From: Sphingobacterium sp. UBA7855
GTDB lineage: Bacteria > Bacteroidota > Bacteroidia > Sphingobacteriales > Sphingobacteriaceae
Assembly: GCA_002500745.1 (NCBI GenBank)
Contig: DLST01000002.1
Coordinates: forward strand, 1-64,000
Direction: 5' to 3'
DNA length: 64,000 nt
Shown: in pieces, positions 1 to 64,000 of the stretch
Layout: the number at the start of each line of letters is the position of its first letter
Position numbering within the stretch: position 1 is the first letter of the stretch
Program-made: the position numbers and the translations under genes
Notes under the pieces: generated by a model
What the model was told of the DNA's origin: nothing
What the model saw: the letters and a program-made list of their open reading frames with translations, nothing else
Databases searched by the model: none

Positions 1-4
1 CCGA

Positions 5-265
5 CTAAGTTAGCAACTCCACCGAGAAAAAACGCATGATATACTCCCGGCTATCTGAAGTAAACAACGTCTTTACAAGACCATATTCTAAAAAGAATAT
101 TTTATCACAAATTCTTCCCTTTTTGACAATTATGTCTCCTTTTTTAAAGGATTTTGAGGTGATTTTTGATTTAAATTCAAGCAATGCTTCATTATTCACA
201 TTGAAGTGAACGTTTACGAATTGTACAAAATCAGGTGGATTATGATTGGAAAAGTTAGTCATCAT
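5..265 (-). pseudogene. Crp/Fnr-family regulator, N-terminal fragment
   Basis: An 86-residue reading frame covers the start of a cyclic-nucleotide-binding (Crp/Fnr) domain: a helix, then the strand pattern around SFKKGDIIVKKGRICDKIFF and GLVKTLF. Family members are about 190 residues, so this one stops inside the effector domain and has no HTH. The stop follows a run of six T on the coding strand. Adding one base there opens another frame to the window edge, so a frameshift, real or from sequencing, is possible. Only a few bases remain to the edge, so the fate of the rest of the gene cannot be seen. Confidence 0.55.
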
Positions 266-577
266 ACGATATAGCTCAATGCCATTATTTTATTTAATTT
301 ACGATTGTTTTTCCGAAATGATATAAACAGCGATAAATTGTCCAGTAGCGAAGATGAAATTGTAATCTCCCCTAAAAATAGCTACGATTATTAAAGTAGC
401 TTTATAAATTAGTCCAAATGCTCTACTTCTAAATGCTCCAGTTTTTTTAAACTTTTTTCTTACTGATATAGGAAGTGTTCTATGTTTAAATTATTGATAA
501 TGAGATGAACTACCTCATGTTGATGATTTAGTACCTTATTAATTTAATATATGATTTCAATTTTTAGATATTTGTAA
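266..577. other. intergenic region
   Basis: AT-rich spacer between a leftward Crp-like fragment and a rightward AraC gene. It must hold the promoters of both. I see no convincing hairpin, RNA gene or coding remnant. Confidence 0.4.
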
Positions 578-1453
578 ATGGCTCTATTGATAACTTTGGA
601 TAATGTCTATAAATTGTACAATCTTGATTCTTCAAAAAAGACGGAAGGAATAGTTATTCTCAATCAGCAAAATGATCCTAAAAAGGAATATACAAATAAT
701 AGCCGTCTATTTGATGGTTTATTGTTAGGATTTCTGATACAAGGATCCATGAAAGCACAGATTCATTTTTTAGAATATGAAATGCGCGCAGGTGATATTG
801 CTGTTTTACAGCCGCAATTGATGATGGATACAAAATCACTGAGTGACGATGCCCAAATTGTAACCATTGGTCTTTCATTAGATTTTATTACAGCATTTCC
901 AATTTTACGTGAGTTTGTAATGAATAACCAAATGAGATGGCAGCCCGTTATCAGACTTCAACCCGAAGAAATTAAGTTGCAAAATGAACTACTGACGCTT
1001 ATACAGAACTTCTACAATAAAAAAACGAGCCATAATAAAGCGGTAATGCTTCGACATCTTGTTATGGTTCTCATAAGTATGATTTCTGAAGTATATTCTT
1101 CTTTACCGAGTAACAAAAGCTTGGTGAAAAACCGCACACATGAGATTATAGACGATTTTTATCTACTCATTTCAAAGCATGCCAATCAACAAAGAAGCGT
1201 GGCGTTTTATGCTAAAAAGCTACATTTAACACCTCAATATCTTTCCACCTTCCTCAAACAGAGAACTGGAAAATCTGTATTACAGTGGATTGATCATATC
1301 ACCATTCTACATGCTAAAACCCTACTGAAAACTTCTAATTTATCAATTAAAGAAATTAGCAGCGAGCTTCATTTCGAAGAAACGAGTGTCTTTTGCCGAT
1401 ACTTTAAAAGAATAGTGGGCATGTCGCCAAAAACCTATAGAAACGAATCATAA
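578..1453 (+). CDS. AraC family transcriptional regulator
   Basis: A 291-residue DNA-binding regulator. Residues about 30-150 form a cupin-like sensory domain (strand-rich, with GDIAVLQPQ). The last 100 residues are the double HTH of AraC/XylS: the first around VAFYAKKLHLTPQYLSTFLK, the second around IKEISSELHFEETSVFCRYF, ending in the usual SPKTYR motif. Length is normal for the family. The gene lies 111 bp upstream of an MFS drug pump on the same strand, so it may control that pump. That link is inferred from position only. Confidence 0.9.
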   Translation: MALLITLDNVYKLYNLDSSKKTEGIVILNQQNDPKKEYTNNSRLFDGLLLGFLIQGSMKAQIHFLEYEMRAGDIAVLQPQLMMDTKSLSDDAQIVTIGLSLDFITAFPILREFVMNNQMRWQPVIRLQPEEIKLQNELLTLIQNFYNKKTSHNKAVMLRHLVMVLISMISEVYSSLPSNKSLVKNRTHEIIDDFYLLISKHANQQRSVAFYAKKLHLTPQYLSTFLKQRTGKSVLQWIDHITILHAKTLLKTSNLSIKEISSELHFEETSVFCRYFKRIVGMSPKTYRNES

Positions 1454-1564
1454 TTTATGTTCTCTTTATCTGAACTATCAACAGCATATGATTAGCTTTC
1501 AGATTGTACGTAAACACCATTAAATTGTCAATACCTGCTATTTATCGCTGTTTAATTTTACAGG

Positions 1565-2779
1565 ATGAAAAAAACAGGTAAAAAAGCAGCTATTGGATTT
1601 ATATTTGTAACGTTGTTGATTGATATTACAGGGTGGGGCATTATACTTCCCGTGGTTCCTAAACTCATTGGAGAACTTATCAATAATGACCTTAGTGAAG
1701 CTGCGAAATATGGAGGTTGGCTTGGCTTTGCTTATGCCATTACGCAATTTGTATTTGCACCTATAGTGGGTAATCTTAGTGATAAGTATGGGAGACGCCC
1801 AATTATTTTAATTTCTCTTTTCGGATTTGCTATTGATTATGTACTCTTAGCACTAGCGCCTTCTATTGGGTGGTTGTTTTTTGGAAGAATCATTGCCGGT
1901 CTTACTGGGGCTAGTATTTCAACAGCTAGTGCATATATAGCTGACATATCGACCGATGAAGATAGAGCTAAAAATTTCGGTTTAATCGGCGCAGCTTTTG
2001 GATTGGGGTTTATTATAGGTCCTGTAATAGGAGGTTTGCTTGGCCATTATGGCGCAAGAGTTCCCTTTTATTTCGCTGCTATATTATGCATGGTCAATTT
2101 TCTTTACGGCCTGCTTATACTACCAGAAAGTTTAGAAAAAGACAAACGTCGGTCATTTAGCTGGAAACGTGCAAACCCTATTGGAACAGTTAATTTTTTG
2201 AGAAAACAGTCAAAAATATCAAATCTCATAATCGCTTTAATGTTGGTCTATGTTGCCCTCCACGCTATACAAAGCAATTGGCATTTTTTTACTATGTATA
2301 AATTTAATTGGACGGAAAGAACTGTAGGTCTATCGCTTGGTTTGCTTGGCTTGTTGCTTGGCTTAGTACAAGGCATTCTAATGAGGTGGACAACGCCAAA
2401 ATTAGGGGAACATAAAAGTGTATATTTTGGGTTGCTATTTTATGCATTAGGTTTAATGCTTTTTGCATTTACTAATCAAGGGTGGATGATGTTTGTTTTT
2501 CTCGTTCCTTATTCCTTAGGTGGAATCTGCGGACCGGCACTTCAATCAATAATCAGTAAAAATGTTCCTGCAAATGAACAAGGTGAACTGCAGGGGGCAT
2601 TATCAAGTTTAGTGAGTGTTACGGCTATTTTGGGTCCTCCAATTATGACAAACTTATTTTATTATTTCACTCACGATAAAGCACCATTTCAATTTTCAGG
2701 AGCTCCGTTTTTTCTAGCATCCATTTTAATGTTTATTAGTGCAATTATCATATATTTTGCTTTTCGACAAAAACGTTAA
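1565..2779 (+). CDS. TetA-like MFS efflux transporter
   Basis: A 404-residue integral membrane protein of the major facilitator superfamily with about 12 predicted membrane segments. It opens with the TetA-type first helix (GWGIILPVVPKL) and carries the cytoplasmic loop 2-3 signature GNLSDKYGRRP (residues about 69-79). The GLTGASISTASAYIAD segment and the GFIIGPVIGG antiporter motif also match the TCR/Tet subfamily, which exports tetracyclines and other drugs by proton exchange. The real substrate cannot be told from sequence. It follows an AraC gene in the same direction and may be regulated by it. Confidence 0.88.
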   Translation: MKKTGKKAAIGFIFVTLLIDITGWGIILPVVPKLIGELINNDLSEAAKYGGWLGFAYAITQFVFAPIVGNLSDKYGRRPIILISLFGFAIDYVLLALAPSIGWLFFGRIIAGLTGASISTASAYIADISTDEDRAKNFGLIGAAFGLGFIIGPVIGGLLGHYGARVPFYFAAILCMVNFLYGLLILPESLEKDKRRSFSWKRANPIGTVNFLRKQSKISNLIIALMLVYVALHAIQSNWHFFTMYKFNWTERTVGLSLGLLGLLLGLVQGILMRWTTPKLGEHKSVYFGLLFYALGLMLFAFTNQGWMMFVFLVPYSLGGICGPALQSIISKNVPANEQGELQGALSSLVSVTAILGPPIMTNLFYYFTHDKAPFQFSGAPFFLASILMFISAIIIYFAFRQKR

Positions 2780-2840
2780 AAAGAAGCTAACGATTAAATG
2801 CCTCACCCTTCAAATAGCTGAGTCTATTTTCGTTCATAGG

Positions 2841-2862
2841 TTCTGTTTTGTGATAAACAGAA
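2841..2862. promoter_or_regulatory. 22-bp palindrome upstream of dinB
   Basis: TTCTGTTT, six bases, then AAACAGAA: a perfect 8-bp inverted repeat in the gap between the MFS gene and dinB. It is AT-rich and has no T-tract, so it looks more like a protein-binding operator than a terminator. An SOS-type repressor site is possible, since it precedes a translesion polymerase operon, but it does not match a LexA box I can name. Confidence 0.35.
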
Positions 2863-2905
2863 AAGCCACCACCTTGTTTAAGCTGACATCGTAATATAAA
2901 ATATT

Positions 2906-3067
2906 ATGCTGACAATGAATGTGATAAAAATTAAACCATTGTGCCTTCTTGGTTGTTTGCTAATAATATTAGTATTTTTGAATGCGTCAACTGCCAAAAA
3001 TCAAAAGGCACAATGCAGTGCTTTTGGTACAATTGAAAAACATGGAAAGGAGTATAATACATTGTGA
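2906..3067 (+). CDS. possible small secreted or membrane peptide upstream of dinB
   Basis: A 53-residue frame starting at an ATG, with a Lys-containing start followed by a hydrophobic core (CLLGCLLIILVFL) and an AST-type small-residue site, like a signal peptide. It overlaps the dinB start by 26 bp in another frame. It could be a leader whose translation feeds into dinB, or chance. No family is recognised. Confidence 0.25.
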   Translation: MLTMNVIKIKPLCLLGCLLIILVFLNASTAKNQKAQCSAFGTIEKHGKEYNTL

Positions 3068-4223
3068 TCTTGATACATTTTTTGTATCTGTCGAGCGCTT
3101 GGAGAACAGCAAGCTCATCGGCGTACCCGTGCTCATAGGAGGAAACAGCGACCGCGGGGTAGTAGCCTCTTGTTCCTATGAAGCCCGTAAGTTTGGCGTA
3201 CATTCGGCTATGCCCATGCGGCTGGCCCTGCGCATGTGTCCAGACGCAGTAGTCGTACGGGGCGATCACGACCGCTATAGTCACTATTCCAGTATCGTCA
3301 CGCAGATCATCGAAGAAGACACGCCCATTGTCGAAAAAGCCAGTATAGACGAACACTACCTTGATGTCTCCGGTATGGACCGCTTTTTTGGCTGTTGGAA
3401 ATGGACACAGGAGCTCCGCCAGCGCATTATCCGAGAGACTGGGCTACCCATTAGCTTTGGTCTTTCTGTGAATAAGACCGTCGCCAAGATTGCCACCGGT
3501 ACAGCCAAACCCTGCGGCGAAAAGCAGGTGCAGAATGGTACCGAAAAAGGCTTCCTCGCACCGCTATCCATCCGCAAAATCCCAATGGTAGGCGAGAAGT
3601 CCTTTACGCTGCTCCGGAATATGGGAATTTCGAAGATCGGCACCCTGCAGCAGATGGAGGTGTTCACCATGCAGAAAGTGCTTGGTGAGAATGGAATCAA
3701 TATCTGGCGCAAAGCCAACGGGCTCGATGATTCACTCGTGTTGCCTTTTCGGGAGCAAAAGTCCATGTCCAAAGAAAACACCTTTTTGCAGGATACCATC
3801 GATATGGATGTACTCCGCCGCACCCTGATCGGTATGGTCGATACACTGGCCTTTGATCTGCGCAAAGAGCAAAAGCTGACTAGCTGTGTCACCCTCAAGA
3901 TCCGTTATAGCAATTTTGATACCCATACGCAGCAGTTGCAGATCGGTTATACCAATTCGGATCGAAAGCTTACCGATGTGGTGCTTTCACTCTTCAAGAA
4001 ACTGTATAGCCGCAGGATGCTGATACGCCTTATCGGGATTAAGTTCTCGGGTTTAATTTACGGATCCTATCAGACCGACCTCTTCGACGATAGCGCCGAG
4101 GAGGTCAATCTGATGCAGGCCATGGACAAGATCCGAAAACGCTATGGCGCCGAATTTCTGATGAAGGCCATCTGTGCGCCGCTGCCGGAGAAAGGAGGGG
4201 ATCATGCTCTTAAATCTACATAG
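3042..4223 (+). CDS. dinB: Y-family DNA polymerase (Pol IV type)
   Basis: A 393-residue translesion DNA polymerase that copies damaged templates with low fidelity. The start MERSIIHCDLDTFF carries the first metal-binding Asp and the aromatic steric-gate region; SIDEHYLDVSG holds the catalytic Asp-Glu pair (D103-E104); a helix-hairpin-helix segment follows (KIPMVGEKSFTLLRNMGI), then the little-finger domain. The ATG at 3042 is chosen because upstream residues in the same frame are unlike the family. The gene overlaps dnaE2 by 20 bp, so the two are co-translated. G+C content is higher than in the flanking genes. Confidence 0.93.
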   Translation: MERSIIHCDLDTFFVSVERLENSKLIGVPVLIGGNSDRGVVASCSYEARKFGVHSAMPMRLALRMCPDAVVVRGDHDRYSHYSSIVTQIIEEDTPIVEKASIDEHYLDVSGMDRFFGCWKWTQELRQRIIRETGLPISFGLSVNKTVAKIATGTAKPCGEKQVQNGTEKGFLAPLSIRKIPMVGEKSFTLLRNMGISKIGTLQQMEVFTMQKVLGENGINIWRKANGLDDSLVLPFREQKSMSKENTFLQDTIDMDVLRRTLIGMVDTLAFDLRKEQKLTSCVTLKIRYSNFDTHTQQLQIGYTNSDRKLTDVVLSLFKKLYSRRMLIRLIGIKFSGLIYGSYQTDLFDDSAEEVNLMQAMDKIRKRYGAEFLMKAICAPLPEKGGDHALKST

Positions 4224-7140
4224 TTACTATAGCCTGCGCTTTGGCACGCTCAGCCCGCAGGATCTTATCTCGGGCATGCTTGCTGGCGGTTATGATACCG
4301 CCGTACTTACCGATATCAATAACAGTTCCGGTTCGCTTGACTTTATTAAGCTGGGGCGGGCCGCAGGATTGAACCTGCTCGCCGGCATGGAGTTTCGCCA
4401 CGACGATCAATTTTGTTTCGTCGCCATCGCCAAGAACGAACAGGGATTTCGGGAGATCAATGACTATCGGACCAAGCTTAATATGGAAAACCGTGCTGCA
4501 CCCGAGCGTGCACCCGAATTCGAACAGGTCTTTGTCATCTATCCCCTTAGCAAACTCAATGCTTTTCCGCTAAAGGACTACGAATACATCGGCATCAGAC
4601 CCATTGAGCGTACACGTGTCCAGTTGATGGACCGAAAGGTGCTTGACCGCTGTGTTATCCTGGCACCAGTGAGTTTTCGTAAGGCCGACTATACCTTACA
4701 TCGGCAATTAAGGGCCATTGACAACAACCTGCTGATTTCGCAACTGAGCCCGGATCAGACTGCAGCCGAGGACGAGGTATTTATCCCCCGGGTTAAGCTG
4801 ATGCGGTTATTTTCGGATCTACCGCAGCTGCTCGCCAATACAAACCGCATACTGGGCCAGTGTTCTTTCAGTTTTGATTTTACCAGCGTCAAGAATAAAG
4901 CAACCTTTACGGGCAATCGCTACAACGATAAGCAACTCCTGCACAAGTACTGCATAGATGGCTTCTCCAGGCGCTATGGTCGTCAGGACCGGGTGGCCAC
5001 CGAACGCATTCAGCGCGAGCTTGAGATTATCGAAAACTTGCGTTTCTCCAGTTATTTCCTCATCACCGACGAGATCTGCCGCTATGCACGAGGGCGCAAT
5101 TTTCACTATGTAGGCCGTGGATCGGGAGCCAATTCTGCAGTGGCTTATTGCCTGGGGATCACCGATGTTGATCCCATTGCGCTCAACCTACCTTTTGAGC
5201 GTTTTCTTAACCCCAAGCGCAAGAGTCCGCCAGACTTTGATATCGATTTCAGCTGGAACGAACGTGATGAGATTTATGACTTTATTTTTAATCGTTATCA
5301 GACAGGTCATACCGCACTTATGGGCGCTATGAGTACGTTTCGTTCGCGGAGTATCTTGCGCGAGCTGGGTAAAGTGTATGGACTACCCAAGGCCGAGATC
5401 GACCGCTTGGTGCATGAGCCCGAGCATATGCTCAACAAGAATGAGGTGACCAATACCATTCTGAGCGTTTACAACCGCATGGCCGACTTTCCCAACCAGC
5501 GCACCATCCATGCCAGCGGCGTGCTCATCTCCGAGGAACCATTGACCTGTTATTCGGCGATGGACAATCCGCCAAAAGGGTTGCCGACCGTGCAATTTGA
5601 TATGTATGTGGCCGAAGATATCGGCTTCGAGAAGTTTGATATCCTTTCGCAGCGCGGCATCGGCCATATCAAAGATTGCCGTACCATTGTGCGGGAAAAC
5701 TTGGGGGGCGTCATCGATACCGACAATCCCAAGCGTTTCTTTCAGGATGCCCATATTGCAGCGCAATTAAAATCGGCCAATACCATCGGCTGTTTCTATA
5801 TCGAGAGTCCGGCCATGCGGCAGCTGCTCACCAAGCTGCGTTGCGATGATTACCTGACTTTGGTGGCTGCCTCATCCATTATTCGGCCAGGTGTGGCCAG
5901 TTCGGGCATGATGAGCGAGTACATCCGTCGGCATCACGACCCCACGACGGTCGTCTATCCACACCCCGTGTTTAAAGAGCAGCTCGAAGAGACCTTTGGC
6001 GTAATGGTCTATCAGGAAGATGTAATGAAAATTGCCAATGCCTATGGTGGACTTGATATGGCCGATGCCGATGTGCTGCGGCGTATGATGTCGGGCAAAT
6101 ACCGGAGCAAAGATCACCTAATCGAAATTGAGGATAAATTCTTTTCCAACTGTAAGGCCAAGGGGTACCCCGAAAAAACTACCCGCGAGATCTGGCGGCA
6201 GATGGAAAGTTTTGCGGGCTATTCCTTCAACAAGGCGCATTCAGCATCCTTTGCAGTAGAGAGTTATCAGAGTCTTTTCCTCAAGACCTACTATCCTTTG
6301 GAGTTTATGGTTGCGGTTCTCAACAATTATGGTGGCTTTTACAACCGTAAGGTCTATGTCAATGAGGCCCGAATTTCAGGTGGCAATATCTGCCTGCCCT
6401 GTGTCAATCAGTCGGTATTTAATACCTCCATTCGGGGTAAAGATATTTACCTTGGTTTTGACTGCCTGCTCAATTTGGAAGGTAAACTGGCCCATCGCAT
6501 TATTGAGGAGCGCGAAGCCAATGGCACGTATACGAGTCTGGAGAACTTTGTTAAACGGACGCAGACCGGTATTGAGCAGGTCGTTATCCTGATCCGCGTT
6601 GGAGCCTTGCGCTTTACGGGGACGGGCAAAAAGCAACTGCTGTGGGCGGCACATCTGATGATGAGCAAGCATAAGCCTGTGGCAGCGGGTATAGCACTGT
6701 TTGAGACCGAGAGTCGCAAGCCTATACTGCCACCTTTGGAAGAAGATATCCTGGAGGATTATTACGACGAGATGGAGCTGATCGGCTTTTGCGTCACAGG
6801 AACCCTTTTTGATCTTGCCAAAAGCGATTACCGTGGCGATATGCCGGCCCGGGAACTCCGTCTGCATGAAGGTAAAATAATTCGGATAGTGGGGGACTTT
6901 GTCTGTGAAAAATTTGTCAAGACCAAGCGCGGCGACCTAATGAAATTCGGCACTTTCCTCGATGCCGAGGGACGCTTTTTTGATACGGTACACTTTCCAC
7001 AAACACTAATGAAATATCCGCTCCGTGGTGCAGGAATCTATTTGATCGAAGGTAAAGTTGTTGTCGAATATGGCTGTCCATCTATCGAGGTGATACGCTG
7101 TGCCAAGATGCCGCTAAAGCCCGATCCGCGGAGTGAATAA
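4204..7140 (+). CDS. dnaE2: error-prone DNA polymerase III alpha subunit (DnaE2 type)
   Basis: A C-family DNA polymerase of 978 residues. It has an N-terminal PHP domain (NLHSYYSLRFGTLSP), the palm with PPDFDIDFSW carrying catalytic aspartates near residues 343-347, a fingers region (MVYQEDVMKIANAYGGL, SFNKAHSASFA) and a C-terminal OB-like part. It is shorter than replicative DnaE (about 1160 residues), which fits DnaE2/ImuC mutasome polymerases. The ATG at 4204 follows a strong AAAGGAGGGG ribosome-binding site inside dinB. Together with dinB it would form a damage-induced mutagenic bypass module. No imuA or lexA-like gene lies beside it here. Confidence 0.92.
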   Translation: MLLNLHSYYSLRFGTLSPQDLISGMLAGGYDTAVLTDINNSSGSLDFIKLGRAAGLNLLAGMEFRHDDQFCFVAIAKNEQGFREINDYRTKLNMENRAAPERAPEFEQVFVIYPLSKLNAFPLKDYEYIGIRPIERTRVQLMDRKVLDRCVILAPVSFRKADYTLHRQLRAIDNNLLISQLSPDQTAAEDEVFIPRVKLMRLFSDLPQLLANTNRILGQCSFSFDFTSVKNKATFTGNRYNDKQLLHKYCIDGFSRRYGRQDRVATERIQRELEIIENLRFSSYFLITDEICRYARGRNFHYVGRGSGANSAVAYCLGITDVDPIALNLPFERFLNPKRKSPPDFDIDFSWNERDEIYDFIFNRYQTGHTALMGAMSTFRSRSILRELGKVYGLPKAEIDRLVHEPEHMLNKNEVTNTILSVYNRMADFPNQRTIHASGVLISEEPLTCYSAMDNPPKGLPTVQFDMYVAEDIGFEKFDILSQRGIGHIKDCRTIVRENLGGVIDTDNPKRFFQDAHIAAQLKSANTIGCFYIESPAMRQLLTKLRCDDYLTLVAASSIIRPGVASSGMMSEYIRRHHDPTTVVYPHPVFKEQLEETFGVMVYQEDVMKIANAYGGLDMADADVLRRMMSGKYRSKDHLIEIEDKFFSNCKAKGYPEKTTREIWRQMESFAGYSFNKAHSASFAVESYQSLFLKTYYPLEFMVAVLNNYGGFYNRKVYVNEARISGGNICLPCVNQSVFNTSIRGKDIYLGFDCLLNLEGKLAHRIIEEREANGTYTSLENFVKRTQTGIEQVVILIRVGALRFTGTGKKQLLWAAHLMMSKHKPVAAGIALFETESRKPILPPLEEDILEDYYDEMELIGFCVTGTLFDLAKSDYRGDMPARELRLHEGKIIRIVGDFVCEKFVKTKRGDLMKFGTFLDAEGRFFDTVHFPQTLMKYPLRGAGIYLIEGKVVVEYGCPSIEVIRCAKMPLKPDPRSE

Positions 7141-7256
7141 TTAATCCTATCTTAGTCCTATGATGTACATCCCTTTGAACAGGTCACCCAAAGTTCGTTT
7201 CGCGAGTTTGTCGAGTCCGGCTATGTCGACTTTGTGCTGCAGCGCTTGGAGTTAAT
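7141..7256 (+). pseudogene. 5' remnant of a gene paralogous to the one at 18153
   Basis: The sequence from the spacer before the ATG at 7160 through GCAGCGCTTGGAGT aligns almost base for base with 18134-18248. One base is missing near 7169 (TACATCCC against TACAATCCC), which breaks the frame. Homology stops abruptly about 7254, where AT-rich hipBA-linked sequence begins. The matching downstream piece is found again at 9246, beyond hipA. Confidence 0.75.
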
Positions 7257-7497
7257 TGTATCAGATTTTTCAAATAGTCAGTGGACTTTTACAACCATAT
7301 ACGATCCAAAAGTTAGTCAACATCCAATTTCTAGAAATCGGGATTTTAACTTCGTGCCGGAAAGTATTGACCATTATTTAATGCACAATTTGCAATTTAT
7401 TAGGTTTATGCGTTTTATTTTGTACATTAGTTTTATAATATTATAACAATTTATTATTGTGCAGAATATTGAACATTAATGAGTTTACTTGTGCTTT

Positions 7498-7845
7498 ATG
7501 AACAATATAATAGACATTGCTAATTTATCGGATAAAGCTATTTTACAGAAAATAGGATTCTTTATTCAACAAATACGTATTAAAGAAAATATAACACAGA
7601 TTGAATTAGCGCAAAAAGCTGCTATAAGTCGTACAACGTTAAGTTTACTTGAGCGGGGTGAAAATATAACTTTGGTCAATTTGGTAAAGATCTTACGTAT
7701 TTTAGACGTACTATATGTTTTAAATAGTTTTGATGTACAAGAAGAGCCCAGCCCGATAGAGTTAGCCAAAGGTGAAAGGCAGAAACGACAAAGAGCATCT
7801 AAAGCAAATACGCAAGAGCAAGATAATTCAGATTTAGGATGGTAA
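7498..7845 (+). CDS. hipB: HipB-like antitoxin, XRE family
   Basis: A 115-residue HTH protein. The HTH lies at residues about 25-75 (ITQIELAQKAAISRTTLSLL, with the typical ERGENITLVNLVKIL third helix). The C-terminal tail is charged and probably disordered. It overlaps hipA by seven bases (ATGGTAA), the usual coupling of type II toxin-antitoxin operons. HipB proteins bind the operon promoter and hold HipA inactive. The ATG at 7498 is preferred over an upstream TTG. Codon use is AT-rich compared with the preceding dnaE2. Confidence 0.88.
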   Translation: MNNIIDIANLSDKAILQKIGFFIQQIRIKENITQIELAQKAAISRTTLSLLERGENITLVNLVKILRILDVLYVLNSFDVQEEPSPIELAKGERQKRQRASKANTQEQDNSDLGW

Positions 7846-9125
7846 AAACAGCATTTATTAATATATATGGTAAACGTGTGGGTGTCGTAGCTTGGGATTC
7901 GAATAGAGGTTTAGCTAGTTTTGAGTATGATCCCAAATTTGATATCAAGCAATTGCCAATAGCTCCCATTAAAATGCCTACTAAAAATAGGATTTATAGT
8001 TTTCCTGAATTTAGAGAAAACGAAACGTTTAAAGGTATGCCTGGATTATTAGCGGACGCGCTACCCGATAGATATGGTAAAGAATTAATCAATGCTTGGT
8101 TGGCGCGTCAGGGACGTCCTGATGACAGTTTAAATCCGGTAGAATTATTGTGTTTCATAGGTAAAAGAGGAATGGGTGCCTTGGAATTCGAGCCGGTAAT
8201 AGGTAAAGAATCTACTTCTTACGATTTAGAATTAACCGATTTGATAGAAACAACAAAAGCATTATTGGAGAAAAAAGAAGAGTTTCATATTAATAGTCAA
8301 CACAGCATGGAAGATGTGATGTTAGATGTGTTAAAAATGGGAACTTCTGCTGGAGGCGCTCGCCCCAAAGCCATTATTGCGTATGATGAAACAACAGGAA
8401 AAATAAAATCTGGACAAACTTTAGCCGAAGAAGGATTTGAACATTGGTTAATCAAATTTGATGAGATTAGCGATGTACAATTTGGGGTGTTAAAAGGATA
8501 CGGTCGTGTAGAGATGGCCTATTATAAAATGGCAACGAGCTTTGGAATAGAAATGATGGAATCACGATTAATAGAAGAAAATAATCGTGTGCATTTTATG
8601 ACTAAGCGTTTTGATCGTGTTGGAGGAAATCAAAAAGTACATACCCAAACTTTATGCGCGCTACAACATTACGATTTTGCAAATATCACATCCTATAGCT
8701 ATGAACAAATATTTCAAACAATGCGTTTATTACGCTTGAATTATGCTGAGGCTGAGCAAATGTTTAAACGCATGGTATTTAATGTGGTAGCACGTAATTG
8801 TGATGACCACACTAAAAACTTTGCTTTTTTGATGGATGCTCGAGGTAAATGGAAGTTAGCGCCAGCATATGATATTTGTTTCGCATATCGTCCAGATAGT
8901 GTATGGGTGAGTCAGCATAATTTGAGTATCAACGGTAAACGCAGAGATTTTGAACGTAAAGATTTGGTAGCAGTTGGCGAACAAAACTCTATTCGCAATC
9001 CAGAAAAAATCATAGACCAAGCACTTGAATTGGTGAAAGATTGGAGTAAATACGCAGCGATGTATCAAGTTGATCGATTTTTGGCAAAGCAAATAGAAGG
9101 GGATTTAATCAAGGAACTGAAATGA
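7839..9125 (+). CDS. hipA: HipA-like serine/threonine kinase toxin
   Basis: A 428-residue kinase toxin. An N-terminal HipA-N1 domain (residues about 1-110) precedes the kinase fold. Seen motifs are the Ser-containing Gly-rich loop MGTSAGGARPK (S170, the position of the autophosphorylated Ser in E. coli HipA), WLIKFD with the ATP-binding Lys (K206), the catalytic NCDDHTKNF (D322/D323, N327) and LAPAYD (D345). All catalytic residues appear present. Known HipA toxins phosphorylate glutamyl-tRNA synthetase and cause growth arrest. The hipBA pair sits inside the remains of another gene, a sign of insertion. Confidence 0.92.
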   Translation: MVKTAFINIYGKRVGVVAWDSNRGLASFEYDPKFDIKQLPIAPIKMPTKNRIYSFPEFRENETFKGMPGLLADALPDRYGKELINAWLARQGRPDDSLNPVELLCFIGKRGMGALEFEPVIGKESTSYDLELTDLIETTKALLEKKEEFHINSQHSMEDVMLDVLKMGTSAGGARPKAIIAYDETTGKIKSGQTLAEEGFEHWLIKFDEISDVQFGVLKGYGRVEMAYYKMATSFGIEMMESRLIEENNRVHFMTKRFDRVGGNQKVHTQTLCALQHYDFANITSYSYEQIFQTMRLLRLNYAEAEQMFKRMVFNVVARNCDDHTKNFAFLMDARGKWKLAPAYDICFAYRPDSVWVSQHNLSINGKRRDFERKDLVAVGEQNSIRNPEKIIDQALELVKDWSKYAAMYQVDRFLAKQIEGDLIKELK

Positions 9126-9245
9126 TAATAGAGAAAAATGCGTAATAAGTTTAAAGAAATTACTCAATCTGAAGAATACATTTTGACGAAGGAAATGATG
9201 TTACCATAGTCCAATATCAATATCTTAGAATATCTGTTTATGACG

Positions 9246-9523
9246 ATCTAGCCGATAAGATCGAAAGCTTGTTAACAACAGCATCAGGCTATCGCATCTT
9301 CCACAACCCTATCAAGGAAGAGAACTGGGATAAGCGTATGCTCAAACTCTACGAAAAAAATATTGTCCATTACCTACGTACCAAAACCAAGTTTCAACGC
9401 AAAAATCCCATCTACATTCTATCCTTAGCATATGGCCGGGTAGTGGCTACGATTACCGATGGATCCAGCCCGGGTTGGTCAAGTCTGGTCACTCAAGATG
9501 GGCCTTTGGCGCAAAAGATGTGA
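9246..9523 (+). pseudogene. 3' remnant of the gene split by hipBA
   Basis: From about 9246 the DNA again matches the 18153 gene (18365-18415): both encode DKIESLLTT, one residue, SGYRIF. After this the two diverge. The open frame continues to 9523 (ending PLAQKM) with no recognised family. An ATG-like start inside it is not convincing. I read this as the tail of the interrupted gene, perhaps retaining its original 3' end. Confidence 0.6.
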
Positions 9524-9577
9524 CGTTTTCACAAAACGAATTGGAAGCAGTTATAAGATATATTCTATAAGATTATG

Positions 9578-10354
9578 TTATAGTCTCGCGCGATACTGCT
9601 GTGGGGATAGTCCAAAATATTCTTTGAATAGATTGGAAAAGTTCGGTACACTTTCATACCCAATTTGATAAACAATCTCAGCGATATGCATATCCTTATT
9701 TTCCAATAATTGAAGCGCCTTTAGAAGGCGATGCTGTTTTATGAACTGGAATATGGTGATCTGCATTTCTTCCTTAAACTGTCTAAAAAGTGTCCGCTCT
9801 GAAAGAAAAAAATTAGCGCTGATTTCAGCGATTGACAATTTATTGTCGAGATGTTGGAGGATATACGTGCATACCTGTATCATCAATTCACTTTTTGCAG
9901 GCGTAATTTGCAAAAGGATCGGTTTTGCCAATAGTATGGGGAGCATAGACTTAAAGGCCTCTAAGGTGGATGCGGTCAACGTGTCATGGTCTTTCAGCTT
10001 CCAATGTTGTTGGCCAAAAAGCAAAAAATGATTCAACAATTCATTTGATGGATACACCTTAACGTCGTCGTGCATATTGTTCATATCGACAAAAATGGTT
10101 TTTAGTGACAGTTGCTGGGAGCGGGAAATGAGTTTGTGCGGGACATGTGCTGGAATATATACAAAGAAAGTACTCGGTACACAGAAGCTGGCTTTTTCTG
10201 TATAGATAAAGAGGGTACCATTTGTTGGGCTAAGTACCTGTACTTGTTCATGAGCATGCATTTCTGTATTGAATTGTCCATAGGTGCGTAATTCAATTGT
10301 GCCATCGCAGAAGTTCTTGGCACATTGAACGAACGGGATGGTGGATTTTGGCAT
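9578..10354 (-). CDS. AraC family transcriptional regulator
   Basis: A 258-residue regulator with an N-terminal cupin (residues about 10-90, including YIPAHVPHKL) and the C-terminal AraC double HTH: SIAEISANFFLSERTLFRQF and IAEIVYQIGYESVPNFSNLF, then GLSPQQYR. Length is typical. It is transcribed away from leuA with about 80 bp between the starts, so both promoters share one small region where it may bind. Confidence 0.9.
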   Translation of the reverse strand: MPKSTIPFVQCAKNFCDGTIELRTYGQFNTEMHAHEQVQVLSPTNGTLFIYTEKASFCVPSTFFVYIPAHVPHKLISRSQQLSLKTIFVDMNNMHDDVKVYPSNELLNHFLLFGQQHWKLKDHDTLTASTLEAFKSMLPILLAKPILLQITPAKSELMIQVCTYILQHLDNKLSIAEISANFFLSERTLFRQFKEEMQITIFQFIKQHRLLKALQLLENKDMHIAEIVYQIGYESVPNFSNLFKEYFGLSPQQYRARL

Positions 10355-10435
10355 TATTGAATAACAATTGTTTTATTTTCAAATATATTAAATTTTATAG
10401 TTCTGGTACTTTTGAGCTATAGAAATAAGTTGAAT

Positions 10436-11569
10436 ATGAAACAAGTTAAGATTTTTGATACTACTTTACGTGATGGAGAACAGGGGCCGGGCTGCCAATT
10501 GACACTGAATGATAAATTAGAAATTGCTGAAAAACTCGATGCAATGGGGGTAGATGTGATAGAAGCAGGATTTCCAATAAGTTCACCTGGAGATTTTAAG
10601 GCAGTCACAGCGGTTTGTAAACTGGTGAAAAAGGCAAGCGTCTGTGCATTAGCTAGGGCCAATAGGAAAGATATTGAAGAGGCCTCTTTGGCCTTGAGTA
10701 GCGCCAAGGTAGCAAGGATTCAGCTCGGAATTGGAACATCCGACATTCATATCAAACATAAGTTTAATACCACTCGTGAGGTAATCTTGGCAAAAGCGTA
10801 TGAAATGGTGGCTTATGCTTCTGATAAATGTGATGAAGTACAATTTTTTGCTGAAGATGCTGGCCGCGCTGACAATGATTTTTTGGTTCAAATGACCAAT
10901 ACGGTGGTTGAAGCGGGCGCAAAAGTGGTGAATCTTCCTGATACCAATGGTTTTTGTACACCCTTTGAGTACTTTGAAAAGATAGCCTATGTAAACCAGA
11001 ATAGAAGGGAAAAAGAGAACGCAATTCTTTCTGTCCACTGTCATAATGATTTAGGTATGGCTACAGCGAATAGTATAGCTGGGTTAATGGCAGGCGCGCT
11101 TCAGGTGGAAGGAACGATTAATGGTGTGGGAGAACGTGCGGGAAATGCTGCCTTGGAAGAAATTATTTTGACACTCATTGTAAAGGAAAATCTAGGTATT
11201 GCGACCGGAGTTGATCCAAAATATATTGTAGAATTAAGTAGTATGGTAGAACGGGCAATGTCAAATCCTGTACAGGCCAATAAGGCCATTGTTGGCAAAA
11301 ATGCTTTCGCGCATTCTTCCGGCATCCATCAGGATGGCGTATTGAAAGACCGTAGAAACTATGAAATTATTGATCCCCTAATCATAGGAGGAAAGTTGCC
11401 TGAATTGTTTTTATCTGCCAGGAGTGGACGTGCCGCATTGAAAGATCGGTTAAAAAATATGAAAATAGATTTCCCGGCTGAACATTTTGAAAGTATCTAT
11501 AGCAGATTTCTTGTTTTGGCAGATCAGAAACGTTTTATTGAAGATAGCGACCTCCGACGTTTGGTTTAG
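10436..11569 (+). CDS. leuA: 2-isopropylmalate synthase-like acyltransferase
   Basis: A 377-residue DRE-TIM metallolyase enzyme. Motifs are FDTTLRDGEQGPG (first metal Asp), the VHCHNDLGMATAN metal-binding HxH (C-terminal end of the barrel) and NGVGERAGNAALEE, the last typical of LeuA, which condenses acetyl-CoA with 2-oxoisovalerate in leucine synthesis. It lacks the C-terminal LeuA dimer domain, so leucine feedback control is not expected. Short LeuA versions are common in Bacteroidota. No leuBCD neighbours are present, so a role in a related condensation, such as citramalate or homocitrate synthesis, cannot be excluded. The ATG at 10436 matches the family start. Confidence 0.82.
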   Translation: MKQVKIFDTTLRDGEQGPGCQLTLNDKLEIAEKLDAMGVDVIEAGFPISSPGDFKAVTAVCKLVKKASVCALARANRKDIEEASLALSSAKVARIQLGIGTSDIHIKHKFNTTREVILAKAYEMVAYASDKCDEVQFFAEDAGRADNDFLVQMTNTVVEAGAKVVNLPDTNGFCTPFEYFEKIAYVNQNRREKENAILSVHCHNDLGMATANSIAGLMAGALQVEGTINGVGERAGNAALEEIILTLIVKENLGIATGVDPKYIVELSSMVERAMSNPVQANKAIVGKNAFAHSSGIHQDGVLKDRRNYEIIDPLIIGGKLPELFLSARSGRAALKDRLKNMKIDFPAEHFESIYSRFLVLADQKRFIEDSDLRRLV

Positions 11570-11820
11570 GTGTACAACAACCTGATGGCAAATCATGGTA
11601 GAATATTTGCTCACAGAAACTGACAAGGATATCATTCCTTTTATTACATGTCGAAAAGAATATGGCGACAAAACAAAGGGCTGAGGAAAGAGCAAAACTT
11701 GCTGAACTTAAAAGTATGCTAAACTTGAGAGGTGCATGATTCTTACCCACTACTGTTTGAATTCGCCTATTTTCTAAATTTAATTAAAACTAACTTTGCA
11801 TGGATATTAAGAGAAATATT
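11570..11820. other. intergenic region after leuA
   Basis: It contains only very short frames, for example a 25-residue basic peptide at 11662-11739 (MATKQRAEERAKL, then a Leu/Lys-rich tail), which could be the end of a lost coiled-coil gene. No hairpin or RNA is evident. Confidence 0.3.
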
Positions 11821-12561
11821 ATGAAAAGACTAAATGGAAAAGTCGCCTTAGTAACAGGATCATCCAGAGGAATCGGAGCAGTTACCGCAATAGCCTTGGC
11901 AGAAAACGGAGCAAAAGTGATTGTGAATTATAATGGAAGCAAAAATGCTGCAGACGAAATTGTTGAGAAAATTAAAGCCCGCGGTGCCGAAGCGATCGCT
12001 TTAAAAGCAGATGTGAGCAAAGAAGCCGAAGTGGAAAATCTTTTTAATGAAGCCATTGCAGCTTTCGGTAAATTAGACATACTCATCAATAATGCTGGCA
12101 TTATGATGACCAAACCTATCGCACAAACGTCGACCGAAGATTTTGATCAGATGTTTAACATTAATGTGAAAGGCGTTTTTAACACCCTGCGTCAGGCGGC
12201 TACGAAATTGCACGATGGCGGAAGCATTGTCAACCTAACTTCTACAGTTACCCGTACACTTTTCCCTGGTTACGGCACTTATTGTGCAACAAAAGGGGCT
12301 GTGGAACAGTTTACCAGAATCTTTGCGAAAGAAATGGGCAGCCGTGGTATTAATGTGAATGCGGTCGCACCGGGACCTACCGAGACGGAACTTTTTCTGG
12401 ATGGAAAATCCGAAGAGGGAGTGGCAAGATTAGCAGCCAGCAGTGCTTTTGGAAGATTGGGACAGCCTGAAGATATCGCTAACTTCATCGTCAATATGGT
12501 GAGCGAGGATTCCAAATGGGTTTCCGGGCAAATCATAGGCGCGAATGGTGCGATGGCATAA
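11821..12561 (+). CDS. SDR family NAD(P)-dependent oxidoreductase
   Basis: A 246-residue short-chain dehydrogenase of the classical type. It has the cofactor motif TGSSRGIG (residues 12-19), NNAG, a catalytic Ser in the NLTST segment and YCATK with the catalytic Tyr and Lys. The end SGQIIGANGAMA is typical. The basic RG in the Gly-rich loop hints at NADP(H). The substrate is unknown. A broken AraC gene follows immediately on the same strand, a common pairing for SDR genes in this phylum. Confidence 0.9.
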   Translation: MKRLNGKVALVTGSSRGIGAVTAIALAENGAKVIVNYNGSKNAADEIVEKIKARGAEAIALKADVSKEAEVENLFNEAIAAFGKLDILINNAGIMMTKPIAQTSTEDFDQMFNINVKGVFNTLRQAATKLHDGGSIVNLTSTVTRTLFPGYGTYCATKGAVEQFTRIFAKEMGSRGINVNAVAPGPTETELFLDGKSEEGVARLAASSAFGRLGQPEDIANFIVNMVSEDSKWVSGQIIGANGAMA

Positions 12562-12582
12562 TGCTGAGATTTTAATTTTACA

Positions 12583-13110
12583 ATGAAGAACGAAAATGAA
12601 TCGCTGTAAACTTTTTATAGAGAAGAGTTAGGCATACTACCCAGTGAAACTTTTAAGAAAACAGGGCACTTCCATGTGTTTACGATGCAGGACTATACCG
12701 GTCCTGCACCTGCATTTCCTATGCCCTACAGCCTCAAAGATTATTATATAGTCGCCTTGATCCGAAGGCCTCATATCGTTGAATATGCCGATCACAACTA
12801 CTACGTAAGGCAGAACATGTTGATGTTCGCCAATCCGCAGACTCCGTACAACTGGAGGTCTAAAAACATACAGCCCGCGGGCGCTTTCTGCGTGTTTATG
12901 GAAGACTTTATGAAGGGATATGGCAACATCAAAAATTATCCGCTTTATCAGCCGGGTGGAACTTCCATTATCGATCTTACCGATGAGGACGTGGAACAAA
13001 TAATGATACCCTACAACAAAATGTTCACGGAAATCGAATCAGATTATATTTATAAGTATGATCTGTGGCGAAATCATCTGCAGTCTGATAAAGCTGAGGG
13101 GAATATCTAA
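12583..13110 (+). pseudogene. AraC family regulator, broken at both ends
   Basis: From the ATG at 12583 the frame reads MKNENESL, then a TAA stop, then continues in the same frame through FYREELGILPSETFKKTGHF into a 144-residue cupin-like sensory domain. The C-terminal HTH domain expected of AraC proteins is absent; the frame ends after a short tail of unrelated sequence. Both the early stop and the lost HTH point to a pseudogene. A shortened sensory protein could still be made from the ATG at 12676. Confidence 0.6.
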
Positions 13111-13478
13111 ATTATTTTTTTTTTAAGCCTAAATAACATTCCGGAAACTACAGCGATAACGCCGTAGGATAATACAATTCCTAAGCTCCACGTTTTTGAT
13201 AAAATATAGCAGGTGGTAAAAATACCCATAATGGTAAGTGAAATTAAAATCGCCTTTACCCTTTTGACACTAATCTCGTAGCGATTCAATAGATAGAATA
13301 GTAATATATATACTATTAATGTAGGGATAGATAATACGATTCCGCCTATCAAAATCCAAGGGAAAAGCCACATATCATTGAATACTTCTTGGTTCTCAAA
13401 CCCCATATAAGTTGAAAGGATGATTGGTGTCATTAATATTGTAGTTCCCCAATGCTTAAAAACATACGACCAGTTCAT
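13107..13478 (-). CDS. hypothetical four-helix membrane protein
   Basis: A 123-residue protein with about four hydrophobic segments (for example WILIGGIVLSIPTLIVYILL), basic loops and a lysine-rich end. No family is recognised. Its ATG overlaps the stop of the next upstream gene (13475) by four bases, so the two are translationally coupled. It ends against the AraC fragment on the other strand. Confidence 0.6.
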   Translation of the reverse strand: MNWSYVFKHWGTTILMTPIILSTYMGFENQEVFNDMWLFPWILIGGIVLSIPTLIVYILLFYLLNRYEISVKRVKAILISLTIMGIFTTCYILSKTWSLGIVLSYGVIAVVSGMLFRLKKKII

Positions 13479-13945
13479 CTAATAACTCCCCTTCCAAAGT
13501 TTAGCTTTTCGTCATTCAGCCCACTGTAATCCAAAAAAGTCCAACCTTTGACAGCTGGTTCTTTGATTGCCATCAAAGTCGAGTAACTAATCATTTTTTT
13601 TGTACTGTCTGGTATTCCGAATATAATCAATTGTGGAAAGAAGCAGTACTCCATATTTTTTACTTTGGTAATTTCCCTATCGGTATAGTTGATTACCGAA
13701 TCTATTTTAACGTTATCTTTATGTATTGCTGCGATACTTTTCTTAAAAAGCTTTAAGGCATTTTCTTTTCCGCCCATTGCTTTAATCAGCCTTGGCGAGG
13801 TTAAGTTTAAAGTGGCAAGTGTGTTGTTAAGAGTCGAGGTTGCGCTTATTTTAGACAATGCAGCTCTAAGCTCAGGATCTTTCTGAGCGTAACTAGCTGT
13901 AAAATTGAAGATAATGGCAATTACTATTAATAAAAAGGGTTTCAT
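13475..13945 (-). CDS. hypothetical secreted protein
   Basis: A 156-residue protein with a clear signal peptide (MKPFLLIVIAIIFNFTASYA, cleavage after SYA-Q). The mature part is helical then strand-rich, with an FFPQLIIFGIPD segment. No family is recognised. It is coupled to the membrane protein downstream, so the pair may work together at the envelope. The neighbouring cluster of small unrelated genes resembles effector/immunity loci, but nothing here proves that. Confidence 0.6.
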   Translation of the reverse strand: MKPFLLIVIAIIFNFTASYAQKDPELRAALSKISATSTLNNTLATLNLTSPRLIKAMGGKENALKLFKKSIAAIHKDNVKIDSVINYTDREITKVKNMEYCFFPQLIIFGIPDSTKKMISYSTLMAIKEPAVKGWTFLDYSGLNDEKLNFGRGVIR

Positions 13946-13991
13946 TGTGCTTTGTTATTCTAAATGTCTCACTGCAGTTTGATCTAGGGTT

Positions 13992-14345
13992 CTATTCTTT
14001 AATATGATCTTTCAATTCTTCTTCCAAACGATAGAATAACGCTAACTCATGCTTTAGCTGGTCCTCTTCCGAAATAACTGGAGGTTGGTGAGGCTCCGAA
14101 GGGTCAAATGGGCCCTTTACAATTTCCAAAGTGACTATGTCTCCCAGATGAAGTGTGGTTTTTAGCCAATCAACATGACTTTCTGCATCCGAATCTAGGC
14201 CGCCCACACGGAACCCAAATGCGTCATTGCTGCCTCTTCTACGTGCAAGAGCAGCCATCGCATGCAATACGTAGTGAGCTTTGTTAAATCCTGCTTTTGT
14301 AATCTGTTCGCCGTTTATTTTAATATTGATACCTAAATTTTCCAT
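13992..14345 (-). CDS. hypothetical protein, paralogue of upstream gene
   Basis: A 117-residue soluble protein. It starts with strands (NLGINIKINGEQITKAGF), has a central GGLDSD segment with LHLGDIVTLEIVKGPFDPSEP and ends in a charged helix (ALFYRLEEELKDHI). The same layout and many of the same residues occur in the protein encoded by 14350-14703, so the two are tandem duplicates. No signal peptide and no known family; the gap between the genes is four bases. Confidence 0.6.
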   Translation of the reverse strand: MENLGINIKINGEQITKAGFNKAHYVLHAMAALARRRGSNDAFGFRVGGLDSDAESHVDWLKTTLHLGDIVTLEIVKGPFDPSEPHQPPVISEEDQLKHELALFYRLEEELKDHIKE

Positions 14346-14349
14346 AAGC

Positions 14350-14703
14350 TTATGTGATGTGGTCTTTTAGTCTTTCTTTCAGATGATAGTATTTTTCCAG
14401 TTTGCCTTTTATTGTGGCTTCCTTGTCTATAGCACTTTTGGTTCTCATTTTGGGTTCGTCAAAAGGAGCTTCAATCACCTCAAAAGTAATTGCATCACCC
14501 GCTTTAAGTTCGGTTCCGTACCAATAGAGATCGTCGTTCTGCTCACCATCCATTCCACTTACATTAAGTGTAAAGTCCTTACTTCCGTTATGTCGCTCCG
14601 TAAGGGTTACGTTGCCAATTAATACATAGTCATCTGTGTCCAATCCGGCCTTTGTGACTAGATTGCCATTGACTTTTATTTTAAGACCTAGTTTCTTATC
14701 CAT
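14350..14703 (-). CDS. hypothetical protein, tandem paralogue
   Basis: A 117-residue protein of exactly the same length as its downstream neighbour, with aligned features: KIKVNGNLVTKAGLDTDDYVL, VSGMDGE, LKAGDAITFEVIEAPFDEP and a C-terminal helix ending ERLKDHIT. The divergence is high enough to suggest an old duplication. The function is unknown. A beta-rich scaffold with a helical tail, kept as a pair, would fit immunity proteins with differing specificity, but this is only inference. Confidence 0.6.
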   Translation of the reverse strand: MDKKLGLKIKVNGNLVTKAGLDTDDYVLIGNVTLTERHNGSKDFTLNVSGMDGEQNDDLYWYGTELKAGDAITFEVIEAPFDEPKMRTKSAIDKEATIKGKLEKYYHLKERLKDHIT

Positions 14704-14736
14704 AATCTTTTCTGCGGTTAGCCCTAAAATTCTTTA

Positions 14737-14825
14737 CTATTTCCAGTCCTTCACTTTTTTAATCAACACCTTGGCAATTGGAATATCTGCAGGAGCAAGC
14801 TTCCAGTTTAGTAGATCACTGACTT
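14737..14825 (-). pseudogene. C-terminal gene fragment, first copy
   Basis: On the minus strand this encodes NWKLAPADIPIAKVLIKKVK and a final DWK followed by a stop. The same segment (SGLQNWKLAPADIPIA) recurs at 16762-16850 with about 85 percent matching bases. It is the tail of a lost gene of unknown family. Confidence 0.45.
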
Positions 14826-15311
14826 CTACCTTAATTTATATCGTACGCCAAAATTCAAATAATTGGGATCAAACACGTCTTCATCAATATAGTATTTCGC
14901 TTTATAGCCAGCATAAATCTGCAGTTTTTTTGCAATAGCGAGTTCCATACCAATTTGAACATTTAATGGTATGTAAGTTTCCTTAACCCTCGTTCCAGAC
15001 TGTTTCCATTTCTCGCTGTAAAATTCTGCCCCAACCCCTGCATTTGTGTAAGCTTTGAAGATATTGCTAAAATTGATCAGATCGTAACTATAATCAGCAC
15101 CAATAAATGTAATGTTTGCCGTACTGTATCCAACATTCCCTAAAATATAATTTCTGTTCTTAAGACCATATTTAGCTTGAAAACCATAATACAAATCATA
15201 GGCAGGCGATTCGAGTAATAAGTCACTATTTGCACCTATAGCTAGAGAATTCTTCTGAGAATATCCTATAAATGAGATAAAACAGAAGATGATTAAAAAA
15301 ATACATTTCAT
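14826..15311 (-). CDS. outer membrane beta-barrel-like protein
   Basis: A 161-residue protein with a signal peptide (MKCIFLIIFCFISFIGYSQ). The mature part alternates short strands with aromatic ends (YDLYYGFQAKYGL, IYAGYKAKYYI) and finishes in FGVRYKLR, the pattern of a small eight-stranded outer-membrane barrel. The ATG at 15311 is preferred to an upstream TTG because it starts the signal peptide. No specific family is recognised. Confidence 0.6.
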   Translation of the reverse strand: MKCIFLIIFCFISFIGYSQKNSLAIGANSDLLLESPAYDLYYGFQAKYGLKNRNYILGNVGYSTANITFIGADYSYDLINFSNIFKAYTNAGVGAEFYSEKWKQSGTRVKETYIPLNVQIGMELAIAKKLQIYAGYKAKYYIDEDVFDPNYLNFGVRYKLR

Positions 15312-15564
15312 AAATTTAATGATAAGTTTCAATGGTATAAGTTAAAGGCCAATTTAATCCTTTTTTTTATAAATAGCCCAACTATTTCGTGGTTTGTTGA
15401 AGTTGTTTAGGCCATGCTAATGTTATTGGCTAACGTTAGGTAACATAATCGAGTTCAGAATCTAATTTTTCGTTCTTTTACACGCCATTAATAGGGAAAG
15501 CGAAATTGCTGTCAGTAATATATTTTTATTCTCATTTTAATTTAGGTAAGTAAATAATGATCAT

Positions 15565-16290
15565 TTACCATTTAATTAAATCTTCAATATCTTTAGTAAT
15601 TTCCTCGCAAATGCTTTCAACAATAAAGTCTGATATAGCATTCGGATTATTGTCGAGCGGAATCTTAATCCTAAGAATTTGGAATGGGAAATTGGGAATG
15701 AAACTGTTTAGGGGAGATAATACGTTCGTTCTTGATTTTGTATAGAAAAACTCGAAATTTGAGTTCATTAAATTTGCACTTCCTTTAAAGCATTCTAAAC
15801 CGGCGATAGTAAATGTTGTAACATGAGATGTTGTATCAATCTGAGTTACAACAGGAGGAGATATCAACGCTTTATAAAACAATTCAGGGCCGAAATTTAA
15901 GAGAGAGACGTCTTTCATCTTATTGGGGGCTTCTTTTAAATCACTTCTTACAAGTTTTTTAGTTAGATTTATAATATAATCTGGATTAGTAATGTTGACT
16001 GTTAATTCCCCTTGATTGATTAAATTGTCTTTAATGATATTTTCGTTATATATTGTGTCTTTCTGCAATACTAAGTTACTCTTTATATAATATACATATT
16101 GCAAATATAATTCGTTAACCTGAGGGTTGTCGAGTGGCGTTAAATACCATTTAAGTATAACTTTGCCTTTTCCCTGATCCTTAAATTGACTTTGAGACAC
16201 TGCTTCCAATTTTATAGTTGCAAAAAGGAAGATAGTTGAGATTGTCCTAATTATGAAGAAATTTGATATTCCTATTTTTAGTAAATTCAT
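15565..16290 (-). CDS. hypothetical exported protein
   Basis: A 241-residue protein with an N-terminal hydrophobic segment that may act as a signal peptide (FFIIRTISTIFLFATIKLEA) ahead of a polar domain. The mature region has several strand-like stretches (GKVILKWYLTPL, HVTTFTIAGLECF) and an acidic C-terminal helix. No family is recognised. It stands alone on the minus strand, AT-rich like its neighbours. Confidence 0.5.
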   Translation of the reverse strand: MNLLKIGISNFFIIRTISTIFLFATIKLEAVSQSQFKDQGKGKVILKWYLTPLDNPQVNELYLQYVYYIKSNLVLQKDTIYNENIIKDNLINQGELTVNITNPDYIINLTKKLVRSDLKEAPNKMKDVSLLNFGPELFYKALISPPVVTQIDTTSHVTTFTIAGLECFKGSANLMNSNFEFFYTKSRTNVLSPLNSFIPNFPFQILRIKIPLDNNPNAISDFIVESICEEITKDIEDLIKW

Positions 16291-16579
16291 AAACTTAAAG
16301 GAGGTTAAACTAATTATTACTCGAATATAAGTTTAATTAACTGTAGCTGTGGTAGGAAATTATCCGTTGTAGACTTGATCTTAACATTTTGTATTTTTAA
16401 CCTTTTTAAATTCTTCGAAAGATTACTGATTTTCGCAGTAAATAGTTGTTTACGGTTTAAATCCAACGAAATTTTCATTTGCTTTCTCCAGATTTAAGAT
16501 TGATAATTCATTATGGACTATTGTATCTCAAAATATACCAATTTTTCTGAAGGAAATATCGAAGTTCAATAAGGATCAC

Positions 16580-16761
16580 TGTGGAATTGCAACAATAAAA
16601 TGGATACCTAGTTAAGCTGCAATATTTTATTTATTTTTCTAGCAAACTCCTCTGGAGGTAAGTATTCTAAGGCAGCATGTTGCCTTTTTCGGTTGTACCA
16701 AGCCTCAATATATTCAGAGACAATAGGTGCAGCATGCTCCCTGTAAGCTTTTTCAATCAAC
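16580..16761 (-). mobile_element. IS3-family transposase C-terminal remnant
   Basis: The minus strand encodes EYIEAWYNRKRQHAALEYL followed by PPEEFARKINKILQLN and a stop: the end of the rve integrase domain of IS3-family OrfB. Downstream of the stop, TGTGGAATTGCAACAATAAA and following bases resemble an IS3-type terminal inverted repeat starting near 16580. Everything upstream of the last 50 residues is gone, so the element is dead. It has fused to the unrelated fragment at 16762-16850. Confidence 0.65.
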
Positions 16762-16850
16762 TCGTTCGCAATTGGAATGTCTGCGGGAGCCAGCTTCCAG
16801 TTTTGTAGACCACTGAATTTTACCCATTCAATTAAATCATGATCTGTGGA
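16762..16850 (-). pseudogene. C-terminal gene fragment, second copy
   Basis: It encodes DHDLIEWVKFSGLQNWKLAP and ADIPIAN, then runs directly into the IS3 remnant. It duplicates the fragment at 14737-14825, so the two copies flank the barrel and exported protein genes. This looks like a relic of recombination or of IS insertion into one copy. Confidence 0.45.
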
Positions 16851-17043
16851 ATCTATTCGTGGAATCTTTGATTGACAGGTTTAGCTTTAAACTTCCCACA
16901 TACCGGAACGAAAAGTAGTCGGGCAAATTCCCGTCGGATTAATAGATAAGATCTGATTTCTGATTAGCTAACTGTTCTTTTATAATCTTAAAATTGAATA
17001 ATATTTTGCGCTAAAAATATTAGTAATAATGTATTTATTTACT

Positions 17044-17051
17044 TATATTTG
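17044..17051 (+). promoter_or_regulatory. Bacteroidota -7 promoter element
   Basis: TATATTTG fits the TAnnTTTG consensus, 30 bp before the ATG of the Rpn-family gene. A matching -33 TTTG is not obvious. Confidence 0.4.
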
Positions 17052-17081
17052 CATTGGTAACCAATTTAAAAACATTGTATT

Positions 17082-18068
17082 ATGAGTGAATTAAAACAGT
17101 CGAAATATATCGATATCACGACAGATTATGGCTTTAAAAAAGTTTTCGGATCAGATACTAATAAGGATCTTCTCATTGCTTTCTTAAACGAGCTCTTTAG
17201 AGGTCGGAAGGTTATTGCTGACCTGTATTATAACAAAAATGAACATGTCGGTGATACAGCGGATATCGGTACCGTTATTTTTGATCTGACCTGTACGGCA
17301 GACAATGGGGAACGGTTTATTATTGAAGTGCAGCGCACGTCGCAGGTTAATTTGAAAAAGCGCATGCTCTACTACAGTAGTAAATTAATTTCGGATCAGG
17401 CACCTAAAGGCAACCGAAGGGCTTGGAATTATGCAATTAGCGAAGTCTATATCATTGTATTGATGGATGGATTTGCAATGCCTGATGCGGGGGAGGAGAA
17501 GTATTTTTTGCACGATATTTGTTTATGTTATCGAGATCATGGTAAAATATTTTATGACGATTTAGGCTTTATATATATAGAATTGGTTAACTTTGTTAAA
17601 GCTGAGGCAGAGTTAGTTAATGATTTAGATCGTTGGCTTTACGTACTCAAAAATATGTCTTCGCTAAATGGACTTTCCACTTATTTGCGTAAGCCTATTT
17701 TTGAGAAGTTATTTCAGTTAGCAGAGTATAGCAAACTAAAACCGGAGGAACGAGAGATGTACAACGTAAGTTTAAGGAATAAATGGGATGCCGAGAGTAT
17801 CCGAAGTAGTCAGGAGGAGCTATTGAAACGAGCGCGCGAAAAAGCAATGGCTGAAGGAAGAGCTGAAGGAATATCAGAAGGAAGAGCTGAAGGAATAGCC
17901 GAAGGAGAGGCTAAAGGAAAAGCAGAGGGAGAAGTTATGGGAAAAGCGGAAGTAATAAAAAATCTTTTGTCTTCGAATAAGTTTTCGATATCGGAAATTG
18001 CCGAATTAGCGGACGTTACTGTAGAGTTTGTAAAGCAGATCAAGGCAGAGAAGCCTAAAGGAAAATAA
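17082..18068 (+). CDS. Rpn family PD-(D/E)XK nuclease (putative transposase)
   Basis: A 328-residue protein of the Rpn/YhgA group. The N-terminus DITTDYGFKKVFG is the family signature, and VIFDLTCTADNGERFIIEVQ carries the D-(x)n-ExQ variant of the PD-(D/E)XK active site. Family members are nucleases that promote recombination and often occur in many copies. Residues about 250-295 are a low-complexity repeat of the AEGRAEGISEG type, a helical linker that varies in length among relatives, followed by a small HTH-like end (FSISEIAELADVTVEFVKQI). A strong terminator follows at 18094. Confidence 0.85.
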   Translation: MSELKQSKYIDITTDYGFKKVFGSDTNKDLLIAFLNELFRGRKVIADLYYNKNEHVGDTADIGTVIFDLTCTADNGERFIIEVQRTSQVNLKKRMLYYSSKLISDQAPKGNRRAWNYAISEVYIIVLMDGFAMPDAGEEKYFLHDICLCYRDHGKIFYDDLGFIYIELVNFVKAEAELVNDLDRWLYVLKNMSSLNGLSTYLRKPIFEKLFQLAEYSKLKPEEREMYNVSLRNKWDAESIRSSQEELLKRAREKAMAEGRAEGISEGRAEGIAEGEAKGKAEGEVMGKAEVIKNLLSSNKFSISEIAELADVTVEFVKQIKAEKPKGK

Positions 18069-18093
18069 AACAGATTACAATATAAGATTTAAC

Positions 18094-18126
18094 GGCCGCC
18101 TGGATATTTTCCAGGCGGCCTTTTTT
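18094..18126 (+). terminator. rho-independent terminator of the Rpn gene
   Basis: An 11-bp perfect G+C-rich stem (GGCCGCCTGGA / TCCAGGCGGCC) with a five-base loop, followed by TTTTTT. Confidence 0.9.
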
Positions 18127-18152
18127 GTGATTATAAATCCTATATTAGTCCT

Positions 18153-18734
18153 ATGCTGTACAATCCCTTTGAACAGGTCACCAAAAATTCCTTTCGCGAG
18201 CTTGTTGAATCCGGCTATGTCGACTTTGTGCTGCAGCGCTTGGAGTGGCCCGATGTCAAGGAAAAGACAGGCTTTCTACTAAGACCCTATGATGATAAGG
18301 AAGCCGCCGATCAGCATGCCCATCAATTGGGAGCAAAGGAGGGAAGGGCCTTGCAGCTGCCGCAAGATGCCGATAAAATCGAAAGTTTGTTAACGACAGG
18401 ATCAGGCTATCGGATTTTTCTCCATACCGATATTGAAATTATCAAAAAGACTTTTCCGCAGTTGCGGGATGAGCGTCGTCAATTGGATTACAATTATGAC
18501 TATCTGGAAAACGTCCAGGCCATTACCTTTCCCAAGTATCCGACCCTGTATAAGGACAAGGATTCCAGCCAGCTGGCATTGACCGAGATGGAGTGGGGGG
18601 TATTGCCTACCTATATTGACGGTCCGAAGCTGCAGGCCGATCGCCGGCGCAATATAAACGAAGAAGATATGCCACCCATTTTCCTGTTTGAAATGCCCAA
18701 TGAAAAGTTGAGGCATTATCCAGTGTATACCTGA
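18153..18734 (+). CDS. hypothetical protein, SRAP-like segment, possibly degraded
   Basis: A 193-residue frame. Residues 1-90 are shared with the gene split by hipBA (7141 and 9246). Residues about 125-155, with ITFPKYPTLY and EMEWGVLPTYID, resemble the middle of Bacteroidota SOS-associated peptidases (SRAP/YedK family), which shield abasic sites in DNA. The catalytic Cys at position 2 and the NARAE motif of that family are not present. After the TGA the same frame continues for some 30 codons, so the gene may be truncated. G+C content is higher than its surroundings and like dnaE2. Function uncertain. Confidence 0.4.
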   Translation: MLYNPFEQVTKNSFRELVESGYVDFVLQRLEWPDVKEKTGFLLRPYDDKEAADQHAHQLGAKEGRALQLPQDADKIESLLTTGSGYRIFLHTDIEIIKKTFPQLRDERRQLDYNYDYLENVQAITFPKYPTLYKDKDSSQLALTEMEWGVLPTYIDGPKLQADRRRNINEEDMPPIFLFEMPNEKLRHYPVYT

Positions 18735-18839
18735 GAGGATATCCAAACCGCCCGGATCGAAAGCACCTTTACGAAGCTTTTGATTGGGAAGGATTGCCGC
18801 CATTGGGGAGTGATACAGTGCACACTTCGTTGTTTTAAA

Positions 18840-19001
18840 TCAATGTCCAATGGGTAGTTTAACGAAATATGGACCGAAATTTCCACTCAAGTTAGACGTG
18901 CAAGCATAGACACCAGATTTCGTATTATACCATTGATTTATCGACACAAGTTCAGGATCGCTATTGTTATTGCATTTATAAGCGGAAAAAAGCTGTAACA
19001 T
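18840..19001 (-). CDS. possible small protein or C-terminal fragment
   Basis: A 53-residue frame with an ATG. Its sequence looks coding, with a beta-sandwich feel: VSINQWYNTKSGVYACTSNL then GNFGPYFVKLPIGH. It is likely the end of a lost secreted protein rather than a full gene. No family is recognised. Confidence 0.3.
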   Translation of the reverse strand: MLQLFSAYKCNNNSDPELVSINQWYNTKSGVYACTSNLSGNFGPYFVKLPIGH

Positions 19002-19066
19002 GTCCTATTTTATAAACGATGAGGATGTGAGCTATTATTTTGGACTGGATTGTATTAGTGTAAAAC

Positions 19067-19870
19067 TCAAAATTCCACGGTATAAAAGTATAAAAACTGG
19101 AGTAGTCCCCATTCAATGCATTTACGAATAAATTCGCCCACATTCTTCGTATTAGTTTTCCTGAAAAGATTTTTACGATGTGTTCGAACCGTTTCCGGCG
19201 AGATAAAAAGTTGCTCAGCGATTTGTGGACTTGAATTTCCTCCCGCAATCAAAGGTAGTATTTCCATTTCACGTCTCGATAGCTTGGGAATACAATTTTT
19301 GGATGAAGATATTGACAAGTCCATTTGATAAAAATCACTCCGTGGTCCAAAACCCGAAACAAGAACAATTTTATTATTTGTTTGGGCGATATGATGTATA
19401 TCGGTGTGTATATTGAGTGCTGTCTGTAAGCGACCATCGTTATCCTTTTCAAGATGAATTGCCTGATGATGGAACATGTGATAACATCCATTCGCAGTCT
19501 GCATTCTAAAACAATAGGAGCTTTTGAGATACAGCTGATGCTGAAAGCCAATTTCTGCTATTTTGTTTATACATGCCTCTTCTGCCCGTAAAACAAAATC
19601 TAGGTCATCGGGGTGTATTTGGTCGATTATTGTCTTTAATGTCTTTGGCTGACTAAGGAAACCATGCACCTGCTTTGTATTATCTGATACCTGATCCAAA
19701 GAATAATCTGCTATATTAACTACATAGTAATAATATGGGCCTACTGAAAGGATATCTGTAAGATGTTCGACGATGGAATAAGACTTCTTTGGTAAAGGAA
19801 GTTTTGATAACGCATCAGGATAACTTTCCCAAAGGTCAGAAAGAAGATGTCGATATTCTTTTCGTTCCAT
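19067..19870 (-). CDS. LuxR family transcriptional regulator with PAS-like sensor
   Basis: A 267-residue regulator. Residues about 45-165 look like a PAS-type domain (YYYVVNIADYSLDQVSDNTK, then IHPDDLDFV, the standard PAS-adjacent motif). Residues about 195-255 form the LuxR/GerE HTH: LSRREMEILPLIAGGNSSPQ, then ISPETVRTHRKNLFRKTNT. There is no receiver domain, so it probably senses a ligand or redox state directly. This domain layout is common in Sphingobacterium. No operon partner is visible. Confidence 0.87.
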   Translation of the reverse strand: MERKEYRHLLSDLWESYPDALSKLPLPKKSYSIVEHLTDILSVGPYYYYVVNIADYSLDQVSDNTKQVHGFLSQPKTLKTIIDQIHPDDLDFVLRAEEACINKIAEIGFQHQLYLKSSYCFRMQTANGCYHMFHHQAIHLEKDNDGRLQTALNIHTDIHHIAQTNNKIVLVSGFGPRSDFYQMDLSISSSKNCIPKLSRREMEILPLIAGGNSSPQIAEQLFISPETVRTHRKNLFRKTNTKNVGEFIRKCIEWGLLQFLYFYTVEF

Positions 19871-20293
19871 AAACTACCATGTAAAAAAAAATTAATCTAG
19901 AATTGGATTTTCGGTCAAATAATACGGCTGTGTTTCGGCTAAAAACATTTTAATATACGGGAAATTTTTATTGCTGACAAATATTTATTCTATCTAGTCT
20001 TTGATTTTTAATGTACACGTCACTTTTCGTTTTAACGATACATCGTACTATTTTAGATGGTAATCGGATATGTATTCGATGTTGACAAAGCTTTAAAATA
20101 GTTAAAATAGGATACCCGTCAACAGAAGGAATTGGCCTCTCATAACAATTTTAATATAGAGCCTTTGGCTGGTGCATTCGTTCGAAGTGGGTATAGGCAG
20201 AGGTAACAAGGAAGAAGTGGTTGTGATATCGATCATCTCTTCCTTGTCTACTTTAAGATTTTTAGGATTGTTCAGTTATAATCGTATTATAAT
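19871..20293. other. intergenic region with an imperfect hairpin
   Basis: It holds the LuxR gene promoter on one side. Near the other end, 20206-20247 contains a 10-bp inverted repeat (ACAAGGAAGA / TCTTCCTTGT) with a 22-base interior that could terminate the leftward gene ending at 20294. A short frame (FNIEPLAGAFVRSGYRQ, about 20147) may be a coding remnant. Confidence 0.35.
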
Positions 20294-22024
20294 TTATCTT
20301 AAGCTTTTGATCATTGCTCTGGCATCCTTTGTCAGGCTATAAGTTATGGAGGCGAAAAATCCTATTTTATAAAAGTCTTTTGTATAGGAGGTAAGGTCAT
20401 TTACATTGGTAACTTGAACGCCATTGTAAGTCGATTTAAGCTGACGTACGTTTTTTAAAGATGCTCCGAGGGTTAAAAATATCCTTTCTCTTTTTCCGAG
20501 CAATGCCGTTGGCCCAATAAAGAAGTTCGAAATCTGTACTTTTCCAGATGTCACATCCAGTCCCATGCCGGCACTTCCTCCATAAGTGATGTAACCCGTT
20601 TTGCGCGTACTCATTGTTATTAGGCCGATTAAGGATGGTGAGATCACATTTTTTTTAATCGTATCGATGTAGTTAGCATTATTGATTTCGTATGTATCGA
20701 CTTTGTGATAATAAGCTGCGGCCAGACCTAGGCTGAGATCTACTCTAGTGCCTCCATATGTAGGCTGCTGATAGGTAAATTTTGTTGGTTTATAATACTT
20801 GTCCAATTCCTTACTATTCCTCTTTTTGATTTCGATCATAAATTGGACAAGGTCATTTTCAGGTTGGATGGGGTACGATTTGATTCGGAAACTTTCCTCA
20901 TTTTTTAAAATGGATGCTGCCCAGAGCGCCTGTTTGGAAAGATCGTCAAGCTTAAATTTTGACAGAAGAGTTGATAATTGGTCTGCCTTTGTTTTTAAGA
21001 AAATTGGATATGCTAATGTTTTAGATACACCGCTTGGCTCCATGATCTCATCCAATTGGTTAAATGATTTGAGTTTATAAAATGCATTGCTGAGTTCTGA
21101 ATAGCTTTTGTGATAATTATCTAATTTTTCGATATTATTGTATAAGGTATCCGATAACGCCCAAAGATTTGATTTTTTTACATCTTCATATTGGAGGTTG
21201 GGATTTTCTGTGATAATATCGATCTGTTTGGTCGTTCTGATTATTTTAAATATGTCTCTACAGTCTTTTATGTATTGCTGATATTTAGCACTAAATTCAT
21301 CGAGTAGGACATTATAGGCTAGTGTTTTTGTGATCTTATTATTTAACTGGATTATCGATTTTTCGCGCTCAGCTATTGTGTTTTTTAGGTCTTTGATGGC
21401 GGTATTTAGGTTGTTAATTTCGTTATCGTAATTTATAGTATCTGTTTCGGCCTTTTTTTTGACCTCAGCTAAGGCCAAATTTTTTAACTCAAGCTCACTT
21501 TTTAGATTTTCTATGTTAGATTGTAAGCTGATAAATTCTAAAGAATTATCTATTGATGTTTTATTATCCTTTTTAGCTTGTGAGTCCTCGCCTTTATATT
21601 CATTTATTTGGGGTAATTCGGCCGCAGCAGTAGCACTTTTATTTATATCGTTTTGATCCTGCACTAATTTTTCTTCGACGGCCTGCATATCTTTGCTATT
21701 TAAGGTTTTGAAAAAATCTAGATCGTAGAACGAACTTGCCATTATAGAATCTTTAGGCGTAATATGAACGTTGTATGCAAATGGATTTACATTTTCGACA
21801 ATAAATACCACTGGAGTATGTACTTTGATTTTTAGCAAATCTTTTGTGTAATCTCCTTTACTGAAATCATATACTATAAACTGTGTTCTGGGGTTGACAA
21901 ATTTATTTTTATCTCCTTCCGCTTTTTTTGGGAAACCGGCAGTATTTTTTTCTTTGGGCAATTCTTGTGTATATGCAAATCCTGTGCACAACAATAAAGT
22001 TAGAACGGTTAATTTTCTTTTCAT
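20294..22024 (-). CDS. hypothetical secreted coiled-coil protein with C-terminal barrel-like region
   Basis: A 576-residue protein with a signal peptide (MKRKLTVLTLLLCTGFAYTQ). After a 100-residue beta-rich part come an Asn/Lys-rich linker, a long coiled coil (residues about 165-235, IENLKSELELKNLALAEVKK onward), a helical region and, from about 420, strands typical of a small outer-membrane barrel (VDLSLGLAAAYYHKV, LTLGASLKNV). It may anchor to the outer membrane and span the periplasm. No named family is recognised. It stands alone. Confidence 0.55.
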   Translation of the reverse strand: MKRKLTVLTLLLCTGFAYTQELPKEKNTAGFPKKAEGDKNKFVNPRTQFIVYDFSKGDYTKDLLKIKVHTPVVFIVENVNPFAYNVHITPKDSIMASSFYDLDFFKTLNSKDMQAVEEKLVQDQNDINKSATAAAELPQINEYKGEDSQAKKDNKTSIDNSLEFISLQSNIENLKSELELKNLALAEVKKKAETDTINYDNEINNLNTAIKDLKNTIAEREKSIIQLNNKITKTLAYNVLLDEFSAKYQQYIKDCRDIFKIIRTTKQIDIITENPNLQYEDVKKSNLWALSDTLYNNIEKLDNYHKSYSELSNAFYKLKSFNQLDEIMEPSGVSKTLAYPIFLKTKADQLSTLLSKFKLDDLSKQALWAASILKNEESFRIKSYPIQPENDLVQFMIEIKKRNSKELDKYYKPTKFTYQQPTYGGTRVDLSLGLAAAYYHKVDTYEINNANYIDTIKKNVISPSLIGLITMSTRKTGYITYGGSAGMGLDVTSGKVQISNFFIGPTALLGKRERIFLTLGASLKNVRQLKSTYNGVQVTNVNDLTSYTKDFYKIGFFASITYSLTKDARAMIKSLR

Positions 22025-22141
22025 AAATTTTGCGACGCTAGGTATAATAATATTCAGCTTTAACCGGAAAATTCCATAAGGGGCCGGCTATGCTAAGTTC
22101 TGAAATTATAGTATCTAGGTAAATACCCCAAATGGGGTATT

Positions 22142-22275
22142 TTTTCATCATTCAAAAGAAATTAAATATTCATCCACAATAGGCAAGTCAGCTTCTAAAA
22201 AGTTGCATTCCCACAGTGGATCAGCATCTAATCGTATTACCTTGGTGTGTTCTATTGCTTTTATTCCACCTGATT
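22142..22275 (-). pseudogene. C-terminal remnant of a Nudix hydrolase
   Basis: The minus strand encodes GIKAIEHTKVIRLDADPLWE and EADLPIVDEY, matching the end of the intact Nudix protein at 23750-24115 (EVKALEHAQAIWVDANQL, AEADLPIVD). Only about 40 residues survive and the Nudix box is gone. Confidence 0.6.
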
Positions 22276-22283
22276 TTAGGTCT

Positions 22284-22312
22284 AGCACCTTAGTTTCCTA
22301 AGGTGCTTTTTA
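22284..22312 (+). terminator. hairpin with T-tract
   Basis: AGCACCTTAG / CTAAGGTGCT, a perfect 10-bp stem with a four-base loop, followed by TTTT on the plus strand. No rightward gene precedes it nearby, so it is probably left over from the degraded region. Confidence 0.6.
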
Positions 22313-22349
22313 CTTTTAGTACCCATGGGCGGTCCGATCTTATTATAAG

Positions 22350-22751
22350 CTATCCTACATAAATCTTTTTGAGGCGGCTGGTTAGCAATTCGATTTTCCC
22401 TTCCAAAATAAGGTGATAAAAGTTTTCGAAGCAATCTTGGTAGATTACCTGTTCGAGAGATTTTATTTCATCTCGGATTTGATCTTTGGGCATTGTACTA
22501 TAGTACTTATAGTCGTCAGTTTCCATTACATCGTCATCAAACCATTCATCCTCCAGATACTTGTAAAGATCATTTAAGTCCGCTACATCCTGACTTGTTT
22601 GAAAACAAGGGTGAAACCAAATCCAAAAATTTTCCTGATCTTTATAAGGATCGGGTAGTGGTACAACCACTGTACCACGGAATAAATCTCCAGGATGTTC
22701 CTTATACCTGAAGTGTGTGAACTTTTCATTTAAATTTTTCATGACAGTCAT
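22350..22751 (-). CDS. hypothetical protein
   Basis: A soluble protein of about 133 residues, rich in aromatic and acidic residues, with a proline-rich start (HPGDLFRGTVVVPLPDP) and a C-terminal helix. No family, signal peptide or membrane segment is recognised. The ATG at 22751 (or 22742) is preferred over an upstream TTG. It is flanked by gene remnants on both sides. Confidence 0.45.
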   Translation of the reverse strand: MTVMKNLNEKFTHFRYKEHPGDLFRGTVVVPLPDPYKDQENFWIWFHPCFQTSQDVADLNDLYKYLEDEWFDDDVMETDDYKYYSTMPKDQIRDEIKSLEQVIYQDCFENFYHLILEGKIELLTSRLKKIYVG

Positions 22752-23031
22752 TTGGTGCGAATGCAACAAATGCTGTACCGGAGAGATTATATTAGCGTCA
22801 AAGTCAATTTTTGAACAACATTTTTAAACAAATGGACAAAGTTATTCAGTATTGTTTATTTCATGACAGGCAAAGCCCTTAATATCCTAGACCATCAGGA
22901 AACCTCGTAGCGCTAAGAAAAAAAGCTAGATGAACAAGCGTTATATAGAGACATCAAATTCCAACTATCGTTAAAGGCGTAAAGGGCTTTAAATCAATTC
23001 AAAGTAAAATAATTTGAGTAAGGTAATTTTT

Positions 23032-23364
23032 TTAGTGTAAACCGAATGGTAGGGTAAAAATAGATTGCGGAATTATGCTAATCCCTAACGTAACCTTTGT
23101 CAGTTGGCGATCTTGTAGTGAACGAATATTATTCAATACCAATATATCCGTTACTGTAAAAAGTATTGAACCAAAAATCAAACACAAAAATAAGCCTTTG
23201 TCTTGGACTGTATTTTTTACAGTCGCAATACTAGGGTTCTCCAAATATTTTTCCAATCCAATGTTTTTACGTGTTAGTCCACGTATTCCGCCGTACATCA
23301 ATATTAAATATACCATTACGCAAGGAAGCAAGGCTATCAATATGGTGATCGTTTTGGTATTCAT
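23032..23364 (-). CDS. hypothetical small membrane protein
   Basis: A 110-residue protein with three hydrophobic segments: TITILIALLPCVMVYLILMY at the start, LFLCLIFGSILFTVTDILVL in the middle and a shorter one at the end. No family is recognised. It has no operon partner. Confidence 0.5.
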   Translation of the reverse strand: MNTKTITILIALLPCVMVYLILMYGGIRGLTRKNIGLEKYLENPSIATVKNTVQDKGLFLCLIFGSILFTVTDILVLNNIRSLQDRQLTKVTLGISIIPQSIFTLPFGLH

Positions 23365-23457
23365 TTCCAGAATAGGTTAGCTATTTTTAAATATTACGTT
23401 AAACTTCCTTTTACCAACATGCCTGTTAAACGAATTTATTCCTTTCTCAACCCTTAG

Positions 23458-23577
23458 TATTTTTATGTTATTGATAATATTGGTGAGGATGCGTTTAAAG
23501 AAGCAACTCTAAGCACCAGGTTTGAAGCTTGGCGGGTACCGATTGATCCCAATGAAAAGCTATATCCAGTTTTTTGA
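23458..23577 (+). pseudogene. C-terminal gene fragment, unknown family
   Basis: Open from just after a stop, it reads YFYVIDNIGEDAFKEATLST, RFEAWRVPIDPNEKLYPVF and a stop. The composition looks coding, but only the end of the gene is left. It overlaps the start of the HNH fragment, as if two restriction-type genes had been adjacent. Confidence 0.35.
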
Positions 23578-23746
23578 AAATGGGAATCTCGGAGCCTTTA
23601 GCCATGTTAAAAGAAAGAGTACCAGATATGGATTGGTACCACATAAGCCGATCTTGCTCTCGACTTTGGTTGAGCTTATTGAAAAGGGCATCGTGATCAA
23701 TAATCGCATTGAAGTGATTTCACTTCCTGAGATACCGTTGTGTTAA
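23552..23746 (+). pseudogene. HNH restriction endonuclease N-terminal fragment
   Basis: A 64-residue piece with HKPILLSTLVELIEKGIVIN, NRIEV, which matches the conserved start of a family of HNH-type restriction endonucleases (commonly HKPILLLSVIDLIEKG). Intact members are about 300 residues. The catalytic HNH domain is missing, cut off at the Nudix gene. Confidence 0.5.
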
Positions 23747-23749
23747 ATA

Positions 23750-24115
23750 TTAATCCACAATAGGTAAATCAGCCTCTGCCCAGTCGTAGTCTCTTAATTG
23801 ATTCGCATCTACCCATATGGCTTGCGCATGTTCCAATGCTTTGACCTCACCATTTAACAAACTGCATACGAAGGGGGACAGTTGTATAGAAAAATCAGAA
23901 TAATGATATTCAACAGTTGAAAGTGTGTTATTAATCTCTATATCAATATCGATTTCTTCTTTTATTTCTCTGCGAAGACAGTCCTCTTTTGATTCGCCTG
24001 GTTCGATTTTTCCACCGGGGAATTCCCATTTTAAAGGTAATTTCATCGAAGTGGAACGTTGACAAATTAATATTTTATCGGCATGTTCTATAATTGCACA
24101 GCTTACTTGTATCAT
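23750..24115 (-). CDS. Nudix (MutT-like) NTP pyrophosphohydrolase
   Basis: A 121-residue Nudix hydrolase. The Nudix box is complete: GGKIEPGESKEDCLRREIKE then EIDID (residues about 35-57), with the metal-binding EExE-type glutamates. The start VSCAIIEHADKILICQRS, the KWEFPGG segment and the length match the MutT/8-oxo-dGTP or CTP pyrophosphohydrolase group, which sanitises the nucleotide pool. A degraded copy of its end lies at 22142-22275. Confidence 0.88.
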   Translation of the reverse strand: MIQVSCAIIEHADKILICQRSTSMKLPLKWEFPGGKIEPGESKEDCLRREIKEEIDIDIEINNTLSTVEYHYSDFSIQLSPFVCSLLNGEVKALEHAQAIWVDANQLRDYDWAEADLPIVD

Positions 24116-24397
24116 AGTGATTTAAAGATAATCATTTACAGGCATAGCCGAATTGAAATTTACTACGTATGGGTTCCCGTAAAATTTATAGTTTGCAATA
24201 AACTAACTTCGGCATTTTAAAATTATCACAATAGAGATTTTTATAAATTTATTAATTCAAAATAAATGATGTATATTAGCCAGAGGTATTAGCCTACCTT
24301 GATAGAAAAGTATAAAACCGAATTTTAATCAGAGATAGCTCATATTTTAGAGAAATTAAATTAATTATACTTTTTTTGGCAATAAAATTATTATAAT

Positions 24398-25369
24398 ATG
24401 TTTTTAAAACTATATAACCTATCACCGAAAGATTTTAGTGGTAGCCGCGCTAAGGAAGACTTTACGACAGAAATACTTGCAGCTATGCTCAAAGCTGAGC
24501 CGCAATTTGCGGATGATTTTTATAACTTAATTCAATTGCCTAAAGATGATTATGTTGTCGAAACGCAGTTTCCAAGTGATCTAAGTTGTCAGTCCCCGTC
24601 GTGTATAATTGATTTAGTTTTAAAAGGAAAAACCAATCTATGTTTTATTGAAAATAAGGTGGAGTCAGATCTTGGCTTTGAACAATTAGAAAGATATTCT
24701 AAAGAGCTTGATTGTAATTCTTATAGTGGTAAATTTTTACGATACTGCACAAAATATCAAGAAGATGTTCCTAATATGGGGGGCAATTTTTTACATTTCA
24801 CTTGGCACGATGTTGCTCGGCTAATAAAACAGAAATATTTAAACAATTATTACCTAAATAGCTTTTACGACTATTTATTTCATCATGGTATGGCAAACAA
24901 TTATCAACTAACTGAAGAAAAAATTCAATCAGCTAAATTTATGCAAGATACGCTAAAGACTTTTCAGCACTATTTAAAAGCTTGTAAAGGTGATTTTGAA
25001 GGCGTTTTTAATTCTAAATCAAGCGAACAGACATTTACTGCATTACAGAGCAATAGAATCGGTTTTCGCATAAGAACTATGCTTGAAACAAATCCGCGAT
25101 TTAAGGAAGTGATGTATAGCATAGATATGGATACACAGTTGTTAAATGTACATTTATATTATCATAGAGATTGGTTAAATAGAGCCCTTTTTAAAAAAGC
25201 GGAAGCTCATGGATTTGACATTCATGATACTAATGAGGGACTTGCAATCCATCTTTTTGCTCCACTTTCAGCCTTCACCGTTTATGAGGATCCCACCAAG
25301 TTCATTAAAGAATGGTATTTAGAATCTTTTCATAAACTAAAAGATTTTATTGATGAGAATAAATTATAG
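24398..25369 (+). CDS. PD-(D/E)XK nuclease superfamily protein
   Basis: A 323-residue protein starting the defence island. CIIDLVLKGKTNLCFIENKV holds a D-x12-E-x-K catalytic core (D72, E85, K87), and FEQLERYSKEL matches the conserved QL..Y helix of PD-(D/E)XK family proteins found beside restriction and abortive-infection genes. The rest is helical with a beta-rich C-terminal domain. It could act as a nuclease effector or a restriction accessory. It stands just upstream of a GIY-YIG gene. Confidence 0.7.
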   Translation: MFLKLYNLSPKDFSGSRAKEDFTTEILAAMLKAEPQFADDFYNLIQLPKDDYVVETQFPSDLSCQSPSCIIDLVLKGKTNLCFIENKVESDLGFEQLERYSKELDCNSYSGKFLRYCTKYQEDVPNMGGNFLHFTWHDVARLIKQKYLNNYYLNSFYDYLFHHGMANNYQLTEEKIQSAKFMQDTLKTFQHYLKACKGDFEGVFNSKSSEQTFTALQSNRIGFRIRTMLETNPRFKEVMYSIDMDTQLLNVHLYYHRDWLNRALFKKAEAHGFDIHDTNEGLAIHLFAPLSAFTVYEDPTKFIKEWYLESFHKLKDFIDENKL

Positions 25370-25426
25370 ATCAAACTTTGTAGTGGAACATAAACAGCAT
25401 AAATTTATCTTCTAAACGATTTTAAA

Positions 25427-25867
25427 ATGAATGTAGTAGAAACACTCAAGCAACTAGGTTTTTATAGCATGAAAGGTAAATTTTATTTTAACCAAAAATC
25501 GGTGTTGAAAGAAGTTTGCAATATTCCTAGGAATAATAACATCAGTGGTGTTTACTTATTTTTCGACGATCTTACGAATGAATTACTATATGTTGGAATT
25601 AGTGGTAAGGTTGGGAATTTAGGGGAATTTAATCATAGAAAGGATGGTTTATTAGGAAGATTTATGAAAGGTAAACAATTCGGCGATCTGCGAAAGCGAA
25701 GTCTTTCATTAAAAATGAAGGAAGATGGGATTCAAATGTTGAGGATCCAATGGTATGTTACTTATGCTAATGGAGTTTTTGACATTCCTAGAGATATTGA
25801 AATTAGTCTGTTAAAAGCCTTTAAACTAGAGTACGCACGATTGCCTAAATGGAATAAAAGAAATTGA
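25427..25867 (+). CDS. GIY-YIG-like nuclease
   Basis: A 146-residue protein. The pattern GVYLFFDD (GIY position), LLYVGISG (YIG position), an Arg-containing DGLLGRF, a Glu in DIEISLL and a late Asn (PKWNKRN) follows the order of catalytic residues in GIY-YIG endonucleases. The first 35 residues look like a small helical preface. It lies 57 bp after the PD-(D/E)XK gene, likely in the same transcript. Confidence 0.65.
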   Translation: MNVVETLKQLGFYSMKGKFYFNQKSVLKEVCNIPRNNNISGVYLFFDDLTNELLYVGISGKVGNLGEFNHRKDGLLGRFMKGKQFGDLRKRSLSLKMKEDGIQMLRIQWYVTYANGVFDIPRDIEISLLKAFKLEYARLPKWNKRN

Positions 25868-26038
25868 AGACTTAAAATGGCACCGAGAAAATTACTTTAT
25901 TGAAGGTGGAAAGCGGTTTTTTAGAGCCATATTCAATTAGATCTGTTTTAAGAGATTTATTAACAATCTATAATTTTTTTTTAAATCTTTTGTTTATAAT
26001 GTTGAAAAAACATTGACAAATACCAAGACCTTAAATTG

Positions 26039-26046
26039 TATCTTTG
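26039..26046 (+). promoter_or_regulatory. promoter -7 element of the dnd operon
   Basis: TATCTTTG, a perfect TAnnTTTG match, with an upstream CATTGA near 26011. The dndC ATG follows about 30 bp later with an AAAAGGAG ribosome-binding site. Confidence 0.5.
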
Positions 26047-26075
26047 ACAAGGTTAATTTTAGAAAAGGAGTTTAA

Positions 26076-27383
26076 ATGGCGTTAAATGTCAGAGAACTTC
26101 AAGATGAGATCATAGATCAATATCTTGAAGAAGATAATAGTAGACCTTGGATTGTTGGGTTTAGTGGAGGAAAGGATTCGACAACTTTACTTCAATTAGT
26201 GTGGTATGCTATTGCTGAGCTTCCTGCTGAGTTGAGGACTCGTAAAGTGTACGTTGTATGTAATAATACCTTGGTTGAAAATCCCAAGATTATTGAATAT
26301 ACTGAGCGGGTATTAAATAAAATTCAACTAGCAGCTACCGAGCAGGCTATGCCTATGTATGTTCAACGCACAACACCAAAACTAGAAGAGACGTTTTGGG
26401 TTAATTTAATAGGTAAAGGATATCCTGCGCCAAATAATATTTTCCGTTGGTGTACAGAACGTCTTAAAATAAACCCTACCACTCAATTCATTTTGGAAGT
26501 CACCAAACAGGTCGGGGAAGCCATTATTCTTTTAGGGACTCGGAGTGCTGAAAGTGCAAATCGCGCTAAAAGTATCAAGAAACATGAAATAAAGGGGGAA
26601 CGTCTTCGTAAGCACATTATTCCTAATGCTTACGTCTATGCAACGATAAAAGATGTTGAGACGCCAGAGTTATGGCAATATTTAGCTCAAGTTCAATCCC
26701 CTTGGGGCGCGTCTAATAAAGAGTTAATTACATTATATAATAACGCAAGTGGGGGAGATTGCCCGTTGGTCATTGATACAACTACTCCCTCATGTGGAAA
26801 TTCTCGCTTTGGTTGCTGGGTGTGTACGGTTGTCAATAGGGATAAATCTATGGAAGCGCTAATTGCTAATGGAGAAGACTGGATGGATCCTTTAGTGGAA
26901 CTTAGGGATCTTTTGGCAGAGTCTCGGGATAATGAGGAACTCAGAGAGAAGAGAAGGAGGAATGGAACAATTACAGAGGGAGTTTTGGGACCATACATTC
27001 CTGAATTTAGGAAGGACTTTTTAACTGCGTTGCTTAGAGCACAAAAAGAGATTCAAGAATCTTATCCTGAGATGATATTAATAAACTATCAGGAGCTTGT
27101 GGCTATTCAGGTCATATGGTATAGGGATAATATATTCAAATATAAAGTAGCGGATATTTACAACAGTGTCTATGGAACCGCGATCTCCTTAGAGGCAGCC
27201 GAGGACGAACGACTTGTACGCGAAAAAGAATTACTCAAGAAGGCTTGTGGTAATAATAGTGATGATTTTGAACTTATCAATGAGTTGTTAACCTTACAAA
27301 AATCCAGAACAATTCTTATGAATAGTAGAGGATTACAGACTGATTTAGAAAATAGGTTAAAACAATTTGTTGTTGGGTATTAA
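26076..27383 (+). CDS. dndC: DNA phosphorothioation protein DndC
   Basis: A 435-residue member of the PAPS reductase/ATP pyrophosphatase family. The PP-loop SGGKDSTT (residues 30-37) binds ATP. Cysteines in FRWCTERLK and PSCGNSRFGCWVC are those that hold the Fe-S cluster in DndC. In known Dnd systems it activates DNA for sulfur insertion into the backbone, using sulfur delivered by DndA. The HIIPNAYVYATIKDV segment and length are typical. It is first in a dndC-dndD-dndE-mrr operon; dndB does not precede it here. Confidence 0.95.
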   Translation: MALNVRELQDEIIDQYLEEDNSRPWIVGFSGGKDSTTLLQLVWYAIAELPAELRTRKVYVVCNNTLVENPKIIEYTERVLNKIQLAATEQAMPMYVQRTTPKLEETFWVNLIGKGYPAPNNIFRWCTERLKINPTTQFILEVTKQVGEAIILLGTRSAESANRAKSIKKHEIKGERLRKHIIPNAYVYATIKDVETPELWQYLAQVQSPWGASNKELITLYNNASGGDCPLVIDTTTPSCGNSRFGCWVCTVVNRDKSMEALIANGEDWMDPLVELRDLLAESRDNEELREKRRRNGTITEGVLGPYIPEFRKDFLTALLRAQKEIQESYPEMILINYQELVAIQVIWYRDNIFKYKVADIYNSVYGTAISLEAAEDERLVREKELLKKACGNNSDDFELINELLTLQKSRTILMNSRGLQTDLENRLKQFVVGY

Positions 27384-27392
27384 ATATAACAT

Positions 27393-29570
27393 ATGTTTAT
27401 AAAAAACGTAACACTTACTGATTATCGGATTTACCATGGAAAAAATGAAATTACATTTTTTTCCGTTCCATTCCGTAATGTGTATGTGATCTCAGGGAAT
27501 AATGGCTTTGGAAAGACTACCTTTTTGACATCTTTAATTTGGTGTCTTTACGGAAAAGTAATGGTCGATGTCGATGAAAAATACCGCCGTGAAATATATG
27601 AAGCTGGTGGCTATAAAGTTTATGCGAAGAAAAATTTGAATCGTAAAACTAATTCCCTCTATGAAACCTTTATAAAAGAGAAAGAGGTAGAAATAGAAGA
27701 TGCAAAAAAGTATCATAAGGAAAATTACGATAAGCTAATTTCTCGAAAAGAGGAGCTGAGTTCTTATTCTGTAAAAATGATATTTTCTGAAATCTCAATA
27801 CCTTCTATTGTCTGTGATGAAGTATCAGTTGAACGTACATTTAATACTGAAAAAGGAGAAGATACATTGACCATTTTAATAGATGGTCAAGTTAATGAAT
27901 TAACGAAAGAAGTAGGACCAGAAATTTTTATACAAGATTTTATTCTTCCTAAAGAGATCGCCAAATTTTTCTTTTTTGATGCTGAGAAAATAGTTTCATT
28001 GGCGGAGATGAAATCGTTAGAAGAAAAACAGAGTTTGAGTAAGGCATATGCAGAAGTTTTAGGCATAAAAAAATATGAAGACCTTAAGTATAACTTGGAA
28101 GGTATTCGCATTCGATTGAGACGCACTTCTGCAAGTGATTCAGATCGTAAGAAATTTGACGAACTAACAACAGAAATCAATCGTGCAAAGCGTTTATTAG
28201 AAGAGTACAGAGAACAGATTGATTCCCTAAACGAGGAGAAAATATCAAAAAAGGTTTTGGCCGATCAATATCAAGAGAAGTTGATTCGTGAAGGTAATTC
28301 AATTACTGTTGAACAACTTAATGAACTACGGGAACAGCAGCGCGACCTATCTACTCAATATGATCAGATTAAATCCCGTATGAAGGATCTACTTGAGATG
28401 GCACCTTTTGCTATTGCAGGAAAAAAGATTAAACAAGTTAGAGAGCAGGTTCTATCGGAGGCTCAATTGGACCAAAAGAACATCGATCCCATTTTGATTA
28501 ATGAAAAAGCGAAAAAAATCACGAATCAGGTGCTTGACATGATTATTTCAAAATGGAAATTGAAAAATAGTCAATTGGATGAATTAGGAACGGAACTGGA
28601 AGAGACCGTTATTAAGGTTTTTACGCCTGATGTTATTAGTGATCCCGGTTTCAAAGTCTTATTCTCTTTTACACCAAATGAACGTAATGAATTTGAGGCT
28701 ATCTATTCTAATTTGAGGTTTTCATATAATCAGCTTTTTAAACAACTCGTTTCTGACCAAAAACAAAATCGAATTGCTGCCAATAGAATTTCTCGGCAAA
28801 TATCAGACTCCGAATCAAAAGAGAAAGATCTATTGGTGCAAGAAATCCGCAAAAAGAAAACTGCTATAGATCAAAATTTAGATCAGATAGATCAGGATAT
28901 ACTTAAAAATAGCATAGCGATTTCGGACTTACAGCGTGATCTAGGTATCAAAATGAAGCAGGAATCTGAACTTGCCAAAAAGATAAAGGTTGAGGATACG
29001 GATCTTGGAAAAGATGAGGTAGCTGCACGTTTGATAGAGGAATTGAGTGTTTTTATCCAACAATTTAAATCTGAGAAAAAAGCGCTGCTTGAAAAGAGTT
29101 TAAAAAAAGAATTAAATCTATTGATGCATAAAGAACGATTTGTCGATAGGGTGGAAGTAGAGGTTGGAGCAGATTTAATTGATATTCATTTATATGATAG
29201 AAATGGAGAAATTGTCAACAAAGATGCTTTGTCAAAAGGTGAACAACAATTGTACGCTACTGCTTTATTAAAAGCTCTAGTAGACGAATCAAATATTAAG
29301 TTCCCAATATTTATCGATAGTCCATTGCAAAAATTTGATAAATTCCACTCGGAAAATATTATCAAGGAATTTTATCCGCAGGTATCCGAACAAGTTGTGT
29401 TATTTCCATTATTAGAAAAGGAATTAAGCCAAGAAGAGTATGAAATGCTTTTGCCTAGAGTGAACAGTGTACATTTAATCAAAAATATTGACGACGACCA
29501 TTCTACATTCGACTTTGTACAGGCAGAGCAATTATTTAAGTATTATCAATCGTTAGCAAGCCATGTTTAA
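27393..29570 (+). CDS. dndD: DNA sulfur modification ATPase DndD
   Basis: A 725-residue SMC/Rad50-like ATPase. Walker A is GNNGFGKTT (residues 35-43). Two coiled-coil arms surround a central region with the family-typical LEMAPFAIAGKK. The ABC signature is LSKGEQQLYATALLKAL and Walker B is PIFIDSPLQKFD. DndD is thought to provide ATP hydrolysis or DNA opening for sulfur insertion by the DndCDE complex. It starts nine bases after dndC and overlaps dndE by eight bases. Confidence 0.95.
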   Translation: MFIKNVTLTDYRIYHGKNEITFFSVPFRNVYVISGNNGFGKTTFLTSLIWCLYGKVMVDVDEKYRREIYEAGGYKVYAKKNLNRKTNSLYETFIKEKEVEIEDAKKYHKENYDKLISRKEELSSYSVKMIFSEISIPSIVCDEVSVERTFNTEKGEDTLTILIDGQVNELTKEVGPEIFIQDFILPKEIAKFFFFDAEKIVSLAEMKSLEEKQSLSKAYAEVLGIKKYEDLKYNLEGIRIRLRRTSASDSDRKKFDELTTEINRAKRLLEEYREQIDSLNEEKISKKVLADQYQEKLIREGNSITVEQLNELREQQRDLSTQYDQIKSRMKDLLEMAPFAIAGKKIKQVREQVLSEAQLDQKNIDPILINEKAKKITNQVLDMIISKWKLKNSQLDELGTELEETVIKVFTPDVISDPGFKVLFSFTPNERNEFEAIYSNLRFSYNQLFKQLVSDQKQNRIAANRISRQISDSESKEKDLLVQEIRKKKTAIDQNLDQIDQDILKNSIAISDLQRDLGIKMKQESELAKKIKVEDTDLGKDEVAARLIEELSVFIQQFKSEKKALLEKSLKKELNLLMHKERFVDRVEVEVGADLIDIHLYDRNGEIVNKDALSKGEQQLYATALLKALVDESNIKFPIFIDSPLQKFDKFHSENIIKEFYPQVSEQVVLFPLLEKELSQEEYEMLLPRVNSVHLIKNIDDDHSTFDFVQAEQLFKYYQSLASHV

Positions 29571-29958
29571 AAGTATTAAAACTTCAGAAGCTAATAAGGA
29601 AATAGTAACCGATTTAAGCCGTAAGCTGGGACTTGGAGCAGAAAATATTATTGCTCGTATTGCATATAGTTATTCCCTAGCTTCAGATGTTCGTCTAAGC
29701 ATTTCAGATATAAAAGATGCTAGGGGTAAAGAGTATAGTGCAACGGTATTATTTGGCAACAACTTACCTTTTTATATTGCTATGGTCTGTACACACTATA
29801 ATATTTATAAAACAGATAAAGATATCGCAAAATATGTAAAACTGCACATTGATCACGGATTGGAATTATTAGATAAAGAATTTAATGATAATCCAAATGT
29901 AACTGGATTTGAATTTTTGGTAAATAAAGTCGATATTGGTTTAAGGGAATTAATCTAA
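29563..29958 (+). CDS. dndE: DNA sulfur modification protein DndE
   Basis: A 131-residue protein with the DndE layout: SEANKEIVTDLSRKLGLGAE, then ENIIARIAYSYSLA, a GKEYSATVLFGNN strand and a C-terminal GLELLDKEF helix. DndE is a small DNA-binding component that prefers nicked DNA and is needed for phosphorothioation. Its start overlaps dndD by eight bases, so translation is coupled. Confidence 0.92.
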   Translation: MFKSIKTSEANKEIVTDLSRKLGLGAENIIARIAYSYSLASDVRLSISDIKDARGKEYSATVLFGNNLPFYIAMVCTHYNIYKTDKDIAKYVKLHIDHGLELLDKEFNDNPNVTGFEFLVNKVDIGLRELI

Positions 29959-29968
29959 ATATTGAGAA

Positions 29969-30805
29969 GTGTATCAAACGATTAATCAAGCGATATTAGA
30001 AGTATTTAAGAGAGAAAATAATGCTCTTCGTGTTCGGGAAATTTATCTTCGCATTCAAGAGGATAATTTGTACGAATTTAATACATCAACCCCTGAGCAG
30101 GTTGTGCGTACAGCATTACGCCGGCATGCAGAAGGATTGAATTTTGCTTCCTCTAGCGAAAAAAAACTATACCAAGTCTTAGATGATGGTCGCTACTGGT
30201 TAAAGGGAGGTGAAGTTGGCCAGACAATAGAAATATTGGCAGATAGAAACGATACTGATATACCTTCAAAGAATTTAAAGAATAGTATTCTAGAAATTGA
30301 ATCTCTGCAAGATAAATACGCAAATGCTTTCAGAGATTCAATACTAAATCGGCTCAAGAGATTTTCCCCTAAAGATTTTGAAATTTTTTGCCGAGAGCTT
30401 TTGAAAGTTTATGGATTTGAAAAAGTGGAAGTCACCAAATTATCCCGTGATGGAGGGATAGATGGGTTTGGTGAGCTGAAAATAGGCTTGTCTTATCTCC
30501 ATGTTTCTTTCCAGTGTAAAAGGTGGGATAAAACTGTTGTACGTAGACCTGAAATAGATAAATTCAGAGGAGCATCCCAGGGAAAATTTCAGCAAGCAAT
30601 TATTTTTACGACATCTACATTTACTCAAGATGCGAAGAAAGCCGATAATCAAGTTGGCGCCATTCCAATTGCATTATTTGATGGAGATGCTATTGTTAAT
30701 TTAATGATTGAAAAGCGGTTTGGCGTCGAAGTTGTAAAAGAAATTTATCTATTTGAAGAAGCTTTCGATAAGATATTTGATGAAAATAATATGATAGTTA
30801 CCTAG
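29969..30805 (+). CDS. HARE-HTH/Mrr-type restriction endonuclease
   Basis: A 278-residue protein with two domains. Residues about 3-80 look like the HARE-HTH winged helix (TINQAILEVFKRENNALRVR), a module associated with sensing modified DNA. Residues about 125-265 are an Mrr catalytic domain: DFEIFCRELLKVYGF, DGGIDG (D165) and FQCKRW (Q182, K184), the QxK form of the PD-(D/E)XK site normal for Mrr. Translation probably starts at a GTG 11 bases after dndE. As the last gene of the dnd operon it may restrict DNA lacking, or carrying foreign, modification. Confidence 0.85.
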   Translation: MYQTINQAILEVFKRENNALRVREIYLRIQEDNLYEFNTSTPEQVVRTALRRHAEGLNFASSSEKKLYQVLDDGRYWLKGGEVGQTIEILADRNDTDIPSKNLKNSILEIESLQDKYANAFRDSILNRLKRFSPKDFEIFCRELLKVYGFEKVEVTKLSRDGGIDGFGELKIGLSYLHVSFQCKRWDKTVVRRPEIDKFRGASQGKFQQAIIFTTSTFTQDAKKADNQVGAIPIALFDGDAIVNLMIEKRFGVEVVKEIYLFEEAFDKIFDENNMIVT

Positions 30806-30813
30806 ACTATCAT
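30791..30813. terminator. convergent terminator shared by mrr and dndA
   Basis: ATGATAGT / ACTATCAT, an 8-bp stem with a seven-base loop, lying across both stop codons and followed by a T-rich run on the plus strand. Confidence 0.6.
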
Positions 30814-31962
30814 ATTATTTTTTATTTTATTAATCTCTTTTATGATAATTTCCGACCCTTTAAGGATATCTTCTTCTGTAGTAAATCTTCCAATACTTAG
30901 TCTAATCGAAGAATAAGCTTCACGTTCCTCTAAGCCCATTGCAGTTAATACATGAGAGGGTTCTATTTTGGTAGAAGAACAAGCCGACCCATTGGAGATC
31001 ATTACCGTATCTAGACCTGCGATTAATGCATCAGCATCTATATTCTTTAAACAAATATTTGAAGTATTATAAATTCGATTAGAAATATCACCATTGACAT
31101 AACTTCCTTCTACCATATTTAATATACTTTCTTCCAAATGGTCTCGCAATTTGCCAATACGAGTACTTTCTTCAAGCATATTAGTGGAAGCTATCTCAAT
31201 AGCCTTTCCTATACCAATAATACCTGGAACATTTAAAGTTCCGCTTCGAAATCCATTTTCATGGCCTCCTCCATGCTGCAATGCATTTAATCTAACTTTG
31301 AATGGACGTTTGTTTCGAATATAAAGGCCTCCAACACCTTTCGTTGCATAAAATTTATGTCCAGAAAATGTCAGAATATCTATTCCCAATTCTTCTACAT
31401 TAATATCAATTTTAGAAAATGCCTGCGTTGCATCAGTCATAAAATATGAACCATTTTCGTGGGCTATTGTTGACAATGTTTTTATATCCTGGATTACTCC
31501 AGTCTCATTATTTACAAACATTATTGACACTAATATAGTATCCTCTTTAATTGCATTTTTTAATTCCTGAGGGTTGATTAAACCATCATTTCGCACGGGT
31601 AAGTATGTTATTTCAAAACCTTGCTTTTCTAAATATTTACATGAATCTAAAACAGCTGGGTGCTCCGTTCGGCATGTAACAATATGTTTACCCCTTACTT
31701 TATTATACTCTGCAAACCCTATTAATCCTAAATTAATAGCTTCAGTAGCTCCTGATGCAAAAATAATTTCCCCAGATTTCGAATGCAAAAAGCCTAATAG
31801 CATCTCGCGTACAATATTTATCTCTTGATTTATTAAAGATCCAGACTTGTGACGGCTGGCAGCATTCTCATAGGTTGTAAGAAAGTATGGGAGAGCAGCA
31901 GTAAGAACTTCTGGATCTACAGGGGTAGTGGCATTATAGTCGAAATATATATCATTTTTCAT
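30802..31962 (-). CDS. dndA: cysteine desulfurase DndA (IscS/NifS-like)
   Basis: A 386-residue PLP enzyme that takes sulfur from cysteine and passes it to DndC. Seen features are YFDYNATTP at the start, the PLP-binding Lys in SGHKFYATKG (K203) and the persulfide Cys in NGSACSSTKIEPSHVL (C328). It is convergent with the dndCDE-mrr operon and divergent from the kinase gene at 32018, only 55 bp away. It could also serve as a general desulfurase, but its position argues for DndA. Confidence 0.9.
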   Translation of the reverse strand: MKNDIYFDYNATTPVDPEVLTAALPYFLTTYENAASRHKSGSLINQEINIVREMLLGFLHSKSGEIIFASGATEAINLGLIGFAEYNKVRGKHIVTCRTEHPAVLDSCKYLEKQGFEITYLPVRNDGLINPQELKNAIKEDTILVSIMFVNNETGVIQDIKTLSTIAHENGSYFMTDATQAFSKIDINVEELGIDILTFSGHKFYATKGVGGLYIRNKRPFKVRLNALQHGGGHENGFRSGTLNVPGIIGIGKAIEIASTNMLEESTRIGKLRDHLEESILNMVEGSYVNGDISNRIYNTSNICLKNIDADALIAGLDTVMISNGSACSSTKIEPSHVLTAMGLEEREAYSSIRLSIGRFTTEEDILKGSEIIIKEINKIKNNMIV

Positions 31963-32017
31963 ATTAAGTTCAAATATTGATAAAAAATCGTTATTTTACA
32001 ATGCTGATATAACTTTT

Positions 32018-34210
32018 ATGAAAAAAATAGAACAAGTTTCTTTTTCTGTCGATGCAGGTATAATTAATCGCCTAGGTTTAGAATTAGTAGCAAAATCTGA
32101 AACTGCTGTTGCTGAGTTAATAAAAAACGCTTATGATGCAGATGCAAACGTTGTTAATTTATTTTTTGAAAATGCTAATATCCCTGGAGGAACTTTATTG
32201 ATTACTGATGATGGTAATGGGATGGATAAAGGCCAGTTAATTGATGGTTTTATGAGACTTGCGACTTCAGATAAAATTCATAATTCCATTTCTGAGAGAT
32301 ATCAAAGACCCAAAGCCGGAAGAAAGGGGATTGGAAGATTTTCTACACAGAGATTGGGGGAAACTCTCATCATCAAGACAAAATCTCAAAATTCTCCTAG
32401 TTTGGAATTAGAAATCAATTGGAATATGTATGCACCCGATACATTGTTAAGTAACATTAAAAATAATTTAACTACATTAGAAAATACACAAGGTCCAATA
32501 GGTACAAAATTGCTTATTAAGGATTTAAGGGATAAGTGGAGTGATGCAGATATTAAGCGTGTTTACCGTTATGTAGCAGATTTGATTCAACCAAGTTACC
32601 TTTCTGTGGGAGATAATAACAGAATTATTGAGGAAAGTAAAGATGAAAGCTTTGAGGTTAATTTTCTGAGGAGACAAGGCGATCAAAAAGATTGGTCATC
32701 TGTTGCAGATCCTTCATTAATGATGTTAGATAGAGCGCTAGCGACGATTACTGGATATATCGACGCAAATGGAATAGGAGTTTTAAATCTTTCTACAAAA
32801 AAGTTTAAGTTCGATGAAGTAGAGAGCGTTTTACATGATACTTTTCAAATTTCATCGGAACCTTTTCATGAGCTAGTAGGGGCATCAATTGCATTTAAAG
32901 CTTACTACTATATTGGGGGGGATAGAAATAGTTACTATGGAATAACAAAATCAGAACTTAAGGTAATTACTGATCATCTTAAGAAGAATGGTGGAATTAA
33001 ACTTTACAGAAATGGTTTTAGAGTACCAAAATATGGTGAAATAGGAAATGATTGGTTGAGTTTGGATACAAAATCAAGGATAGGCGGGGGAATTCCTTTT
33101 AGTAATAATCACCTTTTAGGCTTTGTTCAACTAATAGACCCGGATGGAAAGATATTTGAAGAATCAGCTGGTAGGGAAGGTTTAATTGAAAAAGAAGCTT
33201 TCAGGGAATTACAATCGTTTATTTCTTCTGCGATAGAAACTGGTTTCTTAAATTTTATTTCTTGGTTTAGGAGATCCGACGAATATAAGGCTTTAAATCC
33301 AGACCGTGCTCCGACACCGAAGGTGGAAACCGTAAACAAGAGCTTATCTGTAATTAACAATGCAACAAAGGTACTTACTAGTTTAGATACATCCGAGGAA
33401 GAAAAAAAAGATGCTGCACTTCAACTTGAGCAAGCAACAAGAGTATTTGTTAGTACTACTAAGTCTGCGATCAATGAATTAGAAATGATGAGAGTTTTGG
33501 CAGGAGTCGGGCTTACAATTGCAGAATTTATTCATGAAATTAAACAAATAATACCCTCAACTCTAGGATATGTTGAAGATACGTTAAAGAAAAATATTTC
33601 AAAGGATATAGCTGCAAATTTAGAAAATATTAATGAAGTATTAGCATCTTTACTTGCCTATACTTCTTATTTTGATGATACAATATCGGGTAACGTTATC
33701 AGGGAGCTTAAACCTATAAATCTTAGAACGGCAATCAAATCATTTCAACAAGTAATAAATGCTGACCTAATAAGAAGACATATAATTCTTGAAACCAAAA
33801 TGGAAGGTAAAGACCTAATTATTAAATCTATTCATCCTTCTGAAGTTAACACTATATTACAGAATTTATATAGTAATGCTAAAAAAGCAATACTAAAAAA
33901 TAGTGGAAAAAGAGGGAAAATATTGATTAGGGCGCAAAAAGATGAAAAAAATGGCACAGTCGTTTTGGACTTCCAAGATAATGGAATTGGCATACCTGCA
34001 AAAAATAAAGACAGAATCTTTGATGCATTTTTTACAACTGCAACTGATAGGAAAGAGGATTATGGTACTAGTACAGGCCTAGGCTTACATATTCTCAATC
34101 AAATGATTCAAAACAGGTCAGGTAAAATAGAACTTGGAGAGCCGGATCCAGATTATAAGACATTATTTAAAATTACATTACCACTTGGTACAAAAGAAGA
34201 CCTAAGATAA
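32018..34210 (+). CDS. double-GHKL sensor kinase-like ATPase
   Basis: A 730-residue protein with two GHKL ATP-binding folds. The first (residues 1-190) is Hsp90/MutL-like: AVAELIKNAYDADA (E33, N37, D40), DDGNGMD (64-70) and GRKGIGRFS. The second (about 490-725) is a histidine kinase core: a possible H-box EFIHEIKQ (H506), N-box LQNLYSNAKKAI (N620), DNGIGIP (654-660) and TGLGLHI. There are no membrane segments, so it senses something in the cytoplasm. It starts a tight three-gene operon, four bases before a response regulator. The general annotation is secure; its role is not. Confidence 0.8.
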   Translation: MKKIEQVSFSVDAGIINRLGLELVAKSETAVAELIKNAYDADANVVNLFFENANIPGGTLLITDDGNGMDKGQLIDGFMRLATSDKIHNSISERYQRPKAGRKGIGRFSTQRLGETLIIKTKSQNSPSLELEINWNMYAPDTLLSNIKNNLTTLENTQGPIGTKLLIKDLRDKWSDADIKRVYRYVADLIQPSYLSVGDNNRIIEESKDESFEVNFLRRQGDQKDWSSVADPSLMMLDRALATITGYIDANGIGVLNLSTKKFKFDEVESVLHDTFQISSEPFHELVGASIAFKAYYYIGGDRNSYYGITKSELKVITDHLKKNGGIKLYRNGFRVPKYGEIGNDWLSLDTKSRIGGGIPFSNNHLLGFVQLIDPDGKIFEESAGREGLIEKEAFRELQSFISSAIETGFLNFISWFRRSDEYKALNPDRAPTPKVETVNKSLSVINNATKVLTSLDTSEEEKKDAALQLEQATRVFVSTTKSAINELEMMRVLAGVGLTIAEFIHEIKQIIPSTLGYVEDTLKKNISKDIAANLENINEVLASLLAYTSYFDDTISGNVIRELKPINLRTAIKSFQQVINADLIRRHIILETKMEGKDLIIKSIHPSEVNTILQNLYSNAKKAILKNSGKRGKILIRAQKDEKNGTVVLDFQDNGIGIPAKNKDRIFDAFFTTATDRKEDYGTSTGLGLHILNQMIQNRSGKIELGEPDPDYKTLFKITLPLGTKEDLR

Positions 34211-34214
34211 AAAG

Positions 34215-35306
34215 ATGGCATTAAAATTTTTATATATTGATGATGAGCCTGAAAAAACGGCTCGAGGTTTAATTACTAAATTGGACGATAAAGTAAATAT
34301 TGATTTTACTATTGTGCAACCATTAACTTGGAATCAACAAAAATCAAAATTGATAGACAAGGGTGGACTAAATGAATTTGATGGCTTATTGCTAGATTTT
34401 AAACTCCAATTTTCTGACGACGAAGATAGTGAGATTAAGTATTCAGGCGCGGAATTAGCCCAAAGTGTAAGGAACGGTTCTAAATCAGGTGCTATTAAAG
34501 ATATACCTATTTTTCTTTGTAGTACCGAGGATTTTTACATAAATCTTTTTGATCGAACAAGTAAGGATTTATTTGATGTAAAATATAAAAAAGAAATAAA
34601 TCTAAATACCGAGGACACTCAATCCGAAATGATCGCTTTCGCAGAAGCTTACTCTACTATATCTTCTAATCATAAGGAGCTAGAAACAATCCTGCAAAAG
34701 CCTATTTATGCTAATGAAGATATTGAGATTCTTAAAACGGAGCTAAATTGTTTTCAAACACCACACGAATGGGTATACTTAATTAATAACTATTGTATTC
34801 AATCGGCAGGGCTCTTAATTGATGAGAATCTTTTAGCTATAAGATTAGGAATAGATCGAATAAAATCAAAGAAATGGGATATACTTAAAAATGAGTTTCT
34901 TTTAAAATGTAGATATGAAGGAATTCTAAGTGGCTTCTACTCAAGATGGTGGCAGTTTGAGTTAAATAATTGGTGGTATGAAAATTTTGATAAAAGTTTA
35001 ATTGTACTCAATGCCGATGAGCGTGTAAATTTTTTAAATGAAAAATTCGGCCTGGATTTGGTGGCTATACAATCTGCTGAACATCAACAATATAGCACCT
35101 TTTGGTATAAGTGCAGATTATCAGATATAGCTTTAGACTCAACTGATGGCTTAAGAACTATAGAAATGCCCAGATATGTTTGGCAAGAACCAACTTATAT
35201 ATCTTTATCATATCTATTGTCCGATGAAAGAGATATCGAATTAGCATATAGTTTATTGGGGCCAAATGAACGTCAAATTTTTGAAGAACTAGATGACCAA
35301 AGCTAA
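34215..35306 (+). CDS. atypical response regulator with unknown output domain
   Basis: A 363-residue protein. Residues 1-130 form a receiver domain: FLYIDDEP (D9, D10), LLLDFKL (phosphoacceptor D61), FLCSTED (S103/T104) and a KYKK lysine. The receiver has a long acidic insertion (SDDEDSEI) after D61. Residues about 140-363 are a helical region rich in Trp and Tyr (GFYSRWWQFELNNWWYENFD) with no HTH or known enzyme motif. The partner kinase is encoded just upstream, so it is the probable phosphodonor. The output domain may be the effector. Confidence 0.7.
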   Translation: MALKFLYIDDEPEKTARGLITKLDDKVNIDFTIVQPLTWNQQKSKLIDKGGLNEFDGLLLDFKLQFSDDEDSEIKYSGAELAQSVRNGSKSGAIKDIPIFLCSTEDFYINLFDRTSKDLFDVKYKKEINLNTEDTQSEMIAFAEAYSTISSNHKELETILQKPIYANEDIEILKTELNCFQTPHEWVYLINNYCIQSAGLLIDENLLAIRLGIDRIKSKKWDILKNEFLLKCRYEGILSGFYSRWWQFELNNWWYENFDKSLIVLNADERVNFLNEKFGLDLVAIQSAEHQQYSTFWYKCRLSDIALDSTDGLRTIEMPRYVWQEPTYISLSYLLSDERDIELAYSLLGPNERQIFEELDDQS

Positions 35307-35308
35307 AT

Positions 35309-36067
35309 ATGACCTTTAAACAACAATTTATCAAATATATAGGTGTACTTAGGACTTTTAAAAAAGATTTACAAGAGTTCCAGTTTCAAGTAGACCAAAT
35401 AGTCGCAGTGGGAAAAACTATTCAAGAAGATAAAAATAGTTTTTCTTATGTATTTTCCCCGTTGAAGCTAACTATACCTAAAAAGCTAAAACCTTCACAT
35501 ACTATGCCTAAGAATGTTGAAAGTATTTCAATAACAATTTCCGTAAAAGATAGAGTGGAAGTACGTAGACTAAATGAAAACAGAATTGAAGACCCAATGA
35601 TAAGTCTGGATAACTTCAATATAGTGCTTACTAGTAAGGACACTCATTTTTCTTCTTGGCATCTAGATAGGCATGTTATGGATAGAAAAGAAGGTGAAGG
35701 GGACAATCTCCATCCAATATATCATATGACCTACGGTGGACATTTTATGGAAAGTAAACAAGAAAGAGATACAGACATATATGGAAAATCTCTTATTATT
35801 AGGGCGCCCAGATTAATGCATCCCCCTCTGGAGTTGATTTTAGGGCTAGATTTTGTTTTTAGACACTATATTCCAAGGAATAAATTACCATTACTCGATT
35901 ATAAGCCATATATTGATATCGTTGAAAATATAAAGAAAGAGATTTGGTTTCCATATGCTCTAGCGCTGGCCAAAAACTATTGTAGAAATATTCAAATTGA
36001 TAACAAACCTTATGGCTTTGATGATTACTTTGTGAAACGAGTTATCGGACATAATCCTGCCGAATAG
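35309..36067 (+). CDS. unknown His-rich protein, third gene of the kinase operon
   Basis: A 252-residue protein of no family I recognise. An N-terminal helical part (residues 1-45) is followed by beta-rich sequence and then a striking run of histidines: H113, H118, H122, H135, H139, H145, H171 and H186, in HFSSWHLDRH, HPIYHMTYGGHF and RLMHPP. This could be a metal-binding or nuclease-like centre. It begins two bases after the response regulator stop, so it is co-translated with it and likely acts in the same system. A terminator follows. Confidence 0.55.
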   Translation: MTFKQQFIKYIGVLRTFKKDLQEFQFQVDQIVAVGKTIQEDKNSFSYVFSPLKLTIPKKLKPSHTMPKNVESISITISVKDRVEVRRLNENRIEDPMISLDNFNIVLTSKDTHFSSWHLDRHVMDRKEGEGDNLHPIYHMTYGGHFMESKQERDTDIYGKSLIIRAPRLMHPPLELILGLDFVFRHYIPRNKLPLLDYKPYIDIVENIKKEIWFPYALALAKNYCRNIQIDNKPYGFDDYFVKRVIGHNPAE

Positions 36068-36147
36068 AGTAGCAGTTAAAGAGTGGTGCAAATAGTTAGT
36101 TATAAATATTTCACCTGTATGATGGTTATTACAATTAATTTAATATT

Positions 36148-36184
36148 CTCTTTCCAATTTGAGGTTCAACTAAATTGGAAAGAG
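36148..36184. terminator. bidirectional terminator
   Basis: A 13-bp perfect stem (CTCTTTCCAATTT / AAATTGGAAAGAG) with an 11-base interior, between the convergent genes ending at 36067 and 36215. Confidence 0.75.
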
Positions 36185-36214
36185 GTTTTAAGATTTTAAT
36201 CCAATTATTACGGG

Positions 36215-38053
36215 TTATAAAATGTTCAGTTCATCTCTCTTTTTAAGATATGACGCAGTGAACTTCCCCCAATCTTCTCTGAGTTCCATGTATACGGATT
36301 CGGGATCGTCATTCATACTTTCTGCTTTTGCATAAGCAAATAAAAGTAAATCTATTCCATCAATTGCTTTTCTAAAAATATGATTAATGAAATCGGGGTC
36401 TAATTCCGCAGCATCTTTAGCTATTGCATCTTTTATTGGCGCATATACTTCCTTAATAAAAGGATGACGTTTGTTTATTTTTACTAATATTGTTTTGTTC
36501 AAGTGTTCAATATCTATTAAACCTTTTCCGGGCCATTCTATTTCTAGTGCTACAGTTGGTTTCTGTTGCGCGAGCTCTGCGAATTCTTCTTGTTTATCTC
36601 GAGTTTGAATACCCAGGCTTTCTGCAACTTCAAGGAGTCTCTGTTTTTCAGCGTCTGGAGTTACATAATCGCCTGAACGCCCTTTGGGCATACTTGTGTT
36701 TGAAAATTTTACGGTCTCTTCGGCATTATCACGCCCGCCACTGTAATCATCGGGATTGGACGCACTTTGAATTACTTGACTCTCAGACCAAACATCTCTG
36801 ATACGTTTTCGAGCTGTCTTGATAGGCTTATTCAGCGTGAGCTTTAATTCTTTTTTAAGTTTTTCAACGGGTTCAACACCACGCTTTATATGACGAACTT
36901 GAAAATATTCATCTAAAGCTGGAGGAAAAAGCACTTCAATGCCAATATGCCTATCTAAATGCCCATTTCTATCTAAACTATCTGGTGTAATTAAATAAGG
37001 AACCTTGACATAACATATTTCTCTTTCTTGTCTTAGAAAGCTAATTTTGCCTTGATTGTCAGGTATCTGAAGCTTTTTAAACTGTCCATCCCCAAGAGGA
37101 CCTTTGATTCCACCACCACCAGATACCAAACGCGTAATTTTTGGTGTTAAATATACTTTCCAAAAAACTCTCTCATTGTCAATAACAATTTCTCCTTCTT
37201 CTACTAATTCTCCTTTCATACTTTCTCCTTTCGCTAATGCTTCCGCATCCGGATTTTCTATTTGGAAGGTCGGATCATAAGGAGTAAGTGGTATGTCCTC
37301 AAATAGTTGACCAGAGCTATTAGGTAAAAATATTTTGAGACCCTTATCAATATAAATGCGATAGGTTCTTGATAAAAAATAACCTAATCCAGCTATTTTT
37401 TCGTCTGGGGACTCGGAATAAGCACGGCTTTCGTTCATCCTATCGATATTCCTCCAGATTATTAATGTACCACTACTCAAACCATCCATTAAGTGTTGGT
37501 ATTCTTCAGGAAAAGTCTCTACTTCTTTAGCTATATAATTATTTTGTTTTCCATCGGCTATTTCATCAAGATCTAAGTAGCTCATATAAATTTTACCAGA
37601 AGTATTTTTAGAGCCCTTTTGCGGAATATATGTTCCACTTTTCTTATCCTGCGATAATTCAAGATAACCAGGCTTCGTATATATTTCTAGTCGTTTCGCT
37701 TGGCTAATTGAAGCTAACTTAAAACCAACACCAAATCGCCCCATACCTTCTCGGCTATTATATCTAGTACTAAAACCAATTGTCAATACATTAGGTAGAA
37801 TATTAGGTGCAATTCCCATACCATCATCACTTATTGCAAATGATGAAACAACTCGCTTTACTTTTGTTGACTTTCCAGACTTTATTGTATCAAATTTCCA
37901 ATCAAATTTTATTTTTCGAGCACCAGCTTGAATTGAGTTATCTACAATTTCACCGATAGCATCAGTGAAATTGTATCCCCCATCTCTAAAACTTTGAAGA
38001 GCTGTATCGGCTCTAACTAATTCTGCTTTTATTATATTATCTATTGTTGCCAT
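36215..38053 (-). CDS. MORC-like GHKL ATPase
   Basis: A 612-residue protein with an N-terminal GHKL ATPase like MORC and MutL: GEIVDNSIQAGA (E35, N39), SDDGMGI (75-81) and GMGRFGVGFK (103-112). An S5-type transducer region follows to about residue 260, then a domain ending in a helical segment (LLLFAYAKAES). Prokaryotic MORC ATPases are known from restriction-modification-like operons, where they are thought to clamp or remodel DNA. It starts two bases after a sigma-like HTH gene. No Z1 helicase or methylase, the usual partners, is present. Confidence 0.75.
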   Translation of the reverse strand: MATIDNIIKAELVRADTALQSFRDGGYNFTDAIGEIVDNSIQAGARKIKFDWKFDTIKSGKSTKVKRVVSSFAISDDGMGIAPNILPNVLTIGFSTRYNSREGMGRFGVGFKLASISQAKRLEIYTKPGYLELSQDKKSGTYIPQKGSKNTSGKIYMSYLDLDEIADGKQNNYIAKEVETFPEEYQHLMDGLSSGTLIIWRNIDRMNESRAYSESPDEKIAGLGYFLSRTYRIYIDKGLKIFLPNSSGQLFEDIPLTPYDPTFQIENPDAEALAKGESMKGELVEEGEIVIDNERVFWKVYLTPKITRLVSGGGGIKGPLGDGQFKKLQIPDNQGKISFLRQEREICYVKVPYLITPDSLDRNGHLDRHIGIEVLFPPALDEYFQVRHIKRGVEPVEKLKKELKLTLNKPIKTARKRIRDVWSESQVIQSASNPDDYSGGRDNAEETVKFSNTSMPKGRSGDYVTPDAEKQRLLEVAESLGIQTRDKQEEFAELAQQKPTVALEIEWPGKGLIDIEHLNKTILVKINKRHPFIKEVYAPIKDAIAKDAAELDPDFINHIFRKAIDGIDLLLFAYAKAESMNDDPESVYMELREDWGKFTASYLKKRDELNIL

Positions 38054-38055
38054 TA

Positions 38056-38679
38056 TTATTTTGCTTTTGAAGGTGTGGAAAAATCATTATTAAATAGAAA
38101 AGTCATCAAAAAAGAGTCATATTCCTCAAAATTAGTATCTAAGAAAGCTAAAAAGAAAGCCTCTTTGAACCCAGGAAAATTATGTAATTTTTGTTGTGCT
38201 AGCTTTACTATGTTTCGATATTGTCGTTCTGAGATACCTAAAAGACTCGCTATAACATCAAGTCTATTAGTCGCCTTGATATAAAGTGCGGTTCTTTCTC
38301 TTTGCGTAAGTGAATATAGTCCTCTGTAAATTATAGATTTATAATCCCTTTTTCGATCGTCAAACTCAAATTCTAATATGGCGGTTTGTTGATTTTGAAG
38401 ATAATTGTAATCTTCGACTGATTTTCCAAATCTAGTAGACGAAGTATTTTTACGAGCAAGTTCCCGTTTGGAATCTTTGAAAACTTCTTCTGCTAATTTG
38501 ATATCTTTAGCTTTTCGTTTAGGGATATCTAAAATTTTTTCGATTGATTTTTCATAAGCTTCAATTCGAAAATCGCATTGACATTTGGATATTTTTTTTT
38601 GGAGATAGGAGATGGCACTCCAGTCAATTTGCTCAAAATTTGGGATAGAGCTCTCCCTTGAAGAGTGTTTTACTTCCAT
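38056..38679 (-). CDS. sigma-like HTH protein paired with MORC ATPase
   Basis: A 207-residue soluble protein. Residues about 135-180 (YSLTQRERTALYIKATNRLD, VIASLLGISERQYRNIVKLA) look like a sigma-70 region 4 or LuxR-type HTH. The N-terminal two thirds are charged and helical with no recognised domain. It lies two bases upstream of the MORC gene in the same direction, so the two proteins are made together. It may target MORC to DNA or control the operon. Confidence 0.6.
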   Translation of the reverse strand: MEVKHSSRESSIPNFEQIDWSAISYLQKKISKCQCDFRIEAYEKSIEKILDIPKRKAKDIKLAEEVFKDSKRELARKNTSSTRFGKSVEDYNYLQNQQTAILEFEFDDRKRDYKSIIYRGLYSLTQRERTALYIKATNRLDVIASLLGISERQYRNIVKLAQQKLHNFPGFKEAFFLAFLDTNFEEYDSFLMTFLFNNDFSTPSKAK

Positions 38680-38829
38680 AATTTTTTCTGTTTATGCAAT
38701 GTCAGCTCAATGCTTACACTACCATTAATTTTAAAATTGAACTGTTTCTGCTAACAAGTAACCTACCTATCAGCCCGCTCATATTTATAAGGGGTTGAAA
38801 AAAATTAGAAAGGAAATAAAATTTTAAAA

Positions 38830-39060
38830 TTATTTTTGTTTTGGACAGATTATTTCAAGAATATCCACATTTAATGCTCTAGATATCTCTAAAAGAGTTG
38901 TGAATACAAAGTCCTCCTTTGAATTTTCAATACTACTTATTTTAGCTCTATCAACATCGCATCTATTAGCAACATCTTGTTGGCTAAAACCTTTTTCGGC
39001 ACGTATCCGTCTTATATTTTCCCCAATAACAATAAAGGTTTTAATATCCTGTTCTTTCAT
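38830..39060 (-). CDS. XRE family HTH regulator
   Basis: A 76-residue protein that is nearly all HTH: ENIRRIRAEKGFSQQDVANR, CDVDRAKISSIENSKEDFVF. Single-domain XRE proteins commonly control restriction or toxin genes. The ATG at 39060 is preferred over a TTG two codons upstream. It sits between the DGQHR/HEPN genes and the sigma-like/MORC pair and may regulate either. Confidence 0.85.
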   Translation of the reverse strand: MKEQDIKTFIVIGENIRRIRAEKGFSQQDVANRCDVDRAKISSIENSKEDFVFTTLLEISRALNVDILEIICPKQK

Positions 39061-39146
39061 TTTCAATATGAATTTGGGAAAAGGAGGCTGATTTCATCGT
39101 GGCAGTATTGCCTCATTTTATACTCCTATTTAATTTAGGGTATTGT

Positions 39147-40016
39147 CTAACTATGTTTAAATGTTTTTAGGTGCATATTTTGCAAAAACAGATAAGCATC
39201 TACTCCTTTGTCATCTAAATATTCATGTTGCTTTGTGACTATGAAGTTTAGATGATTAGATACCGAAGTAAGTAACATTTGTAATGTTAACAGTACAATC
39301 CTACTGCTAGTCTGAATAATATCTATATCTAAAGGACGAACTAACCCATGCTCTTTAGAATAATTGTACTCCTCTGGTTCGCTAAATTTCAATGAACCGT
39401 GAGCAAAGAGATTTCGAATTTTATAGACAGCTTTTATACCTACTATGTCTCCTGAGCAATTCTTATCTGGAATAAAATAAGAAGCATTCTCTTCATAACC
39501 ATCAGTATGATTTAAAAGCAATTTGAAAAAATCTACGGTCTCAGCGTAGCCAACGGGGATGGGGTACTTTGGTAAATAATTTTTACTTAAGAAGTAATTT
39601 AGACGGCTTATCTTTCCAATAGGACCGCTTTTATATTCATCGTAGGTTATACTATCGATAACACTCTCAAAACCTCCCCAAATAAATGAAAAACGAGTAA
39701 GTTCAGTAATAAGGTTCGAATGAAAATGCGATTTTGCTTGCTCGTATTCTATGGCGGGACCGCACCACATAACATCATTATCAAATATATCGCTTACATA
39801 TTCAACATTCATTATCCCTGAAGCAAGCTGAAACCAAGAAGCTTGTGAATGGTCTTCATAGGGATACTCGCTGTATAGAAAACGTACAATATTATGACAG
39901 TGCCGTTTAATGTCAACAAACTTACCATTCGGGCATAAAGTACATAGTTGATCTGTAAGATTAACCTTATATGTTTTTGATCTCTGACAATTTACTATTT
40001 TGATAGCCTTATTCAT
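39147..40016 (-). CDS. HEPN-like protein coupled to the DGQHR gene
   Basis: A 289-residue protein. KIRNLFAHGSL (R201, N202, H206 from the ATG at 40016) is the Rx4-6H motif of HEPN ribonucleases, set in a helical C-terminal half. The N-terminal part has cysteines and histidines (LCTLCPNGK, DIKRHCHN) that could bind metal. HEPN proteins often act as RNA-cleaving effectors or toxins in defence systems. It follows the DGQHR gene by 16 bases (or overlaps it if a TTG at 40043 is used). HEPN assignment rests on the motif and helical context only. Confidence 0.55.
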   Translation of the reverse strand: MNKAIKIVNCQRSKTYKVNLTDQLCTLCPNGKFVDIKRHCHNIVRFLYSEYPYEDHSQASWFQLASGIMNVEYVSDIFDNDVMWCGPAIEYEQAKSHFHSNLITELTRFSFIWGGFESVIDSITYDEYKSGPIGKISRLNYFLSKNYLPKYPIPVGYAETVDFFKLLLNHTDGYEENASYFIPDKNCSGDIVGIKAVYKIRNLFAHGSLKFSEPEEYNYSKEHGLVRPLDIDIIQTSSRIVLLTLQMLLTSVSNHLNFIVTKQHEYLDDKGVDAYLFLQNMHLKTFKHS

Positions 40017-40032
40017 ATGTCTCAAATCAATA

Positions 40033-41256
40033 TTATCTTTCAAATTCTTTGATCTTTCTCAAATCTTCAGTCTTTAATGCATCGTCACTTATCAGTCCTG
40101 TTGAATACAAGATAGCATTCCTAATATCTTTTCTCCCAATACCAGATGCCTGGACAGTAGAGCTGCTAAAATCATAAATCATAGCCGTTTCTAAATAAGT
40201 TTCAAATTCCTCTTTCTGGGTTAGAATCTCATATTGCAATATTCTTTTAAGCACATCAAATAGTGCTTGAACTCCGACTGTTTTAAATATGTAAGACCTT
40301 GGATTGTAATTTTTCCAAACAGTATCTGCGGCAGCTGATAAGTAATTTAAAATGATTTTAAAAATGTATTCGTCATCTTTGTTTAGATATTTTTGTCTTA
40401 AAGGGGAGTTATCTCTGAAGTCAGAAATCATTTTCCTAGATCTATTACCCCAAATATTTTCTTGAGCCATTTCGACTCTATCTCTTTTAGCATTCGATGT
40501 GATCAAATTTAGAATTCCATCAACAATCGTAGCAGTTGACACTGTCCATTCTTTTTGGGTTTCAAAAATTTGTTTGGATAGTACACTAGAAATTTGTGGC
40601 GCAATCTTGATGTGACCACTTAGTGGGCTTTCTTTGAAATTCAAACGCCGTGTAAAATACACTGCAAGTTTTTCTGGTGTCCAAGTATGCTGAGGCTCGT
40701 CTTCTACGTTGAAGCCAAACTGTTCTAAGGCCAAGCTTTTATCTACTCGTTTTTGGTTACCATTAATTGTAGCGAATAGGAAAGCTTGGTAAGAATTTGG
40801 TAAGTCAAAAAAAATGGCACAAGGCATTTCTATATTAAGCTTAGATTGATCGCTCAAGTATTTTTGCTCGAATCCCATCAGTCGATGTTGGCCATCAATA
40901 ACTGCTGCTAACTTTTTATTTGATGGAATGATAATTTTATATAGATTACTGTCTATAGCGTCAATATCCCATCTAATATTCTCGTCGTCAATTAGTACAC
41001 CCTCCTCTGAATAGTTTGCTGCTAAAATTATAGCGTTTGGAAAAGACATTTCAACAGACCCTATGTATTTTCCAATTTCTTTTAATCGCTTTTCATCAAT
41101 TTTGCGCTGATTTCCTTTTAGCTTTCCACTCTCATTTGTATATTCGAGCTTTTCCGAAAATGTAAGGGTTAAAAGATCACTAGCTTTAATTGAGGTGATA
41201 AAGAAATCACTCAATGGTTGAGTAACCTTTAGTGCATATAAAGTTAAATACATCAT
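40033..41256 (-). CDS. dndB: DGQHR-domain protein, DndB-like
   Basis: A 407-residue protein with the diagnostic VIDGQHRLMGF (D121-R125), ATINGNQKRVDKSLA downstream and a long helical C-terminal half. This is the DGQHR/ParB-like fold of DndB, the negative regulator of dnd operons and of phosphorothioation frequency. The ATG at 41256 follows a GGGAGGAG ribosome-binding site and lies one base after the previous stop. It is 12.6 kb from dndC and on the other strand, so the gene symbol is tentative; it may belong to a different system in the island. Confidence 0.72.
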   Translation of the reverse strand: MMYLTLYALKVTQPLSDFFITSIKASDLLTLTFSEKLEYTNESGKLKGNQRKIDEKRLKEIGKYIGSVEMSFPNAIILAANYSEEGVLIDDENIRWDIDAIDSNLYKIIIPSNKKLAAVIDGQHRLMGFEQKYLSDQSKLNIEMPCAIFFDLPNSYQAFLFATINGNQKRVDKSLALEQFGFNVEDEPQHTWTPEKLAVYFTRRLNFKESPLSGHIKIAPQISSVLSKQIFETQKEWTVSTATIVDGILNLITSNAKRDRVEMAQENIWGNRSRKMISDFRDNSPLRQKYLNKDDEYIFKIILNYLSAAADTVWKNYNPRSYIFKTVGVQALFDVLKRILQYEILTQKEEFETYLETAMIYDFSSSTVQASGIGRKDIRNAILYSTGLISDDALKTEDLRKIKEFER

Positions 41257-41257
41257 A

Positions 41258-41704
41258 CTATAAATCTCCTCCCAATGCCGAAAAACTATCATATCGCGTA
41301 TTTCTCGCTCTCACATAAATCCAAGTTGCTAAGGATATACAGGTAAAAATTGAGGTCATTTTGATAGCACTTTCGACTCTGCCAAATTTTATATCCACGT
41401 AAGAAATATATATAAAACAACTACTAAAGATTAAAGCTGCGATCAATATTAAAAATTCAATTCCATTAGTGTTATTTTTCGTGGTATTTTTTATTAAATA
41501 CAAAAACCTTTCCACATAGCTTGCCATCATTATTGCCACGCTGTAGGTAATTAGGTTTGTGGGAAGATCGTTCCAAGTTCGATCTTGTACAGTGTCGAAG
41601 GTACTTTTATCTATTAAAAAAGGTAACCATACTCCTAGAGAACTTAAAAATAGAACTGTAATAAAGAAATACAGCACATGTTCTAAAAAATTTAAATTTA
41701 TCAT
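41258..41704 (-). CDS. four-helix membrane protein upstream of DGQHR gene
   Basis: A 148-residue protein with four hydrophobic segments (VLYFFITVLFLSSLGVWLPF, LITYSVAIMMASYVERFLYL, FLILIAALIFSSCFIYI and a last one near residue 120) and short polar loops. No family is recognised. Its stop is one base before the DGQHR start, so the two are tightly coupled and may form one module with the HEPN gene, the membrane protein perhaps acting as an effector or anchor. Confidence 0.6.
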   Translation of the reverse strand: MINLNFLEHVLYFFITVLFLSSLGVWLPFLIDKSTFDTVQDRTWNDLPTNLITYSVAIMMASYVERFLYLIKNTTKNNTNGIEFLILIAALIFSSCFIYISYVDIKFGRVESAIKMTSIFTCISLATWIYVRARNTRYDSFSALGGDL

Positions 41705-41834
41705 TATTTTTAGTGATTTTAAGATTATAGCGTTAGGATTGAAGCTCGCTTAGGTTATTTAACTTTTCAGTATTCAACTTTAATATTCCTAAACTTATTC
41801 ATATTCAAACATGGTTAACTCCTCCAATTAATTG

Positions 41835-42107
41835 TTAGAATGTGTCGTTGTCTTTTATAATTATATAATTTTCAAATCTATTTATATAATTTTCCATGTT
41901 TTGCTCTGCATCAGCCACTGATATACCTATTTGTTGCCCTGGAATATATACATCGATATCTCCATTTATTGAGCAGTATTTTGATATTTCCCACGAATAC
42001 GGGTAGTTACTTGAAATCCCACTAATAACATTTTTAAGAATTCTTCCATGGATAGTGACGTCAGCAACACACCACTTAACTTGTTTTACAATCTCATATT
42101 TTTCCAT
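41835..42107 (-). CDS. hypothetical protein
   Basis: A 90-residue soluble protein with alternating strands and a C-terminal helix (SVADAEQNMENYINRFENYI). No family is recognised. It starts 12 bases after the HNH gene and is probably co-transcribed with it. Confidence 0.45.
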   Translation of the reverse strand: MEKYEIVKQVKWCVADVTIHGRILKNVISGISSNYPYSWEISKYCSINGDIDVYIPGQQIGISVADAEQNMENYINRFENYIIIKDNDTF

Positions 42108-42119
42108 ATTGTTTTGTTT

Positions 42120-42836
42120 TTATCTTTGCATAATTTTTCTAAACCCATTCCACCCTCTATGCAATATACTATGGCAATTTGAACACACTAGCATCAAATC
42201 ATCTAAGCTTGTTGCGGTTTCTTCTAATAAAGAATATAAAGGTTTTTTATATTGAAATTCAATAAATCCATGACCAATTTCCCCATACACTTTCTCAAAA
42301 TCGAAAGAACAAAGTTCACATTCTAGTTTGCCATGGAGTTTCAGTACTTTTTCCTTCTTCTTTTTGACGATAGTGGTATTTCGTTCCCTTGCTAAATGAT
42401 ATCGGTATAAAAGACAACCTTCTTTTACCTTTACATCATCATCAATATCGTTCGGCAGATTAATTATCTCATTTTTAATCTCTGGATTGATCGCGCTCAG
42501 ATTAGTGGCATTGGCAAGCTTATGAAGCATTTCCTTATTATCTTTGAATTCTTCAAATACTTCCTTGTCAAGTTTACTTGTTGAAGCCATTCCTTTGCCA
42601 GAATATGTTCTATCCAGTGATAAAAAATTACTCAGCTTGAGACCAACCCCGTTAGGATCTCTAAACTTTTCATAATCATCTTTATCCTCATGAATGGGTA
42701 ACTTATTTAAAGTGTTTGATAATTCAACAACCAACGGATTCCTAGCATGTATCTGCCCTGGTTCCAATCGAAAATATAGATCCAACGCAAGAATCAGCTC
42801 GTCTCGTTGCCATTTAGGATTACGCTTTTTTTTCAT
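42120..42836 (-). CDS. McrA-like HNH protein with altered active site
   Basis: A 238-residue protein. The start (NPKWQRDELILALDLYFR) is shared by a group of type IV-like HNH restriction proteins. The C-terminal HNH fold has its zinc-type cysteines CELC and VCSNCHSILHR, plus YGEIGHGFIEF. In the family the next residues are usually His-His (EVHHIKPL); here they are Gln-Tyr (EFQYKKPL). The general base His is therefore missing, so it may bind but not cut DNA, or use another residue. Its place in a dnd island suggests a role in recognising modified DNA. Confidence 0.7.
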   Translation of the reverse strand: MKKKRNPKWQRDELILALDLYFRLEPGQIHARNPLVVELSNTLNKLPIHEDKDDYEKFRDPNGVGLKLSNFLSLDRTYSGKGMASTSKLDKEVFEEFKDNKEMLHKLANATNLSAINPEIKNEIINLPNDIDDDVKVKEGCLLYRYHLARERNTTIVKKKKEKVLKLHGKLECELCSFDFEKVYGEIGHGFIEFQYKKPLYSLLEETATSLDDLMLVCSNCHSILHRGWNGFRKIMQR

Positions 42837-42901
42837 TGTTATACCTTCTCACCATAATTGTTCGTCTTTCTCCTATAGCTAGATGAAAATTAAATTCACG
42901 C

Positions 42902-43117
42902 TTACATGTTAAAAGGAGGCGTATTATTGTCCTTAGGTTTAACAGCTTTTACAATATCCCTTAGAATTTCATTTTGTTCGCGCAGTGCTGCGGTGTGATC
43001 GCGTTTGGCGATTAGGTATTTGCCGAGGAGACTTGATAGAACAAGGTACAGCCCGAAAAGACAGATGGCAATAAATCCGCCGTAAATGAGGTACATTAAA
43101 AAGCCGATTGATAACAT
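42902..43117 (-). CDS. small single-pass membrane protein
   Basis: A 71-residue protein with one long hydrophobic segment (LMYLIYGGFIAICLFGLYLV) followed by a basic, helical cytoplasmic tail (AALREQNEILRDIVKAVKPK). No named family; such proteins are common in Bacteroidota. G+C content is a little higher than in its neighbours. Confidence 0.5.
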   Translation of the reverse strand: MLSIGFLMYLIYGGFIAICLFGLYLVLSSLLGKYLIAKRDHTAALREQNEILRDIVKAVKPKDNNTPPFNM

Positions 43118-43157
43118 AGTTTTTAGTTTATTTGTTAATGTATTTTTGTTTTATGTG

Positions 43158-43676
43158 TTAAGCATTTGTATTATTTGCATACCTTTTCTCAATAAACCTG
43201 TATGTCTCGTCAAAAATGATATCTATTCGTAAAAAAATAATTCTTTCAAGCATATCAAGCCTATTCATTTCTTCGTGAATTCTAGTAAATTCATATTTCA
43301 CTTTATCGAATTCAAAATTGGTTAGATTTATAGATGGAAACTGTCGTAAGAGATGAATTGACGGATGAGACAAAGCCGGTATGTTAGGAACGATGCTATT
43401 GCCAATTATGAAATAATAGACAATAGTATTTTTCTCAAATTTCCATTGATGTAAATGTCCGGCAAAAGCAAAACAAAGTTGAAATTTACGTTCACTGCAT
43501 CCAGAAGAATAGTCATCTTCATCTGAGGGAAATAGAAAGATATAACAAAAGTTGTCGATTTCATTATGTCCAACTATTATTTCGTCGGTTTCCCAAATAC
43601 CACCGGAAAATCCCTCTATTGGTATAATTCCAAAATCAACCTGTCCCATACTTACTCCAGATACTTTCTTTGTCAT
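43158..43676 (-). CDS. hypothetical protein, possible AraC-type sensory domain
   Basis: A 172-residue protein with a beta-rich first half (YIFLFPSDEDD, FQLCFAFAGHLHQWKFEKNT) and a helical second half (EEMNRLDMLERIIFLRIDII). The order resembles the ligand-binding half of AraC regulators, but no HTH follows. It may be a stand-alone domain, a truncated regulator, or something else. Confidence 0.4.
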   Translation of the reverse strand: MTKKVSGVSMGQVDFGIIPIEGFSGGIWETDEIIVGHNEIDNFCYIFLFPSDEDDYSSGCSERKFQLCFAFAGHLHQWKFEKNTIVYYFIIGNSIVPNIPALSHPSIHLLRQFPSINLTNFEFDKVKYEFTRIHEEMNRLDMLERIIFLRIDIIFDETYRFIEKRYANNTNA

Positions 43677-43706
43677 TTCATCCTCTATTTAGTTTTTCCT
43701 CAAATT

Positions 43707-44189
43707 CTATTTACTCTTTGATCTGACGTCAATTACTCCATAATACTTGGTTAAAGTTGCTAAAGGGTCTAGCCCTAGGCTATGAACAAAGTTTAGAACT
43801 TCTTCAATCGGGGCTTTCTTTTTGTTGTCATTCACATACTTAGAAATTTTACCTGTTGGGATATTCGTATCCTGTTCAACATTCTTTCTCTGGAAAGTAT
43901 AGGTTCCAAAAAGCTGAGCAGCAGGAGATAGGCCGTTTAGTTTGTTAATAAGAATATTTTTTGTTTTTATTGGATATATTCGATCTATGGTTGAATTGAA
44001 TTTATCTTCGGGTATGCCAGAAAGATAATTGGCGACATAAATTATTGGAAATACTTCATCTGTATAAGGTATTGCGGAGGCTTCATGGCTCAATGCATTG
44101 ATCCTATCTGGAGTAATTCCAGTAATGTTTGATAATTTTGATTTATTTATTTTAAGCTCATCTAAATACGCGCCTAGTGGTGTGTTCAT
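43707..44189 (-). CDS. HTH regulator of the minus-strand defence genes
   Basis: A 160-residue protein with two weak HTH units: the N-terminal LGAYLDELKINKSKLSNITG, ITPDRINALS, and a C-terminal QDTNIPTGKISKYVNDNKKK. This duplicated pattern resembles XRE-type regulators. It is the first gene of the leftward series 44189-36215, so it may control them. Confidence 0.55.
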   Translation of the reverse strand: MNTPLGAYLDELKINKSKLSNITGITPDRINALSHEASAIPYTDEVFPIIYVANYLSGIPEDKFNSTIDRIYPIKTKNILINKLNGLSPAAQLFGTYTFQRKNVEQDTNIPTGKISKYVNDNKKKAPIEEVLNFVHSLGLDPLATLTKYYGVIDVRSKSK

Positions 44190-44402
44190 AATTACAGTAT
44201 TTTTTTATACGACATTTGGTTTTAAAATTTCCATTTCTCGTATATATTCCTTATATTTGTGATAGTTATTATAGCGACATAATTGAGAGGCCATTGAGCT
44301 TCTTTTACGATTGTCACTCATGAACGAAACCGTCAAATTCCACATGAGTAGATCGTGAGCTCGCATCCTATTGGATTTTATTATCTTTGTATATATTTAA
44401 TT

Positions 44403-44502
44403 CAATAGAGCGATGCTCATGTAAGTCTTCTGTGGACCCATAATCTCGATTATGGTGGCTCTTGACGGTGCCAGTTCAGATGCTTTGGGTATCGTTCTAT
44501 TG
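44403..44502 (+). ncRNA. candidate structured RNA
   Basis: The ends CAATAGAGCGAT (44403-44414) and ATCGTTCTATTG (44491-44502) pair over 12 bp with one G-U. Inside, CCATAAT/ATTATGG (44438-44455) makes a perfect 7-bp hairpin with a CUCG loop. A TATCTTTG -7 element at 44382-44389 would start transcription just before the outer stem. There is no coding frame through it. It could be a free small RNA, a riboswitch-like leader for the 36-codon frame at 44568, or the RNA part of a defence module. No known family could be assigned by eye. Confidence 0.45.
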
Positions 44503-44542
44503 GTTTTAATCCAATTTCACTTTCCCGAACTTCTCAGAGTGT

Positions 44543-44680
44543 GATCGTTTTTATAACCAAAACGATTATGACAAAACGATTTAAACACCGCCAAAAATGC
44601 CAGACTTACCTCAAGGAAGTAAGTATTCGGTTTTCCAATTTAATTCTAATTAGTAAGATTATTCGGGCTCCAGAATAATC
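44543..44680 (+). other. hairpin cluster with a 36-codon frame
   Basis: ATCGTTTT/AAAACGAT forms an 8-bp hairpin (44543-44565), and the AAAACGATT unit is repeated directly at about 44573. From 44568 to 44678 an ATG frame encodes a basic 36-residue peptide starting MTKRFKHRQKCQTYLKE. Its end overlaps a second hairpin, GATTATTC/GAATAATC (44657-44680), which lacks a T-tract. The frame may be a leader peptide or chance. Confidence 0.35.
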
Positions 44681-45160
44681 AGGTTAAACAATATAAACCA
44701 AAATAGGGGATAGCGGCATCCGCATTATAGTTCGTGCCGAATCGGTATGCACTAGCAAGGCCCTTAGACTAGGTTTCCCGATCTGTATAAGACACACTAC
44801 ACCCTTTAATTTTGTGTAATTAATAAAATTGCTCTTACGAGACTTTAGACACCTTAAATGTAGCATTTTTATTTATAAACATCAAATTTAAAAACTATAA
44901 TTCTGTATTGTAAATCTATATTATAGATCGGTTTTTTTTATTCTTTCCGAGAGGAAACGCCATAACGACCCCTATTGATGACTTGTAACTAACTTTTTGG
45001 CGTTTTGCGGATTCGTTAATTTTTTATTTGTTATACATGTAGTTTTTAAAATAAACTGCAAATGACAACCCTTTTTTAATGCAAAAAATTTGCAAATGGG
45101 GAAGCTATGCTCTTTTCAAAATATGGAGTAGGGCTGAAGTCATCTTTATTGAACCTATAA
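44681..45160. other. intergenic region
   Basis: No convincing coding frame. Short G+C-rich self-complementary patches (GCGGCATCCGC near 44713, CCGAATCGG near 44737) suggest the structured region may extend to about 44800. The rest is AT-rich spacer before the gene at 45161. Confidence 0.3.
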
Positions 45161-45541
45161 ATGAACCAAAAATATTTAGATCTGCTACCATTTGAGCTAG
45201 CATTTTATGATATATATCTTGAAGGATATGATCCATTGAAAACAATCAGGGACTTTTGGGCCCATTATTCTATTGACGAATGCCATGAGCATATCAAAGA
45301 AGTGTATGAAAGTTTTGTTATGAACAGTGACTATATAGATGTAACCGATCAGAATAAGAAGTACGAATTTTTTATCGTTTTACTTCGCCTAATGATCGCT
45401 TATTTTATGGTACACTACCGAAAGATAAAAATTGATGATCTAAAGTTGTTATTTGCCGAGTCCTCAGATAAAATAGATACTGATTTTATAATCAGAAAAA
45501 GGATTCATGAATTTTTTGACCGCGTGAATAAGCAATTTTAA
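45161..45541 (+). CDS. hypothetical protein upstream of susC
   Basis: A 126-residue, helical, acidic protein with a hydrophobic stretch (FFIVLLRLMIAYFMVHY) that could be a core helix. No family is recognised. It lies 11 bases before the frame that becomes susC and probably shares its transcript. It occupies the place where a sigma factor or anti-sigma gene is often found beside SusC/SusD loci, but resembles neither. Confidence 0.5.
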   Translation: MNQKYLDLLPFELAFYDIYLEGYDPLKTIRDFWAHYSIDECHEHIKEVYESFVMNSDYIDVTDQNKKYEFFIVLLRLMIAYFMVHYRKIKIDDLKLLFAESSDKIDTDFIIRKRIHEFFDRVNKQF

Positions 45542-45732
45542 ACAATAAGCAGATGACAAACAGATCAAATCTGATGGCTGTCTTATTGGATAAGGTAGCC
45601 CACCAAGCATCCGTAAAAGATGCTGTAAAAAATAATTTAAAAAAAGTGCAGCACGCGTGGGATAAAAAGTACTCCCTCAGTTGTATAGTATATAGTCTTC
45701 GGCAGATGACGTCGGTATGTACTATTATACCT

Positions 45733-48700
45733 ATGCCTAAGACTTCAAAAGGAATGTTTCATATAAGGGCAATTCTAATCCTGTCCCTTATAGTTCATAT
45801 GTTTAGTTTATTAGCTCAAACGCCCCGCAAGGACAGCGGGGCGGACGGGTTGCTCTCCATCAGCGGAACCGTCGTATCGTCTATTGACGGTAAGCCGATC
45901 CAAGGTGTTTCCATCCGCGTCGAAGGCGAAAAGGGTAGAGGTTCTACTAAAGTTGATGGTTCCTTTTCACTACACGTCACCAATCCCAAAGGTACTCTTT
46001 CGTTTTCTCACATGGGATTCAGGCGCTTAGTGCTATCCTATGTCGCAGGGGTATCAATGGCTGTTCAATTAATACCATTGGAGAATCAATTGAACGAAGT
46101 GGAGGTGGTGAGTACCGGCTACCAAAAGATTCCAAAAGAACGAGCCACAGGAAGTTTTGTGCAGGTGGATAACGCGCTATTGAATAGGAGCGTAAGCACC
46201 AATATCATCGATCGGCTAGAAGGAGTGACGAGTGGCCTTGTATTTAATAAAAATCCTGAAAGCAGTTCCCCCATCACTATACGTGGTAACAGTACCATAT
46301 ATGGAAATCAGGTTCCACTAATTGTGCTAGATAATTTTCCGTACGAAGGTTCCTTGGAAAGTATCAATCCCAATGATATCGAATCGATTACAGTATTGAA
46401 AGATGCAGCGGCTGCATCAATATGGGGGGTAAGGGCAGGTAATGGTGTTATAGTGATCAATACCAAGAGAGGAGCAATTCAAAAAGCACAAGTAAGCTTT
46501 GTTTCGAACATAACATTAGGTCAAAAGCCGGATATTTTTTATCGCCCCCAACTCTCTTCATCTGCGTATATTGCATTGGAAACTGACCTGTTCAATAAAG
46601 GTTATTTTTGGAATGTAACGGATGGTTTTTCAGCCATTTCCCCAGTAGTATCGATGCTGCAGCAACGGAAAGACGGAACAATTTCTGCAGCTGACTCCGC
46701 CGCTTTCATCGATCGACTGAAGAATTACGACGGCCGGCACGATATCTACAATACCGTCTATCAGCCTGCTGTAAATCAACAGCATGCGGTATCAATACGG
46801 GGTGGCGGTGCCGCACACCGATATTTTTTATCGGGTGGCTATGATCGAAATCGGGGTACAATTATCAATCAGTTAGACCAACGCTATTCGCTTACAGCAA
46901 AAAATTCATTTAACATCTGGAAAGATCGATTGACCATTTCTTCGGATATTTTTTTTACTGAAAGTGATAGGAAGGGCGTAAGTTCCCCTTACTTGACACC
47001 GCGATATCCCTATGAGCGAATGTTTGACGAAATGGGCAGTGCATTGCCCACAGTGAAAGAGCTACGCGAAAGTTTTGTAGAAAGTATCGATACTGATCAA
47101 ATGTTAGCATGGTCATACTATCCTGCTCATGAGCTTAATGCAGACCGCTTCATCAATGAAACGGATTATAGATTAAATCATCGTATTGAAGGGAAGATTT
47201 TGTCGGGGCTTAATTTTTCAGCGGATTACCTGTTTCAAAAAGGAATACAAAATAATAAGCGGCATTATCTATCCAGTTCATATTATGTGCGTAATCTGAT
47301 CAATACGTTTACACAACGAGATGTAACGACAGGTCTGTTAACCCGACCCATTGCATTAGGTGATATTCTAGATCAGGACAATAGTCGCTATACCAATAAG
47401 GCCGGAAGAGCGCAGCTTAATTTGGACAAACAGTATGGCAAACATCAGATCCATGTGCTAACTGGATTTGAAATTAGGGATTATACAACGGAATCATCCA
47501 GCGATAGGCGCTACGGTTATGACCCTGAAACTGGCATATCAGCTAATAATTCGATCGATTTCTCGAAAGAATTTTCGCAGTATTATGGATATGGTAGTTC
47601 GCGTATCCCTGGTCGGGTTGCTAATAGAAAGGCAATAGATCGCAACCGCTCACTGTATTTTAATGGATCGTATACATTCAATAACCGCTACACCTTATCT
47701 GCGAGCGCCCGTAGGGATGAATCTAATTTATTTGGTGTAAAAGCAAATCAAAAAGGGGTGCCGCTTTGGTCTATTGGTGGCTTATGGCAACTAGCGAACG
47801 AAGACTTTTATGGTATCAAAGCTTTACCAGTGTTACGTCTAAGGGCTTCTTATGGGTATAATGGTAATCTGGACAAATCAATATCGGCTTATCTCACCAC
47901 ACTGGCAGGTACGGGTATCAATAGCTTCGGTAACTACTATTTAAAAATCTCCAATCCGCCAAATCCATCCCTACGCTGGGAAAAGGTCGGTGTATGGAAT
48001 TTTGGAATGGATTTCGAAACGGCCAAAAAGCGGCTGATGGGATCTGTAGAATATTATCGTAAAGCAAGCACCGACCTGATTGCAAACAGTCCGCTTGCTC
48101 CGCAGGCGGGTGTGCTTACCATAAAGGGCAACGCGGCTGATATGCTGACGACAGGTTGGGATATTACGCTCAATAGCCGCAATCTCCTTGGTGCATTAAA
48201 GTGGGAAACGACTGCAATGTTGAGTTTGGTGAGCGACAAGATTACAAATTATAAAGCCAAACAGAGTAATAACTTTGACGTGGTAACAGGCAACTATATA
48301 AACCCGCTGGAAGGATTTCCATTATATGCTTTATTTAGCTTTCCGTATGTGGGACTCGATAGTGAGGGAAACCCGATAGGGCGGTTAGACGGAATGGATA
48401 GCCAAAATTATAGCGCGATGATGAACAGTGCCAATAGTGCCAATTTAGTGTATTCAGGCTCGGCAACACCGACGTGCTTTGGTAGCTTATTGAATACCTT
48501 TCGATATCGTGATTTTGATCTCAGTTTTAATATCATTTTTAAAGCCGGCTATAAATACAGGCGGGGATCAGTCAACTACACAGAATTAATAACTAACTAC
48601 ATGCAGCCCGATTATGAATATCGTTGGCAGCATACTGGTGACGAAAACTGGACGAATGTACCGGCAATGGTATATCCCTTTGACAGTAATCGGGAGAGCT

Positions 48701-48933
48701 TCTACAAATATGGGGCAGCACTAATTGAAGATGCCAGTGCAGTTCGCCTAAAAGATATCCGGTTAGCTTTTCGCAAAGGTATCAATAGGATCGGTATACG
48801 AGAACTCCAGCTTTTTGTCTATGCTAATAACATAGGATTGATTTGGAAAGCCAATAAGAAGGGCCAAGATCCTGATTCACCTTTAATGCCTATGCCTCGT
48901 AACTATAGTGTTGGAATAAATGCAAACTTTTAA
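45733..48933 (+). CDS. SusC/RagA family TonB-linked outer membrane protein
   Basis: A 1066-residue outer-membrane transporter. It has a signal peptide (IRAILILSLIVHMFSLLAQ), a carboxypeptidase D-like regulatory domain (LLSISGTVVSSIDGKPIQGV) and a TonB plug containing PITIRGNSTIYGN and NDIESITVLKDAAAASIWG, followed by a long beta-barrel. With SusD it binds and imports a large substrate using TonB energy. The frame is open from 45553, but the 60 residues before M at 45733 are not signal-like, so the later start is preferred. The substrate is unknown: no glycoside hydrolase or peptidase is nearby. Confidence 0.93.
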   Translation: MPKTSKGMFHIRAILILSLIVHMFSLLAQTPRKDSGADGLLSISGTVVSSIDGKPIQGVSIRVEGEKGRGSTKVDGSFSLHVTNPKGTLSFSHMGFRRLVLSYVAGVSMAVQLIPLENQLNEVEVVSTGYQKIPKERATGSFVQVDNALLNRSVSTNIIDRLEGVTSGLVFNKNPESSSPITIRGNSTIYGNQVPLIVLDNFPYEGSLESINPNDIESITVLKDAAAASIWGVRAGNGVIVINTKRGAIQKAQVSFVSNITLGQKPDIFYRPQLSSSAYIALETDLFNKGYFWNVTDGFSAISPVVSMLQQRKDGTISAADSAAFIDRLKNYDGRHDIYNTVYQPAVNQQHAVSIRGGGAAHRYFLSGGYDRNRGTIINQLDQRYSLTAKNSFNIWKDRLTISSDIFFTESDRKGVSSPYLTPRYPYERMFDEMGSALPTVKELRESFVESIDTDQMLAWSYYPAHELNADRFINETDYRLNHRIEGKILSGLNFSADYLFQKGIQNNKRHYLSSSYYVRNLINTFTQRDVTTGLLTRPIALGDILDQDNSRYTNKAGRAQLNLDKQYGKHQIHVLTGFEIRDYTTESSSDRRYGYDPETGISANNSIDFSKEFSQYYGYGSSRIPGRVANRKAIDRNRSLYFNGSYTFNNRYTLSASARRDESNLFGVKANQKGVPLWSIGGLWQLANEDFYGIKALPVLRLRASYGYNGNLDKSISAYLTTLAGTGINSFGNYYLKISNPPNPSLRWEKVGVWNFGMDFETAKKRLMGSVEYYRKASTDLIANSPLAPQAGVLTIKGNAADMLTTGWDITLNSRNLLGALKWETTAMLSLVSDKITNYKAKQSNNFDVVTGNYINPLEGFPLYALFSFPYVGLDSEGNPIGRLDGMDSQNYSAMMNSANSANLVYSGSATPTCFGSLLNTFRYRDFDLSFNIIFKAGYKYRRGSVNYTELITNYMQPDYEYRWQHTGDENWTNVPAMVYPFDSNRESFYKYGAALIEDASAVRLKDIRLAFRKGINRIGIRELQLFVYANNIGLIWKANKKGQDPDSPLMPMPRNYSVGINANF

Positions 48934-48937
48934 TAAC

Positions 48938-50329
48938 ATGATGAATTTAAATAAATACATGACTTCAATAAAGGTTTTCTTATTGCTGTTCATTTTGTTG
49001 CATCTTACAGCATGTAAAGATAGTTTTCTTGATGTGAAGCCGTCTACAGACATTGTGTCTCCAAAGACATTGGATGATTTTCAACAAATGCTGGATTATC
49101 CCCGGGTAAATCAAACATCAGCACTCCCGTTGCTATCCTCGGACGAGTACAGTATACCAGAGGAAAAAGACTTTTTGACGCAGTCAAATTTGGAACGAAA
49201 TGTTTATGTCTGGTCTGACGATCGGTATGGTGGACAGACGAGTATAGAAGATTTTAATTACCCGTATGAGGGCATATTTTATGTAAACTCGGTTATCAGG
49301 GGAATGGAAGATCTTAAAGATGCTGCCGTAGATCGAAAAAAATATAATCATATTTTAGGGCATGCCTATTTTGCACGCGCTTTTGCATGTTTTGATCTGG
49401 TCAAAAACTTTGCCGCACCCTATGATGCAGTTTCAGCAGGACAGGAACTAGGAATAGCCTTAAAGCTTTCTCCTAATATTGATGAAGTAGTACAGCGTTC
49501 TTCTATCCAAGAAAATTATGATCAGATCTTGTCCGATTTGAAACGTGCTACTTCATTACTGGATGCAACCATTACAGTCAATAGAAACCGGGCGAACAGG
49601 CCTGCTGCTTATGCTCTGGCTGCCCGCATCTATCTAAGTATGCGCAATTATGAGTCGGCAGAGCGATATGCCGATAGCTGTCTTGCTATGTATGATAAGC
49701 TTATCGATTACAATAGCGTTAGCTTAACAGCAGCAACACCTTTTGCGATAGACAATGACGAGTCAATGCTGTATTCAACAGTGGGACGAAATTATTCATT
49801 GGTATTATATGCGAGTACACAAAACATGAGCATCGATAATGGCCTGTATAATTTATATGCTGATAATGATCTTCGCAAATCCATCTTCTTTTCAAAAAAT
49901 GCTGCAAACGGACTCATCAAGACAAAACGGGGATACAGCGGGTCTTCCCGGTTCCCTTATTCGGGATTGGCTACGGATGAAATATATCTGATCAAAGCAG
50001 AATGTGCAGCGAGAAAAAATGATCTTCAAAACTGTAAGGATTATTTATTCAAGCTGCTTTCCAAAAGATATAAAACCGGGACATTCACAATGGATAATTT
50101 TTCTACAAAGGCCGAAGCCCTAAATAAAGTATTGATAGAAAGAAGGAAAGAATTGGTATGGCGGGCAGGATTACGTTGGGACGATATAAGGCGGCTCAAT
50201 AAAGAGGGTGCCAACATCTCGCTTAGCAGGAAGCTTGGAAACGAAACGCATATACTCGAAGCAGGTTCGGCACGATTTGTATTCCCAATCCCGACCAATG
50301 AATCTATTTTTTATACACTTAATAAGTAA
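48938..50329 (+). CDS. RagB/SusD family nutrient-binding lipoprotein
   Basis: A surface lipoprotein of about 463 residues. The signal ends in a lipobox (LLHLTACKDSFLDVKPST), with the conserved FLDVKPS start of SusD proteins. TPR-like helices follow, and the C-terminal part has RRKELVWRAGLRWDDIRRLN, the usual SusD R(RxE)...G.R..D.RR pattern. It caps the SusC channel. It starts four bases after susC stops. The ATG at 48938 or 48941 is likelier than one within susC. Confidence 0.93.
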   Translation: MMNLNKYMTSIKVFLLLFILLHLTACKDSFLDVKPSTDIVSPKTLDDFQQMLDYPRVNQTSALPLLSSDEYSIPEEKDFLTQSNLERNVYVWSDDRYGGQTSIEDFNYPYEGIFYVNSVIRGMEDLKDAAVDRKKYNHILGHAYFARAFACFDLVKNFAAPYDAVSAGQELGIALKLSPNIDEVVQRSSIQENYDQILSDLKRATSLLDATITVNRNRANRPAAYALAARIYLSMRNYESAERYADSCLAMYDKLIDYNSVSLTAATPFAIDNDESMLYSTVGRNYSLVLYASTQNMSIDNGLYNLYADNDLRKSIFFSKNAANGLIKTKRGYSGSSRFPYSGLATDEIYLIKAECAARKNDLQNCKDYLFKLLSKRYKTGTFTMDNFSTKAEALNKVLIERRKELVWRAGLRWDDIRRLNKEGANISLSRKLGNETHILEAGSARFVFPIPTNESIFYTLNK

Positions 50330-50331
50330 TC

Positions 50332-51831
50332 ATGAGAAAAATCTTATTTAAAATAATTTCATGTTTTATAGCCTGTCTTTGGGCAATAGTCTCGGTAGGG
50401 CATGCGCAGTCCGATATAACCCTTGCGGGGCGATTTTTAAAAGAATTACCTAAGGGTACAAAGTTGCACCTGATTGTGCTCGATGAATATGCTTTGCCGA
50501 ATTGGTACGCATTTTCGACATCTTACAAAAGCGAAATCAGTACGGATGGCACCTTTCAACTTAGCTTTCAGCCTAAGAGTTCCAAACTTTTTGTCAGTTT
50601 TAAGCTTGAGGGCCCTCATCAGGAATATAATTACCTCAATAGCCTGGATAATAATTTTACACTTTATCTGATGCAGGCCGGAGATAGCTTGCAGATGGAT
50701 GTAGCGGATGATAATATTAATTTTTATGGACGAGGTGAGGATCGGATGAACTGCCAGCAGGCTATCTATGCTAATCAGATATTTCCGAGAAATTCGATTT
50801 TATCTTTGCTTCGTCAGAAAGAACGCGAAAATAGTAGTGATTACATAAAGTCTTTAATAGAGTTGATAGAAAGAAATCTACAAACAAAGCTAGCCATACT
50901 TGACCTTTACAAAAATGATTTGACCGATTCCGTATTCCAGATCATAAAATACAATACGATCGGAGGTGCCTATTCAACAATATGTTCACAATTGTGGTTG
51001 AACAAAGGAAAAGCAGGGTTTGACTTCCCGGTATTCAGGCAAGAATATCTAAATTGGCTATCTCACCTTTCAAAAGATGATAATGATCTGGCCGCATATG
51101 CGCCACTGTACATTAAATATCTTTTTGAACGGGAGCGAAGCCGAGCAGCTTATACCAAATATCCTGATAAAATTGCCCCTGATTTTGAATTCACGGATAT
51201 ACTGCAAGCGATTACTTCGCGTATTGCAAACAAACAACGCGAAGCATTGTTAACAGCAACCGCAATAAATCTCGCCGAGCAGAAAGCGGGAGTACAGGAC
51301 AGTGCGGCAAGCATTTATAAGATGTTAAAGGATCCCTCTATTAAGTATCTATTTGAAAGATGGCAGTTGAAAACAGGTAATAATGTGCCGGCATATGCCT
51401 TTAGCCTGCCGGATACTTCAGGTCAGATACATCGCCTGGAAGACTTTAAAGGGAAGATGATTCTTATTGATCTGTGGTTCAACGGGTGCTTCGGCTGTAA
51501 ATATATGAACAAAGAAATGCGCAAGATCATAGACCATTTTAAATCCAAAAAAACAAAGAATATTGTCTTTATTAGCCTCAGTGTTGATAAAACCCGAAAG
51601 GCTTGGATAAATGGATTGAAGACCAAAGAGTATAGCCAGCCAGAGCAGCTGAAACTTTCAACATATGGAACTTCATGGTATGAGAGTCCATTCTATAAAC
51701 ATTACAATTTTAAGGGAGCGCCGCAGCTATTACTTATTGATAAAAAAGGTAATGTTATTTCGTCGGGGCCTCCAGATCCGAGACTAGATGGTGGAAAAGC
51801 ATTAATTGAGTTAATGGAAAAGAATCTTTAA
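50332..51831 (+). CDS. TlpA-like thiol-disulfide reductase
   Basis: A 499-residue periplasmic protein with a signal peptide (ending SVGHAQS), a helical N-terminal domain and a C-terminal thioredoxin fold (from about residue 355). The active site is WFNGCFGCKYMNKEM with C386 and C389, an unusual CFGC instead of CxPC. TlpA-family proteins are frequent third genes in SusC/SusD operons of Sphingobacteriaceae; their part there is unclear. The gene starts two bases after susD stops. A terminator follows at 51836. Confidence 0.85.
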   Translation: MRKILFKIISCFIACLWAIVSVGHAQSDITLAGRFLKELPKGTKLHLIVLDEYALPNWYAFSTSYKSEISTDGTFQLSFQPKSSKLFVSFKLEGPHQEYNYLNSLDNNFTLYLMQAGDSLQMDVADDNINFYGRGEDRMNCQQAIYANQIFPRNSILSLLRQKERENSSDYIKSLIELIERNLQTKLAILDLYKNDLTDSVFQIIKYNTIGGAYSTICSQLWLNKGKAGFDFPVFRQEYLNWLSHLSKDDNDLAAYAPLYIKYLFERERSRAAYTKYPDKIAPDFEFTDILQAITSRIANKQREALLTATAINLAEQKAGVQDSAASIYKMLKDPSIKYLFERWQLKTGNNVPAYAFSLPDTSGQIHRLEDFKGKMILIDLWFNGCFGCKYMNKEMRKIIDHFKSKKTKNIVFISLSVDKTRKAWINGLKTKEYSQPEQLKLSTYGTSWYESPFYKHYNFKGAPQLLLIDKKGNVISSGPPDPRLDGGKALIELMEKNL

Positions 51832-51835
51832 TACG

Positions 51836-51863
51836 ACAGGCCGGCAAATGACTGCCGGCCTGT
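51836..51863. terminator. bidirectional terminator
   Basis: A perfect 11-bp G+C-rich stem (ACAGGCCGGCA / TGCCGGCCTGT) with a six-base loop, between the convergent TlpA gene and the gene ending at 51882. Confidence 0.85.
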
Positions 51864-51881
51864 TGCATTAGATGCAAAAGA

Positions 51882-52250
51882 CTATTGGTAAAAAGCCTTA
51901 TCTGAATCTGGGTGTGGTTGTACACCATTTGCCGAAGTAGCTTGACTGTAGTCTAACGTCGAAGGCAATGAAGCATTCTCAGATTGAATGACACAGTCAT
52001 TTGGACTCGGCTCTTGACAATTCTCAATAGGATTTGGCGCAGTTGTAATTTCTAGATATTTCCCAGTCGACTGGTCATTTACCCAGTAACGCATCGTAGC
52101 CTTCCCTGTAGCAATTGCTTCAAGTTTCTGCGCTTGTTGATTTTCTAACTTTGAAGCTTTTTGCGCTTGCGCATACTGAGCCATTCCGGCGCCAGCTGCT
52201 ATTGTTGCTACACCCAGTAGCAATTTCCCATAATTTTTAATTCTTTCCAT
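51882..52250 (-). CDS. DUF6520-like small secreted protein
   Basis: A 122-residue protein with an N-terminal export signal (MERIKNYGKLLLGVATIAAG, cleavage near AQA). The mature part has a Gln-rich helix, MRYWVNDQSTGKYLEITT and a cysteine pair (NCQEPSPNDC). Small proteins with this layout occur in Bacteroidota next to MauE/DoxX genes and are annotated as DUF6520; I assign that by general resemblance. It lies four bases after the MauE-like gene. Confidence 0.55.
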   Translation of the reverse strand: MERIKNYGKLLLGVATIAAGAGMAQYAQAQKASKLENQQAQKLEAIATGKATMRYWVNDQSTGKYLEITTAPNPIENCQEPSPNDCVIQSENASLPSTLDYSQATSANGVQPHPDSDKAFYQ

Positions 52251-52254
52251 GGGT

Positions 52255-52770
52255 TTAAATTTTAGAATGTTTAACTTTTGTTTTTACCAGGGCAAAGATT
52301 CCCGCTATCAACCAGATGATATTAAAGGCGATATGCGTTTTCCAGCCCATCGATTCGATTACACCACCACAGTGACAAAGCTTATGCTCCACAAATTTGA
52401 CCATCAAGCTGAGGTAAACAGTGAATAGGATCATCAATACAGTCGAAGCCCATAGGGCAGCCCGCTTAATCCAATAAACCGGGATAACCAATAGGATCGC
52501 AACCACAATCTCCAACGAGGGGATGCCATAGCCGATCAATTTCGCGTACTGACCTAGATAGGGGATCTTGCTATTACCCTTGATAAAGGCGGCCATGTTC
52601 ATAAACTTAGCCCATCCCGTGTACATGTAGATAAAGGCATAGCCATAAATGATCACTTCAGGTAAGTGACGATAGATCCAGCGTGCACCCGAGCGGATTG
52701 AACTACCGCGTTTAGGGGAGCTTGCCGGCCGATCCTGTTGATATTCGTATGTATTGAAGTGCTTCTCCAT
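52255..52770 (-). CDS. MauE/DoxX-like membrane protein
   Basis: A 171-residue membrane protein with about four helices (PEVIIYGYAFIYMYTGWAKF, IPSLEIVVAILLVIPVYWI and two more) and a CHCGG cysteine motif after the third helix. This resembles MauE/DoxX redox proteins, which exchange electrons with thioredoxin-like partners. It could work with the TlpA-like protein across the terminator and with the small Cys-containing exported protein downstream. Confidence 0.7.
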   Translation of the reverse strand: MEKHFNTYEYQQDRPASSPKRGSSIRSGARWIYRHLPEVIIYGYAFIYMYTGWAKFMNMAAFIKGNSKIPYLGQYAKLIGYGIPSLEIVVAILLVIPVYWIKRAALWASTVLMILFTVYLSLMVKFVEHKLCHCGGVIESMGWKTHIAFNIIWLIAGIFALVKTKVKHSKI

Positions 52771-53277
52771 AAGCGCTTATATCGTGATGATGTATCTTTT
52801 GTTTGTTGTTCTACGGAGCCACCTGCACCCAACAGACGGATTTCCTGGGTAGCCTTGCTGCTTAACGACATTGCCGGAATAGCGCAAATTTTCTTTTGTA
52901 CTGTCTCATAATCGTGTTTTTTATTGGGCATTTCGGATATCGCTTAGCGGTACCTTGACTTGCTTCAACCAAGCTTTAGGATGCTGACCTGCTTTATCCG
53001 ACCTGCTATTACAAAGTTGCACTACATTTTCTGGTAAATGTTGGGATTTTGACCACAAAGTTTTGGGTTTTCGATCGCAAATTATTGCGATCGAAAACCC
53101 AAAATATTGGTATAGCATGCCCAAGAAATTGGGTTTAACTTAAAGGTAGAATGGGATCTCTGCTAGCGTATTCCCAGCAGCAGCAATAAAAAAGAGTTGC
53201 GACCCCTAAAACATATCGCTATGAAAAAGGTTACCAAATGGTATAATGGGGTATCAATACAAAAGGTAACTTAAATT
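52771..53277. other. divergent intergenic region
   Basis: About 500 bp between the leftward MauE operon and the rightward gene at 53278. Short leftward frames exist (for example 52653-52931) but look non-coding. The main feature is the large palindrome at 53061-53104, listed separately. Confidence 0.4.
53061..53104. repeat. 44-bp near-perfect palindrome
   Basis: Two 20-bp arms match exactly as inverted repeats (TTTTGGGTTTTCGATCGCAA and its complement) around ATTA. The arms contain GCGATCG. It lies between divergent genes, where a terminator is not needed, so it may be an operator, a processing hairpin or a recombination relic. T-runs border it on both strands. Confidence 0.7.
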
Positions 53278-54636
53278 ATGTATGAACGCTTAAGGATTCT
53301 CGCTTCGCCACTTTTTATTCTTTTTCTGGTGCTGCTGCTCGTGAACGACTTCTATTTAAAAGGGGCATTTCACAATGTGCTGACAGGAAAGATCTCCGAT
53401 TTTAGTGGGCTTTTTATATTCCCTATTTTCTGGTCGACAATCTTTCCCAAACGGAAAGCATTGATTTTTATAGCCACAGCAGTACTATTTACCTTTTGGA
53501 AAAGCGAATATTCCACGGGGCTCATCCAATGGATGAATCCTTATTCTGCTGTAGGACGGACAGTCGATCTGTCCGATCTCATGGCATTGCCCATGATCGG
53601 TTTGGCCTGGTTGTATACAAAGAGCGAACCCCGGACTGCCATCCCGCCCGCGTTCATGCTGCGCCTAAGTACTTACCTGATCGGTATGCTGGCTATGTTC
53701 GCTTTTTGTGCCACCACACAGCCGCGATATATCCAAGCTTTTGAGCAACCGCAGTATATCTTACTAAAGCATCCGACAATCAAGAATTTTGAACCTTACT
53801 ATGGATTTCAATTCTATAAAAAAGATTCGCTGCTTGTTGTTAAAATAGATTATTTATATACCAACAGGCCTGCCCGGAGCGATGATTACAATAAAAATAA
53901 AAATATCCAACAGCTCGATCAGGACGTGTTAAGCATTATCGGGGACAGTGCAACGCGTATTCCTGTTGGAACAATCACCCAGCTCACCATCCAAACGGAG
54001 GAGGGGACGGATTCGTTGCGATTTAACGGCGGACGCCTCGATGGACCATTGATAAGAACAAAAGGTAATACGCGGGTCATAGAAGGATTTTATAAGATGG
54101 GACTGGAAGATGCTACCTGGACACTCCAAGATAGTAGCAGTAACGATAGGGTGGTACAGACATTTGTCAACGGCGAGAAAACGCAGGTAAAGCAGTATAG
54201 CGGGGATAAACTCAAGTCCTCTTCCAAGGTAAACACACGTGCCGATACTATTTTCAATACCTATGTGCAATTGGCGATGCTGACTTTAGCGGTAGCCGCG
54301 ATGTGCTTCCTATTGTACAGGAATAAGCGCACAGCAATACCTAAAAGCCTAAAGCTCAGTTTGCTCTGGAAACTGCTGATATGCTTTCTGTCCCCACTGG
54401 TGGTATGGCTATTTTACGTCGGCATCATGCTCTTGCTGATGAATTACGATGAGGATATTTTTGAAGCTATAGCAACAGCTATGTTTATTTTTATAGCGGT
54501 CTGCCCATTCATGTTTATCATTGTTTTTGCGATCAAACTGGCCAAGGAAATCGATGTGCTTTGGTACTGCCTCTTGTTTGCGCTTCTGCTCAGTATCTTT
54601 AAAACCTATACCATGCTCGAAGCGCTGTCGAGCTAA
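53278..54636 (+). CDS. hypothetical integral membrane protein
   Basis: A 452-residue protein. Four or five hydrophobic segments lie in the first 155 residues (ILASPLFILFLVLLLVNDFY onward), then a soluble beta-rich domain (about 160-320), then four more near the C-terminus (LKLSLLWKLLICFLSPLVVW, FEAIATAMFIFIAVCPFMFI). The middle domain is probably periplasmic. No family is recognised. It ends at a strong bidirectional terminator. Confidence 0.6.
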   Translation: MYERLRILASPLFILFLVLLLVNDFYLKGAFHNVLTGKISDFSGLFIFPIFWSTIFPKRKALIFIATAVLFTFWKSEYSTGLIQWMNPYSAVGRTVDLSDLMALPMIGLAWLYTKSEPRTAIPPAFMLRLSTYLIGMLAMFAFCATTQPRYIQAFEQPQYILLKHPTIKNFEPYYGFQFYKKDSLLVVKIDYLYTNRPARSDDYNKNKNIQQLDQDVLSIIGDSATRIPVGTITQLTIQTEEGTDSLRFNGGRLDGPLIRTKGNTRVIEGFYKMGLEDATWTLQDSSSNDRVVQTFVNGEKTQVKQYSGDKLKSSSKVNTRADTIFNTYVQLAMLTLAVAAMCFLLYRNKRTAIPKSLKLSLLWKLLICFLSPLVVWLFYVGIMLLLMNYDEDIFEAIATAMFIFIAVCPFMFIIVFAIKLAKEIDVLWYCLLFALLLSIFKTYTMLEALSS

Positions 54637-54654
54637 ACAGCGAGAAATAGCATC

Positions 54655-54688
54655 CAAGTTACCGTAATGGTTCGGTTACGGTAACTTG
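54655..54688. terminator. bidirectional terminator
   Basis: A perfect 13-bp stem (CAAGTTACCGTAA / TTACGGTAACTTG) with an eight-base loop, between two convergent genes. Confidence 0.85.
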
Positions 54689-54698
54689 GGTATAGCTA

Positions 54699-55793
54699 TT
54701 ATCCTGCAGACATGGCTAAGGTAAGTTTGGCGTTAAATGTGAGACCGGTAGTGGTCAGCGCCTTTACAGTGATCTGATAACTCCCCGCTTTTAAATTGTC
54801 GCTTTTTTTCACGGTAACAGCACCTGTTTGGGCATTGACGCTAAACAGCTTTTCGCTATCGTCAAAGGCAACGCCATCTTTCTGTATCGAAACCAGTTCA
54901 AACGTCGATTTATAGTTTTCGGGATACAATGTGGGGGCTGCAGAGACATAGCCATTGGACAGACCGATGTGGATCAGGCTAAAATCGATGGTCAGGTTGA
55001 GGTCGGGATAATACTGGCCGAACAAAAATTTAATTTGTGGAATAAGAATCACCCGAAAGGTTGTGGAGGCCACAACAAAGCCATCTTTCTGCAATTCGGG
55101 GCTGAGCTCGTACGCCTTTTCAGCTTTCTTGGCCGGATCGCCTGCATTTTTTGATAATGTGACCTGCGTACCCGTTATCGAAGCGATATTGTCCTGCCCG
55201 CCGGCAGAAGACAGCTGAAAACTGGCACCTGTTGTTGGGATGCCTTGGGGATCGATTTCAAAAGCAGCAGATTCGTCGCCGTACAGCACATAGGCGTTGG
55301 GTAATTCGCTGCCAGTTTTTAGTCCTTTGATCGCAAGGGTTCCCGCCGTTATCTTCAATGAAAAGTCTTCTTTGGCCACCACGGTTCCATTGGACGCTTT
55401 GGCGATTACAGTGACTTTGTACGCGTCGGGCATGCGTGCGCTACCCGATTGAGCACCATTGGGATAGAGTAGGGCACTGTTGACCTGTATGCTGCCCTTT
55501 TCGCTATTATACTGAATAGCCTGCTGCATTTTTTCACGCAGCTTGCCGCCGTTGCCCAGATTAACTTCTGCTGTTTGTGAAAAGTCAAAGCTGAGGTCTA
55601 TCCCTGCAGTGAAAGAAGGGGCATTCGGTACGTTAATCTCCTGAGTTTCGCCGTAGCGAAGGCTCACCGCCGCAGGTAACGAAAGCGAGATGTCGGCGGG
55701 AGTGGATGCGGTTTCTTTTTTACAGGATGATGCCGTTCCGAGTAGCAGCATCAGCGCTGCTGCCAGCGCGAGTTTTGTGTTGATGTATTTCAT
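54699..55793 (-). CDS. lipoprotein with beta-sandwich repeats, divergent from TonB receptor
   Basis: A 364-residue lipoprotein: MKYINTKLALAAALMLLLGT, then a SSC lipobox followed by KKE. The mature part is beta-rich, with Ig/cadherin-like segments near the end (LFSVNAQTGAVTVKKSDNLK, AGSYQITVKALTTTG). The start at 55793 begins the signal peptide; ten extra codons upstream are unlikely. It is divergent from a TonB receptor and shares its control region, so the two may be surface partners in uptake. Confidence 0.7.
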   Translation of the reverse strand: MKYINTKLALAAALMLLLGTASSCKKETASTPADISLSLPAAVSLRYGETQEINVPNAPSFTAGIDLSFDFSQTAEVNLGNGGKLREKMQQAIQYNSEKGSIQVNSALLYPNGAQSGSARMPDAYKVTVIAKASNGTVVAKEDFSLKITAGTLAIKGLKTGSELPNAYVLYGDESAAFEIDPQGIPTTGASFQLSSAGGQDNIASITGTQVTLSKNAGDPAKKAEKAYELSPELQKDGFVVASTTFRVILIPQIKFLFGQYYPDLNLTIDFSLIHIGLSNGYVSAAPTLYPENYKSTFELVSIQKDGVAFDDSEKLFSVNAQTGAVTVKKSDNLKAGSYQITVKALTTTGLTFNAKLTLAMSAG

Positions 55794-55834
55794 GTGGTAA
55801 AAAATTTTGACGAAGGTAATCATTGTAAATTATT

Positions 55835-55853
55835 AATGCAACATTATTGCATT
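55835..55853. promoter_or_regulatory. 19-bp palindromic operator between lipoprotein and TonB receptor
   Basis: AATGCAA, five bases, TTGCATT: a perfect inverted repeat of the kind bound by Fur-family repressors such as Zur. It overlaps a possible -33 (TTGC) whose -7, TATTTTTG, is at 55869-55876 ahead of the TonB receptor gene. Confidence 0.5.
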
Positions 55854-55902
55854 TGATGTTTTCTTTTTTATTTTTGCAGCGCAAACAGGAACAGGTTACA
55901 TC

Positions 55903-58329
55903 ATGTCACACCATCAGAGACAACTTTTTTTAGCAGCGCTGGGGCTATTGGCTACCGCAAATACGGCGCAGGCGCAGCGCAGACCCGCAGTGGACACCTT
56001 ACGGAACATTACGCTCCCCACCGTCGAAGCCATCGGCATAGTGTCGGGACATGGGCGAAAGACGAGGCTAGACCGCAGTCAGCTGGAGCGTGTGCAGACG
56101 CAAACGCTCGGCGAAAAATTGAGCCATATATCGGGGGTTCAAAATGCTTCTTTTGGTCCCAATTCGGGTGTGCCCATGATTCGTAGCCTCAGTGGAAGTC
56201 GGGTCAGTGTGCTTTCCAACGGGTTATCCATCAATGATCTTTCGGGAATCAGCCCAAACCTCAATCCAAATTTCGATATGGACAACCTACGCGAAATAGC
56301 GGTCTACAAGGGGGCCACGAGCGTGCTCTATGGCGGAAAAGCAATTGGCGGTGCAGTTAATGTCAAAGATAATACAATTCCGGCTATGCGGGTGCAAGGC
56401 GGAATTTCTGCTCAGGCCAAGGCCGAGTTGGGCACCAATAGCGGCAATAGCCAGTCGCTTGCTTTTGATACTAATGTTGGAAAATATGGGGTAGTCCATA
56501 TCGGCGCCATGAGGCTCACGCACGGCAACCTCAAGATCCCGGGCAATACCAAGGCCCCGATAGCTTACAATCCGAAGATCGATCATTTGACGGCCGATAT
56601 GGCGCAGGTCCATGTCGACCGCGAAACAATCCGCAACCTGACGCTGTATCCCTATCTGAGCCAGTTTGTGATCGATAATCTAAACGACCCCAGGTGGGGC
56701 TTGTCGGAGGCAGACCTGTATACCTTTGAAGATTATTCTTTTATCAACGGCGAAAAGGTGCCCAATCCCCGAAATAACAAATATATCGCTGGGCAGGATC
56801 CCAATACGCCCCTGTATACGGAGGTCGTGCATGGCATTACCGATTACGCTCCTGTCCAGCGTGGTGTGATGCCCAATAGCCATGCCGCCAAACAGGCGGT
56901 CAACGCCGGCGCCAGTTACATCAGGGACAACTTTCAGGTAGGCCTCGGACTTTATTCCCTCGAGAGTTATTACGGTATCCCGGGATTTGCACAGCGCAAT
57001 AAGCCGGTGCATAGCCATACCCCCACAACATGGACGCCGATCTATGAACCGATAAACACGCGCAGCTATTCCTATGCCTGGCAGTTGGAATCGGCTTATC
57101 AACCCACAACACGGCTCATCCCCGAGGTCAAATTGCAGTATAGAGGTGAGTCGTCCGATGATCGGGAGCTTCTGGGCAGGTATCGGGTCAATAAATTTGC
57201 CAGTGCCCGTCATGCGGTTCGATCGGAAATAACCCAACAGTATAGCCGTTTTTGGTCTGCGGTGAGTGGAGTAGATTTTTCCATTGCGGCTATAGAAGGG
57301 CAAGGGGAGCGGCGTTATATACCCAACAATTTAAGTCGGGAAGGCGGGATCTTTACCCTGCAGACCATAGATTTCAAACCAATGGCTGTTCATGTAGGCT
57401 ATCGGCACGATTGGCTAGCCCGGCGTACCCTGTCCGATCCAACTTACCAGCGGAGCAGGGGCTTGGCCGGAGGGAACCTTTCCAACAGGGATTTTGAGTT
57501 AAACCATTTTTCGGGTGATATCAGCTATTCCATTGCCGACATGGGCTATGTACAGGCAACCTATACACATGCCGAACGTGCACCAGGGGTAAATGAACTG
57601 TATGCCGGTAATGACCATTTTGCAATCTTAGTGGAAGAAAATGGAGACGATCGTCTCGCCAAAGAGAGCGCCAATGCTTACGAGCTGTCCGGTGGTATAC
57701 ACTATGGCGGATTAAAACTCTCGGCAACGCATTACCGCAGTTTTTTTACCAACTATCTCTATCTGGCGCATACTGGCCTTTCGCGGTCTGGAGGCTTTTT
57801 AGTGAAGGAATGGCGGGCATCAGACACCGAGATTAGGGGCTGGGAGCTTATGGGGAGCTATACTTATGCATGGACGACAGAAGGCCATGTGGAATTCAAT
57901 GCGTTCGCTGATCTGGTCAAAAATAGAAACACCTCGGACGATAGCATGCGCAAGTGGGCGGAAGGAGATTTTATGCCCAACCTTCCCACCAGCAGGTATG
58001 GATGGGCGGTGGCATTTTGCTATAAGAAGTTTGCCGGCAACGCCAATTTTGACCGGTATCTGAAACAGCGTTATTTAGGTAAAAATATCAATATTGAACC
58101 ACCTATGCCAGCCTATTCCTTGCTATCTGGTCAATTAGGTTACAAGGTGAATCTAAAAAAATATGAATTTGTCTATTTTATTTCCGGAAATAATCTATTG
58201 AATATGGAAGCACGTCCGCAAAATTCCATACTCAAGTATCTTGCACCCCTGCCGGGACGTAATATTTCCATCGGCGTGAAGCTTAATACGCCCTATCCCG
58301 CATCATCCGCCGGAGCAGCTCCATACTGA
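55903..58329 (+). CDS. TonB-dependent outer membrane receptor
   Basis: An 808-residue receptor with a signal peptide (ending ANTAQA), a plug domain (LGEKLSHISGVQNASFGPNS, then REIAVYKGATSVLYGGKAIG) and a 22-strand-type barrel ending in ISIGVKLN. It has no carboxypeptidase-like extension, so it is a classical metal or cofactor receptor rather than SusC. The layout and the palindromic operator upstream suggest metal uptake, perhaps zinc like ZnuD, but the ligand is not proven. Its end overlaps the convergent Crp gene by 47 bp. Confidence 0.9.
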   Translation: MSHHQRQLFLAALGLLATANTAQAQRRPAVDTLRNITLPTVEAIGIVSGHGRKTRLDRSQLERVQTQTLGEKLSHISGVQNASFGPNSGVPMIRSLSGSRVSVLSNGLSINDLSGISPNLNPNFDMDNLREIAVYKGATSVLYGGKAIGGAVNVKDNTIPAMRVQGGISAQAKAELGTNSGNSQSLAFDTNVGKYGVVHIGAMRLTHGNLKIPGNTKAPIAYNPKIDHLTADMAQVHVDRETIRNLTLYPYLSQFVIDNLNDPRWGLSEADLYTFEDYSFINGEKVPNPRNNKYIAGQDPNTPLYTEVVHGITDYAPVQRGVMPNSHAAKQAVNAGASYIRDNFQVGLGLYSLESYYGIPGFAQRNKPVHSHTPTTWTPIYEPINTRSYSYAWQLESAYQPTTRLIPEVKLQYRGESSDDRELLGRYRVNKFASARHAVRSEITQQYSRFWSAVSGVDFSIAAIEGQGERRYIPNNLSREGGIFTLQTIDFKPMAVHVGYRHDWLARRTLSDPTYQRSRGLAGGNLSNRDFELNHFSGDISYSIADMGYVQATYTHAERAPGVNELYAGNDHFAILVEENGDDRLAKESANAYELSGGIHYGGLKLSATHYRSFFTNYLYLAHTGLSRSGGFLVKEWRASDTEIRGWELMGSYTYAWTTEGHVEFNAFADLVKNRNTSDDSMRKWAEGDFMPNLPTSRYGWAVAFCYKKFAGNANFDRYLKQRYLGKNINIEPPMPAYSLLSGQLGYKVNLKKYEFVYFISGNNLLNMEARPQNSILKYLAPLPGRNISIGVKLNTPYPASSAGAAPY

Positions 58330-58828
58330 TGCCCATAAATTGAGCGAGCTCCTTCTGCGTAATGTGGGCGAGGAGGTTCGGATAATGATCAAAAACAAAA
58401 TCATATTTGTCCTGATTATGCAGCGACAGCAGTTTGTGCCGATAGTCAAGATAGCGCAGCTGCCGATCCTTGAGGTGGGCGTACAGGTAAAAAACTTTTG
58501 GGTTGTAGGCATTGATCTCTTCCAGTTGACGGAATGAGGTGCGGAACGTCTGGCAATCGCTCAGCGCGACAAAGCGATAATTGTGCTTTTGATTGGGGAT
58601 CATCAGCGATTCGCCGGCAAGGGCATAGCGTACCGGACAGGTCTTTTCATATTTGCCAAAAATTCCCTCGGTAATCAGGTACAGATCGCCCCAGTCGTTT
58701 ATAAGATGCTCACCCTTAACGAATTTTTCCGCTTCCAAGAGTGAGGATAGCTCAGGGATATCATCCTGCCAATGGGGAAGGATATCCTTAAAAAAAGGGT
58801 CGAGCTGCGCATGTTTACTTCTCCTCAT
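58283..58828 (-). CDS. Crp/Fnr family regulator
   Basis: A 181-residue protein with a cyclic-nucleotide-binding-like beta roll (GEHLINDWGDLYLITEGIFG region) and a C-terminal HTH-type end: LAHITQKELAQFMGISMELL, RRMMRD. Ligand-phosphate residues of true CRP are not conserved, as is usual in Bacteroidota homologues. It converges on the TonB receptor gene and overlaps its 3' end. Confidence 0.8.
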   Translation of the reverse strand: MRRSKHAQLDPFFKDILPHWQDDIPELSSLLEAEKFVKGEHLINDWGDLYLITEGIFGKYEKTCPVRYALAGESLMIPNQKHNYRFVALSDCQTFRTSFRQLEEINAYNPKVFYLYAHLKDRQLRYLDYRHKLLSLHNQDKYDFVFDHYPNLLAHITQKELAQFMGISMELLRRMMRDRAY

Positions 58829-59463
58829 ATGTAAGCGTTTTTTTCTTTTGCCTGTCTAACATGGATCAGCAATTTATTAAACTTATAATCAGATCGCAAT
58901 TTTTGGGAAATAAAGGTATTCAATAGGGTTAAATAGACTATATACAGGGATGAATAGGAAGCGTGTGCCTGAACTATTGCACGATAAATCTATTCGTCCC
59001 TAGAAATTACTTTATTTCCCATTACTTCTATAGATAAAATGTAATGCACATATTTGTAGCGTTGACCCGCGGTGGTCCAAAGAAATGCCGAGCAGATAGG
59101 AACTAAAATAAGTTAAATGATAAATTTTTCGCCGCTAAAGAAAAGCTGATAATGCTATGCGGAAGGTGGGCTTAAATGACCAAATAAGAAATTTAAAATT
59201 TATTGTTAATCAGGTTGTTATCGCATAATTAAGCTGGCCATCCACGGTAGAATCGTGAGGGTTGAAATTCTGGTTAATAATAGGGGTAAAAAATTGTTTA
59301 ATAATTATAATTTGATTTGTTTATGTTTAATTATTATCTTGGCTTAAAATAGCAGTTATATGATGATCCTAGCAACAGTTCAAATACAAGTAAAGACAAC
59401 GAATGGAAGTGACCGACCGTTCACGCTATTTTAATGTTAAACTAACTTTTATAAACGAAGGTA
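58829..59463. other. intergenic region with inverted repeat and promoter
   Basis: An 11-bp inverted repeat GGGATGAATAG / CTATTCGTCCC (58947-58957 and 58990-59000, one G-U) encloses a smaller GTGC/GCAC hairpin and may be a small RNA or attenuator. A promoter-like pair, TTTG at 59311 and TATCTTGG at 59335-59342, would give the response regulator a leader of about 110 bases. No coding frame is convincing. Confidence 0.45.
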
Positions 59464-60177
59464 ATGGCAAAATACGATGTAATGATTATTGACGACGATC
59501 CCTACGATATCCGTATCGCAGAAAGCGCATTGCGGCAAATCAAGGAGGTAGGTGATGTGCGGTGTTTTACAAAACCGATTGATGGTTTCAACAGCATCAT
59601 GGATAATCCCCCGGATGTATTGCTTTTGGATGTGGAGATGCCCGAGATGTCGGGGATGGATCTGTACCAGACACTGCCGATGGCAAAAAGGCCCCCCGTT
59701 ATTCTATGTACCAATTCGCAGCAGTATGCTTACGAGGCCATTAAAATCGCCGTGGCCGACTACCTCATCAAACCGGTGAGGTTTCCCGAACTCTTTGTGG
59801 CTTTCGAGCGCGCGCTCCATCAGAAAAATGTACACATCAACATGCATGTCCAGAGCGAGCCTATCGGTAAGTGGTTTATCTTCAAAAAGATGTATCGATT
59901 TGTGCTCTTCATTGACATCCTGGCGGTATCGTCCAGTAAAAATTATGCAACCTTTCACCTGCGGCAGGCAGAAGACGATTTTAACTACCGCATCACCATG
60001 GACGAGGTAGAAGCGATGCTGTCCAAAAGTACTTTTGTGCGCGTACACCGCGGTTTTATTGTGAATGTCAACTTTGCCAGAAAAGTCGTCAATCGTAAGA
60101 TTTTATTTCCTGATCGTACCGATCTCGATATTAGCGTCAGTACGATGGGGCTGATAAGATTACGCCAATACGCCTGA
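59464..60177 (+). CDS. LytTR family response regulator
   Basis: A 237-residue response regulator. The receiver has MIIDDDP (D10, D11), the phosphoacceptor in LLLDVEMPEMSG (D56), T83 and K103. The C-terminal LytTR DNA-binding domain contains ILAVSSSKNYATFHL and STFVRVHRGFIVN. No histidine kinase is encoded nearby, so its partner lies elsewhere. A small HTH gene follows within 50 bp and is likely in the same operon. Confidence 0.92.
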   Translation: MAKYDVMIIDDDPYDIRIAESALRQIKEVGDVRCFTKPIDGFNSIMDNPPDVLLLDVEMPEMSGMDLYQTLPMAKRPPVILCTNSQQYAYEAIKIAVADYLIKPVRFPELFVAFERALHQKNVHINMHVQSEPIGKWFIFKKMYRFVLFIDILAVSSSKNYATFHLRQAEDDFNYRITMDEVEAMLSKSTFVRVHRGFIVNVNFARKVVNRKILFPDRTDLDISVSTMGLIRLRQYA

Positions 60178-60223
60178 TGGGGGTATGGGTTATACACTTT
60201 TTATAAACCATAAATTAATAACA

Positions 60224-60538
60224 ATGTCCAAAAAACAATACCTCAGGGGCTTACTATTAAGTCCGGGGCAAGCCTATGCCCAAAAATTAATCTTGCTGGA
60301 ACTTATGGCCGTCAAACGTCAGCTTGCGGCATACCTCGAACTGCGCGAGCAGCTGGAACAGGAAAATATGCTGCTGCGGGATGCCGAATACGTCAAATCG
60401 CATGTCGGTATCTCTACCGAAACGCTCTATCGGCTGCAGCGCGATGGACATATCTGTATCGCCAAGCGCGTGCACAACAAACGCTACTACCGCGATGTGG
60501 ATGTGGAGCGGCTGCGCAAACACTACCGCGGCCTGTAG
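60224..60538 (+). CDS. small HTH DNA-binding protein
   Basis: A 104-residue protein. A helical, probably dimerising N-terminal half (LELMAVKRQLAAYLELREQL) precedes a MerR/excisionase-like winged HTH (AEYVKSHVGISTETLYRLQR, DGHICIAKR, KRYYRDVDVERLRK). Such proteins are common in Bacteroidota as helix-turn-helix domain proteins. It is downstream of the LytTR regulator and ends at a terminator. The ATG at 60224 is preferred to an upstream ATG. Confidence 0.75.
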   Translation: MSKKQYLRGLLLSPGQAYAQKLILLELMAVKRQLAAYLELREQLEQENMLLRDAEYVKSHVGISTETLYRLQRDGHICIAKRVHNKRYYRDVDVERLRKHYRGL

Positions 60539-60586
60539 TACGGTATTCCCTACATTTTTACCTATTGAAATGTGGTCATTTTGAGC

Positions 60587-60612
60587 GCCGCCCTGCCCGG
60601 GGCGGCATTTTT
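60587..60612 (+). terminator. rho-independent terminator
   Basis: GCCGCCC / GGGCGGC with a six-base loop, followed by ATTTTT; it closes the LytTR-HTH operon. Confidence 0.85.
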
Positions 60613-60819
60613 AGGCAATTGGCCACTTTCTCCCTACCTTTTCCCAACCAACTCCTGCCTTTACAGCAATTCTCCTCGTACTGGCATCGGGTTCCCCTCG
60701 TACTAAATTCGAGCAAGACCCGAGGCGGACCCTATAAAATTTCGATGAATGCTGGGAGTTGGTAGCGAGTGAATAGGTTAATAAGGAACCAATAGCTTAA
60801 TAAGGAATCAATAGGAGAA

Positions 60820-61605
60820 TTAGCTCCTTTTTAGCTTAAATTCTGTCGGTCTCATATTGGTGAGTTGCTGAAAATTGTTGCTAAATGCAGCGATATTGGA
60901 ATAGCCAATAGCATAGGCAATCTGCGTCATGTTCAGATCGGTATCTTTGATCAATTCCATGGCACGAATAATCCGCAGCATTTTTAAGTATTGAACAAAA
61001 GTAATGTGCAGCTTGGTCTGAAATAATCGGGTCAGGCTGCGCACACTCATGCCCGACCACTGCGCAATGGTATCGAGGCTCAGATCTTCATTCAACCGAT
61101 TTCTAATGTTTTCAGTGATGGCATTGAGCCGTTGATCATCTGTTGTCGGCAGCTGGATGGAGAATTTTTTAAGGCTTTCTTTCGATAATACGCCTTTAAG
61201 CGTGGTCAAAAACTCAAATTCCCATGAACCAACGCAATAATCACCCTGCCATTTTTCGCTAAACAAGAGCATCTCTGCCAGCAGCCTGCTTACGGGATAA
61301 ATACCCAGTTCATCATAAAAATCACTTGATTCTTGTGCAGGAAAGTAAATATTGATAATGTACAGATCCTGCGTATTAAACATCAAATTGTGCGGGTAGT
61401 GAGCTGGAATCCAGATGTAGTGATTGGAAGGAATATAAAAGTCCTTTTCGTCGGTCTGCAGATACGCAATACCCCCATACACCATCAGCAGCTGCGCCTT
61501 GTCGTGCTGGTGAGCAGGCAGGCGCTGTTCGGTCTGCTGTCGCACGACGAGAATGGAATCGGGCTGTTGATCCACACGATTGATTAATTGGCGAAGGCTA
61601 TCCAT
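60820..61605 (-). CDS. AraC family transcriptional regulator
   Basis: A 261-residue regulator with an N-terminal cupin (PSNHYIWIPAHYPHNLMF) and the double AraC HTH (SLDTIAQWSGMSVRSLTRLF, MTQIAYAIGYSNIAAFSNNF), ending RPTEFKLKR. It is divergent from the TolC/HlyD efflux operon, with 92 bp to the nearest possible start, and is the probable local regulator of it. Confidence 0.9.
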   Translation of the reverse strand: MDSLRQLINRVDQQPDSILVVRQQTEQRLPAHQHDKAQLLMVYGGIAYLQTDEKDFYIPSNHYIWIPAHYPHNLMFNTQDLYIINIYFPAQESSDFYDELGIYPVSRLLAEMLLFSEKWQGDYCVGSWEFEFLTTLKGVLSKESLKKFSIQLPTTDDQRLNAITENIRNRLNEDLSLDTIAQWSGMSVRSLTRLFQTKLHITFVQYLKMLRIIRAMELIKDTDLNMTQIAYAIGYSNIAAFSNNFQQLTNMRPTEFKLKRS

Positions 61606-61850
61606 GTGGCCAAATTTAGTAAATATTAGGCTAATTATATAAAAATAGGATCTGTGGTGTTGGATAATTTTGCGGTGTTAATCTTCATAAAATCAACATG
61701 CAACAAAAAATAATAAAACCGGATAAAAAAATCTTGCCGCATCCATCGGAAGAGACAGACAAAATGTATCGGTATTGGCTGGCTTGTGCCTATACCAGTC
61801 CGCTGATGCCCCTATGCGATCTAACGTTTGCTTTTGATGCATGCAACAAG

Positions 61851-63191
61851 ATGCTCAAGCGGTGGTTAAAAAAAAGGAAAGCATTGGCTATGCTATTGCT
61901 GTTGGTCGCGCCCGCTATTTGCGCGCAGCAGACAGAAAAAACCGAACCCTTAAGTTTGGAAGAAATGTGGACCGTGGCCGAGAAAAATAACCGGCAGCTC
62001 AAACTATCCGACCTTTATCTTCAGCAAAGTAAATTAGAAATATTGGAAGCCAAAGACCGCCTGCTGCCCGAACTATCGGTTGGTGCCGATGTAAAGCTCA
62101 ATTCCAAATTTCTGATCTATGATAATGGATTGTTCGCTGCGCCACAGGATGTGCCGGTAAAAGGCTACGGCTATGGCGTCGGCTACAACCTGAACGTCAA
62201 TCTGTACAATGGCGGGAAGGACAAAAGGAACATCGCCCTGAAAAAGGAAGAGACGACACGAAAACAGTATGAAGCAGAGCAGCAAAAGCATCGCGTAAAG
62301 TATGATGTCGCTGTCGCTTATTTCGATCTCTACAAGTTTTTGCATTTCCACGATTTTCTTGACGCAGAGATCGAAGCGGAGCAAAAGCAAATGCGGTTAA
62401 TAGAAAGTCTGCATACCAACGGTACTGTGCTAAAGAGTGATGTGCTGCGAACCTCGGTAAAATTGACCGAGTTGCAACTGAACCTTTCCGATGTGACAAA
62501 AAAGATTGAAATCGCCAAACAAAGGCTCAACATACTGATGGGGCGTGCAAACGACGCGGCACTGGCAATTAACTATACAGACAGTGCTGCAGTAGATGGT
62601 TTCGAAGATGATCGCTACACCGCGTATGTAGACCTGGCTTTAAACCAATCCCCGGCATACAAAATAGCCCATAGTGACATCAAATCGAGCGAACTGAACG
62701 TCAGGCAGATGAAAGCGATGGTATTGCCCCAAGTTTCGTTGTACGCTCACTATAATTACACCTATCCACAGATTTCCTTTTATCCGTATTCAAATGATCT
62801 GTGGGGATTTGGTCAGACTGGTATCAAAGTGCAGTACGCTATTGACAACCTGTTCAAGAGTAAACATACAATCGCGCATGCCCAGGTGCTCCGTAATGAG
62901 GCGCAGGAAAAAGCGAACCTTCAAAAAGATGAGATCTATCTGCAGGTAAAAGAAGCGTATTTACAGCGGCAGCAGGCTTTGGAGCGGGTCAAAACGGCCG
63001 AACAGAATATCCTTAAAACCAGGGAAACCGTCCGTGTGATCAGAAGCAGTTATTTAAATCAGGAATCATTGCTGACCGACCTGATGGAGGCTGAAAATGC
63101 GCTATTGGAAGCAAAATTTAACCGCACAACCGCACAGACAAACGTAAAATTAAGCCATATCAGACTATTGGCCATTGTAGGAATTCTTTAA
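61851..63191 (+). CDS. TolC family outer membrane efflux protein
   Basis: A 446-residue outer-membrane channel subunit. A signal peptide (RKALAMLLLLVAPAICAQ) precedes two OEP repeats rich in long helices (ENNRQLKLSDLYLQQSKLEI, LNVRQMKAMVLPQVSLYAHY). The frame is open from 61698, but the extra 51 residues are not signal-like, so the ATG at 61851 is preferred. It heads an operon with a HlyD-type adaptor nine bases downstream, and would form the exit duct of a tripartite drug exporter. Confidence 0.88.
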   Translation: MLKRWLKKRKALAMLLLLVAPAICAQQTEKTEPLSLEEMWTVAEKNNRQLKLSDLYLQQSKLEILEAKDRLLPELSVGADVKLNSKFLIYDNGLFAAPQDVPVKGYGYGVGYNLNVNLYNGGKDKRNIALKKEETTRKQYEAEQQKHRVKYDVAVAYFDLYKFLHFHDFLDAEIEAEQKQMRLIESLHTNGTVLKSDVLRTSVKLTELQLNLSDVTKKIEIAKQRLNILMGRANDAALAINYTDSAAVDGFEDDRYTAYVDLALNQSPAYKIAHSDIKSSELNVRQMKAMVLPQVSLYAHYNYTYPQISFYPYSNDLWGFGQTGIKVQYAIDNLFKSKHTIAHAQVLRNEAQEKANLQKDEIYLQVKEAYLQRQQALERVKTAEQNILKTRETVRVIRSSYLNQESLLTDLMEAENALLEAKFNRTTAQTNVKLSHIRLLAIVGIL

Positions 63192-63200
63192 TCAACTATC

Positions 63201-64000
63201 ATGAACAAAAATAAAACAGATCAAATTGTGATCCGCCTGACCCAGGGATTGGGCATTGCTTTATTCGTAGGCATCTTGATTTGGGGAGCTGCCTATTTTT
63301 TGAAAGGGTATCGCTATGAGCAGACCAACGATGCCCAGGTAGATGCTTATCTCTCACCCATAAACGCCAAAGTGGGCGGATACATCAGCAAAATCCATTA
63401 CAAAGACAATCAGCTGGTTAAAAAAGGGGACACCCTTGTCGTCATTGAACTGGACGAGTATGGACTGAAAAAAGATGCTGCATTGGCAGAACTGCGGAGT
63501 GCACAGGCCAAATTACCCATATTGGCCGCAAACGAAGAAACACAACGCAAAAGTATTGCAGTGATCAAAGCGCAATTGGCGGGAGCGAAAGCCAGATTGC
63601 AGCAGCAGCAAAGAGAATTTGGACGCTATAAAAATCTACTGGCAGATGAATCGACAACACAGCAAAAATTTGACAATGTCAGTACCGCGCTATCCATTGC
63701 ACAATCGGATTACGATCAGGCTAACGCATCGTTGCAGGTAGCCGAATCCAAATTAACTGATTTTAGCGCACAGCAACAGGCGATAGCTGCAGAGATAAAA
63801 ATGAAGGAAACACTGCTGCAAAGGCAGGAACTGGACATCCGGTATACAGTGATAACGGCACCTTATGACGGGCAGATCGGTAAAAAGACAATTCAGGAGG
63901 GGCAACTGATACAGCCCGGGCAAACCTTGGCTTTTTTGGTAAACAAAGCCGAAGAAAAGTGGGTGATGGCCAATTTTAAGGAAACACAGGTCGGTAAATT
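63201..64000 (+). CDS. HlyD/EmrA family membrane fusion protein (cut by window edge)
   Basis: The first 266 residues of a periplasmic adaptor. One N-terminal membrane anchor (GLGIALFVGILIWGAAYFLK) is followed by the EmrA-type NDAQVDAYLSPI, a biotinyl-lipoyl half (VGGYISKIHYKDNQLVKKGD), a helical hairpin, then the second lipoyl half (YTVITAPYDGQIGKKTIQEG). It starts ten bases after the TolC gene. An EmrB-type MFS pump would be expected next, outside the window. Confidence 0.92.
   Translation, partial: MNKNKTDQIVIRLTQGLGIALFVGILIWGAAYFLKGYRYEQTNDAQVDAYLSPINAKVGGYISKIHYKDNQLVKKGDTLVVIELDEYGLKKDAALAELRSAQAKLPILAANEETQRKSIAVIKAQLAGAKARLQQQQREFGRYKNLLADESTTQQKFDNVSTALSIAQSDYDQANASLQVAESKLTDFSAQQQAIAAEIKMKETLLQRQELDIRYTVITAPYDGQIGKKTIQEGQLIQPGQTLAFLVNKAEEKWVMANFKETQVGK

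Follow-up and report, generated by a model that had tools for sequence, protein, structure and literature searches.

Three contiguous genes, encoding a two-headed GHKL ATPase/histidine kinase (gene 1), a receiver with a Trp-rich output domain (gene 2), and a candidate effector (gene 3), recur as a unit beside DNA modification genes of three kinds. The presence of this trio beside three DNA-marking systems suggests signaling-driven policing of unmarked DNA. With roughly even confidence, we read the trio as a modification-coupled, phosphorelay-gated restriction module that does the sensing and acting in a system for telling self from non-self DNA.

The trio is located in Sphingobacterium sp. UBA7855 (assembly GCA_002500745.1, contig DLST01000002.1). 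The window, which is the whole stretch of DNA analyzed, comprised positions 1 to 64,000 of the contig (64,000 nucleotides) and is a DNA-phosphorothioation (Dnd) locus (Table 1). The Mrr-like endonuclease next to DndE could serve as its restriction enzyme. The first-pass annotation had placed three genes, with gaps of four and two bases, in a defence island; the genes, their coordinates, and the gaps were confirmed, and defence-type neighbors are present, the context being more specific, namely DNA modification. The hairpin was scored against 200 shuffles and was missed by a simple consensus terminator scan.

Table 1 Positions of the trio, its predicted functional residues, and neighboring features in the window
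Feature	Position	Strand	Basis
DndC, phosphorothioation sulfurtransferase	26076..27383	+	TIGR03183, 461 bits vs. cut-off 290
DndD/PbeC-like ATPase	27393..29570	+	TIGR03185, 208 bits, under its cut-off 246
DndE	29563..29958	+	PF08870, E 5e-24
Mrr-like restriction endonuclease, weak HARE-HTH match	29969..30805	+	PF04471, E 9e-24
DndA/IscS-type cysteine desulfurase	30802..31962	-	Profile matches
Gene 1, kinase	32018..34210	+	Pfam, alignment, structure comparison
H506 codon, predicted phosphoacceptor	33533..33535	+	Invariant in 23 kinases; aligns with the ZraS H-box His
Gene 2, receiver with output domain	34215..35306	+	Receiver about residues 1-150; Trp-rich output domain about 155-363
D61 codon, predicted phosphate acceptor of the receiver	34395..34397	+	Invariant in 54 receivers
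Gene 3, 252-aa protein, candidate effector	35309..36067	+	Pfam and fold searches
Gene 3 His/Asp core (H118, D120, H122 ... H135, P136, Y138, H139)	35660..35725	+	15-member alignment
Hairpin, probable terminator, where gene 3 and the next operon converge	36147..36185	+	Fold z -3.6
DndB-like gene (PF14072); PADLOC DpdB also similar	40033..41292	-	In L005, a homologue immediately precedes the kinase gene

Beyond the window, 17 further loci were found in Bacteroidota (18 in all), and the kinase, receiver, and third gene were contiguous in 17 of the 17 loci where the contig allows it, window included, with intergenic distances of −53 to +13 bases (uncurated ORFs). Recurrence as a unit near defence genes had been proposed earlier as a check, and the genes were together, near defence-type genes, in the loci examined. 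Loci sharing a contig, as judged from equal lengths (L005/L006 and G656/G539), were counted once, and L001-L003, L008-L014, L020, L021, L026, L027, and L029-L035 duplicate sites already included under different ids; G020 and G025 were first met via the third-protein search and again via the receiver. A distant variant, L028 (G203), was kept outside the count of 18. The large search yielded 3091 kinase relatives, 79 receivers, and 15 third proteins, and the shortfall of the latter two may reflect either the sensitivity of the word-based search or the existence of many kinases having no such partners. Weak receiver matches (E 1e-5 to 1e-3; L004, L015, L016, L036-L040, and L066-L068) were taken as ordinary receivers.

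The Pfam scan of the trio recognized two GHKL domains and nothing else. Both are in gene 1, as the first-pass annotation had held in naming an Hsp90/MutL-like and a histidine-kinase-like fold: an N-terminal MutL/Hsp90-type ATPase (PF13589, residues 27-139) and a C-terminal HATPase_c (residues 608-724), and the catalytic residues are conserved in both. The H, N, G1, F, and G2 boxes that characterize two-component kinases are all present. In the alignment of 23 kinases, the H-box pair H506-E507 was invariant, and so were N616, N620, D654, G656, G658, and G687-L690, as well as F668 and T673 of the F box, where F671 was nearly so. The alignment of H506 with the ZraS H-box His is consistent with its suggested role as the phosphoacceptor.

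The second gene had been described as having a normal receiver, which agrees with its receiver fold carrying the acidic pair, Asp, Ser/Thr, and Lys, and with the invariance of D9, D61, and K126 in 54 aligned receivers. Its Trp-rich output domain could act as a regulator. The third protein, described in the first-pass annotation as His-dense and of unknown family, matched no known family: Pfam and fold searches gave no convincing match, no nuclease or hydrolase signature was recognized among those looked for, and a receiver match was absent; one receiver was found in the trio. Its core follows the pattern HxDx(H/D)...HPxYH, in which H118, D120, H135, P136, Y138, and H139 were invariant and H122 nearly so among 15 third proteins. 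The distant L028 protein retains H118, D120, P136, and H139 and does not have the conserved H122 and H135.

In 17 of the 18 loci, a modification gene was found within about 5 kb of the trio. The exception is L005, where DndC lies about 12 kb off, with outer-membrane genes between it and the trio, and where a DndB-like gene adjoins the kinase. The trio thus has the linked modification enzyme characteristic of restriction-modification (R-M) systems. Partners were Dnd in four loci, Ssp in three, and a directly downstream Eco57I-like N6 methyltransferase (MTase) in 11 (the N6 loci, including the near-copies L044/L045 and L019/L022). In six loci outside model building (L041-L045 and L047), the third gene and the MTase were both found in every case. 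An MTase orthologue (E below 1e-150) was present only at the trio in 10 of the 10 N6-type genomes searched, and five Dnd/Ssp genomes gave distant MTase matches (E 1e-28 to 2e-10) or none. On both the kinase and receiver trees, the partner types were grouped with two changes, which is the minimum possible. Outside the four genes of the N6 cassette, recurrence topped out at three of the 11 N6 loci (flanking genes clustered by BLAST), and no nuclease was recognized within the four genes; restriction, if any, therefore most likely comes from the trio. An unrelated nuclease may be present at single N6 loci (flanking genes were clustered by BLAST, with Pfam run on a part of them).

The unity of the genes, their partnership with modification genes, the conserved catalytic positions for the first three steps of the proposed mechanism, and a conserved candidate site for the fourth are directly supported; every step of action, the defence role, the signal, and the substrate are what we infer. 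DndCDE, Ssp, or the N6-adenine MTase would form the marking arm. The MutL/MORC-type GHKL ATPase would clamp or scan DNA, or the modification complex, and change shape on unmarked incoming DNA, which would free the C-terminal kinase to phosphorylate H506. The phosphate would move on to D61 of the receiver, and the Trp-rich output domain would then bind or release the third protein, whose His/Asp site, probably that of a metal-dependent hydrolase, may act on DNA or another essential target. The restriction-module reading draws on the contiguity of the trio, the proximity of the partners, the exclusivity of the N6 MTase, the grouping on the trees, the intact motifs, and the HNH_2 genes in related loci (see below). 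It is weakened by the lack of a nuclease signature in the third protein, the Mrr-like genes, the distance in L005, the residue losses in L028, the small numbers of receivers and third proteins relative to kinases in the large search, and the chance that the output domain is a regulator. More tentatively, the trio may be a modification-agnostic restriction arm, re-plugged into Dnd, Ssp, and N6 methylation, in which the ATPase senses unmarked DNA and His-to-Asp phosphotransfer, in place of direct nuclease-based recognition, switches on an effector of new fold. If phosphotransfer gates restriction, two-component signaling would be joined with self/non-self DNA discrimination. With just four genes, the N6 version could be cloned and tested in its entirety.

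Less probably, the trio is a regulatory two-component system that senses the DNA or nucleotide state and tunes the expression or activity of the neighboring modification enzyme, the third protein being an adaptor and no restriction taking place. Signaling that controls R-M systems was proposed for the related HEF_HK kinases (available part of PMC8011034), a receiver plus an output domain looks like a response regulator, and at the majority of N6 and Ssp loci the modification genes lie directly next to the trio or overlap with it. However, Pfam found no DNA-binding domain in the window receiver and two other trio receivers (the fold search barely covered the output region), and none of the other genes at the N6 loci that might do the restricting under such control was present in more than three of the 11. 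We also consider it improbable that the kinase is mainly a paraMORC-type DNA clamp/ATPase having secondary or vestigial phosphotransfer, with gene 3 encoding a subunit for DNA binding or scaffolding, and with cleavage left to a linked nuclease. Its N-terminal ATPase does resemble BbrUII/HgiDII restriction enzymes and, weakly, the MutL and MORC3 structures, and Mrr-like genes are found near the trio in the window and L006, and after the MTase in L022; the invariance of H506-E507, the N/G-box residues, and the receiver positions D9, D61, and K126 speaks against idle phosphotransfer, and no nuclease family was seen recurring across the N6 loci. A general stress signaling unit riding in modification islands by chance or shared mobility is very improbable: the GC content of the trio (0.33 vs. 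0.39 and 0.44 in the flanks) and integrase-like genes near some loci make these look like mobile islands, but the partner in most cases lies next to the trio and tracks its tree, which is more than mere presence.

The nearest published relative of the trio is the HEF_HK (PF19191)/Response_reg_2 (PF19192) pair, a two-component-like pair beside R-M systems and C5 methylases (Bellieny-Rabelo et al. 2021, PMC8011034, available part). Of the candidate new system claimed in the first-pass annotation, the third protein and the Dnd, Ssp, and N6 partners differ from what is described for this pair, and the kinase/receiver idea is not new, having been published there in 2021. The available part of that paper does not describe phosphorothioation or a trio-type third protein, but it does list recurring neighbor groups that are unnamed (OG_20, OG_16, OG_24, OG_8, and OG_294). 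As in HEF_HK, a kinase with HATPase_c_3, H-box, and HATPase_c stands next to a receiver and a DNA methylase, and the two kinases, which have a common middle region, are homologous over the full length (673 aligned columns, hhalign 99.9%). Searched at E 0.1, PF19191 did not match the kinase of the window, and among the L017, L024, and L025 kinases it matched L017 alone (15.6 bits vs. cut-off 24.1). PF19192 was found neither in the window receiver nor at the trio in eight trio genomes (10 genomes searched), its single match (G758) being below the cut-off and on a different contig from the trio. Homology between trio and HEF-type receivers was undetected (hhalign 4-6%, four HEF-type rows only). 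Four HEF_HK loci had the order C5 MTase-HK-RR in four of four (MTase by Pfam in L057, by BLAST to L057 elsewhere), whereas the trio is partnered by Dnd, Ssp, or the N6 MTase, and PF00145 (C5 methylase) was absent among 30 window proteins scanned with Pfam. An HNH_2 nuclease gene was at most two genes from the receiver in three of the four; the third protein of the trio has no detectable relation to HNH_2 (hhalign 0.1%).

In Detocs, a phosphorelay is proposed to unleash an effector, and there are two receiver proteins, one with an effector domain; the idea is common to the trio, which shows one receiver. Detocs is not known to include a front GHKL ATPase or a modification enzyme. ParaMORC proteins have an N-terminal GHKL ATPase in R-M neighborhoods, as in the trio, which differs in the added full histidine kinase and the receiver partner (Iyer et al. 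2008, PMC2292703, available part). Shedu VcSduA also has a GHKL ATPase, whose catalytic residue is needed for anti-phage activity, but is a single protein with a PD-(D/E)XK nuclease and, in the available part of PMC12137116, no receiver described, in contrast to the three genes of the trio. The genomic role proposed here, an action arm beside phosphorothioation genes, is that of DndFGH, SspE, and SspFGH; unlike DndFGH, the trio has neither the DndF P-loop kinase nor the DndH HerA/FtsK ATPase domain (Pfam on the trio; DndF/DndH according to the available part of PMC10853773). The Dnd modification module commonly occurs without DndFGH (PMC10853773, available part), and the trio, found beside two phosphorothioation machineries and an MTase, is a testable candidate for acting on foreign DNA in such cases.

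The three trio genes were re-read in the window as ORFs with intergenic gaps of 4 and 2 bases, and their coordinates agreed with the first-pass annotation. GC content was low in the trio (0.33) versus the left (0.39) and right (0.44) flanks. Between gene 3 and the convergent operon that follows is a hairpin (z −3.6), which the simple terminator scan of the window did not report. The neighbours of the trio form a Dnd phosphorothioation (PT) locus with DndC, DndD-like, DndE, Mrr-like endonuclease, and DndA/IscS genes, as well as a DndB-like gene on the opposite strand, past a GHKL ATPase gene.

Features of the window and of related loci (L numbers)
Feature	Sequence	Coordinates	Strand
Gene 1, ORF	window	32018-34210	+
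Gene 2, ORF	window	34215-35306	+
Gene 3, ORF	window	35309-36067	+
Hairpin	window	36147-36185	
PD-(D/E)XK family transposase	window	17082-18068	+
PD-(D/E)XK protein (PDDEXK_4, weakly PDC-S26-like)	window	24398-25369	+
Mrr-like REase (weak HARE-HTH), adjoining DndE	window	29969-30805	
Separate operon: MzaB-like GHKL ATPase, HTH protein, 298 aa protein, DndB/DpdB-like protein, 148 aa protein	window	36215-41704	-
HNH nuclease	window	42120-42836	-
Homologue of the window's Mrr-like REase, beside trio	L006 (Pelobium)	12106-12924	
DndA/SspA-like, PbeA helicase, PbeC-like ATPase, beside Ssp-type trio locus	L017	2112-8872	
803-aa HATPase_c_3 protein, weak GIY-YIG protein, DndB-like gene, in a row	L018	4993-9195	opposite trio
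Piwi-domain (Argonaute) gene and second DNA methyltransferase, each a few genes from trio	L025 (Hymenobacter plasmid NZ_CP014303)	992-6647	
Distant version: kinase, 336-aa receiver-like protein, third-like protein, N6 MTase (517 aa)	L028 (G203)	5137-10639	

The kinase encoded by gene 1 has two GHKL domains, PF13589 and PF02518 (Pfam). Among 23 kinases, no variation was observed in the Hsp90/MutL-type residues (E33, N37, D64, G66, G68, K103-G106) or in H506-E507, N616, N620, D654, G656, G658, and G687-L690. In alignments, H506, the predicted phosphoacceptor, matched the H-box His in ZraS and in one more solved kinase. The first ATPase domain matched MutL, an Hsp90-like protein, and MORC3 weakly, and BbrUII/HgiDII restriction enzymes more clearly (E 5e-22, far below the model's cut-off). 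Judged by sequence, both ATPase domains look functional.

Loci were searched with a receiver profile, and strong and weak matches were counted apart. In the nearest family, 7 of 399 genomes gave strong matches (10 including three weak); in a second family, 8 of 378 did so (13 including weak), and in a phylum-wide sample, 1 of 395 (2 including one weak), the last being G379, also one of the second family's eight; another order yielded 0 of 126, with 2 weak. Three named-genome loci (two on the same contigs as family matches), one Hymenobacter plasmid, and the window were added, giving 18 loci, window included. Kinase and receiver adjoined in 18/18, and gene 3 came next in all 17 whose contig continues (that of L046 stops within the receiver gene); recurrence of the triad as a unit, suggested as a check at first pass, was borne out. 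Gaps between the genes ranged from −53 to +13 bases, with uncurated ORF starts. In six loci held out of model building, the third gene and a modification methyltransferase (MTase) were present in 6/6. The linkage of the third gene and of modification genes is not circular, because loci were found by the receiver, except in G020 and G025, which a third-protein query had picked up first. The distant version at L028, the third-like protein of which lacks H122 and H135, indicates how deep the kinase/receiver/third unit goes.

At 11 loci, an Eco57I/N6_Mtase protein of 612-655 aa (assigned by Pfam for L019 and L025, by BLAST clustering or profile elsewhere), with NPPY in 11/11, is encoded directly downstream of gene 3. 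In whole genomes, its orthologue (E below 1e-150) was single, at the trio, in 10/10 N6-type genomes; of five Dnd/Ssp genomes, three had distant matches (E 1e-28 to 2e-10) and two none. Beyond the trio and MTase, no gene was shared by more than three of these 11 loci (neighbours clustered by BLAST, Pfam on part of the flanks, L041 contig only 8 kb); those recurring in up to three were outer-membrane, integrase-like, or excisionase-like, judged by relatives and sequence.

DndC, D, and E lie within about 5 kb of the trio in the window, L006, and L007. At L005, 106 bases separate the kinase from an upstream DndB-like gene; DndC (profile) is ~12 kb off on the same contig, adjoined by ORFs resembling DndD and DndE by size alone. 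Homologues of the DndB/DpdB-like and 148 aa proteins of the window's separate operon are encoded directly upstream of the L005 kinase. Of 16 genomes, two had DndC scoring above the cut-off, and both are Dnd-type. SspB, C, and D are directly upstream of the trio at L017 (PADLOC), with homologues in unchanged order at L018; at L046 (4.2-kb contig), SspD overlaps the kinase. At L017, two PT-related systems perhaps stand side by side, and the L018 row is possibly another paraMORC system.

In the kinase tree, the Dnd, Ssp, and N6 types were each set apart by a single, highly supported branch. The receiver tree separated them likewise, but with an SH-aLRT of only 75 for the N6 group; in the third-protein tree, Dnd formed one group, and N6 and Ssp were not cleanly resolved.

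The trio is best read as a phosphotransfer-gated restriction arm, in which the gene 1 ATPase clamp would sense DNA or the complex that modifies it, phosphate would pass from the kinase to the receiver, and the receiver would free or recruit gene 3. The strongest rival is that the trio regulates the modification genes. Cutting in the window may be done by the Mrr-like enzyme, which could be the PT-dependent nuclease of the window and L006 Dnd loci. Two marks of different chemistry share one trio family, which makes chemistry-specific reading of the mark itself unlikely; a better fit would be for the trio to sense the modification complex or DNA escaping modification. A large search returned 3091 kinase relatives, 79 receivers, and 15 thirds; many related kinases may therefore work with other partners.

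In a search limited mainly to open papers, no account of the trio was found under phosphorothioation with histidine kinase/response regulator, R-M with GHKL/kinase/receiver, or HEF_HK. The nearest published system, HEF_HK/Response_reg_2 (PF19191/PF19192), is described in PMC8011034 as a soluble pair of GHKL kinase and receiver. The two are linked in 91.6% of 644 regions, and their neighbourhoods show an enrichment of R-M genes, C5 methylases, and HNH_2 or Vsr nucleases. Four HEF_HK loci were retrieved, all with the order C5 MTase, kinase, Response_reg_2; HNH_2 adjoins the receiver in two, and in one more it is encoded on the opposite strand, two genes off. By analogy, gene 3 is a candidate effector, mainly because it is positioned where HEF_HK systems often have a nuclease. 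With three or four rows on the HEF side of each hhalign comparison, the kinases were homologous over their full length (99.9%, 673 columns), whereas no homology was detectable between the receivers (4-6%) and no relation between gene 3 and HNH_2 (0.1%). The trio is thus a sister type of HEF_HK/Response_reg_2, not a member by Pfam's definition.
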